Source of the DNA: a bacterium
Lineage (GTDB): Bacteria > Desulfobacterota > Deferrisomatia > Deferrisomatales > Deferrisomataceae
Direction of reading: 5' to 3'
Assembly: GCA_027021615.1 (NCBI GenBank)
Contig: JALUTY010000059.1
Span: 1-37,681 of the forward strand
Length of the DNA: 37,681 nucleotides
Shown: in pieces, positions 1 to 37,681 of the stretch
Position numbering within the stretch: the stretch's first letter is position 1
Layout: the number at the start of each line of letters is the position of its first letter
Notes under the pieces: model-generated
What the model was told of the DNA's origin: nothing
The model's input: only the letters and a program-made list of their open reading frames with translations
Database searches by the model: none
Made by a program: the position numbers and the translations under genes

Positions 1-1130
1 GGGAACATGGGGAACAGGCCCGCCACCGTGGCGATGGTGTCGTAATACCCCCACGAGTCCTCCGGGATCGGGTTGAGCCAGGCCCGCTTGGGAAACGCCT
101 CGGCCAGGGCCCGCAGGCGGTCGATGCCTTTGACGTTGGAGCGACGCATCCGCTCCAGGGTACCGTTGGGAATCAGCAGTTCGTAGGGGGCCATGGCCGC
201 GTCGCCCACGATGATCAGCCGGTAGCGTCTGCCGTACTCCCGGATCACCTCGTCGGTGGGCACGAACTCGTCCGCCTCCAGGTCCACGTACAGGTTCTCG
301 TAGATGCAGTTGTGGAAGTAGAAGGCCCGGAAGTCCTTGAAGTGGTTGATCCCGTGGGCCGCGGAGAACAGCCGCTCCGACAGCTCCCGGTACGGCTCCA
401 TGGACCCGCCCGTGTCCAGGGCCAGGATCAGCCGCACCTGGTTCTCCCTCTCCCGGGTGAACACCAGCTCGATCTCGCCGGCGTTGCGGCAGGTCCGATC
501 GATGGTGGCCTCCACGTCCAGAACCTCCTCGCTGCCCGTGTGCCGGAGGTCCCGGAGCTTCTTCAAGGCCACCCCGATCTGGCGCACGTCGAGCGTGAGG
601 TCGTTGCGGAGGTTTCGGTACCTGCGTTGGAACGCCTGGAGCACTGCGCCCCCCCCTCCCCCGCCCTCGGGGTCGAACGAGATGCCGCTGGGGTGGCTGC
701 CCCGGCTCCCGAACGGGCTGGTGCCGCCCGTGCCGATCCAGTGGTGGCCGCCGTGATGAGCCTCCTTCTGGGTCCGGAGCCGGTCCTCCAGCTCCCGCAG
801 CAGCTCCTCCAGGCTGAGCCGACGCATCCGCTCCAGCTCCTCGGGCGGGAGCCGCAGGGGTGAGAGGGGATCGGACAGCCATTCCAGGATCTGCTCCTTG
901 GTGGCCAGGTCGTCGGGCAGGTCCGCCCCCTGGAAGCAGTGGGCGAACGCCTGGTCAAAGGCGTCGTAGTGGGCCACGTCCTTCACCAGGAGGCTCCGGG
1001 CCAGGTAGTAGAAGTCGGTCAGGCTGTCCCGGTGCAGCCCCTTGGCCAGGGCCTCGGTCAAGGCGAGCCACTCGGTGGGGCTCACCGGCACCCCCAGGGC
1101 CTTGAGGGTGTAGAACAGGGGCAGGAACAT
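1..1130 (-). CDS. CoxE-like VWA-domain protein (3' end outside window)
   Basis: The frame is open from ATG 1130 to the window edge, about 376 residues, so the C-terminus is missing. It begins MFLPLFYTLKALGVPVSPTE, as CoxE/YehP-type VWA proteins do, then carries a Gly/His-rich linker (KEAHHGGHHWIGTGG) and a metal-ion-dependent adhesion-site motif, DTGGSM, within LALDTGGSMEPY. Family knowledge: such proteins pair with a MoxR AAA+ ATPase as a metal-insertion or remodelling chaperone. The ATPase gene lies immediately upstream and its stop overlaps an alternative GTG start at 1151. I prefer ATG 1130 because it matches the usual family N-terminus. The client protein is not identifiable here; no CO dehydrogenase genes are in the window. 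Confidence 0.85.
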   Translation of the reverse strand, partial: MFLPLFYTLKALGVPVSPTEWLALTEALAKGLHRDSLTDFYYLARSLLVKDVAHYDAFDQAFAHCFQGADLPDDLATKEQILEWLSDPLSPLRLPPEELERMRRLSLEELLRELEDRLRTQKEAHHGGHHWIGTGGTSPFGSRGSHPSGISFDPEGGGGGGAVLQAFQRRYRNLRNDLTLDVRQIGVALKKLRDLRHTGSEEVLDVEATIDRTCRNAGEIELVFTRERENQVRLILALDTGGSMEPYRELSERLFSAAHGINHFKDFRAFYFHNCIYENLYVDLEADEFVPTDEVIREYGRRYRLIIVGDAAMAPYELLIPNGTLERMRRSNVKGIDRLRALAEAFPKRAWLNPIPEDSWGYYDTIATVAGLFPMF

Positions 1131-1147
1131 GGCCGCGGCCCGGGGCC

Positions 1148-2050
1148 TCACCGGAAGTAACGCCGGCCGGCCGTGCGAACGTCCGCCGGCCGGGACGAAC
1201 GGCGGGCCAGGGTGTCCACGTCCTCTTGGAGCTTGATCAGGGCGCCCAGGAACGGCACCCGGTCCGGGGCCACGGTGCCTTCGTCGGGCAGACGGGCGCC
1301 GCTGGCCAGGAGCACCCGGATCCAGTCCAGGAGCTCCGAGGTGGAGGGCCGCTTCCGCAGGCCCGGCACCCCGCGCAGGGCGAAGAAGACCTGCAGGGCC
1401 CGGGCCAGCAGCGCCTCGGGAAGCCCGGGGAAGTGCACGTCCACGATGGCCCGCATCTGGGCCTCGTCGGGGAAGTCGATGTAGTGAAACACGCACCGCC
1501 GCAGGAACGCGTCGGGCAGCTCTTTTTCCGCGTTGGAGGTCACCACCACCACGGGCCGCTCCCGGGCCTTCACCTCGTCGCCGGTCTCCACCACGACGAA
1601 CCGCATCTCGTCGAGTTCCTGGAGCAGGTCGTTGGGGAACTCGATGTCGGCCTTGTCGACCTCGTCGATCAGCAACACCACCCGCTGGGGGCTCACGAAC
1701 GCCCGGCCCAGGGGGCCCAGCTTGATGTAGCGGCGGATGTCGCGCACGTCGCCGTCGCCGAACCGGGCGTCGTTGAGGCGCTGGACGGTGTCGTACACGT
1801 ACAGGCCGTCGCGGGCCTTGGTGGTGGACTTGACGTTCCACACGATCAGCTCGAGCCCCAGGGCCCGGGCGATGTGGTGGGCCAGCAGGGTCTTGCCCGT
1901 TCCGGGCTCGCCCTTGAGCAGCAGCGGCCGCTCCAGGGCCAGGGCCACGTTCACGGCGTCCTGCAGGGCCCGGGAGGCCACGTAGCCGTCGGTGCCTCGG
2001 AACCGCCGGAACTCGGCGTCGGACAAGGGTCGGTAAGCGGGCTCGTTCAT
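1148..2050 (-). CDS. MoxR-family AAA+ ATPase
   Basis: A 300-residue single-domain AAA+ protein. Walker A is GEPGTGKT (about residues 47-54), Walker B is VLLIDEVDKAD, and sensor-1 is VVVTSNAEKELPDAFLRRC with an arginine finger. Length and motifs fit MoxR/CoxD ATPases, which work with VWA proteins to activate or assemble metalloenzymes in the cytoplasm. The start at ATG 2050 has a GGAG eight bases upstream. The next gene downstream is the VWA partner, overlapping or 17 bp away depending on its start, so the two are translationally coupled. The upstream radical SAM gene ends 49 bp before it. The specific client enzyme is unknown. Confidence 0.93.
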   Translation of the reverse strand: MNEPAYRPLSDAEFRRFRGTDGYVASRALQDAVNVALALERPLLLKGEPGTGKTLLAHHIARALGLELIVWNVKSTTKARDGLYVYDTVQRLNDARFGDGDVRDIRRYIKLGPLGRAFVSPQRVVLLIDEVDKADIEFPNDLLQELDEMRFVVVETGDEVKARERPVVVVTSNAEKELPDAFLRRCVFHYIDFPDEAQMRAIVDVHFPGLPEALLARALQVFFALRGVPGLRKRPSTSELLDWIRVLLASGARLPDEGTVAPDRVPFLGALIKLQEDVDTLARRSSRPADVRTAGRRYFR

Positions 2051-2099
2051 CGGTTTCTCCAGGGATCAGGGGAAGGAGGGCCGGCGGGGCCCAAACGGA

Positions 2100-2999
2100 T
2101 CACAGGGCCCGATGCTCCTCGGGCCGCAGGGGCACCAGGCCGGACCGGGCGGCATCCAGGAGCGCCAGGGCCTCTTCCTTCTCGCCGGGCATGCGCACCT
2201 TCAAGGGAAGGTAGTTGGAGGCGTGGTTGGCCATGAACAGCCCCTGGGTCATGCGGGTGGCGGCCAGCATCTCCCTCAGCTCCTCGAGGAGCTCGGGGGG
2301 CGAGGGCACGTGGTGCTCGCCCCGGGCCACCTGCTCGGCCAGCTCGGTGCCCTCGCACACGATCACCGACAGCGCGCCCACGTAGTCCGGGTCCATGGCG
2401 GTGAGCACCCGTCCGGTCTCCCGGGCGTGCTCCAGGCTCCGGCCCGGCGGCGCGATCCCCAGAAGCACCGTGACCGACAAGAGGATGCCGGCCCGCCGGA
2501 TCCGGCGGGCCGCCTCGATCATCTGGGCCGAGTCGGAGTCCTTCCTGACGTACCGCAGGGTCTCGTCGTCCCCGCTCTCCAGGCCCAGGTACAGGATGCC
2601 CAGGCCGTTCTCCCGGAGCCAGCGAAGGTCCTCGTCGGTCTTCTTCCGCACGGCCCGGGCCGTGGTGTAGGCGCCCACCCGTTCCACCCAGGGGAGCTTC
2701 TTGCGGATCGCCGGCAGCAGCCACCACCACTCCCGCATGGGCATGATCAGGGCGTCGCCGTCGGCCACGAACAGCCGCCTCACCCCCGGGTACAGGCGGG
2801 CCGCCTTGTCCAGGTCGGCCTCGATCACGGCGCGGTCCTTGATCCGGAACCGGCCCTTGGTCTTGTAGCTCACGCAGAAGGTACACCGGTTGTGGGCGCA
2901 CCCCACCGTGGCCTGCAGGATGATCGAGCGGGCCTCGCTCGGCGGCCGGTAGATCGGCCCCACGTAGTCCAGGGTCTCGGAAGTCCAAAGGGAAGACAT
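2100..2999 (-). CDS. radical SAM protein
   Basis: A 299-residue radical SAM enzyme. The cluster motif is C-x4-C-x2-C (GCAHNRCTFC, about residues 34-43), the spacing seen in a subset of radical SAM proteins rather than the classical CxxxCxxC. GDETLRYVRKDS-like segments and a SAM-binding LGLESGDDE follow. It probably binds one [4Fe-4S] cluster and generates a 5'-deoxyadenosyl radical; the substrate is unknown. The gene heads the operon with the MoxR and VWA genes, so a role in maturing the same target is possible but is inference. Start ATG 2999 has no Shine-Dalgarno: a tandem 7-bp repeat begins 11 bases upstream, so the 5' untranslated region is made of repeat DNA. Confidence 0.85.
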   Translation of the reverse strand: MSSLWTSETLDYVGPIYRPPSEARSIILQATVGCAHNRCTFCVSYKTKGRFRIKDRAVIEADLDKAARLYPGVRRLFVADGDALIMPMREWWWLLPAIRKKLPWVERVGAYTTARAVRKKTDEDLRWLRENGLGILYLGLESGDDETLRYVRKDSDSAQMIEAARRIRRAGILLSVTVLLGIAPPGRSLEHARETGRVLTAMDPDYVGALSVIVCEGTELAEQVARGEHHVPSPPELLEELREMLAATRMTQGLFMANHASNYLPLKVRMPGEKEEALALLDAARSGLVPLRPEEHRAL

Positions 3000-3009
3000 G
3001 GGTTTGTTT

Positions 3010-3065
3010 GGTCTCCGGTCTCCGGTCTCCGGTCGTCGGTCTCCGGTCGTCGGTCGCTGGTTCTT
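3010..3065 (+). repeat. tandem heptamer array 1 (GGTCTCC/GGTCGTC)
   Basis: Eight consecutive 7-bp units in perfect register: GGTCTCC three times, GGTCGTC, GGTCTCC, GGTCGTC, GGTCGCT, GGTTCTT. The array lies directly upstream of the radical SAM start. The 440-bp gap 3000-3443 also holds two more units at 3270-3283 (GGTCGTC, GGTCGAA) and the opposed array at 3389-3423. Otherwise I see no gene in this gap. Confidence 0.9.
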
Positions 3066-3388
3066 GATCGCCCGTCATGGGTCCGGCCTGCCGGGGTGGG
3101 TTCGAGGGCCTTCCCTCCCCCAGGCTCTGCGGGTGGAACGCTCCGGTACGGCTCCCACCGACGACCGAAATCATAAATCGTTTTCTACTGGGGGGAAAGC
3201 CGCGTACCCTTGACACGGGAGGGGGTTATGGGAAACAACGTCTACTCCGGTCAGGTTTTCCGGCAACCTGGTCGTCGGTCGAAACCGATGAACCCCGAAG
3301 ATCCCGGCCCGGCGCCGAGACCCCGGGGGGCCATGGGGCCTGCCGGGCAGCCCGGCAACGGCCCAGAAACGCCGACGGTCCACGAACT

Positions 3389-3423
3389 CTCGACCGATGA
3401 CCGTCGACTGGCGACCGTCGACC
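3389..3423 (-). repeat. tandem heptamer array 2, inverted orientation
   Basis: On the minus strand this reads GGTCGAC, GGTCGCC, AGTCGAC, GGTCATC, GGTCGAG: five 7-bp units of the family seen at 3010-3065 but in opposite orientation. It ends 20 bp before the Crp/Fnr start codon. Its presence argues against extending that reading frame upstream. Confidence 0.8.
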
Positions 3424-3443
3424 AAGACCACTGGGAGGCGCCG

Positions 3444-4133
3444 ATGGAGGTCACCCCGAAGGAACTGCGCGGAATTCCCCTTTTTGCCGGTCTTGACGAG
3501 ACCCAGCTTGAGCGGGTCCGGGCGATCGCCCGGGTGGTGGAGGTCAAGCGGCGGGACGTGATCTTCCGGGAGGGGGACCCGGTGGAGGGAATCTTCATCC
3601 TGCTCCGGGGCAGGGTGAAGCTTTACCGGCTCGGTGCGGACGGACGCGAGCACATCCTCCACGTGGTCCGGCCGGGTCAGACCTTTGCCGAGGCGGCCGT
3701 GTTCATGCCCGGGGGCTACCCTGCCTTTGCCGAGGCCCTGGAGAAGTCCCGGGCGCTGCTGCTGCCCAAGGCGGCGTTCATGGGGCTGCTGCGGGACGAC
3801 CCCGCCATCAGCCTGGCCATGATCGCGGCCCTCAGCCGCTACCTGCGCCAGTTCGTGGACCGGATCGAGGATCTGTCCCTCAAGGACGTGCCCGCGCGCC
3901 TGGCCCGGTGGTTCCTCTCGACCTCGCGGGAGAAGGGCCGCGACTTCTGGGACCTGGACATCACCAAGGCCGAGCTGGCCAGCCAGCTGGGCACCGCGGG
4001 CGAGACCCTGTCGCGCACCTTGCGGAAGTTCCGGGAGGCCGGGTGGATCGAGGTCCGGGGCCGGTTCGTGAAGATCCTGGACCGGGGGGCCCTGGAGGCG
4101 GTGGCCGAGGGTGGGGAAACCGGCCTTCGTTGA
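3444..4133 (+). CDS. Crp/Fnr-family transcriptional regulator
   Basis: A 229-residue regulator with a cNMP-type beta-roll sensor (residues 12-110), a long dimerisation helix (118-145) and a winged HTH (about 148-212). The recognition helix contains E187-T-L-S-R191, the E-xx-SR pattern by which FNR reads TTGAT half-sites. The N-terminus lacks the cysteine cluster of oxygen-sensing FNR, so the signal is probably another ligand (HcpR/DNR-like is one option). I chose ATG 3444 because GGGAGG lies 5 bases upstream and the open frame before it runs through heptamer repeats. A perfect FNR-type box overlaps the stop codon and faces the next gene, so this protein may control its downstream neighbours. 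Confidence 0.9.
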   Translation: MEVTPKELRGIPLFAGLDETQLERVRAIARVVEVKRRDVIFREGDPVEGIFILLRGRVKLYRLGADGREHILHVVRPGQTFAEAAVFMPGGYPAFAEALEKSRALLLPKAAFMGLLRDDPAISLAMIAALSRYLRQFVDRIEDLSLKDVPARLARWFLSTSREKGRDFWDLDITKAELASQLGTAGETLSRTLRKFREAGWIEVRGRFVKILDRGALEAVAEGGETGLR

Positions 4134-4177
4134 TCCCGATCAAAGCAGGAGCCGGAACACGGGGTACAATGGAGGGC
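4130..4177 (+). promoter_or_regulatory. class II FNR/Crp-type promoter
   Basis: TTGATCCCGATCAA at 4130-4143 is a perfect TTGAT-N4-ATCAA palindrome that overlaps the regulator's stop codon. A -10 hexamer, TACAAT, lies at 4165-4170. A start about 7 bases further on, near 4177, would place the box centre at about -40.5, the position of class II FNR/CRP-activated promoters. There is no good -35 element, as expected for an activated promoter. It would drive the zinc-ribbon and ferredoxin genes. The binding protein is inferred from the E-xx-SR helix of the adjacent regulator. Confidence 0.75.
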
Positions 4178-4230
4178 GAGAACGCGGCACCGGCCCCCGG
4201 GCCGGGCCGACAGCCCCCAAGGAGATCGCC

Positions 4231-4794
4231 ATGAGCAAGTGCCCCGGCCAAGACACCCAGATGTGGGGCCACGACGCCATCTTCGACGTGGAGTGCCCCA
4301 AGTGCCACAATCTGATCGAGTTTTTCAAGGACGAGGTCCGCCGCCGGTGCAAGAGCTGCGGGGAGGTGGTGTTCAACGACCGCATGGACCTGGGATGCGC
4401 CAAGTGGTGCCCCTCGGCCACCTCGTGCGTGGGCCCCGACGCCGTGAAGGCCATCGAGCTCTCTGAGGCCCGCAAGGCCCGGCGGGAGGACCTTCGGCTG
4501 CTGCTGGATCAGGTGCCCGAGTCCCAGACCGAGGTGCGAGCGCTGTTCAAGACCCTGTTCTCGGAGTACCGGGGCGAGGACCGGGTGTTCGACACCAACC
4601 GCCTTTACACGGTGCAGGAGCGCGACCCGGAGCTGTTCGAACGGGCCACGGCCGCGTTCCAGGCGTTCCTCCGGGCCAAGCAGGCCCTGGCCAGCCGGGA
4701 GGCCCAGGCTCGGGCCCGCACCGAGGAGATGCTGCGCCACGACCAGCGGCGAAAGAAGCCCCAGGCCTCCCCGGAGCACCGAGAAGGGGCTTGA
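4231..4794 (+). CDS. cysteine-rich zinc-ribbon protein, unknown function
   Basis: A 187-residue protein. The N-terminal third is cysteine-rich: C4, a C22-x2-C25 / C40-x2-C43 zinc-ribbon-like pair, then C56, C60 and C66 in LGCAKWCPSATSC. The C-terminal two thirds is charged and helical. I recognise the pattern from deltaproteobacterial genomes, where similar proteins are called cytosolic protein or phosphohydrolase, but there is no catalytic HD motif here. It may bind zinc or an FeS cluster. AAGGAG at 4219-4224 fixes the start at ATG 4231. It sits between a Crp/Fnr regulator and a ferredoxin, behind an FNR-type promoter, suggesting a redox or nitrosative-stress role. That role is inference. 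Confidence 0.8.
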   Translation: MSKCPGQDTQMWGHDAIFDVECPKCHNLIEFFKDEVRRRCKSCGEVVFNDRMDLGCAKWCPSATSCVGPDAVKAIELSEARKARREDLRLLLDQVPESQTEVRALFKTLFSEYRGEDRVFDTNRLYTVQERDPELFERATAAFQAFLRAKQALASREAQARARTEEMLRHDQRRKKPQASPEHREGA

Positions 4795-4873
4795 CAGACC
4801 CGGGAGGGGTGAGCCATCCTGCCGCCCGTGTCCGGGCCCCAGGCCCAGAAACCAAAGCGGAAGGAGGACGAAA

Positions 4874-5053
4874 ATGGCGTATGTGATTCTCGACAAGTGC
4901 GAAAAGTGCGGCGACTGCGTGGACGAGTGCCCCGTCGAGGCGATCACCGAGGGCGAGGACAAGTACGTGATCGACCCCGACGTGTGCGTGGACTGCGGCA
5001 CCTGCGCCGAGGTCTGCCCCGTGGACGCCCCGGTGCCCGAGGACGAGGCCTAG
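4874..5053 (+). CDS. 2[4Fe-4S] ferredoxin
   Basis: A 59-residue clostridial-type ferredoxin with two full cluster motifs: C9-x2-C12-x2-C15-x3-C19-P and C38-x2-C41-x2-C44-x3-C48-P. It is very acidic, with a tail of PVPEDEA. AAGGAGG at 4861-4867 precedes ATG 4874 by 6 bases. It is a soluble low-potential electron carrier. It lies 79 bp after the zinc-ribbon gene, probably in the same transcript, and is followed by a strong terminator. It is the only stand-alone ferredoxin in the window, so it could serve the AORs encoded 11 kb away, but nothing in the sequence links them directly. Confidence 0.95.
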   Translation: MAYVILDKCEKCGDCVDECPVEAITEGEDKYVIDPDVCVDCGTCAEVCPVDAPVPEDEA

Positions 5054-5077
5054 CCCGGCCCCCGTCGCCGGAGGAAG

Positions 5078-5107
5078 AGCCGGGGTCCCCTGTGGCCCCG
5101 GCTTTTT
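5078..5107 (+). terminator. intrinsic terminator after ferredoxin
   Basis: Perfect 8-bp stem AGCCGGGG (5078-5085) and CCCCGGCT (5096-5103), with a 10-nt loop, runs into a T-tract at 5103-5107. It closes the regulator / zinc-ribbon / ferredoxin unit. Confidence 0.9.
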
Positions 5108-5138
5108 CGTAACCCGGCGCCTCCCCGGTCAGGAGCAG

Positions 5139-5262
5139 ATGAACCCAAATCCACGGTCCCGTGCCTGCGCCGCGGATCTCGGCGCCCGGCTTCCCGACCG
5201 GCCGAAAGCAGGCCCCTTGCCCCTCCCCCCGAAGATCGTACCCATCTTTCCGCCCGGTTGAT
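5139..5262 (-). repeat. dispersed intergenic repeat R2, copy A
   Basis: Read on the minus strand, this 124-bp stretch matches the plus-strand copy at 9971-10100 along its length. Shared blocks include GAAGCCGGGCG, a GCGCAGGCAC block followed by GGACCG, and a GGGCAAG...CCTGC core. A shorter relative lies at 8924-9000. The copy fills the space between the ferredoxin terminator and hypF, so hypF expression must start in or read through it. There is no coding capacity in it that I credit. Confidence 0.75.
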
Positions 5263-5272
5263 CGTTCGATCC

Positions 5273-7600
5273 ATGGCCGATCGCGAGCTCGTCCGCCGAT
5301 TCTTCCGGGTCCAGGGGATCGTCCAGGGGGTGGGGTTTCGGCCCTTCGTGGCCCGCACCGCCCGGGGCCTGGGCCTCGCCGGCCACGTGGAGAACACGAC
5401 CCGGGGCGTGGAGGTGGAGGTCCAGGGTCCGACCCGGCAGGTCGAGGCGTTCCGCCGGACTCTCCTGGAGCGTCCCCCGCCCATGGCCCGGATCCTGGCC
5501 TTCCACGAGGAGCCTCGCCCGGCCCGCCCCGGGGCGGGATTCGAGATCCGGGCCAGCCGGGAGGACCCGGTGGCCGCGGCCGTGGTGCCCCCCGACATCG
5601 CCACCTGCCCCGCCTGTCTGCAAGAGCTGTTCGATCCGGCGGACCGCCGGCACGGCTACCCCTTCCTGAACTGCACGGACTGCGGCCCCCGGTACACGAT
5701 CATCGCGGCGCTGCCCTATGACCGGACCCGCACCTCCATGGCCGGGTTTGCGATGTGCGACCGGTGCCGGGCCGAGTACGAGGACCCCGACTCACGCCGG
5801 TTCCACGCCCAGCCCAACGCCTGCCCCGAGTGCGGGCCGAGCCTGTCGCTTCTGGACGGGCAGGGTTCGACCTTGGCAGATGACCCCCTCGACGGAGCGG
5901 TGGAGACGGTCCGGCGGGGAGGGATCCTGGCCCTGCTGGGGCTGGGAGGGTTCCATCTGGTGTGCGACCCCTTCTGCGAGGCCGCGGTGGCCGAGCTGCG
6001 GCGACGCAAGCACCGGCCCGCCAAGCCGTTCGCCCTGATGGTGCCGGACCTGGACGCGGCCCAGGCCCTGGCCCGGGTGCCTTCGGAGGCCGAGGCCCTG
6101 CTCACCGGGCCCGAGGCTCCGATCGTTCTCGTGCCTGCGCGGCCGGGGGCGGGTTTGGCTCCGTCGGTGGCGCCGGGCCAGGACCGGGTCGGCCTGTTCC
6201 TGCCCTACACCCCCCTGCACCACCTGCTGTTCCGGCGAGGAGGGTTCCGGGCCCTGGTGATGACCAGCGGCAACCGCAGCGACGAGCCGATCCTGGCCTC
6301 GTGGGACGAGGCCAGGGACCGGCTGGCCGGGGTGGCGGACCGGTACCTGGTCCACGACCGCCCGATCCTCCACCGGGTGGACGACAGCGTGGCAAAGACC
6401 ACGGCCCAGGGCCCTATTTTGATCCGCCGCGCCCGGGGCTACGCCCCGGCTCCGATTCCCCTGGCCAACCCCTCGGGCCGGGTCCTCCTGGGCCTGGGCG
6501 CGGAGCTGGCCAACACCTTCTGCGTGGCGCGGGGCGAGTTCGCCTACCCGGGACCCCACGTGGGGGACCTCAAGAACACCGAGGTGGAGCAGGGGTACCG
6601 CCGGGGAATCCGGCACCTGCTGGACCTCCTGCGGGTGGAGCCCCAGGTGGTCGTGCGGGACCTCCACCCGGGGTACCGCTCGAGCCGGTACGCCCAGACC
6701 TGGGCGGCTCGGGGGGCAGCCGTGGTGGAGGTGCAGCACCACGAGGCCCACGCCGCGGCCGTGATGGCCGAGCACGCCGTATGGGACCGGGACGCCCTGG
6801 TGCTGACCCTGGACGGGCTCGGCTACGGCCCCGACGGGACCCTGTGGGGGGGAGAGATCCTTGCGGGCCGACCCGGGGCCTACCGCAGGGTGGGCCACCT
6901 GGCCCGGGTGCCCCAGCCGGGGGGGGACCGGGCGGCGCGGGAGCCCTGGCGGATGGCGGCAAGCCACCTGCGACGGGCGATGGGGGCTGCCTGGGTCCGC
7001 TTGGACCTCCCCTGCTTCGCAGACCTCTCGCCGGTGCTTCGCGACGGGCTCGAACGCATGATGGAGCGGGGGGTGAACGCGCCGCTCACCTCCTCGTGCG
7101 GCCGGCTGTTCGACGCGGCCGCCGCCATCCTCGGGTTCCGGGGAGCCATGAGCTACTCGGCCCAGGCCCCCATGGAGCTGGAGGCGCTCGCGGCCCGGGC
7201 CGCCGGCCCGGCCCCGGCCTACCCCGACGGGGAGGTGCGAAGAGAGGGGGAGGTCTGGGTCCTGGACCCGGCACCCCTCGTGCGGGCCCTGGCCGAGGAG
7301 GCCGCCGCGGGGGGCGACGTGCCCCGGGCCGCCTTGGGGTTCCACCGGGCCCTGGCCCAGCTGTTCGCACGCGGGGTCGAGGCTGTTGCCGAGACCGAGG
7401 GAGTAGGAGAGGTGTTCCTGGCCGGGGGCTGCCTGCAGAACGCGGTGTTCCTCGAGCTCCTGTACGGGGAGCTGGAGCGCCGGGGGCTCGCCCCCCGCCT
7501 CCCCCGGATCCTTCCCCCCAACGACGGGGCCATCTCGTACGGCCAGTGCGCCTGGGCCGCGGCCCACCTCGGCGGCGTGACGGACCCCCAACCCGGCTAG
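5273..7600 (+). CDS. hypF: carbamoyltransferase HypF ([NiFe]-hydrogenase maturation)
   Basis: A 775-residue protein with the full HypF architecture. An acylphosphatase domain comes first (residues 10-95, with VQGVGFRPFV). Two zinc fingers follow (C112/C115/C134/C137 and C162/C165/C184/C187), then a YrdC/Sua5-like domain and a Kae1/TobZ-like carbamoyltransferase domain with the HHEAHAAAV metal motif. HypF uses carbamoyl phosphate and ATP to carbamoylate HypE, which provides the cyanide ligands of the NiFe site. I chose ATG 5273; an in-frame TTG at 5258 is possible, and neither has a Shine-Dalgarno. No other hyp or hydrogenase genes are in the window. The stop codon TAG lies within the first four bases of an inverted-repeat element. 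Confidence 0.96.
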   Translation: MADRELVRRFFRVQGIVQGVGFRPFVARTARGLGLAGHVENTTRGVEVEVQGPTRQVEAFRRTLLERPPPMARILAFHEEPRPARPGAGFEIRASREDPVAAAVVPPDIATCPACLQELFDPADRRHGYPFLNCTDCGPRYTIIAALPYDRTRTSMAGFAMCDRCRAEYEDPDSRRFHAQPNACPECGPSLSLLDGQGSTLADDPLDGAVETVRRGGILALLGLGGFHLVCDPFCEAAVAELRRRKHRPAKPFALMVPDLDAAQALARVPSEAEALLTGPEAPIVLVPARPGAGLAPSVAPGQDRVGLFLPYTPLHHLLFRRGGFRALVMTSGNRSDEPILASWDEARDRLAGVADRYLVHDRPILHRVDDSVAKTTAQGPILIRRARGYAPAPIPLANPSGRVLLGLGAELANTFCVARGEFAYPGPHVGDLKNTEVEQGYRRGIRHLLDLLRVEPQVVVRDLHPGYRSSRYAQTWAARGAAVVEVQHHEAHAAAVMAEHAVWDRDALVLTLDGLGYGPDGTLWGGEILAGRPGAYRRVGHLARVPQPGGDRAAREPWRMAASHLRRAMGAAWVRLDLPCFADLSPVLRDGLERMMERGVNAPLTSSCGRLFDAAAAILGFRGAMSYSAQAPMELEALAARAAGPAPAYPDGEVRREGEVWVLDPAPLVRALAEEAAAGGDVPRAALGFHRALAQLFARGVEAVAETEGVGEVFLAGGCLQNAVFLELLYGELERRGLAPRLPRILPPNDGAISYGQCAWAAAHLGGVTDPQPG

Positions 7601-7844
7601 CGTTCCGTTTCGCAAAAAACATGCGGATCGCGGCGGTGGGGCTGGGGGCTCCGACGAAGCGCGACGGCCGAGCAGCCCGGGCCGCCCGGCGCCAGGGGAG
7701 CAGCCGCAGCGCGTGCCCTCACGCGCCGCAGCGGACCGCGCCGAGGCGGCCCCTGCGAGGCCGTTCAGCGAAGGAGGGGCCCCCAGCCCCACTCCCTGGG
7801 AAAACCGCGAAATTTCCGAAACACGACACTGGAATGCGGGCTAG
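7597..7844. mobile_element. 248-bp MITE-like inverted-repeat element
   Basis: CTAG at 7597-7600 and CTAG at 7841-7844 bound an extended dyad. Inward matches: GTTTCG near both ends; TGGGGCTGGGGGC (7637-7649) against its exact complement (7779-7791); CGGCC (7665-7669) against 7759-7763; GCAG and GGGCCGCC (7672-7686, with a 3-nt bulge) against 7745-7756; CGGCGC; and an apical hairpin GCGCGTG/CACGCGC (7709-7726). The whole can fold into one long interrupted stem. The right terminus, read inward, begins CTAGCCCGCATT, the same 12-mer that opens the IS-like end at 37562. No transposase is present, so this is a non-autonomous element or remnant. It fills the 300-bp gap between the convergent hypF and patatin genes. 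Confidence 0.75.
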
Positions 7845-7900
7845 AAGATCGGCGCGATTCATCGGCGGGGAGGGGCGGCAGCTCCTATAAGACCTCCGGG

Positions 7901-8818
7901 CTACTCGAGGGCCTCCAGGGCCTCGGCCGCGCGGATGACGGCCGCGCGGCCCTCCTTGACCGCCTCGCCTCCCCGCTCGAACTCCATGAGCCCGATGTGT
8001 GCCAGACGGGGGGTGATCAGAACCTCGGGGGGGTCCCCGGCCATCCGGCTCCGGGTGATCCGAGCCTGCATGATGTTCACCGAGGCCACCACGGTCTCCA
8101 CGATCCCGGGCCGGTCCTTGGGCCCCAGCATTGAGGTGAGGACCTGGCCCGCCCGGTCCCGCAGGCCCCCGGGCAGGCGGGAGGCTGCCTGGCGCACCCA
8201 TTCCGTGACCGGCCCCCGGCTCAGCAGCCCCTCCTCCCGGTCGGAACGGACATGGCGGCTCACGAGGTCCGCGTTCAGGTCCACCGCGATCACCGCATCG
8301 GCCCCCAGGGCCCGGCACACGGCCACCGGCACCGGGTTGGTGAGGCCCCCGTCCACGTACCACGCCCCGTTCAGGTGGGCCGGGGTGAACAGCCCGGGCA
8401 CGGCCACCGACGCCCGCACCGCCTCCACCACCGACCCGGTCCGGAACCACACCTCCCGGCCGGTGCGCAGGTCGGTGGCCACGGCTGCGAACGCCACGGG
8501 CAGCGACTCGATCGGCGCGTCGGCCACGTGGTGGAGGAAGAAGTCCCGAAGCCGCTCCCCCTCGATCAGCCCGCCTCCGGTCAGCCGGATGTCCAGGAAC
8601 CGGATCACGTCCCACCGGGTCAGCCGCCGGACCCAGGCCTCCAGGTCCCGGGTCTTGCCCAGGGCGTAGGCCGCCCCCACCAGGGCCCCGATGGAGGTGC
8701 CGGCCACCACCTGGGGCCGGATGCCCCGCCGCTCCAGCTCGCGGATCACCCCCAGGTGCGCCCATCCCCGGGCCGACCCGCTCCCCAGCGCCAGACCGAT
8801 CTTGAGCTGCTCGGGCAT
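7901..8818 (-). CDS. patatin-like phospholipase (RssA/NTE family)
   Basis: A 305-residue protein with the patatin hallmarks: a glycine-rich oxyanion loop, GSGSARGWAHLG (12-23); the nucleophile elbow G40-T-S42-I-G; and the second dyad residue D156 in VDGGLTNPVPV. It should be a serine-aspartate lipid acyl hydrolase in the cytoplasm, as there is no signal peptide. Length is typical for the bacterial RssA subgroup. Start ATG 8818 has GGAAGAGG upstream. The gene stands alone, convergent with hypF across the inverted-repeat element; heptamer repeats occupy its upstream region, and I see no promoter I would trust. Confidence 0.92.
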   Translation of the reverse strand: MPEQLKIGLALGSGSARGWAHLGVIRELERRGIRPQVVAGTSIGALVGAAYALGKTRDLEAWVRRLTRWDVIRFLDIRLTGGGLIEGERLRDFFLHHVADAPIESLPVAFAAVATDLRTGREVWFRTGSVVEAVRASVAVPGLFTPAHLNGAWYVDGGLTNPVPVAVCRALGADAVIAVDLNADLVSRHVRSDREEGLLSRGPVTEWVRQAASRLPGGLRDRAGQVLTSMLGPKDRPGIVETVVASVNIMQARITRSRMAGDPPEVLITPRLAHIGLMEFERGGEAVKEGRAAVIRAAEALEALE

Positions 8819-8857
8819 GAAGACCTCTTCCTTGGCGGGCGGCTTCCAGAAACTTCG

Positions 8858-8892
8858 GTCGCTGGTCGTTAGTCGTTGGTCGTCGGTCTGGG
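8858..8892 (+). repeat. tandem heptamer array 3
   Basis: Five units in register: GGTCGCT, GGTCGTT, AGTCGTT, GGTCGTC, GGTCTGG. Same family as the array at 3010-3065. It lies about 40 bp upstream of the patatin gene start. Confidence 0.85.
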
Positions 8893-8923
8893 GCCCTCGG
8901 CCCGCGGGGTGACTGGGCTGCCA

Positions 8924-9000
8924 TTAACCCGGCGGATAAACAGGCGCTATCTCTCCCTGTCCGAAGGGGCGAGGGACCTGCCGGAGAGCCGGGCGCGGCC
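8924..9000 (+). repeat. dispersed intergenic repeat R2, copy B (short)
   Basis: Begins ATTAACCCGGCGG like copy C at 9971 and shares GGGACCTGCC with it, then ends in GGAGAGCCGGGCGCGGCC. That 18-mer recurs exactly at 9766-9783. The copy appears truncated relative to A and C. The gap 8819-9258 contains this copy and two kinds of heptamer array, and no gene I can support. Confidence 0.6.
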
Positions 9001-9013
9001 GTATCAGGGGCCA

Positions 9014-9088
9014 GAATTCAGAAGACAGTAGACAGGAGAACCGCCGAAGAGGTTTTCCCCTGTCTTCTGTCTACCGACTCCTGATCCC
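9014..9088. repeat. opposed heptamer arrays, second sequence family
   Basis: Left arm units are GAATTCA, GAAGACA, GTAGACA, GGAGAAC (9014-9041). The right arm, in opposite orientation, has TGTCTTC, TGTCTAC, CGACTCC, TGATCCC (9061-9088). Units are again exactly 7 bp. The two arms are complementary and could pair across the 19-bp spacer. Confidence 0.8.
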
Positions 9089-9258
9089 TGAAATGCAGGC
9101 CCCCCGCCCTCGCGGAAGGACGTCCGGTACCGCCGCGCGTTGTAGGGCCCCCCAGGGCCGATGGGGGCTTCCCTGTAGCCTCAGCTTCTTCTCTTAACAG
9201 GGCCGGGATGTCAACCCTCGAGTCGTCGGAAGGCCGCGACCTCGGCCTCTCCGACACC

Positions 9259-9648
9259 CTACCGGTCCCTGCACTCCGCCCGGTCGTCGGAAATGAAGGT
9301 GAAGGCTTCTTTCCCGAACCCCGCGGGGATCGGAGACGGTCTGACGGGCAGGTCGACCTCGACCGCCCATCGGGTGATGGTCCAGTGGCCGCCACGCTTC
9401 TCCAGGCTGGCGTTGCAAGTGCCGCTGCCGAACGGCCGGGAAGGACCGTTGGCCGGCGCCGCCGGGACGGGCAGGTAGGTCCTCACCTCAGCGGCGGTGG
9501 CCGTCTGATCCGCCACGTGGAGGTTGCCCATAACGTTGCGCTTCACGAAGAGCTTTCCGCCGCCCTTCTCCTTGAAGCGGAGATCGGCGAACGCCCGGAA
9601 CGCCTCCTCCCCCTCGGCCTTGGCGTGGCCGAAGCACCGCCCCGTTGG
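9259..9648 (-). pseudogene. truncated SnoaL/NTF2-like paralogue
   Basis: About 130 codons align without a frameshift to residues 108-232 of the intact SnoaL-like protein encoded at 13635-14333. Shared segments include CFG, EAFRAF against DAFRAF, MGNLHVADQTAT against MGNVHVAEQTAT, AEVRTY, a NASLEKR/NASMEKR pair, AVEVD, and the end DDRAEC against DDRPEC. The N-terminal half, including signal peptide and most of the cone-shaped fold, is missing. Homology stops about 14 bp before a heptamer repeat (9662-9682), which probably marks the break. The open frame continues through the repeat to ATG 9738, but that N-terminus is not homologous and has no ribosome-binding site. Confidence 0.85.
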
Positions 9649-9661
9649 GGATTCATGGCCT

Positions 9662-9682
9662 TTCGACCGACGACCAACGACT
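9662..9682 (-). repeat. heptamer array 4 at pseudogene breakpoint
   Basis: On the minus strand: AGTCGTT, GGTCGTC, GGTCGAA, three units in register. It abuts the point where similarity to the intact SnoaL-like gene ends. The following 590-bp gap to 10239 holds the 18-mer at 9766-9783 (also at 8983-9000) and repeat R2 copy C; I see no gene in it. Confidence 0.75.
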
Positions 9683-9970
9683 GTCGCCGAGGTTACTACT
9701 AATACCAACGGAACTATTGTCAGATCCCCGGCGTTCACAAGGGAACCAGCGGGTGGGGGGCTGGTGGAGAGCCGGGCGCGGCCCCTTACGTCGCCGCGCC
9801 CTCACCCGGCCTGGATCGCTCTGTAAGTTCAGGAACTTCCGCCACCAGCGCCCCGGCCTACCGGGCTGACAACGGCATGCGAAGGCGCGGCGAAGGGGAT
9901 GCCGCACTCGCGCCCGGCCGGAACCAGTCCCCCACCCGCGTCCGGCAATACCTTCGTAGGCCTTAGTATT

Positions 9971-10100
9971 ATTAACCCGGCGACAAAATAGGCGCGTCAC
10001 CTTGGAGGGCGGGGCAAGCAAGGGACCTGCCTCCGGCCGGGCGCGAAGCCGGGCGTTGAGATTCGCCGCGCAGGCACAGGACCGGAGAGCTGATTTCATG
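9971..10100 (+). repeat. dispersed intergenic repeat R2, copy C
   Basis: Starts ATTAACCCGGCGAC and ends near a GGACCGGAGAGC...TTTCAT block. It is the plus-strand counterpart of copy A (5139-5262, minus strand), including GAAGCCGGGCG and the CGCGCAGGCAC region. The same blocks occur in the same order over about 125 bp. Both copies lie in intergenic DNA. Confidence 0.75.
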
Positions 10101-10239
10101 ACGACTCGGTGGAATCCGAACCGTTTCGCGGTCCAAGCGTCAGAGGCGCTGCGCGGCGAGCTAAGGGGCCGCGCCCGGCGCTCCAGCAGGCCCCACGCCC
10201 TAGAGCGCGTCTATTTGGCCGCCGGAGCACTAAAAAAGC

Positions 10240-11298
10240 TTACTCCAGATGTTTGGCCAGGAACTCTCCCAGCTCTTGGTACACCTGACGGGACTCCGGG
10301 GATCCCTTGGCAAAGACGTAGTCGGCGTGGGACAGGCCCTCGTACACGTTCAGCTCGGCCGTCACACCCGCCGACCGCATCTTCCGGTGCGTCCGCACCG
10401 TGTCGCTCAGCAGGAGGTCCCGGGTCCCGGTCACCAGGTAGGTCGGAGGGAAGCCCTGAAAGTCCCCGTACACGGGGGAGAGCAGGGGATCCCTCAGGTC
10501 CCGCCCGCCGGCGTACAGCCTGGCCGCCGCGGCCAGCGGCCCGTCGTAGGACACGAGGACGTGGTCGATCCCCTCGTTGGTGAACAGGCTGTCCCCGGTC
10601 TTGGTGAGGTCGGACCAGGGCGTGCCCGCGAACAGGGCGCCCGGCAGGGGCACGCCCGAGGCCTTGAGCTTGTGGGCCACCGCCAGGGCCAGGCCACCCC
10701 CGGCCGAGGTGCCCCCCATGCCGATCGCCCCCGGTGGCCGTTCCCGGAGCAGGTGCCGGTACACCTTGACCACGTCGTCCACCGCGGCCGGGAACGGGTG
10801 ATCGGGGGGCATGCGGTAGTCCACCGACACCACGGGGATCCGGGCCCGGGCCGCGATCAGCACCCCTTCGTAGGCCCCTGCGGCCCCGCCGTTGAACACG
10901 TAGGCCCCGCCGTGGAGGTGCACGAACAGGTGCTGCCGGTGCTCGGGGGCCCCCTCGGCCGGGACGAGATACCGGACCGGCACCCCTGCCACGATTGCGG
11001 TCTCGACGGACACCGAGAGGCTCCGGGCCAGGGCCGCCGTGGCCCGCGCCCCGGCCTCGGCCCGGCGCCCGGCCGCCTGCTTCCACTCCTCCGGCGTCCG
11101 GGGGACGTTCCGGTGGACCTTGGAGACATCCGGGGGCGCGACCGCGGCCAGCATCTGCCGCAGCTCGGGGCTCGCCGCAGCAGGCACGGGCACCTCCCGG
11201 CGCGACACGGGCCACGCCCCCGGGGGGGCCGCGCTGGCCGCCCCCGCGGCCAAGAGCAGCACGGCCGCCAGCAGACACGGCCGACGGATCTCTCCCAT
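10240..11298 (-). CDS. secreted alpha/beta hydrolase (HSL-type esterase)
   Basis: A 352-residue protein with a Sec signal peptide (residues 1-23, ending ASAA). Hormone-sensitive-lipase family motifs: oxyanion HGGA (129-132), nucleophile GTSAGG with S198, D294 in GTRDLLLSD, and H324 in GLSHADY. It should be a periplasmic carboxylesterase or lactonase of unknown substrate. An alternating purine stretch, GGGGAAAGGG, just upstream of ATG 11298 serves as ribosome-binding site. It is probably the last gene of the minus-strand unit read from the sigma-54 promoter at 14399-14414, lying between the broken amidohydrolase and the broken SnoaL-like gene. Confidence 0.9.
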   Translation of the reverse strand: MGEIRRPCLLAAVLLLAAGAASAAPPGAWPVSRREVPVPAAASPELRQMLAAVAPPDVSKVHRNVPRTPEEWKQAAGRRAEAGARATAALARSLSVSVETAIVAGVPVRYLVPAEGAPEHRQHLFVHLHGGAYVFNGGAAGAYEGVLIAARARIPVVSVDYRMPPDHPFPAAVDDVVKVYRHLLRERPPGAIGMGGTSAGGGLALAVAHKLKASGVPLPGALFAGTPWSDLTKTGDSLFTNEGIDHVLVSYDGPLAAAARLYAGGRDLRDPLLSPVYGDFQGFPPTYLVTGTRDLLLSDTVRTHRKMRSAGVTAELNVYEGLSHADYVFAKGSPESRQVYQELGEFLAKHLE

Positions 11299-11341
11299 CC
11301 CTTTCCCCTTTCCCCCGGACGGTGGAGGCCGGGCCCCAGGG

Positions 11342-11857
11342 CTACGACAGCCCGAGCAGGCGACTCGCGTTCCGGTACAGGTATTTCTCCATCACCGTGT
11401 CGCTCAAGGGCAGGGCCAGGGGCTGCGCCAGGGTGGTGTCGGAGTTCCCGAAGAAGGGGTAGGCGGAGCCGTACACGAACTGATCCCGCAGGAACTCGAT
11501 GCTTTGCTGGTAAAGCTGTCCCCCGGGCCAGAAGGTGTAGACATCGGTGCTGAGGATGATGCTCGGCCACTTCAGGGCCAGCGCCAGCGCCTCGATTCCA
11601 GCCGCGTCGATCTCGCGCCACCAAGCCTCCATGGCCCCGGGCATTCCGAACCGCCTCACGGTCTCCGGCACCTTCCCATGGGTGGCCGGGTTCGTCAGGG
11701 TGTTCGGTCGGTTGGCCAGGTACGCCACCCGCAGCTTGTACATTCCCTCGAACGAGGAGATCGGCGGGCGGCACCGAAAGCCGATGACCTTGAACCGGCC
11801 GTCCCCGCCAGCACCGCCGCCAGTCCGGCCCGCCGCCCGGCGGGGGCTAGCCGCCAC
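11342..11857 (-). pseudogene. amidohydrolase paralogue with internal deletion
   Basis: A 171-codon frame (GTG at 11857). Its first part aligns with residues about 43-108 of the intact amidohydrolase at 12517-13545 (shared FRCRPPI, then REIDAAGI against QEMDEAGV). It then jumps directly to residues about 264-342 (WPSIILSTDVYTFWPGG against HPNLYISPDIYCFFPGG, and the end NASRLLGL against NAARLLGL). About 155 residues, most of the TIM barrel including the HGG motif, are gone in frame. The twin-arginine leader is also not preserved. It cannot fold as an intact barrel. The GSAYPF motif is retained and shows the same Asp-to-Ala change as the intact copy. Confidence 0.85.
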
Positions 11858-11958
11858 GAGGCCGGCGGAGCCTCGCTAGGACTGGGGCTTTGAAAAACTG
11901 CCTCCGCTCCTGTCGTAGATCCTGGTCTGCTGCCATGCGCCACCTTCCATGTAACTTC

Positions 11959-12062
11959 CGCTAGGACGCTGGGAGGCTGAGACGCCAAGAGACTTGAAAA
12001 CCTCACTGTTTTCCAAACGTTCCAGGCATGACCACGCCTCTTTGGCGTCACCTCACGGTCTC
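11959..12062. repeat. weak third heptamer family and inverted repeat
   Basis: GACGCCAAGAG near 11981 is complementary, with one gap, to CTCTTTGGCGTC near 12040. The left arm reads in rough 7-bp steps on the minus strand (TTGGCGT, CTCAGCC, TCCCAGC). A small stem GAAAAC/GTTTTC (11996-12013) lies between the arms. The gap 11858-12189 holds nothing else I can support. Confidence 0.4.
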
Positions 12063-12189
12063 GGGGGCATGGGGGCTGCCCGGGCGCCGGGCGCGGATCC
12101 CGCCGGAAACCACGCGGTGCCGATCCAGCTCGGACCATGAACCCGACTCATCTCGGCTGCGGCGTCCGGTGGAATGACGACGGCCCCGT

Positions 12190-12483
12190 TCAAGTTCGTC
12201 GAACCTTGCCAAGCAACCTCAACACAAGACCCGCCGTGAGTATCCCCACGCCGCTCTGGAACAGCAAAGGCGTGTAGGGGGTGGCACCGGCCAGGAAGGC
12301 GATGCTCTCGTTGGCCAGGCGGCACTGCTCGGTGGTCCGGTACAGGCACACGAACACGTCCGAGTACGTGGCGTACTCCATCTGCGCCACGGCCGCCCCG
12401 TAGAACAGGTACCACCACAAAAGCCCCGTCGCCGCCATCAGCAGACCGAGGGCCAGAACCACGGCGCTCAGCATTCGTTTCAC
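12190..12483 (-). CDS. small two-helix membrane protein, unknown
   Basis: A 97-residue protein. A hydrophobic segment covers residues 5-29, and a second about 68-90 (TPLLFQSGVGILTAGLVLRL), with a roughly 40-residue loop holding two cysteines (VCLYRTTEQC) that could form a disulfide. A basic KVRRT tail suggests both ends are cytoplasmic. Start is GTG 12483, with GGAAGGGAG 9-10 bases upstream; ATG 12474 is an alternative. It lies 33 bp after the intact amidohydrolase gene and is probably co-transcribed. I do not recognise the family; the context suggests a partner in a periplasmic or inner-membrane process. Confidence 0.7.
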   Translation of the reverse strand: MKRMLSAVVLALGLLMAATGLLWWYLFYGAAVAQMEYATYSDVFVCLYRTTEQCRLANESIAFLAGATPYTPLLFQSGVGILTAGLVLRLLGKVRRT

Positions 12484-12516
12484 GTTTATAAACTCCCTTC
12501 CGGTCCCACTGTCCGG

Positions 12517-13545
12517 TCACAGCCCCAACAGACGCGCGGCGTTGCCCCCCAGGTACTTCGCCATGACATCCTCGGGGAGGGGGAACTGGAGCACGAGCTC
12601 CACGGACTCCTTCAACGGGGCGAACGGGTACGCCGTGCCGAACACGAACTGGTCCGGCATCAGGGGGATGGATTCCACGTACAGCCGCCCGCCCGGGAAG
12701 AAGCAGTAGATGTCCGGGGAGATATACAGGTTGGGGTGTTTCGAGACCAGCGCCAGGGCGTCCAGCACCCTCGGGTACCCACCATGGGCCAAGATCACCT
12801 TCATCTCCGGGAACCGTTGAAGGACCCGGTCGAGGGGGGGCCAGTCGTTGGCGCCGATGTCAAACCCCGCGTAGATGCCGCTCTGAAGCATCAAAACCGC
12901 GTCCAAGGCCGTGACCGCCTCGTAAATCGGGAACAGCCGCTTGTCGTCCAGCTTGATGGGGCTGCCATCCGGCAGCGTCGTGTACCCGACCTCCAGCACC
13001 ACCCCTGGCAGGCCAAGGTCCTTGACCGCCCGCTCGATCTCGTCCGCCGCCCGCTTGGGGTCGGCCACATCGATGCCGTGCAGACCGATCGCCCGGCCGC
13101 CGAACTTCTTGGACAGATCGAGCAGCAACTCGTCTCCCACGTTGATCGACTCGATACCGGAAAGGTTTCGGACCGCCTCGGGCAGGCGTTCGAGCTTGCG
13201 CCCGGGGACGACGATCCGGTCCACGCCGGCCTCGTCCATCTCCTGGCGCAACAGGCGCAACCCCTTCTCCGTACCCACCTCATACATGGACGGGCTCGTG
13301 GCCTGGGCCGGGATCACGTTGAACTTGTTCTTCCACTTCAGGCGCCCCAGCTTCATGTCGAACAGCAGTTTCTGCTGGGCGATGGGTGGACGGCACCGGA
13401 AATCGATGATCTCGAACCTTCTGGCGAACCGGTTCTCCCGAGCGGTCTCTGTCGCCGCCTGCGAGGGGCGGCCCGCAGCCGCCAGTCCGGCCCCAGCAGC
13501 GGCCAGGGCCGCGGCCTTGAAAAAATCGCGGCGTTCCTCCTGCAT
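12517..13545 (-). CDS. Tat-exported amidohydrolase-like protein lacking canonical metal ligands
   Basis: A 342-residue protein of the Amidohydrolase_2 (PF04909) type. The N-terminal twin-arginine leader is ERRDFFKA with a hydrophobic stretch to about residue 24. Near the barrel start, where the family usually has the metal-binding HxH (as in DxHxH), it reads D48-FRCRPP. The usual GTDYPF/GSDYPF aspartate is A305 in GTAYPF. HGG at 254-256 is retained. Zinc hydrolase chemistry therefore looks lost or replaced, though related proteins with FRxRPP exist to my recollection. I chose ATG 13545 (GGAGGG upstream) over the longer frame. It follows the SnoaL-like gene by 89 bp and shares its sigma-54 promoter. 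Confidence 0.85.
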   Translation of the reverse strand: MQEERRDFFKAAALAAAGAGLAAAGRPSQAATETARENRFARRFEIIDFRCRPPIAQQKLLFDMKLGRLKWKNKFNVIPAQATSPSMYEVGTEKGLRLLRQEMDEAGVDRIVVPGRKLERLPEAVRNLSGIESINVGDELLLDLSKKFGGRAIGLHGIDVADPKRAADEIERAVKDLGLPGVVLEVGYTTLPDGSPIKLDDKRLFPIYEAVTALDAVLMLQSGIYAGFDIGANDWPPLDRVLQRFPEMKVILAHGGYPRVLDALALVSKHPNLYISPDIYCFFPGGRLYVESIPLMPDQFVFGTAYPFAPLKESVELVLQFPLPEDVMAKYLGGNAARLLGL

Positions 13546-13634
13546 GGTCGTCCCTCCGATCTCGAGTGCCGGCAAGGAGAGGGGGCACGGGGCCTCCCCT
13601 GCCCCTTGCCCTCCCGGCCTCATCCTTGCCCGGC

Positions 13635-14333
13635 TCACTCGCACTCGGGCCGGTCGTCGTACACGAGCTCAAACACCTCCGGGTTGAGCCCCTTGGGGGC
13701 GGGGGACCGTTTCACCGGCGAGTCCACCTCGACCGCGAATCGGGTGATGATCCACCGGCCGTCGCGCTTTTCCATCGATGCGTTGTACGTGCCGGTGGTG
13801 ATCGGCTTCATGGGGGCGTTGGGCGGAGCCGCAGAGATCAGCATGTAGGTGCGCACCTCGGCCGTGGTGGCAGTCTGCTCGGCCACGTGAACGTTGCCCA
13901 TCGTGTGGCGCCGCACCGTCACGTTCTTTTCGCTGCCCGGACCACGGTAGCGCAGGTTGAAAAATGCTCGGAACGCGTCCTTCCCTTTGGCCCGGATGTA
14001 ACCGAAGCACGGGACCGTGGCCTCGAACACCACGTCGTCCGAAAACAGCTCGAAGTACTCGTCGTACCGGCCCTCGTCGAGCAGGAACGAGTAGGCGGTG
14101 ATCAGGTTCACGATCGCTTGGCGGTCCGCGATGAACTGCAGGTCGGTGTTCACCTTGCCGGAGTAATCCGCCTCCATCATCTTGAACTTTTTGGGGCCGG
14201 GCAGGCGCTTTTGGAACGGGGTCGGCTCGGCCCACCTTTGCCCGGCTACAGCGCTACCCGACAGCAGCAATCCCGCCGAGGCGACCGCGGCGAGCACCGC
14301 GACAAAGCTCTTGATTCGGATCGGGGGTCGCAT
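13635..14333 (-). CDS. exported SnoaL/NTF2-like protein
   Basis: A 232-residue protein with a Sec signal peptide (residues 1-30, cleaving near SAVA-GQ) and a SnoaL_4/NTF2-like domain at about 64-210 (IADRQAIVNLITAYSFLLDEGRYDEYF...FSDDVVFE). Members of this fold are isomerases, dehydratases, hydrolases or binding proteins; the substrate is unknown. Start ATG 14333 has AGGAGG 6-7 bases upstream. It is the first gene downstream of a near-consensus sigma-54 promoter. A truncated paralogue lies at 9259-9648 and a distant relative at 16119-16649. Co-location with the amidohydrolase, intact beside intact and broken beside broken, suggests the two act together in the periplasm. Confidence 0.85.
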   Translation of the reverse strand: MRPPIRIKSFVAVLAAVASAGLLLSGSAVAGQRWAEPTPFQKRLPGPKKFKMMEADYSGKVNTDLQFIADRQAIVNLITAYSFLLDEGRYDEYFELFSDDVVFEATVPCFGYIRAKGKDAFRAFFNLRYRGPGSEKNVTVRRHTMGNVHVAEQTATTAEVRTYMLISAAPPNAPMKPITTGTYNASMEKRDGRWIITRFAVEVDSPVKRSPAPKGLNPEVFELVYDDRPECE

Positions 14334-14398
14334 CTCTCTCCTCCTTCTGGGTTCGGCTCCGAGGAGCCCTGGATTTGGCCTTTCTGGGGACACGAAAG

Positions 14399-14414
14399 AG
14401 CAGATTCCGTGCCA
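14399..14414 (-). promoter_or_regulatory. sigma-54 promoter
   Basis: On the minus strand: TGGCACGGAATCTGCT, against the consensus TGGCACG-N4-TTGCW with one mismatch (C for the first T of TTGC). GG (-24) and GC (-12) are separated by exactly 10 bases. Predicted start is near 14388, giving a leader of about 55 nt before the SnoaL-like ATG at 14333. A sigma-54 activator gene is divergently encoded from 14556. Confidence 0.8.
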
Positions 14415-14555
14415 TCGCGCCACAGCCCTCGGAACCCGAAAAAACCGGGCCATGGCACCAGCCCCTTGTCTCCCCCCTCAAAATATGGCAGAAGCAACCA
14501 TCAAGATCCGACGGAACCGTTATATATGAAGGCCACCGAGAGTCGAGGGATCCCG

Positions 14556-16088
14556 ATGAAGAGCACGGAGGAGCACCCGCTTGAGGAGTTCACCCGGCAG
14601 GTGGTCACCAGCCGGACCCCACGCGGCACCCTCAACCGGATCTACCGATTCTTCAAAAAACGGATGCCGGTAGACCTTCTTCCGCTCTCGATCTTTGACG
14701 CCCAGCATGGGACGCTCCACTACAAGGCATTCGTCACGGACGACGGTCTGGTCCAGGCAGACGAGAAGATTAAACTTTCCTCGCAGGCCCGGGAGGCAGC
14801 GCGCCGGTACCTCGCCGCGAAAGTCACCCTCATCCCCGACACGAGCCGCAACCCTCTGTCCCTCGACGTGATCGGTCACATGGCCCTCCCCGCCCGGGCC
14901 TCCACCACTTTCACTCTGGTGCCGCTGGACGACCATCGGTACGGGGCACTGGGGCTGATTGCGTGGGGCGAGTTCAGCCAGACCGAGGCCCACCGCCAGA
15001 TGGTTGAAAGCCTCTACGTCCCCCTGTCCGGGACGATCAGCCAGATCCTGGCGCACCTCGAGATCTCCAACCAGCGCGAGCGCCTCGCCCTTGAAAACAA
15101 GGAGATCCGGAAACGCCTCGCCTACCGCATCATCGGCGCCGACTCCGGCCTCCGCGACGTCATGGAGCAGGTCGACCGCATCGCCTCCCTCAACATCCCC
15201 GTGCTGCTCACCGGCGAGACCGGCGTCGGCAAGGAAGTGGTCGCCAACGCCATCCACAACCGCTCCAACCGCGCCGACGGGCCCCTCGTCTCCATCAACT
15301 GCGGCGCCATCCCCGAAAGCCTCGTCGAGAGCGAGCTCTTCGGGTATGAAAAAGGCGCCTTCACCGGCGCCCACACCCAACACCGCGGCTATTTCGAGCA
15401 GGCCGACGAGGGGACCCTTTTTATGGACGAGATCGGAGAGCTATCCCTGGGCACCCAGGTGAAGCTGCTGCGATTCCTCCAAACCTTGGAACTGCGCCGC
15501 ATCGGCGGCAACCGCACCATCTCCGTCGACGTACGCATCGTCGCCGCCACCAACCGCGACATCCAAGCTCTGGTCCGCGAAAATCGCTTCCGCGAGGACC
15601 TGTGGTACCGCCTGAACGTGTTCCCCATCCACATCCCCCCCCTGCGCGAACGCAAACAGGACATCCCCGAGCTTGCCGACTACTTCGCCCACCGTCAGGC
15701 GGTCGAGATGAACCTGCCTTATGTCCCCTCTTTCGCTCCCGAGGCCATGGACCAACTCCGCGCTTACGACTGGCCCGGAAACATCCGAGAGCTCAAAAAC
15801 GTGATCGAGCGCGCCCTGATCACTTGTCAGGGTGAGCCTTTACGCTTCCCCCATCTGTCCCCCCGCTTGCGCAACGGGGGCTCGCCCGCCCGCTGCTCCT
15901 GCTCCACGCCGGAAGGGTTCCCCACCCTCGATCAAATGATCGCGCGTCATATCCGGGAGGGGTTGAGGCTGGCCCGGGGCCGTATAGAGGGCCGTGGCGG
16001 TGCAGCCGAACTCCTCGGGATTCATCCGTCCACTCTCCGGGCCAAGATGCGCAAGCTCGGCATTCGGATCGAGCGAGTCGCCCGCTGA
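14556..16088 (+). CDS. sigma-54-dependent transcriptional activator (GAF-AAA+-Fis)
   Basis: A 510-residue NtrC-type enhancer-binding protein. The N-terminal GAF-like sensor covers about 5-170, followed by a short coiled linker (171-190). The AAA+ domain is 191-420, with Walker A GETGVGKE (220-227), the sigma-54 contact loop GAFTGA (267-272) and Walker B FMDEIGEL. A C-terminal Fis-type HTH follows (about 470-505, ILGIHPSTLRAKMRKLGI). There is no receiver domain, so it should sense a ligand directly, as XylR/NorR-type activators do. GAGGGA at 14545-14550 favours ATG 14556 over ATG 14526. It is divergent from the sigma-54 promoter at 14399-14414, its likely target. Codon use in the AAA+ part differs from that of the sensor. 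Confidence 0.93.
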   Translation: MKSTEEHPLEEFTRQVVTSRTPRGTLNRIYRFFKKRMPVDLLPLSIFDAQHGTLHYKAFVTDDGLVQADEKIKLSSQAREAARRYLAAKVTLIPDTSRNPLSLDVIGHMALPARASTTFTLVPLDDHRYGALGLIAWGEFSQTEAHRQMVESLYVPLSGTISQILAHLEISNQRERLALENKEIRKRLAYRIIGADSGLRDVMEQVDRIASLNIPVLLTGETGVGKEVVANAIHNRSNRADGPLVSINCGAIPESLVESELFGYEKGAFTGAHTQHRGYFEQADEGTLFMDEIGELSLGTQVKLLRFLQTLELRRIGGNRTISVDVRIVAATNRDIQALVRENRFREDLWYRLNVFPIHIPPLRERKQDIPELADYFAHRQAVEMNLPYVPSFAPEAMDQLRAYDWPGNIRELKNVIERALITCQGEPLRFPHLSPRLRNGGSPARCSCSTPEGFPTLDQMIARHIREGLRLARGRIEGRGGAAELLGIHPSTLRAKMRKLGIRIERVAR

Positions 16089-16105
16089 GTCCGTCCTGCA
16101 GGCGC

Positions 16106-16119
16106 ACGGCCCCGGCCGT
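16106..16119. other. GC-rich hairpin between convergent genes
   Basis: ACGGCCCCGGCCGT is a perfect palindrome in the 30-bp gap between the activator stop and the SnoaL-like stop. It may stop transcription from both sides, but there is no T-tract. Confidence 0.3.
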
Positions 16120-16649
16120 CACTCGATGGACGGGTAGACCTCTTCGGGCCGGTAGTACCCGCTGGTGCGCACCGCGACCGAGCGGAACCTCCAGCCCTCC
16201 GGCCCTTTGCGCAGCACGTAATCGTAGTACCCCGTCTGGACGGGCCGCGGCAGGGGATCGCCGTGGAGCGGCCGCTGCCAGAAGATGATCGCCATCGCGG
16301 AGCAGGACACCTGTGTCGGTGTCTGTTCGGTGACCACGATGTCGAGCATGAAGTGCTTGGTCTCGATCCCGACGGCTTGGAACATCCGGATCCGGTCCGC
16401 GGCGAACGCCGCGATCTTCTCGCGGCCCAGCAGCGAGATGACCGGTTTCTCCGCCTTGTTGATGAACGCCTCCCAACGCCCGTCCGGCTCGAACAACGCG
16501 GCCAGCCCCTCCGCATCCCCTCGGTCGAACCGGTGGCCGTAGGAGGCGATGGCCTCGTTGATGGCCAACCGATCCGCCGCCGGGAGCCCGCCGGCCGCGG
16601 CGACCTGGGAGATCAGGACGGGCACCAGCACCAGCAGCAAACGTCTCAT
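16119..16649 (-). CDS. exported SnoaL/NTF2-like protein
   Basis: A 176-residue protein with a signal peptide (MRRLLLVLVPVLISQVAAAG) and a SnoaL-like domain (about 25-165: RLAINEAIASYGHRFDRGDAEGLAALFEPDGRWEA). It is only distantly related to the protein at 13635-14333. It is probably the last gene of the long minus-strand unit, 49 bp after AOR 1. Start ATG 16649 has GAGG 9 bases upstream. As with other family members, it could be a periplasmic dehydratase, isomerase or ligand-binding protein; nothing in the sequence decides between them. Confidence 0.85.
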   Translation of the reverse strand: MRRLLLVLVPVLISQVAAAGGLPAADRLAINEAIASYGHRFDRGDAEGLAALFEPDGRWEAFINKAEKPVISLLGREKIAAFAADRIRMFQAVGIETKHFMLDIVVTEQTPTQVSCSAMAIIFWQRPLHGDPLPRPVQTGYYDYVLRKGPEGWRFRSVAVRTSGYYRPEEVYPSIE

Positions 16650-16698
16650 GGGTCCACACCTCGCAGATGTCGGGTTGATCGGGATCCGGGATGCCGCT

Positions 16699-18795
16699 TC
16701 AACCAGCGGCGGCGCCCAGCCGGCCCGCCGCCTCCAGCTCGTCCGCCACGTGCCCGAGGCCCAGGGCCTCCAGGGTCGGCCGGGTGGGCCACCCGGTCTC
16801 CGGGTCCCAGCCCTCGAGCCGGTAGTAGCGGGTCTTCCACCGCTCCACCCCGTCCTCGGACAGGCGGCGCCCCATGACACTGCGGTACGCCCACGCGCCG
16901 TCCTCGTCCCGGGTGGGCCAGTGGTAGAACGGGAACCTGAACCTGTCGAAGGGGGTCTCGTACACGTACCGGGCGAACCGGGCCAGGTCCCGGTGCCGGC
17001 CCTGGAGGGTCCAGATCGCGTTCTGCAGGTTGAGGATCTTCCGGCCCCGCTCCAGCCCCTGCTCGAACGTGATCCCCTCGCCGGCCACCGCGTTCCAGAA
17101 CACCTGCTCCCCCGCGTCGGGGGACGCGGTCGCGCCCCGCAGGTCCGGGGTCCGGCTGCTGTACAGGTTGGGCCACCGGAAGTCGCACAGCAGGGCCGAG
17201 TTCTTCCAGAACCGGTTGTAGTGCACCATCCACCGGACGAGCCGGGCCACCGCCTCGGAGTACATGTTGGCGTCGCCGTAGTCCAGCCCGGCGGGGTCCC
17301 CGGTGGTCTTCTCGGCTACCCGGCGGGCCAGGGTGGCCGCGTCGATCCGCGGCTCCCGCCCGTAGGCCAGGGCCATGTTCAGGTCCCAGAAGATGAAGTT
17401 GACGCCGTGGTCGTTGATGTCCCGCTCGGTGACGATCGTCGCGTACCCCCACTCCAGCTCGGCCCTGGAGTCGTACCCGTGCTCGGGCACCCCCCAGTAC
17501 GGGAACGGCAGCAAGCCCTTCTCCCAGTCCTCCCGCCGGCCCCATCCGAGCGCTGCCGGCACCCAGCCGTCTGCCAGGTCCGCGCCGATGTCCCGGCGGG
17601 TGGCCAGGGCCTCGATCAGCTCCCGGGCGAACGGGAGGGACCCCAGGTCCTCCCACGGCAGGTCGGACCGGATCGGCCCGTCCCGTCCCATCAGCCCCCG
17701 CCGGTGCAGGGACTCCAGCCAGTGGAGCGCCCGGGACAGGCCGTAGGAGTTCACCCCGTACCGGTTGAGCCAGTCGCCGGCCCGGAGCACGATCTCCGCG
17801 ACCTTGTCCTTATCCCCTCCGGCGTGGCGGGCGGCGAACGGCACGTACCACGCGGACGTGTTGCAGGTGACCTCGTTGCCGTACCCCACGGCGTACCGGG
17901 CCTTGCACCCGTTGATGCAACCGTGGCACGCACTCGTCCGGCGCTCGTCGGTGGGGTGCTTCACGAACACCACCGGCTCGGGCGCGCGGTCGAGGTTGCC
18001 CCAGGCGTGGAGGTCCGGGTCCTCGGCGTCGGCCGCGTACCGCTCCTTGGCGACGAACCGGGCCTGCAGCAGGGCCGCCGGGTCGGCCACCGGCACGGCC
18101 CCCGTTCCCACCACGCTGACCGCCTTGAGGTTCTTGGCCCCCCACACCGCGCCGAAGCCCCCCTGGCCGGCCGCGTTGCCCGCCCCGTGCACCAGGCACG
18201 CGTCGGCCACCCGGTTCTCCCCGGCCGGGCCGATCGCCAGCACCGCCGGCGGTTGGGTGGTCAGGCCCACCCGCTGCCCCTCCGGCACGGCCCGCCAGCC
18301 GTCGGTCGCCTCCTCTTCCGCGGCCACCCGCTCCTGGATCCGTTGCTGGGTGTCCCACGCGTCCCGCCCCCAGAGCCACGCCGCTTCGCGAAGAGCCACC
18401 CGGTCGTTCCGGATGTCCAGCCACACCGGAGAGGCGGCCCGGCCGGTGAGCACGATCCCGTCCCAGCCGGCCTGCTTGAGCATGGCCGCGAAGTGCCCGC
18501 CGAAGTTCGAGCGGGTGAACCAGGAGATCGGGTAGAACCCCACCCCGACCCCGCTCACCTCGCACCGCCCCCCGGCCGAGGGCACGTTGGTCCCGGAGAA
18601 CGGCGAGGCCATCACGCAGCACACGTTCTCCGGCCGGCGACCGTCCCGGATCGTCTTGTCCCGGCATAGGTCCCAGAACAGGGCCGTGCCCATGCCGTAG
18701 CCGCCCCCGTACTCCCGGTACCTCATGGTGGGGATGCGTTCGAAGCGTCGGGCGCTCAGATCCACGTGCAGGATCTTTCCGGCAAAGCCGCTCAT
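16699..18795 (-). CDS. aldehyde:ferredoxin oxidoreductase-like W/Mo-pterin enzyme (AOR 1)
   Basis: A 698-residue AOR-family protein: N-terminal domain (residues 1-210, SGFAGKILHVDL, AGGRCEVSG) and C-terminal domains. The [4Fe-4S] ligands are C290-x2-C293-x3-C297, matching the spacing of the archaeal enzyme, with the distal C537. Around C537 the usual DxxGLC pterin motif is NSALLC, and the first motif reads RYGVNS, so this is a divergent subfamily. It should hold a bis-pterin tungsten (or molybdenum) centre; substrate unknown (aldehyde/carboxylate couple or a BamB-like reduction). It has no signal peptide. It is about three quarters identical to AOR 2 over the first 100 residues by eye, and the 117-residue gene lies between them. 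Confidence 0.93.
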   Translation of the reverse strand: MSGFAGKILHVDLSARRFERIPTMRYREYGGGYGMGTALFWDLCRDKTIRDGRRPENVCCVMASPFSGTNVPSAGGRCEVSGVGVGFYPISWFTRSNFGGHFAAMLKQAGWDGIVLTGRAASPVWLDIRNDRVALREAAWLWGRDAWDTQQRIQERVAAEEEATDGWRAVPEGQRVGLTTQPPAVLAIGPAGENRVADACLVHGAGNAAGQGGFGAVWGAKNLKAVSVVGTGAVPVADPAALLQARFVAKERYAADAEDPDLHAWGNLDRAPEPVVFVKHPTDERRTSACHGCINGCKARYAVGYGNEVTCNTSAWYVPFAARHAGGDKDKVAEIVLRAGDWLNRYGVNSYGLSRALHWLESLHRRGLMGRDGPIRSDLPWEDLGSLPFARELIEALATRRDIGADLADGWVPAALGWGRREDWEKGLLPFPYWGVPEHGYDSRAELEWGYATIVTERDINDHGVNFIFWDLNMALAYGREPRIDAATLARRVAEKTTGDPAGLDYGDANMYSEAVARLVRWMVHYNRFWKNSALLCDFRWPNLYSSRTPDLRGATASPDAGEQVFWNAVAGEGITFEQGLERGRKILNLQNAIWTLQGRHRDLARFARYVYETPFDRFRFPFYHWPTRDEDGAWAYRSVMGRRLSEDGVERWKTRYYRLEGWDPETGWPTRPTLEALGLGHVADELEAAGRLGAAAG

Positions 18796-18819
18796 CGTTC
18801 CGCCATCCCGGGCGCCCGT

Positions 18820-19173
18820 TCACACCGCGCCGGCGCAGGAGCGGGCCTGGGCGAGCCGTTCCGAGATCAGGGCGTGCGCCGCGCGGCATCCGTCCACGTA
18901 GCAGCCTTCCCGCACGGCCTCGCGGATCCGGCCGGCGAGCTCGGTGTCGCCGAGCACGCCTCCGATCCACTCCACCAGTGTGTCGAAGTGCACCGCCGGA
19001 AGGCACCGGGCATCCGGCTCCAGAAGGGAACAGAGCTCCGGAAGGCTCGCCACCGGCGTTTCCACCACCCCGCGCGGGGGCACGAGCAGCCCGGCCCGCA
19101 GACGGTCTTCGTAACGAACGCCGAGCAGCAGCCGTTTCGCCAGCTCCGGTTCGGGGGCCGCAAGCGTTCTCAT
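18820..19173 (-). CDS. 117-residue protein between the two AOR genes, unknown
   Basis: ATG 19173 begins 2 bp after the AOR 2 stop, with GGGAGGAGG inside the AOR 2 tail as ribosome-binding site, so it is tightly coupled to AOR 2. It is predicted helical, without membrane segments or signal peptide. Four cysteines are present; two of them occur in REGCYVDGCRAAH, and one in the C-terminal RSCAGAV. I do not recognise the family. It is too short for a ferredoxin and lacks cluster motifs. Its place between two AOR paralogues suggests a small subunit, assembly factor or cofactor-insertion chaperone; this is inference only. Confidence 0.75.
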   Translation of the reverse strand: MRTLAAPEPELAKRLLLGVRYEDRLRAGLLVPPRGVVETPVASLPELCSLLEPDARCLPAVHFDTLVEWIGGVLGDTELAGRIREAVREGCYVDGCRAAHALISERLAQARSCAGAV

Positions 19174-19175
19174 GG

Positions 19176-21290
19176 TCAAGCCTCCTCCCGGCCGAGTCGG
19201 CCGGCACGCTCGAGCTCGTCCGCCACGTGGGCCAGGCCGAGGGACTCCAGCGTGGAGCGCGTCGGCCAGCCCGTCCGCGGGTCCCAGCCCTCGAGCCGGT
19301 AGAAGTGCGTCTTCCAGCGCTCCACCCCCTCCTCGGAAAGCCGGCGGTTCAACACGCTGCGGTAGGCCCACGCTCCGTTCTCGTCGCGGGTGGGCCAGTT
19401 GTAGAAGGGGAAGTACACCTCGAACCGGTCGTAGGGCTTCTCGTAGATGAACCGGGCGAACCTCACCATGTCCCGGTGCCGACCTTGGAGGGTCCAGATC
19501 GCCTGGTTCAGGTTGAGGATCGCGCGGCCCCGCTCGAGCCCCTCCTCGAACGTGATGTCCTCGCCGGTCACCGCGTTCCAGAACACCTGCTCGCCCGCGT
19601 CGGGGGAGGCGGTGGCCCCCTCCAGGGTGTCCACCTGGGTGTCGTACAAGCTGGGCCAGCGCAGGTCGCAGAAAAGGGCCGAGTTCTTCCAGAACCGGTT
19701 GTAGTGCAGGATCCACCGGACCAGCCGGGCCACCGACTCCGAGTACATGTTGGCATCCCCGTAGTCCAGGCCCGAAGGGTCCCCCTCCAGGTAGTGCGCC
19801 ATCTTCTCCCCTACGAGCCGGGCCATGGTGGCGGCGTCGATCCGCGGCGTGCGGCCGTAGGCCAGCGCGATGTTGACATCCCAGAAGATGATGTTCACGG
19901 CGTGGTCGTTGATGTCCCGCTCGGTGACGAGGGTGGCGTACCCCCACTCCAGCTCGGCCCGCGGGTCATAGGCGTGTTCCCCGTACCCCCAGTACGGGAA
20001 CGGCAGGCGCCCCTGGTGCCAGTCGTCCTCCCGGCCCCAGCGGATCGCGGCCTGCACCCACCCGTCCGCCAGATCGGCGCCGATGTCCTGGCGGGTGGCC
20101 AGCGCATGGATGAACCGGCGGGCGAATTCCAGGGTGCCCAGCTCCTCCCACGGCAGCTCGGAGTGGATCCGACGACCAGGTCCCAGGACGCCCCGGTGGT
20201 ACAGATACTCCAACCACTCCAGCCCCCGCTGCAGGGTGTACGAGTTGGCCCCGTACTGCTGGATGACGTCCGCCGATCGGAGCACGATCTCCGAGACCAT
20301 CATCTTGTCGCCTTTGGCCACCTTCGCAGCGAACGGCGCGTACCAGTTCGAGGTCTGGCACAGGCTCTCGTTGCCGTACCCCACCGAGTAGCGAGCCTTG
20401 CAGCCGCTGACGCACCCGAAGCACGCGCTCGTCCGGCGCTCGTCGGTCGGCGGCGCCACGAACGGCCGGGAGTTGGGCACCCGGTTCAGCGTCCCCCAGG
20501 TCCCCAGGTCCGGGTCGTCCGGGTCGGCGGCGTACTTTTCCTTGGCGGTGAACCGGGCCCGCAGCAGGGCCGCCGGGTCGGCCACGTCCACGGTGCCGGT
20601 GCCCACCACGCTGATCGCCTTGAGGTTCTTCGAGCCCCAGACCGCGCCGAAACCGCCCTGACCCGCACCGTTTCCCGCACCGTGCACCAGGCAGCCGTGG
20701 GCGGTCTGGTTCTCCCCTGCCGGGCCGATGGCCAGCACCGAAGGGGGCTGGGTCGTCAGGGCGGCCCGCTCGGCCTCCGGTACGGCCCACCATCCGTCGA
20801 ACGCGTCGGCCCCCGAGAGCACCCGCTCCCGGATCCTCTGCTGCGTGGTCCAGGTGTCCTTCCCCCACAGGTCCCGCGCGTCCCGGAGCGCCACGTGATC
20901 GTTGCGAACGTCGAGCCACACGGGCGAGTCCGCCCGACCGGTCAACACGATCCCGTCCCAGCCCGCCTGCTTCAACATCGACGAGAAGTGCCCTCCGAAG
21001 TTCGTCCGGGTGAACCAACCGACCGGGTACGGCCCCACGCCCGCACCGGTCACCTCGCACCGCCCCCCCGCCGACGGCACGTTGGTGCCGCAGAGGGGTG
21101 ACGCCATGATCGAGCACACGTTCTCGGGCCGGCGCCCGTCCTGGATCGTCTTGTCCGGACACAGGTCCCAGAACAGGGCTGCGCCCATGCCGTGGCCGCC
21201 GCCGAACCGGCGGTAGCGCTCGGTGTCGATCCGCTCGAGCGTCCGGGACGTCAGGTCCACCCGCAGGATCTTTCCCGCAAAGCCGCTCAT
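19176..21290 (-). CDS. aldehyde:ferredoxin oxidoreductase-like W/Mo-pterin enzyme (AOR 2)
   Basis: A 704-residue paralogue of AOR 1, with collinear numbering for the first 300 residues. Cluster ligands are C290-x2-C293-x3-C297, with a distal cysteine in KNSALFCDLRWP, again lacking the usual Asp and Gly of DxxGLC. The N-terminal pterin-binding half is strongly conserved between the two (GTNVPSAGGRCEV, VHGAGN-AGQGGFGAVWG). It has no export signal. It begins 16 bp after the cytochrome b-FeS gene, CGGAG being the ribosome-binding site. The order membrane partner, AOR 2, small protein, AOR 1 suggests one membrane-bound complex or two enzymes sharing one partner. Confidence 0.93.
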   Translation of the reverse strand: MSGFAGKILRVDLTSRTLERIDTERYRRFGGGHGMGAALFWDLCPDKTIQDGRRPENVCSIMASPLCGTNVPSAGGRCEVTGAGVGPYPVGWFTRTNFGGHFSSMLKQAGWDGIVLTGRADSPVWLDVRNDHVALRDARDLWGKDTWTTQQRIRERVLSGADAFDGWWAVPEAERAALTTQPPSVLAIGPAGENQTAHGCLVHGAGNGAGQGGFGAVWGSKNLKAISVVGTGTVDVADPAALLRARFTAKEKYAADPDDPDLGTWGTLNRVPNSRPFVAPPTDERRTSACFGCVSGCKARYSVGYGNESLCQTSNWYAPFAAKVAKGDKMMVSEIVLRSADVIQQYGANSYTLQRGLEWLEYLYHRGVLGPGRRIHSELPWEELGTLEFARRFIHALATRQDIGADLADGWVQAAIRWGREDDWHQGRLPFPYWGYGEHAYDPRAELEWGYATLVTERDINDHAVNIIFWDVNIALAYGRTPRIDAATMARLVGEKMAHYLEGDPSGLDYGDANMYSESVARLVRWILHYNRFWKNSALFCDLRWPSLYDTQVDTLEGATASPDAGEQVFWNAVTGEDITFEEGLERGRAILNLNQAIWTLQGRHRDMVRFARFIYEKPYDRFEVYFPFYNWPTRDENGAWAYRSVLNRRLSEEGVERWKTHFYRLEGWDPRTGWPTRSTLESLGLAHVADELERAGRLGREEA

Positions 21291-21306
21291 GCTCCGATCC
21301 GCGCTC

Positions 21307-22857
21307 TCAGGGTTTCGTGGTCATCCCCATCCGGGCCCAGCCCTCGCCCCGGAGGTTCACCCGATACGAGTCCAGCCGGTCCTGGTCGGGCATCTCGCGC
21401 ACGAACGCGATCGCGTTCACCGGACACGCCCGCACGCACGCCTGGACCCCGCCCGGGCCCCCCTCCGCCTCCATGAACGGGGTGTCCGCACACAGGTCGC
21501 ACTTCTGGGCCTTCCGGGCGGCCGTGTCCCACTGGATCCGCTTGGGGCTGTACGGGCACGCCTCCAGACACTGCATGCACCCGATGCAGCGGTCCGGATC
21601 CACCCGCCGGACCCCGCCGTGGGCCGGGTCGGCCCGGTTGGCGGACACGGGGCACGCCTTGACGCACGCGGCGTCCTGGCACTGGCGGCACACGAACACG
21701 GCCACGTCGTCCGGCCACCGGGCGAACGGGTCCTGCCGGATCTGGATCCGCGCCAGGGACAGGGACGCCCCGCCCGTGTGGGCCACGGCGCACGACGCCA
21801 TGCACGTGTTGCAGCCCATGCACTTCTTGGGGTCCACCACCAGGAACCCCTCGGCGTTGGGGATCGCGATCCGGCCCCCCGGCCAGAGCAGCATCCCCCC
21901 GGCCGACAGGGCCACGCCCGTGGCCCCGAGGGCCTGGACGAACCGCCGGCGCGAGGGGTCTGCCGGATCTGCATGCGGCCCCCGGGTGCCCTTCCGTGCG
22001 GCGAGTTCCCGGAACCACGCGCCGTGGTGCGCCCGCGCGTAGGCCGCGGGCAGGTATCCGGTGAGCATGGACCGGAGCAGCGGCCAGGACCACGGCACCA
22101 GGGCACCGAGCACCACGTGCATCACAACGAGCACCAGCATCAAAACGGTGCCCGCGTCGTGCAGCCAGTGCATGAGGGAGATCAGGGGAGCGGGGAGGTC
22201 CGCGATGCGGGCAAAGACCTTGAAGAACCCGGAGACCACGAGAACACCGGTGACCGCCACGATCGGCACGAACGCCAGACGCTCCGAGGCCTGGTACTTT
22301 CCGGCTTCCACCGTCCTGCGGGTCAAGCGCAGCAGGTGGGCGTAGTGGACCGCCGCCCCCCGAAGGTCCTCGCCGATCCGCCCGGGCAGGTGCTCCCGCA
22401 GCCGCGCCGGCGAGCGCACCGTGTTGCCGACCCAGAAGAAGACCCCGAACAGGAAGAACAAAGCGGCCACGAAGTGCAGGTTCAGCAGGAACGCGGTCTC
22501 GGACGCGGTCACCACCTGCCGGGGCAGGCGGAACAGCCCCAGGGCGAACCCGGTGTACAGGAGTGCCACGCACGACAGCCCCACGGTCCAATGGGCCAGC
22601 ATGGCGCCGGCGTCGTGCCGGAGCACCCGGTCCCCCTCCAGCCTCGGGTCGACCCGTTTGCAGAACGCGCTGGCCCAGAGCCCGACGAACGAGGCGAGCC
22701 CCAGGCCCCACGGGGCCGCGTCGAAGAACAGCCGGGTGGTCCGGCTCCCCAGGTCCCCCACGGGAACGTACACTGCGGCCCGCACGGCCGCCCAGAGCCC
22801 CAGAGCCGCCAGGACGGCCCCGACCCCCCATCCCAGCACCTTGCCTCGCCTGGACAT
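21307..22857 (-). CDS. cytochrome b / four-[4Fe-4S] ferredoxin fusion, AOR membrane partner
   Basis: A 516-residue fusion. The N-terminal half (1-260) resembles the formate dehydrogenase gamma/cytochrome b561 type, with about five to six membrane segments and candidate haem ligands H81, H89, H128, H230, H233 and H247. The C-terminal half (335-490) is an FdhB/DmsB-like ferredoxin with four cluster motifs (CMGCNTCMASC, CRQCQDAACVKAC, CIGCMQCLEAC, CDLC...CVRAC). Between them lies a twin-arginine-like motif, S302-RRRF-V, followed by a hydrophobic stretch (308-325). It should pass electrons between the AORs and the quinone pool. Domain sidedness is unclear: the internal Tat-like signal argues for a periplasmic ferredoxin domain, yet the AORs have no signal. 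AAGGGG precedes ATG 22857. Confidence 0.9.
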   Translation of the reverse strand: MSRRGKVLGWGVGAVLAALGLWAAVRAAVYVPVGDLGSRTTRLFFDAAPWGLGLASFVGLWASAFCKRVDPRLEGDRVLRHDAGAMLAHWTVGLSCVALLYTGFALGLFRLPRQVVTASETAFLLNLHFVAALFFLFGVFFWVGNTVRSPARLREHLPGRIGEDLRGAAVHYAHLLRLTRRTVEAGKYQASERLAFVPIVAVTGVLVVSGFFKVFARIADLPAPLISLMHWLHDAGTVLMLVLVVMHVVLGALVPWSWPLLRSMLTGYLPAAYARAHHGAWFRELAARKGTRGPHADPADPSRRRFVQALGATGVALSAGGMLLWPGGRIAIPNAEGFLVVDPKKCMGCNTCMASCAVAHTGGASLSLARIQIRQDPFARWPDDVAVFVCRQCQDAACVKACPVSANRADPAHGGVRRVDPDRCIGCMQCLEACPYSPKRIQWDTAARKAQKCDLCADTPFMEAEGGPGGVQACVRACPVNAIAFVREMPDQDRLDSYRVNLRGEGWARMGMTTKP

Positions 22858-22976
22858 GCGTCAACCCCTTCGAGAGGGCGGTCCCTGGAAGCACCCGCTC
22901 ACAAGCGCGCGGCCTCCGTTCGCCGTTGGCGGGAGGGGGCTCGGCTGGCGAGAGTCGACTCGCCGCCGCCCCCGGC

Positions 22977-23975
22977 CTACCTGCCGGTGAAACGAACCGT
23001 CTCTCCTCTTTGCAGCTTTTCAAGGATGTCCCGATCCGCCTGGCCGCGCTCGAGCGCGGCCAGGTAGTACTCGAAGGCCCTTACCGGATCCCTCAGGTAT
23101 GCCGTACCGAAAAACGCGGCCTTCTCGACCTCGAGCCCCTGCCGAAGAGGGAGGCTCCCCCCATGGCGGACGGCTTGCTTGATCCCTGCCACCGAGCGGG
23201 GCGGCCGCTTCGCCATGCGACGGGCAAGAGCGAGGGCCTCGTCCATCAGGGCCTCCGGCGCCACAACTCGGTGGACGAGGCCAAGACTCAAGGCCTCTCC
23301 GGGCCTCAACATGGATCCTTCCAGCATCAGCTCAATGGCCCGGCCGTGTCCTACCAACCGGGTCAGCCGCTGGGTCCCTCCAGCGCCAGGGATGATCGCC
23401 ACCGTGATCTCCGGCAGACCGAACCGATAGTCCCCCTCGGCCATCAAGCGAAAATCGCACGCCAGCGCCAGTTCGGTCGCCCCTCCCAGAGCCTCGCCGC
23501 TGATCGCGGCGACCACCACCTTGTCCATCCGCTCCAGCCGACAGAACACCCGGTGGATGCATTCGAGGTCCACCACCCCGAACAGGGGGGTCTTGCGAAG
23601 CGCGGTCTCCACCGGTTCCCCGAGGCCGAGGCGGTCCAGGGTGCGTAGCAGCCGCCCCAGCAACAAGCATCCTTGCGTGTTGAGCCCTCTGAGAAAACGG
23701 GGTGTGAGCTGGAGCGGTCGGAACATCGCGAGAATGTCCCGGATCTCGTAGTGGGTGACGAACACGTGCTCCACCGCGCTGGTGACCACTATCGCCCGGA
23801 TCGAAGGATCACCAGCCCAAACCCGGGTGACGCGGTCCAGCTCCCGGACCATCCCCGCTGTCATGAAGTTGTAAGGCGGGTTGTGAAATGAGATGACTCC
23901 CACATCGCCTTCCCTTTGGACCTTCAAAAACTCCAGATCCCCACCTCCGCTCTCCTCCCACCCCCGACGCCTCAT
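22977..23975 (-). CDS. enoyl-CoA hydratase/isomerase family protein with insertion
   Basis: A 332-residue crotonase, longer than the usual 255-270. Both catalytic glutamates of enoyl-CoA hydratase are present: E168 in GEALGGATELALACDF and E189 in FGLPEITVAIIPGAGGTQRL. The first oxyanion-hole region, normally GADIKE, is VFVTHYEIRD, and an extra segment of about 60 residues (80-140) follows it. Hydration or isomerisation of a CoA thioester is likely; the insertion may shape the pocket for a bulky acyl group. The start overlaps the RND transporter stop (ATGA), so the genes are translationally coupled. The gap of 119 bp to the AOR partner gene includes a weak GGCGAG/CTCGCC dyad. Confidence 0.9.
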   Translation of the reverse strand: MRRRGWEESGGGDLEFLKVQREGDVGVISFHNPPYNFMTAGMVRELDRVTRVWAGDPSIRAIVVTSAVEHVFVTHYEIRDILAMFRPLQLTPRFLRGLNTQGCLLLGRLLRTLDRLGLGEPVETALRKTPLFGVVDLECIHRVFCRLERMDKVVVAAISGEALGGATELALACDFRLMAEGDYRFGLPEITVAIIPGAGGTQRLTRLVGHGRAIELMLEGSMLRPGEALSLGLVHRVVAPEALMDEALALARRMAKRPPRSVAGIKQAVRHGGSLPLRQGLEVEKAAFFGTAYLRDPVRAFEYYLAALERGQADRDILEKLQRGETVRFTGR

Positions 23976-26374
23976 GATCCCGCCTCTGCGGCTTTCTGTG
24001 GGGCAATGCCTGCCCCTGCGGCCCCTGTGTCCGATCGGTTCGGGAGGAGAAAGTGGGCGATGGCGGGCAGCAGGCAGATGGCGCCGATCATGTTCCACAG
24101 GAACATGAACGTGAGCAGGATCCCCATGTCGGCCTGGAACTTGATCGGGGAGAAGGCCCACGTCGCGACCCCCAGGGCCAGGGTGATCCCGGTGAAGGCC
24201 ACCGCCTTGCCCGTGGTCTTCAGCGTCTGGTAGTACGCCGAGACCATGTCCATGCCCTGATCCAGGTACCCGGTGAGGCGGTTGTAGATGTACACACCGT
24301 AGTCGACCCCGATCCCGACCCCCACGGAGATCACCGGCAACGTGGCCACCTTCACCCCGATCCCCAGCCAGGTCATCAGCACCTCGCAGAGCAGGGAGGT
24401 CAGGGCCAGGGGCACGATGATGCAGACCGTGGCCCGGACGCTCCGGAACGTCAGGAACACCAGGAGGATGACCACCCCGTACACCCACAGGAGCATGGTC
24501 GTCTGGGCCTTCTCGATCTCGATGTTCGTGGCCGCCTCGATTCCCGCCGGGCCGGCGGCCATCAGGAATTGGCCCCCTTCGGTCTTGTTTTCCCGTGTGA
24601 ACGTGTCCACCGCCGTCACCACCTCACTCAGGGTCTTCGCCTTGTGGTCGTTCAGGTAGACGAAGATCGGGCTCAACGTCCCGTCCTGGCTGGCTACCCC
24701 CGGGGGCAGCTGCATGGCCAAGCTGTCGAGGGTGATCTGGCTCCGGGGCAGGGTCCACCACTTGAAGTTGCCCTCGTTGTAGGCGGCGTTCAGGAGCTTC
24801 ATGTAGTCGACGATCGACTGGGTCGATTGAACCCCGGGCAGCTCCTGGAGCCGGGCCTGGAGGTTGTCCGCGTCGACCAGGATCGGGTACTTGCTGTTCC
24901 CCTCGGGTGGGGTCTCGAGCATGACCACGAAGAGGTCGCTGGTGGTCGAGTAGTTGTCCACGATGAAGGCGTTGTCGAGGTTGTACCGGGAGTCGGGCCG
25001 GAGCTCCGGCGCCCCTCGGTCGAGGTCACCGATCTGCAGGCCCCTTCGGTACTGGTAGCCCCAACCGGCGGCCACGGCGACGATCGTCAGGACGACCACG
25101 GCCGGTCTGGGGCTGGCCAGCCTCGAGAGCATCCCCCACAGGGGATGGCGGTGCCCCTCCTCCTCTTCGCGCAGCAGCGCGATGCTGCGACGACTGACGC
25201 CGAAGTAGGACATCAGCAGCGGGAGGCAGATCAGCATGCCCAGGATGAGGACCGGGAAGCGGACCAGCGCACCCACGGCCATGTCCCGCAGCACGCCGAT
25301 GTTGATGACGTAGAGCGTCGCGAAGCCCACCCCGTCGGTCACGAGGGCGCACAGGGCGGAGAGGTACAGCAGCCGAAAGGCGTAGCGGGCCGCGGTCAGC
25401 CTGCCCCGCCCCGCCATGGCCTGGTGCTTGATGCCGCTGATCATCTGGACCCCGTGACTGATGCCCACCGCGAAGACCAGGAACGGGACCAGCATCGAGT
25501 AGGGGTCGAGCCCGTAGCCGAAAAGCTTCAGGATCCCCGCTTGCCACACCACGGCCAGCAGCGCGCAGATCACGGGCATCACGGTCGAGCGGAGGCACCG
25601 GGTGTACACATAGAGCAGGACGGTGGCCAGGACGACGGTGACCAGGAAGAACCCCCCCATGGAGGCGGCGCCGTCCATGAGGTCGCCCACCAGCTTGGCG
25701 AAGCCGATGATGTGGATCTTGATCTTCTCGTTCTCGAACTTCTTCCGAACCAGCTCCTCCAGCTTGTGGGAGAAGTCCCGGTAGTCGAGCTTCTCACCGG
25801 TCTCGGGATTCAGCTCCTGGAGGGGAACGACCACCATCGACGACCGGAAGTTGTTGGCCACGAGCCTGCCGATCTCCCCCGAGCGCATGACGTTGCGTTT
25901 GAGCAGGGCGATGCTCTCCGGGGAGCCGTCGTAGGTGTCGGGGATCACCGGGCCGCCGTCGAACCCCTCCTCGGTGACCTCCTTCCAGCGTACGATGGGC
26001 ATCCACAAGGACTTGACGCCGGAGCGCTCCACCCCCGGGATGAAGAAGACCTCGTCCGTGATCTCCTGGAGGGTCTGCAGGTACTCCGGGTCGAAGATGT
26101 CCCCCTGTGTGTTCTCCACCGCGATCCAGATGACGTTGCCGAGCCCCTTCAGCTGGTCCTTGTGCTTGAGGTAGTTCTGGATGAACGGGTGGTAGGCCGG
26201 AATCATCTTCTGGAAGCTCGCCTCGAGCTTCATATTGAAGGCCTGGTAACCCAGGAACACCGACGCCACCGCCAGCACGGTCAGCAGGGGGGCCCGGAAC
26301 TTGAAAATGAGCCTCTCGACGAGCGGAGCCCGGGTGCCTTCCACTCGGCCTGGATCCTGATTTCCATGCGCCAT
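23972..26374 (-). CDS. RND/MMPL-family transporter
   Basis: An 800-residue protein with the classical duplicated RND plan: one membrane helix (about 28-46), a large periplasmic loop, five or six helices (about 230-395), then a helix near 425, a second loop and a final helix bundle (about 630-780). The motif GVGIGVDYGVYIYNRL is typical of the MMPL/HAE3 group. It probably moves a hydrophobic substrate across or within the envelope using the proton gradient. It overlaps the YCF48-like gene by one base (TGATG) and the crotonase by four. This pairing with YCF48, DUF1329 and DUF1302 genes is a recurrent set in hydrophobic-compound catabolic loci. Confidence 0.92.
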   Translation of the reverse strand: MAHGNQDPGRVEGTRAPLVERLIFKFRAPLLTVLAVASVFLGYQAFNMKLEASFQKMIPAYHPFIQNYLKHKDQLKGLGNVIWIAVENTQGDIFDPEYLQTLQEITDEVFFIPGVERSGVKSLWMPIVRWKEVTEEGFDGGPVIPDTYDGSPESIALLKRNVMRSGEIGRLVANNFRSSMVVVPLQELNPETGEKLDYRDFSHKLEELVRKKFENEKIKIHIIGFAKLVGDLMDGAASMGGFFLVTVVLATVLLYVYTRCLRSTVMPVICALLAVVWQAGILKLFGYGLDPYSMLVPFLVFAVGISHGVQMISGIKHQAMAGRGRLTAARYAFRLLYLSALCALVTDGVGFATLYVINIGVLRDMAVGALVRFPVLILGMLICLPLLMSYFGVSRRSIALLREEEEGHRHPLWGMLSRLASPRPAVVVLTIVAVAAGWGYQYRRGLQIGDLDRGAPELRPDSRYNLDNAFIVDNYSTTSDLFVVMLETPPEGNSKYPILVDADNLQARLQELPGVQSTQSIVDYMKLLNAAYNEGNFKWWTLPRSQITLDSLAMQLPPGVASQDGTLSPIFVYLNDHKAKTLSEVVTAVDTFTRENKTEGGQFLMAAGPAGIEAATNIEIEKAQTTMLLWVYGVVILLVFLTFRSVRATVCIIVPLALTSLLCEVLMTWLGIGVKVATLPVISVGVGIGVDYGVYIYNRLTGYLDQGMDMVSAYYQTLKTTGKAVAFTGITLALGVATWAFSPIKFQADMGILLTFMFLWNMIGAICLLPAIAHFLLPNRSDTGAAGAGIAPQKAAEAGS

Positions 26375-27549
26375 CAGTTCATCTCTTCGTTTCGGGTCGA
26401 GCCCGGCTCCAAGCGGTACACGCCTTTGAGGCCCACCAGCACGAGACCGCCGTCAGGGGCCTCGGCAACGGCCATGCAGGCGGGGAAGCCGGTCTTGACG
26501 GGTTTGAGCCCGGGCCGGAGGGTGCTGCCGAGGTAGATCTCGCCCGCCATGCCCACCAAGACGAACCGCTGGCCGGAGAGCACGGCACCCCCGGTCAGGG
26601 CGGCCCCCTGACCGAGCCTCTGGTGCCGCCATGTGGCACCGTCGTCGTACGAGAGAACGAGATTGCCCCGCAGACCGAAACCGGCGACCATCGTTCCGGC
26701 AGGATCGGCCAGGGCGCTGAAGAACGAGCCGTGGTAGGGCGTCTCCACCGCCTCCCAATGCCGTCCGCCGTCGGCCGACCGGTGGGCCCCCCCCGCCTCG
26801 CCGAAGAGGAACGCCCGGTCGCGGGTCCTGGCCAGGCCGTAGAAGTGGTACCCCATCGGGTTGCTGATCCGGTCCAGGAGGGGCGTCCAGCTCTCGCCGC
26901 CGTCGGCGGTGCCCATGATGATTCCGAAGGCCCCCACGAGCAGCCCCTCCCGGGGGCTCGAAAAGGCCACGTCGAGCAGGGGCTGGATGGGGCCCTCCCG
27001 TCGGGTCTCCTCGAACCCCTTGAGGTTGACCTCGGCGTCCTCCAGAAGAGGCTGCAGACCCGCCTTCTCCTCCTCCGGTGCGGTGTCCATCCGTCGGCGG
27101 ATCCCCTCGACCAGGGCCTGCATCGCCCGAACCATCTCTTCGTTGATCTGCCTGCCGTCGAGGACCTTCGTCCAGGTGACCCCCCGGTCGCGGGTGCGGA
27201 GGACCACGGACTCGTGCCCCACCGCCCATCCGGTCTGGGGCTCTGGGAAGCACACCGCCGTCAGGGTGGTCCGCACGGGGACCGAGGCCTGGGTCCAGGT
27301 CCTGCCGCCGTCGTCGGAGTACACGATCAGGCCCCGCTCTCCCACGGCGACCAGGCGGGAGCCGGCCCGGGTGACGTCCATGAGGGCGGCCCGCGCCGGC
27401 CGGGCGAACCGGAAGGCCGGTTGTCTCAGAAAGTCCCCGGCCAGGGAGGGCCCGGCCGACCCCAGCCAGAACAAGCCGACCATCACGAGAGAACAGGCCC
27501 GACGGGCTCCCCGGGCATCCAAAGCTGAGGCGATCAAGGCTCTCTCCAT
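26374..27549 (-). CDS. YCF48/BNR-repeat beta-propeller protein, exported
   Basis: A 391-residue protein with a signal peptide (hydrophobic core about 19-34, cleaving near SLAG). Repeated BNR-like motifs SDDGGRTW, TRDRGVTW, TADGGESW, SADGGRHW and SYDDGATW indicate a photosynthesis-assembly (YCF48)-type beta-propeller. A helical insertion lies at about 135-185. Such proteins regularly accompany RND transporters of the MMPL type, perhaps as periplasmic accessory subunits. Start ATG 27549 has no Shine-Dalgarno; instead the T-tract of a hairpin ends 6 bases upstream, so translation and transcription may be controlled here. Confidence 0.88.
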   Translation of the reverse strand: MERALIASALDARGARRACSLVMVGLFWLGSAGPSLAGDFLRQPAFRFARPARAALMDVTRAGSRLVAVGERGLIVYSDDGGRTWTQASVPVRTTLTAVCFPEPQTGWAVGHESVVLRTRDRGVTWTKVLDGRQINEEMVRAMQALVEGIRRRMDTAPEEEKAGLQPLLEDAEVNLKGFEETRREGPIQPLLDVAFSSPREGLLVGAFGIIMGTADGGESWTPLLDRISNPMGYHFYGLARTRDRAFLFGEAGGAHRSADGGRHWEAVETPYHGSFFSALADPAGTMVAGFGLRGNLVLSYDDGATWRHQRLGQGAALTGGAVLSGQRFVLVGMAGEIYLGSTLRPGLKPVKTGFPACMAVAEAPDGGLVLVGLKGVYRLEPGSTRNEEMN

Positions 27550-27555
27550 CACTCG

Positions 27556-27582
27556 AAAAAAGGGGCGACCCGCTGGCGCCCC
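27556..27582 (-). terminator. intrinsic terminator or attenuator inside the operon
   Basis: On the minus strand, stem GGGGCG (27582-27577) and CGCCCC (27567-27562) with a 9-nt loop is followed by six T (27561-27556). It lies between the DUF1329 and YCF48 genes, 6 bases before the YCF48 start codon. It should reduce expression of all downstream genes, including the AORs, unless read through. Confidence 0.75.
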
Positions 27583-27641
27583 CCGGAACCGGGCGGCCCC
27601 GGGGGGGCGCAGCGCGCCGGGTTGACCCGCCGAGGCCCGGG

Positions 27642-29012
27642 CTACCGCCGTCCCGTGCGGCGCAGCCACTCGGGGGTGAAGTTCTTGTCCGGCACCACCA
27701 CGTCGTAACGCAGTGGGTTCTGAGTGCCGTTGAGGATCTTCACCACCGCGTAGTCGGGCCGGGTGAAATCGACCATGACCTCGATCTCCTTGACCACGGC
27801 CGGCAGGTTGTACCGGGACTTCATCAAGGCGAACCGGGTCCGCCACAGGGCCCCCCGGCGGTCCCACATGTCCTGCATCACCCCGCTCCAGCTGTCCTCG
27901 TCGATGTAGAACAGGCGTCGGCCGTAGACGTGCCGTTTTCCCTTCTTCAGGGTTGCCTCGATGACCCACACCCGGTGCAGCTCGAAACGCAGGTGGGCCG
28001 GGTTGATGTGCTTCCCCGTCAGGAGCTCTTCTTCCGTGACCAGCTCGGCCTTGTAGCAGTTGTAGGGGATGTACATCTCCCTCTTGCCCACGATCCTCCA
28101 GTCGAAACGGTCGAGGGCGCCGTTGAAGATGAAGGCGTCGTCATAGGTCTCCAGGCCGCTGGACCCCGGATTGGGGGTGTCGTAGGCCACGGTGGGCGCC
28201 CGCCGGACCCGGCGCTGCCCGGGCAGGTACTGCCAGGCCATGCGGGGGTGCTCCGACTGGTTCAGCGGGTCCTTCACCAGCAGCAGCTCCCCTTTGCGCC
28301 GGGGGGGCACGTCCTGCCGGGTGATCAGCTCGAAGTAGATACCGTCCCACCGGGCCGCATCCAGGTCCGGGATGTTCCAGGGGTTCTTCATCCATGCGTA
28401 CCCCCCGCCGTTGCGGACCCGTTTGCCGTTGGGAAAGACGTTGGCCCGCAGGAAGTCCCCCTCGATGCCGGGCCCTTGCCAGGTCAGCAGGTGGTTGAAC
28501 ATCACCTCCTCGGCGCTCTGGGGGATCGGGAACGGTGTGCCCCCGGTGGCGCCGCGGTTGAGGAGCCCGAGCCGGTCCTCGGTCAGCTCCATCAGGGTGG
28601 CGTTGCGCTTGGTGCGCTCGAGCCACCAGTCCGGGTAGGCTGCCGTCCGGCGGGTGACGTAGACGTTGAGGTAGAACGTGTCCGGGAACTTCTTGAGCAG
28701 CGCCTTGAACCCTTCGCTGACCTTGTCCGCGTACTCGTCCAGGTTCGCGGCCGTGATCCGGAACAGCGGCTTGTCCTCGGGAAACGGATCGGGGTGGATC
28801 TCACCGGGCGTGAACCGGATGCCCTCCGGGATCCTGTCGAGACCGCCGGTCCACTCGGGAATGCTGCCGTCGGCGTTGCCGGCCTTCTCGGCACCGAACG
28901 GCGTGAGATCCTTGCCGAGCCGCGCGGCCTCCTCCGGCGAGACCTTGGCCGACCCCGCGCCGGAGGCGGCGACCACGGCAGCAATGGTGATCGAGCAAAG
29001 CAGCTTGCGCAT
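27642..29012 (-). CDS. DUF1329 family exported protein
   Basis: A 456-residue protein with a signal peptide (1-24, ASGAGSA) and features typical of DUF1329: AARLGKDLTPFGAEKAGNADG near the mature N-terminus, the PNPGSSGLETYDD region and YIDEDSW. The fold is predicted to resemble LolA/LolB-like lipoprotein carriers, and family members sit beside DUF1302 porins and RND transporters. A role in moving hydrophobic substrate between membranes is plausible. AAGGAG selects ATG 29012 over ATG 29030. It is 28 bp after the DUF1302 gene. Confidence 0.92.
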   Translation of the reverse strand: MRKLLCSITIAAVVAASGAGSAKVSPEEAARLGKDLTPFGAEKAGNADGSIPEWTGGLDRIPEGIRFTPGEIHPDPFPEDKPLFRITAANLDEYADKVSEGFKALLKKFPDTFYLNVYVTRRTAAYPDWWLERTKRNATLMELTEDRLGLLNRGATGGTPFPIPQSAEEVMFNHLLTWQGPGIEGDFLRANVFPNGKRVRNGGGYAWMKNPWNIPDLDAARWDGIYFELITRQDVPPRRKGELLLVKDPLNQSEHPRMAWQYLPGQRRVRRAPTVAYDTPNPGSSGLETYDDAFIFNGALDRFDWRIVGKREMYIPYNCYKAELVTEEELLTGKHINPAHLRFELHRVWVIEATLKKGKRHVYGRRLFYIDEDSWSGVMQDMWDRRGALWRTRFALMKSRYNLPAVVKEIEVMVDFTRPDYAVVKILNGTQNPLRYDVVVPDKNFTPEWLRRTGRR

Positions 29013-29040
29013 GATGTGAGCTCCTTTCACTGCGGGATGG

Positions 29041-30726
29041 TTAGAAGGTGTACTTCAGGTTGACCCCCAACCAGTCCCGGTCGGCTTTGGGGTTGCGGTC
29101 GGTGTCGTGGAGGTAGTTGGTATAGGTGAAGTCCAGCTTCCACACGCTGTTGTAGGTAAAGTTCAGGCCGATGGCGAGGCTGTCCGAGTCTTCCATGAAC
29201 GAGCCGGTGTAAGACGAGGTGCCTTCCGGGTTCACGATCAGGGTGATCGGCACGTCCAGGTCGAGCGCGGGCAGGACCTGGAAGTAGGTGAGGTTCAGCT
29301 TCACCGCGCCTCCCCAGGCGATCTTGTCGTTCGCCAGCTCGGCGGACGAGTACCCGTTGACGCGGTCCATGCCGACCTCCCAGGTCAACGTGCCGGCATC
29401 GGACAGGAAGGTCTCCCCCCACAGGTGCAGACCGTTCAAGACGGCGCGCACCATGGCCGCCTTCTCGTAGTCGATCTTCAGCAGGTTCGCCGGGTTCGAG
29501 GAGTTCACGGCCACCGGGTAGTCCCACCGGTACACGATCTCGGCACCGATGTTCGCGTCCCCCACCGCCCCGCTGACGCTGAACCCCACGAGCTGCACGT
29601 TCTCGGCGTAGTCCAGGTAGTAGGACGACCCGTCCACGTAGTCGAGCTGGGCTGCGGTCTCGGCGGTCAGGCCGGGGACGGCGCCCACGAGATCGCTCCA
29701 CGGGCCGCCGTGGGGGCTGTTGTACGAGCCGCCGGTGGGGCGGAACTTCACCATGGGGATCTTTTCGGTGTAGTTCAGGTAGTACAGACCGAACTCGGTG
29801 CCTTCGAGCGCTTCGGAGTAGTACCGAGTGGAGACGCCCCACTCACCGGTGTCGGCAGGCTCGTGGTCGTCCACGTGATCGATGCTCAGGTTGCCGACCC
29901 CCGGGATGGGCACGAGAATCGTCTCGCCCGCCTCGAACAGGAAGTCCGAGGTGCTGAAAAACGTACCCGCCTCGTTGAGCCGGGTCTCGTCCCACTCCCA
30001 CTTGTAGAAGCCCGCCAGGGTGAACACCTCGGCCAGGGTCGTCTGGGCGTACACCTGCCCGGTCGGCAGGAACACCTCTTTCAGCTCGGTGCCGGGGGTG
30101 TTGAGCTTCGTGGCGTCTAGCGGATTCTGGGACGTACCGACACCGCCGATCAGGAACAGACTCTCCCCCCAGTTCACCACCTGCCGGCCCACCCGCACCT
30201 GAGTGGGCGCCCCGGCCGGCTCGAACTCCCCGTAGAGAAATGCGTCCAGCAGCTCCACCCGGGTCCCCACCGACCACTCGACGTCGTCATTGAACTTTTT
30301 GGAGTCGTCGAGGGAGCCGCCGTTCCCCTGGAACGAGTTGTGGGTGCCGGGCGAGTCGTTGTTGCTCTTGCCCATGTACACGAAGTCGTAGAACGCGGTC
30401 CCCCGGACGAACACTCCGAAGTCCCGCCACTGCAGGTCCGCCTCGCTCAGCAGGGAGAACCGGTTGGCCACCGGGTCCCACCGCTCGAAGCTCCGGTTCC
30501 CGTCATCCTTGTTGACGTCGTTGTTGAGGCCGGTGAGGCTCTGGCCCGCCGCACGCACGGCAAACCCGTAGGAGACCGTGGTCTCCCAGTCCAACCTCGC
30601 GTCGTTGGAGAGCTGCACCCCAAACGCCGCGGCCCGGGGCGCTGCCGCCAACGTGAGCGCCAGGACCCCTGCCACCGCCGGCCCGCACCCCCGCCACCCC
30701 TGCAACCGCCCGTGTCTCCCGTTCAT
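29041..30726 (-). CDS. DUF1302 family outer-membrane protein
   Basis: A 561-residue protein with a signal peptide (about 1-34, APRAAA) and amphipathic beta-strand sequence throughout, ending in the outer-membrane insertion signature LKYTF with terminal Phe. DUF1302 motifs are visible (LSNDARLDWETTVSYGFAVR at the mature start, VRVGRQVVNWGESLF). It probably forms an outer-membrane barrel for uptake of hydrophobic substrate. GGAGGAAGGG precedes ATG 30726. It lies upstream of its usual companion, DUF1329, and 79 bp after the thiolase gene. Confidence 0.93.
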   Translation of the reverse strand: MNGRHGRLQGWRGCGPAVAGVLALTLAAAPRAAAFGVQLSNDARLDWETTVSYGFAVRAAGQSLTGLNNDVNKDDGNRSFERWDPVANRFSLLSEADLQWRDFGVFVRGTAFYDFVYMGKSNNDSPGTHNSFQGNGGSLDDSKKFNDDVEWSVGTRVELLDAFLYGEFEPAGAPTQVRVGRQVVNWGESLFLIGGVGTSQNPLDATKLNTPGTELKEVFLPTGQVYAQTTLAEVFTLAGFYKWEWDETRLNEAGTFFSTSDFLFEAGETILVPIPGVGNLSIDHVDDHEPADTGEWGVSTRYYSEALEGTEFGLYYLNYTEKIPMVKFRPTGGSYNSPHGGPWSDLVGAVPGLTAETAAQLDYVDGSSYYLDYAENVQLVGFSVSGAVGDANIGAEIVYRWDYPVAVNSSNPANLLKIDYEKAAMVRAVLNGLHLWGETFLSDAGTLTWEVGMDRVNGYSSAELANDKIAWGGAVKLNLTYFQVLPALDLDVPITLIVNPEGTSSYTGSFMEDSDSLAIGLNFTYNSVWKLDFTYTNYLHDTDRNPKADRDWLGVNLKYTF

Positions 30727-30805
30727 CCCTTCCTCCTCTCCACCTGTGGATTGTTGCGCCGCTCCGTTTGCCGGACCCTGGTCCCAGGTTCCAGCTCCCA
30801 CTTGC

Positions 30806-32101
30806 TCAGGCTTCCCTCGCCAGCACGTGTACGCATCCGGTGGCCTCCTCCCACCCGAGGATCCCTCCCAGGTTCACCGCGAGTCCCACCCGGGCGTTCT
30901 CCACCTGCCGGCGGCCCGCCTCGTGGCGGAGCTGGGTCACGATCTCGTGGACCTGGGCGAGCCCGGTGGCAGCCACGGGATGCCCCCGACACTCCATGCC
31001 GCCGCTCGGGTTCACCGGGATGCTGCCCCCCAGGGTGGTGGCGCCGGAGACGGCGAACGGGCCCCCCTCCCCTTCGGGGCAGAACCCCAGGGTCTCGGTC
31101 TGCCGCAGCTCTCCGTACGCCGTGGCGTCGTGCAGCTCGGCCACGTCGATGTCGTCGGGGCCCACCCCGGCCTGCCGGTAGGCCGTGCGGCCGAGACGTT
31201 GGCAGAGGTCCTCGCCGGTCAGGTCCCGCTCGCTGCCCTGGCCGTGCACCGAGGCCAGGACCCGCACCGGCCGGGCCGACCCGAGACGCGGCAGGGTGGT
31301 GGACGAGCACACCACCACGGCTGCCGCGCCGTCCCCCAGGGGGCTGCACATGGCGCGGGTGAGGGGATAGGCCACCTCCTGGTCCGCCAAAATCTCCTCA
31401 ACGGTCATCGCCTGCTGGTACTGGGCCCGGGGGTTCAGGGCGCCGTGGAGGTGGTTCTTGGCCGCCACGGCGGCCAGGTGCTCCCGCGTGGTGCCGTAGG
31501 TGTGCATGTGCCAACGGGCCAGGGCCGCGTACATTTCCAAGAAGACCGAGGTCTCCCGCCCCGGCTCCGTCGAGCCCCGGCGGCGCGGATCCACAAGAGG
31601 GAACAGCGTCCGGAACTCCTTCAGACGCTCCTCCAGCTGCCTGGCGTCCGTGCCCGTGGCGAACACCGCCCGGAGCTTCTCCCGGTCCTCCCAACCCATC
31701 TTCTCCGACCCCACGGCCAGCACCACGTCGTGGAGGCCGGCGGCCACGGCCACGCACGCCAGATGCAAGGCCACCGCGCCCCCGGCGCAGGCGCTCTCCA
31801 CGTTCACGACCGGTACCCGGTCGATCCCGGCGGCCCGCATGGCCACCTGCCCCCTCAGGCAGTGCTGGCCCTCGTGAAGGCCCCACAGGGAGTTCGCGAA
31901 GTACACGGCCTCGATGTCGTGCCGGTCCAAACCGGCGTCGAGCAGGGCCAGGGCGGTCGCCTTCTCCGCCATGGACCTCACGGTCTCCGCCCGGTGCTTC
32001 ATGAACCGGATCTGCCCCACGCCGATGATGTGGACGCCCTTCAGGGAAGGTCGAGCGCCACCGCCGCTCCGCTGGGGCCTTGGTTCTTCACTTCTGCTCA
32101 T
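30806..32101 (-). CDS. thiolase-family protein (SCP-x/acetyl-CoA acetyltransferase-like)
   Basis: A 431-residue thiolase fold. The nucleophile is C105 in NVESACAGGAV, the conserved His sits in ELHDATAYGEL, and the C-terminal GGMECRGHPVAATGLAQ provides the second Cys/His element. The sequence is closer to the SCP-x/lipid-transfer-associated thiolases (as used for sterol side chains) than to FadA/AtoB. It would cleave or condense a beta-ketoacyl-CoA. The start overlaps the end of the CoA ligase gene by 14 bp. SCP-x-type thiolases often have a DUF35/OB-fold partner; none is seen here. Confidence 0.88.
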   Translation of the reverse strand: MSRSEEPRPQRSGGGARPSLKGVHIIGVGQIRFMKHRAETVRSMAEKATALALLDAGLDRHDIEAVYFANSLWGLHEGQHCLRGQVAMRAAGIDRVPVVNVESACAGGAVALHLACVAVAAGLHDVVLAVGSEKMGWEDREKLRAVFATGTDARQLEERLKEFRTLFPLVDPRRRGSTEPGRETSVFLEMYAALARWHMHTYGTTREHLAAVAAKNHLHGALNPRAQYQQAMTVEEILADQEVAYPLTRAMCSPLGDGAAAVVVCSSTTLPRLGSARPVRVLASVHGQGSERDLTGEDLCQRLGRTAYRQAGVGPDDIDVAELHDATAYGELRQTETLGFCPEGEGGPFAVSGATTLGGSIPVNPSGGMECRGHPVAATGLAQVHEIVTQLRHEAGRRQVENARVGLAVNLGGILGWEEATGCVHVLAREA

Positions 32102-33443
32102 ATCGCCGCTCGAACACCTGCCCCTTGTAATGACTGCGCTCCAGGCTGCCCGGCTCGGCCCACAGGATCTGGGGCCGGATCTTCAGCTTCTTGCTCATGG
32201 CCTCCACGATCTCGGCCTCCAGGGCCTCCAGCTCGGCCCCTTCGATCCCGGCCGCGTGCTCCACCCGGATCTTCAGCGGCGGCACCACCCGTGGGGGCTT
32301 CTCGTCGAGCACGATCCGGTGCTCGCCGGTCACCCTGGGCACGAACTCGTTGATCACCCCCTTGATGTGGCTGGGGTAGACCATCACGCCCTTGACCTTG
32401 AGCATGCTGTCCGCGCGCCCCGTCACCCGGTAGCGGAAACCGGTCCGGCCGCAGGCACACGGAGAGGTCTCCACCGTGTGAATGTCGCCTAGGGTCTGGC
32501 GCAGCAGGATCCACCCATCCCCCACCAGGGAGGTGAAGTACGCCACCCCACTCGCCCCGTCCTCCAGGGGCACGGGCGCGCCGGTCTCGGGGTCCACGAG
32601 CTCGTAGTACACGAGGTCGTCCACCAGCCAGTGCATGCCCTGGTACTCCTCGCAGTCGCACGAGAACCCGAAGCCCGCACCCGCATCGTAGGCGCGGCAG
32701 CCGTAGGCCCCCTCGAGCTTGCGCCTCACCGCCGGGATGCCGGCCCCGGGCTCTCCGCCCAGGATGAGGGCCTTCCAGTCGAACACCCCGATCTCGCACC
32801 CGGCCAGCTTGGGTGCCTGCTCGATCAGGTACTCGGCCAGGGAGGGGGTGCCGATGTAGACGTTGCCCCGGAACAGCCGCTGCATCAGCAGGATCCGCTC
32901 GCTCTTGGCCTCTGCCCCCACCGGGATCATGGTCATCCCCGTCTTGTTCTGGATCGCGTTCATCGTGGGCACGCCGGCGATCACCATGGACAGGGCGAAG
33001 CAAAACAGGGCGCGGTCCCGGCTCCCCAGGCCGGCACGCCACATGCCCCGGGCCATCATCTCCCCCCAGAGCTCGTTCATGTCGAAGTTGGTCATGGGGT
33101 AGGGCGTGGGGACCCCTGTCGTACCGGTGGTGGTGGCGATCCAGTCCAGGTCGGTGGAGTTGACGATCATGATCTGGTCGAGGGCCTTGAAGTAGTCGCC
33201 ACCGCAGTCTTGGACGAGCTTGACGAGCCGGGCCTTGTCGAACAGCGGCACCTTCTCCTTGAACTCGTCGAAGCCCGACAGGGTGTCGGGATCCACGTCC
33301 TTCAGGTCCTCGGCGTAGAACGGCGCATGGGCCTTCAGACGACGAAGCATCTCCTTGAGCCGTCCGAGCTGGATCTTCTCCATCTCGGGCGTGTTCAGGA
33401 TCGATTCCATCTCCATGTTCCAGTAGGGCCGTCGGTCACTCAT
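32088..33443 (-). CDS. phenylacetate-CoA ligase-like AMP-forming CoA ligase
   Basis: A 451-residue protein of the PaaK type, of usual length. The phosphate-binding loop is TTTGTTGVPTPYP, followed by FGFSCDCEEYQGMHW and RYRVTGRADSMLKVKGVMVYPSHI, the hinge and C-terminal domain signature. The catalytic Lys would lie near the end (SHYKGQVFERR). It should activate a carboxylic acid, possibly aromatic or alicyclic, to its CoA thioester with ATP. It is the likely entry to the CoA pathway in this operon and could use the acid produced by the AORs. AAGGAGG sets ATG 33443. Confidence 0.9.
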   Translation of the reverse strand: MSDRRPYWNMEMESILNTPEMEKIQLGRLKEMLRRLKAHAPFYAEDLKDVDPDTLSGFDEFKEKVPLFDKARLVKLVQDCGGDYFKALDQIMIVNSTDLDWIATTTGTTGVPTPYPMTNFDMNELWGEMMARGMWRAGLGSRDRALFCFALSMVIAGVPTMNAIQNKTGMTMIPVGAEAKSERILLMQRLFRGNVYIGTPSLAEYLIEQAPKLAGCEIGVFDWKALILGGEPGAGIPAVRRKLEGAYGCRAYDAGAGFGFSCDCEEYQGMHWLVDDLVYYELVDPETGAPVPLEDGASGVAYFTSLVGDGWILLRQTLGDIHTVETSPCACGRTGFRYRVTGRADSMLKVKGVMVYPSHIKGVINEFVPRVTGEHRIVLDEKPPRVVPPLKIRVEHAAGIEGAELEALEAEIVEAMSKKLKIRPQILWAEPGSLERSHYKGQVFERRYEQK

Positions 33444-33495
33444 CGTGTGCCTCCTTTTTCGGACCTCTCCCGCCTCTGCCACGGAGCCCGGCGGA

Positions 33496-34569
33496 TCAGT
33501 CCCCCGTGAACAGCCTGGGCGGCGCCAGCTCGCCCCGGTCGATCTCCTTGAACCTTCCGGAGAAGTGCGGCGGCTCCACCGCGGTCACGGCCCCCACGGG
33601 GCAGATCGCGATGCACGCGCCGCACAGGATGCACTCGTTGTGCTCTACCGGGACCATGCACGCCGTCTTGTCCACGAGCTCCAGCGAGCTCGCCGGGCAC
33701 GCCCTGACGCACAAGCCGCACCCGGTGCACGCCTTCCCGTCCACGGAGACGATGCCGGGTGAGACCTGACTCTTGTCGCCGAAGTCGGGAATGCGGCGGC
33801 GCTCCGAGGCCGGGAGCTCCCGGTCGGCGCCCTCTGCCCACAGCGTTCGGCACACCCCGTCCTCGTACCAGTCCACCGGGTGCTGGGGGCGGGGAACCAT
33901 GCCGTCGGGCTCTCCCAGGGGGAACCCGATGCCGATGGAGTTGGCGAACGCGTAGGGGTAGGCCACCCCGAGGCGCCTCTTCCACTTCTTCGTGTACTGG
34001 AACGCGAGCTTGGTGAACCCGACCCAGCAGGTACCGAGCCCCAGGGAGTGGGCCGCCAGCACCATGTTCTGGCCCGCGATGCCGCAGTCGAGCTCGGGGC
34101 TGGAGATCCCCCGGACGTCCTTGAGGATGATGATCACCGTGGGCGCGCCGTGGTACAGGCCGAGCTTGCCGTCGGCGATCAGCCGCACCGCGCCGAACGG
34201 GGTGGGGTGCAGGTCGCGGGGCTTCAACCGGATCATGAGGTGGGCCAGGAGCCGCTTGCCCGGGCTGCCCGTGCCGCGGTAGTCGAGGAGCCGGGCCAGC
34301 CGCGCGGACACGGCGCGAACGTCCGCGCTCAGCTCGTCGATCATCTCCCGATCCCGGAGCACCAGAAACTTCCAGGGCTGGCAGTTGCCCGCGGACGGGG
34401 CGAACCGGCCCGCCTCCAGGATGCGCTTCACCATCCAGCCGGGAACCTGGCTCTTTTTGTACCGGCGCACGCTCCGACGGGCGAGGATGATCCGCTCGGT
34501 TTCGGTGTGGGTCTCCCGGGCGTGCTCTGCCGGTGCAGCCTGCGTGTTTCCGGAACGGTGATCTGTCAT
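33496..34569 (-). CDS. nitroreductase-like flavoprotein fused to 2[4Fe-4S] ferredoxin
   Basis: A 357-residue fusion. The N-terminal nitroreductase domain (about 25-240) has the FMN-binding ARRSVRRYKK and APSAGNCQPWKF motifs. The C-terminal ferredoxin domain (about 275-335) has CTGCGLCVRACP and CILCGACIAICP. Such fusions are oxidoreductases taking electrons from ferredoxin-type donors, sometimes ene-reductase-like or dehalogenase-like. Here it may reduce or oxidise a ring-containing CoA ester. It is the first gene of the long operon; GGGAGG lies 8 bases before ATG 34569. A perfect dyad lies 72-89 bp upstream. Confidence 0.9.
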   Translation of the reverse strand: MTDHRSGNTQAAPAEHARETHTETERIILARRSVRRYKKSQVPGWMVKRILEAGRFAPSAGNCQPWKFLVLRDREMIDELSADVRAVSARLARLLDYRGTGSPGKRLLAHLMIRLKPRDLHPTPFGAVRLIADGKLGLYHGAPTVIIILKDVRGISSPELDCGIAGQNMVLAAHSLGLGTCWVGFTKLAFQYTKKWKRRLGVAYPYAFANSIGIGFPLGEPDGMVPRPQHPVDWYEDGVCRTLWAEGADRELPASERRRIPDFGDKSQVSPGIVSVDGKACTGCGLCVRACPASSLELVDKTACMVPVEHNECILCGACIAICPVGAVTAVEPPHFSGRFKEIDRGELAPPRLFTGD

Positions 34570-34903
34570 GGTCGGAGCCTCCCGTCAGCCCAGGGATCGA
34601 CTGCCATGATCCCAGGCTACCCGGGGGGCTGGGGGGGAACACTGTCCTCACGGACAGTTTTCCCGCGGGCCACCTGTCGGATGGGTCAGGGAAAGGGAAT
34701 CGAGGCGGGAGATGGGGCGCGGGAGGGCTCGGGGAAGGGGCGTCACCGACCGGGGGCGGGGTCCGGCGGGAACACGCGGTGCCAGTCCCTCTTCATCTCG
34801 ATCACGACCCAGCCGTCGGCGCGGGCCGCGTCCAACGCGAGCCGACGGCCCCAACCGGACCGGATCGGGGTCACGGGAAAACCTTCTCGATTTCTGCCGC
34901 GTG
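34570..34903. other. 334-bp intergenic region before the long operon
   Basis: This gap contains the dyad at 34641-34658 and a purine-rich stretch (34679-34740). At 34743-34900 on the minus strand there is a 43-codon frame (possible GTG start, AAGG upstream) whose product resembles nothing I know; it may be a relic. No sigma-70 or sigma-54 promoter is convincing. Confidence 0.5.
34641..34658. promoter_or_regulatory. palindromic operator candidate
   Basis: ACTGTCC-TCAC-GGACAGT is a perfect 7-bp inverted repeat with a 4-bp centre, 72-89 bp upstream of the nitroreductase-ferredoxin start. There is no T-tract on the minus strand, so it is not a terminator for that strand. Its size fits a dimeric repressor (TetR/AcrR-like) site, but no such regulator is encoded in the window. 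Confidence 0.5.
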
Positions 34904-36322
34904 CTAGCGAACCCGTTCCACGTCTCCGAGCCCCCACGTCCTCTCGAACACGGGCCTCTGGGGGCCGAACAGGCGCAGGGCGACCCAGAACCTCTCCCCG
35001 GTGGGGATCCAGTTGGTCTCGTGGCCCGCCGGAGGACTCGGTGCGAAGTACAGGTCCACGGACCCGTCCGCGTTCCACCGGAGGGCGCTCCGGTCCAGGG
35101 ACGAGACCCCCACGCGCTCCGCTCCCTCGATGAACGCGTGCGTGCCAAAGCTGTACACGGTAACCGACCAGAAGTCTCTGGCCGGGACGTCGGCGGGCAT
35201 CCGCAACCGGTATGTGGCGTTCCCGGCGAGGGGAAGGCCCCGGTCGTCGTAGAGGGTGGCCAGGTAGAAGCTGCTCCTCCCAAGCTTCTTGGGCATGAAC
35301 GTGGCGAAGTGGTACAGGTTGGCCCGCTCGTCGATGAGCATCTTCGTATCGGTCACGAACGGCCACCCGGCCCGGGCCTGGTCCATGGGCAGATCGAACA
35401 CCGACCACCGGGTCCCCGGAAGGTAGCTCCGGAACGCCCGGTTCACGAACAGCCACTGGAGGTAGCGATTCGCTTCGGCGGCGGCCGTCTCGAGAATGCG
35501 TCTCAGGCGCGCGTCCGGCGCGAACGGCTTCTCCTTCTCGATGCCGATGGCGCACAGCAGCCCCATCATCGCCAGGTCCTGCTCCAGGACCGGCTCTTCA
35601 CGGACCACCTCGGCGATCGTCTCGAAGAACGACAGATCGTACCTGGGCAGGGTGTCCCACTCCCTGGGATAGGCGTCCAGGAAGCGGGTCTCGGGCGGGG
35701 CATCGGCCTGCCCGAGCGGGTACACCTTCAGGCTCTTGGAGTAGGCCACGACGTCCTCCAACGACGCGCCCGGGCCGGCGACCGGGCGGAGGGCGCCGTA
35801 GACCGCGTAGCTGCGGGGGCGGAACACCAGGTAGCCCGACTCGGGCACCGTGCCGCCGTACCCGGGGGGAAGGAACAGGTACCTGCCTCCCCGACCCCGG
35901 TCGGCCCCCTGGGGGCCCACGTCGGTGAGCGGGTACTGCCACACGTCCACGAAGGAGCCGAAATACTTTACCTTATCCGTCGCGGCGGGGATCTCCACCA
36001 CCAAGGGCCCTTCCCGGGTCGTCAGGGGGAGGACTACGTAGGGCGTCTGGTTGTTCGCGGTGAGGAGCCGGTGGCGCGACTTTGCCGGGGCGGAAAAGTA
36101 CACGACCTCGTTCCAGTCGCCCCCCAGATCCCGGCGGGTCGCCGTGAGGAAGCCCCGCAGGCCCACCAGGGGCATGGCCCACACCGCGGCTTCCACCGCC
36201 CGCCGGAACAGCATCCGCTCCTCGGGGCCGGCTCCGTCGCCGCCGGCCGCGGACGGCCCGGGCGCCGACGTGAGCGTGAGCGCGGCGAGCCCCGCGGCAA
36301 CCCATCTCAACGGCTGGTGCAT
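34904..36322 (-). CDS. DUF1254 family exported protein (long form)
   Basis: A 472-residue protein with a signal peptide (about 1-26, APGPSAAG). The N-terminal DUF1254 domain has TANNQTPYVVLPLTTREGP and YFGSFVDVWQYPLTDVG. The C-terminal DUF1214 domain has PADVPARDFWSVTVYSFGTHAFI and NWIPTGERFWVALRLFGPQ. The family is found beside hydrophobic-compound degradation genes; its activity is unknown. Start ATG 36322 has GGGAGGAG upstream. It is 91 bp after the second DUF1254 gene, probably the same transcript. Confidence 0.88.
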   Translation of the reverse strand: MHQPLRWVAAGLAALTLTSAPGPSAAGGDGAGPEERMLFRRAVEAAVWAMPLVGLRGFLTATRRDLGGDWNEVVYFSAPAKSRHRLLTANNQTPYVVLPLTTREGPLVVEIPAATDKVKYFGSFVDVWQYPLTDVGPQGADRGRGGRYLFLPPGYGGTVPESGYLVFRPRSYAVYGALRPVAGPGASLEDVVAYSKSLKVYPLGQADAPPETRFLDAYPREWDTLPRYDLSFFETIAEVVREEPVLEQDLAMMGLLCAIGIEKEKPFAPDARLRRILETAAAEANRYLQWLFVNRAFRSYLPGTRWSVFDLPMDQARAGWPFVTDTKMLIDERANLYHFATFMPKKLGRSSFYLATLYDDRGLPLAGNATYRLRMPADVPARDFWSVTVYSFGTHAFIEGAERVGVSSLDRSALRWNADGSVDLYFAPSPPAGHETNWIPTGERFWVALRLFGPQRPVFERTWGLGDVERVR

Positions 36323-36413
36323 GATGGCTCTCCTCCCTGCCGCTCTGCCCCTTCGGCAAGGGCCCAACCGGCGACCCCGTCTCCCGGGCCGGGCGAGTGT
36401 GGATCGCGGAGGC

Positions 36414-37460
36414 TCACCGCGCCACGGGCACCGCGGCAGGGAAGACCCACTCCCCGTTCAGGACCTGCGGCCGCGGGCGGTACAGGCGCACAATGTAATG
36501 CCAGCCCTCCACGATCGGTAGGAAGTTCGGCTGATCCGGATCTCCGCCGAAGTGGATCGTGACGCTGCCGTCCGCGTTCTTCTCGGCGGTCACGTTGTTG
36601 TACGAGTAGGCGTTGTACGGGTTCTTGAACAGGAAGCGGTTCGCGTCGTACACCGTGACGGACCAGAACCCGTCCACGGGCACGTCGGCGGGCACGTGGA
36701 GGACGTAGGGGGTCTTGCCGTCGTTCTTCTCGGGCGTGACCGGCAGGTACAGGGCGTCGCGGCGCTGGAGCCCCCCCCAGCCCAGGGCCACCCCCATCAG
36801 GTTGTCCAGGTAGCTCACCCGGCCCTTCTCACCGAAGAGCCGGGAGCTGTCCTTCACCGTGCTGCCCAGCACGTTGGCCGCCTCGCGCAGCCGCAGCACG
36901 GTCTGGACGTCCCAGTCCGGGAGCTCCAGCACCCCCGGGTCGGCCTGCTCCACCCTTACGGCGTCCTGGAGGGCGTGGGCCTGGCGCATGTCCTCCGGGT
37001 CGTTGGGATCGGCGAACACCCGGATCCCCAGCATGATGTACCGGGTGCCGGCCTGCTCCCGGGTGAACGTCCAGGTCCCGGGGCCATACTTGGCGGGCGG
37101 GATCGAGTGGTCCTGGCTGACCATCTGGAGCGACATGTACCGCTCCCCGGGGTCGGGCAGGGTGACCGTCACCGGCGTGGTCAGGTCGAACACGCCGAAG
37201 GAGTAGATCGTGTCCCGGTTGCCGCTGTGGGTGACCTGTCGGTCCACCGGGTAGTGCCGGCGGGTGTGGACGAGCCGACCGAAGCAGCCGAACTTCTCCG
37301 CGTACCCCTTGAACTGGAGGTCACTTTCGGCGCGGACGTAGCTGTACACGTCCACCGGCACCGCGCCGGCACCGGCCCTCCCGGGCCCGGGCGCGGCCGC
37401 CAGGGCCAGCGCTGCCGAAGCGATCATCAGGGACCACCTGCGTCGTGTCGTCGTGGGCAT
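36414..37460 (-). CDS. DUF1254/DUF1214 family exported protein (short form)
   Basis: A 348-residue protein with a signal peptide (1-29, GPGRAGA). DUF1254-type features are GNRDTIYSFGVFDLTTPVTV and PDPGERYMSLQMVSQDH; DUF1214-type features are VPADVPVDGFWSVTVYDANRFLF and FLPIVEGWHYIVRLYRPRP. The C-terminus aligns in pattern with the longer neighbour at 34904-36322. AAGGAG precedes ATG 37460. It follows the broken reading frame at 37486-37560 by about 25 bp, so its original operon promoter probably lay further upstream and has been cut off by the insertion. Confidence 0.88.
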   Translation of the reverse strand: MPTTTRRRWSLMIASAALALAAAPGPGRAGAGAVPVDVYSYVRAESDLQFKGYAEKFGCFGRLVHTRRHYPVDRQVTHSGNRDTIYSFGVFDLTTPVTVTLPDPGERYMSLQMVSQDHSIPPAKYGPGTWTFTREQAGTRYIMLGIRVFADPNDPEDMRQAHALQDAVRVEQADPGVLELPDWDVQTVLRLREAANVLGSTVKDSSRLFGEKGRVSYLDNLMGVALGWGGLQRRDALYLPVTPEKNDGKTPYVLHVPADVPVDGFWSVTVYDANRFLFKNPYNAYSYNNVTAEKNADGSVTIHFGGDPDQPNFLPIVEGWHYIVRLYRPRPQVLNGEWVFPAAVPVAR

Positions 37461-37485
37461 GGCGACTCCTTCTCCCGGGGGCCTG

Positions 37486-37560
37486 CTACCCCCTCAGCTC
37501 CCGCCCGAAGATCGTGCGCGACAGGATCATGCGTTGAACCTCGAAGGGACGTACCGGAGA
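37486..37560 (-). pseudogene. 3' remnant of a gene cut by an insertion, perhaps acyl-CoA dehydrogenase
   Basis: The last 24 codons of an open frame end at TAG 37488-37486, reading VRPFEVQRMILSRTIFGREL plus two residues. The pattern (V/I)QRMI(L)SR-xx-FG recalls the C-terminus of acyl-CoA dehydrogenases (IQRNIIA-xx-LG), which would fit the operon. The frame is interrupted at about 37561, where CCTAGCCCGCATT begins. Confidence 0.4.
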
Positions 37561-37681
37561 CCTAGCCCGCATTATTCATGAAGCCTTCTGCTGCAACCGC
37601 CGATTGCACGCCATCTCGGGGCGTGCTCGCGCCTCGGGGCTCGACGTACCGTCCCGTACGCCTGCGCCCCTCGTGCGCTCG
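37561..37681. mobile_element. terminal part of an IS1380-like element (continues outside window)
   Basis: Begins CCTAGCCCGCATTATTCATG and continues to the window edge without a coding region I can see. A hairpin CGTAC/GTACG lies near 37647-37662. I recall CTAGCCCGCATT...TTCATGAA-type ends from IS1380-like elements in deltaproteobacteria, but cannot verify this. The 12-mer CTAGCCCGCATT also forms the right end of the element at 7597-7844. Confidence 0.5.

Follow-up and report, generated by a model that had tools for sequence, protein, structure and literature searches.

The window analysed here (the whole stretch of 37,681 nucleotides) carries, at 12517–13545 on the minus strand, a gene for a probably exported enzyme whose family usually depends on a metal, and which, judging from alignments, has lost the residues that hold it. 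As far as the aligned homologues go, this loss is ancestral to a large clade in which two arginines stand in place of the HxH motif (henceforth the Arg-pair clade), and the pattern of its residues suggests that an alternative active site is conserved here and that the protein is not decaying. The clade is real, conserved and uncharacterised in the literature that we searched; the superfamily itself is known, and a representative structure has been solved but has remained unstudied.

Replacement of the metal ligands across a clade

The open reading frame starts at an ATG at position 13545, preceded by a GGAGG ribosome site, and encodes 342 amino acids. The Amidohydro_2 profile (PF04909) matched this protein with 110.5 bits (E 1.8e-31; gathering score 26.4) and members of the family, which has a TIM-barrel fold, were among its Foldseek matches, both of which place it in Amidohydro_2; a search of NCBIfam with the same protein matched no model. 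The register of the ligands was taken from an alignment with two metal-type relatives, L003 from the same genome (motifs IDFHVH...VMVHTG...MVHGG...GSDWP) and L022 from another genome. In this alignment the HxH of strand 1 is replaced in register by R50-C51-R52 (13390–13398, minus strand, as are all residues given here), the metal-binding His of strand 5 by Q221 (12883–12885) and the Asp of strand 8 by A305, which together with Y306 (12628–12633) forms part of GTAYPF. Of the five ligands expected in a metal-dependent amidohydrolase only the strand-6 His is present (H254, within HGGYP, 12784–12786); the other four are absent. The sequence-only reading had pointed to FRCRPP and GTAYPF as altered metal motifs, and both changes are there and in register with L003 and L022; its inventory was right for the HxH and the Asp and had overlooked the change of the strand-5 His to Gln as well as the retained H254.

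The ligand-less state is common to homologues in Desulfobacterota, Proteobacteria and Campylobacterota, including the protein of PDB entries 3IRS and 3K4W, and the same states occur in homologues encoded on plasmids of Cupriavidus, Methylobacterium, Methylocystis, Azospirillum, Hydrogenophaga and Aliarcobacter. A phylogenetic tree recovered the Arg-pair clade with bootstrap values of 77–100. In an alignment of 25 clade sequences, 3IRS among them, R50, R52, H254, D278 and Y280 were invariant (25/25), the last two belonging to the D278-I279-Y280 of SPDIY at the end of strand 7 (12706–12714). Position 185, at the end of strand 4 (E185, 12991–12993), was Glu in 22 sequences and Asp in three, position 221 was Met, Gln or Thr and never His, and position 305 was Ala or Ser and never Asp. 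Such identical states in all 25 members mean that the replacement is not due to chance. The clade can be summarised by the signature RxRP...H...PDxY...[GA][ST][AS][YF]P, to which the intact protein conforms. No relatives of it were found in the viral contigs searched.

Active sites of TIM barrels lie at the C-terminal ends of the strands. Conserved polar residues were concentrated at the predicted C-terminal strand ends (7 of 13, against 22 of all 121 polar residues, p 0.002), although the strands come from a weak AlphaFold model (seven sequences, pLDDT 58), so that the test rests on homology. The appearance of a new fixed set of polar residues together with the loss of the ligands argues for a rebuilt active site over decay. 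More distant relatives display yet other states in the alignment (e.g. RFRPN...SAHP and CVTPP...TAWP), indicating that the canonical site has often been lost in this part of Amidohydro_2. Because the loss is clade-wide and accompanied by a new invariant polar set, a metal-free enzyme, one of the two possibilities raised by the sequence-only reading, appears to be the best-supported interpretation. Automatic annotation nevertheless labels the proteins of the clade as amidohydrolases or metal-dependent hydrolases, despite the metal site being gone throughout the branch.

Paralogue groups, the broken copy and the leader

The second copy in the window had been described as a broken paralogue with the motifs FRCRPP and GSAYPF, and this description holds, the latter motif reading GSAYPFF with an extra Phe. 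The remnant (11342–11936, minus strand), a pseudogene of an exported relative, lacks ~150 codons through an in-frame deletion with GIEA on one side and LALALKW on the other. It reaches past 11857, its previous limit, to about 11936; a frameshifted trace of a Tat leader (QERRQFFKA, near 11912) is found there in a different frame. In the tree it falls into group C (bootstrap 100) with the leader-bearing L011, L025 and L012, and the intact gene falls with leaderless Desulfobacterales proteins (group A), a placement that speaks against the intact gene having been duplicated locally in recent times. By this phylogeny the two copies are old paralogues and the loss of the ligands is older than groups A, B and C. 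The proposal that the change predates the duplication thus stands in that both old groups are ligand-less, and falls in that the copies did not arise from each other recently. Group B, also ligand-less and recognisable by FRLRPP, lies directly behind group A in Desulfobacterales genomes (loci L005, L006, L007, L008, L030 and L031); this paralogue, present in every group-A operon examined, was not found in the genome of the window.

The N-terminus of the intact protein carries the leader ERRDFFKAAALAAAG, encoded within a Tat-like leader region (13420–13545, minus strand) that begins MQEERRDFFKAAALAAAGAGLAAAGRPSQAA... and comprises ERRDFFK and a hydrophobic stretch. The TAT_signal model matched it weakly (E 0.0058, below the curated cut-off), and it is from this predicted leader that we infer export. 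Leaders of the ERRxFLK type are borne by the group-C relatives. The Tat-like leader is absent from the cytoplasmic group-A orthologues, whose match to the intact protein begins only at residue 42–45. At the DNA level, the leader of the intact gene aligned to that of the remnant with a score of 49, compared with 27 ± 4.8 for shuffled sequences (0 of 500 reached that score), hence the group-A gene may have acquired its leader from its group-C neighbour. The stretch that separates the remnant from the intact gene encodes a 97-residue protein with two hydrophobic segments (12190–12483, minus strand) and no Pfam match.

Gene neighbourhoods

Directly upstream of the intact gene is a SnoaL_4 protein (profile match) with a Sec-type leader (13635–14333, minus strand). 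A second, degenerate SnoaL copy (9271–9636, minus strand), 56% identical to the former over its C-terminal half, and the amidohydrolase remnant together suggest that a second set of genes, of group C, has decayed. Next to the remnant is an exported alpha/beta hydrolase of the hormone-sensitive lipase type (10240–11298, minus strand), the orthologue of which also adjoins a group-C gene in genome G279, beside a truncated SnoaL. These two genomes, the window's with one intact and one broken SnoaL gene and G279 with a truncated one, are the only ones in which SnoaL adjoins a gene of the clade, and an obligate partnership is not supported. The suggestion that the two proteins work together is weak, since the adjacency is seen here and in G279 and group-A orthologues adjoin a CoA ligase, usually with a thiolase, instead.

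The closest orthologues of the intact gene, all of group A, are cytoplasmic, 63–67% identical over its length and have the same residues. In four loci (L005, L007, L008 and L031) a CoA ligase and a thiolase precede them, in L006 a thiolase and the end of a ligase, and in L030 a ligase only; the operons continue with a periplasmic solute-binding protein and TRAP-like membrane ORFs (read from the sequence alone). The window has orthologues of both enzymes, a PaaK-like CoA ligase (32088–33482, minus strand) 69–74% identical to that beside the group-A genes in Desulfobacterales, to which the next best ligase of its own genome is 38% identical, and an SCP2/BbsB-type thiolase (30806–32101, minus strand) 50–54% identical to that of the group-A operons. 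The ligase is not adjacent to the intact gene but ~17 kb away. At an identity of at least 60% it was found in 8 of 395 genomes, including all three that carry a group-A gene (3/3); strict co-inheritance does not hold, the association being one-way only, as five genomes carry the ligase at this level without the group-A gene. 

The ligase and thiolase of the window belong to a cluster (23972–33482, minus strand) that also includes DUF1302, DUF1329, BNR and MMPL genes, all of which but the thiolase are shared with genome G170 (locus L129). There the DUF1302, DUF1329, BNR and MMPL genes come after this ligase, and before it stands an orthologous sigma-54 activator, 56% identical to the one that lies in the window at 14604–16088 on the plus strand, divergent from the gene cluster of the amidohydrolase; the arrangement mirrors that of the window. 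In genome G332, ligase and thiolase are found near a nitroreductase orthologue and ORFs that, as read from the sequence, resemble acyl-CoA dehydrogenase, ETF and SDR proteins. This context points to what may be a beta-oxidation-like route for a hydrophobic carboxylate. Group A is cytoplasmic elsewhere and bears a leader here, which makes it unlikely that the substrate is a CoA thioester, and a step before the ligase would fit.

Elsewhere, clade members adjoin sulfonate genes (ssuD, sfnG, msuE) or Rieske oxygenases. Those with R[AS]RP[AS]F on plasmids of Methylocystis, Azospirillum and Aliarcobacter (L103, L104 and L105) adjoin ssuD, with sfnG/msuE in two of them, and this adjacency in three distant lineages is a recurrent link to sulfonate metabolism. 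The clade thus recurs in catabolic clusters of several phyla, be they CoA-ligase/thiolase operons, sulfonate clusters or Rieske oxygenase clusters. Such varied neighbours imply that substrates vary across the clade, and the reaction does not follow from the neighbourhood.

Proposed chemistry and known relatives

A Foldseek search gave 3IRS as the top match, followed by 2,6- and 2,3-dihydroxybenzoate decarboxylases, 5-carboxyvanillate decarboxylase, ACMSD and the LigJ hydratase. The protein of 3IRS/3K4W is BB4693 of Bordetella bronchiseptica (structural genomics, 2009, no function), which is also the best PDB match by sequence, with full-length homology (E 1e-33). It resembles the intact protein in its FRLRPP, strand-4 Glu, HGNWP, SPDMY and GTAYP, but it is a different paralogue and has no leader in the matched region (aligned from residue 3). 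No published work on BB4693 or the Arg-pair clade was found in the open-licence literature. In ACMSD-type decarboxylases and their relatives the strand-1 motif, His and Asp bind the metal that these enzymes use. The ACMSD-type decarboxylases (of 2,6-dihydroxybenzoate and 5-carboxyvanillate) and LigJ have the Amidohydro_2 fold and the strand-6 His in common with the intact protein, which, unlike these metal-bound enzymes, is without four of the five ligands. 3IRS aside, the characterised structures nearest to the target are decarboxylases and a hydratase, so that a C-C lyase, decarboxylase, hydratase or hydrolase acting on a carboxylate is a first guess.

The reading that we favour, and consider about evenly balanced between right and wrong, is that of an exported clade member without the canonical metal, whose arginine pair would act on a periplasmic acid that feeds a CoA ligase/thiolase pathway. 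At the end of strand 1 the pair would stand in for the charge of the metal, so as to bind an anionic substrate of carboxylate type and polarise it, and acid-base chemistry would come from H254 (strand 6), D278 and Y280 (strand 7), E185 (strand 4) and Y306 (strand 8). The likeliest reaction would be that of a C-C lyase/decarboxylase or of a hydrolase/hydratase, as in the nearest characterised relatives. Its setting would be the periplasm, beside the exported esterase and the SnoaL protein, and its substrate a hydrophobic acid or an acid derived from an ester; the product, a carboxylate prepared for CoA activation, would enter the beta-oxidation-type pathway. Extended to the whole clade, the proposal is slightly more tentative: a widespread, unnamed branch may have swapped its metal for an arginine pair plus Glu/His/Asp/Tyr, in cytoplasmic and exported forms alike, for metal-free chemistry on anionic substrates (carboxylates, and perhaps sulfonate-derived ones in the relatives near ssuD/sfnG).

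The main rival, although unlikely, is that the protein is still a metalloenzyme, with a single ion held not by HxH but in a relocated site that H254, D278 and E185 (perhaps also D229) would form. The invariance of H254 and D278 and the presence of Glu or Asp at position 185 in 25/25 sequences would suit such a site, and all three residues are placed at the mouth of the barrel by the predicted secondary structure; yet two invariant arginines in the same pocket are unfavourable for a cation, and with four of the five usual ligands gone only one His is available. Somewhat less probable still is that the protein catalyses nothing and serves in the periplasm for binding or in a chaperone-like role, its barrel pocket holding an anionic ligand, e.g. 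in concert with SnoaL or transport proteins. An export leader combined with ligand loss would agree with this, as would the outer-membrane DUF1302/DUF1329 and MMPL transport genes nearby, but Arg, His, Asp and Tyr are fully invariant in distant and mostly leaderless members of catabolic operons, which is more typical of catalysis. That the gene is simply a lineage-specific amidohydrolase degenerating towards the pseudogene state of its neighbour seems very improbable: copies of both amidohydrolase and SnoaL have indeed decayed alongside, but orthologues that have these residues too share 63–67% identity with the intact gene along its length, and the loss of ligands is clade-wide.

The favoured reading of Arg-pair chemistry has a partial parallel in LigI-type lactonases, metal-independent amidohydrolases of a different branch that keep the strand-8 Asp. 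Catalysis without a metal is likely to be common to the present protein and that metal-independent subset, whereas the clade has Ala/Ser at strand 8 where LigI-type enzymes have Asp. Metal-independent members are a recognised class within the superfamily (PMC12017989).

Another comparison is with ThnN and its homologue BamU, of the naphthalene and benzoyl-CoA clusters, which share with the target the superfamily and a catabolic setting with CoA ligases; ThnN has been proposed as a metal-using ring opener, a candidate not yet tested (PMC12016498). On contig C78 of the window's own genome (L047:8005–8823, minus strand) a metal-type amidohydrolase adjoins BamA (TIGR03200, above cut-off); it is probably BamU, by position and superfamily only, and in the alignment it retains HxH, the strand-5 and strand-6 His and the strand-8 Asp. 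Since this bam-linked protein keeps all ligands, the Arg-pair clade is separate, and an identity with ThnN/BamU is rejected. The genome therefore has a built-in contrast between a metal-type relative in the BamA cluster and the ligand-less protein at 12517–13545. As the clade recurs in catabolic clusters of several phyla, biochemistry on a single member could give many genes a new annotation and reveal how a metalloenzyme scaffold is turned to metal-free chemistry. The window also encodes two tandem genes of the AFOR family (tungsten aldehyde oxidoreductase type; 16699–18795 and 19176–21290, minus strand), followed by a cytochrome b561/ferredoxin fusion (21307–22857); the PDB sequences closest to the pair include aldehyde:ferredoxin oxidoreductases and BamB.
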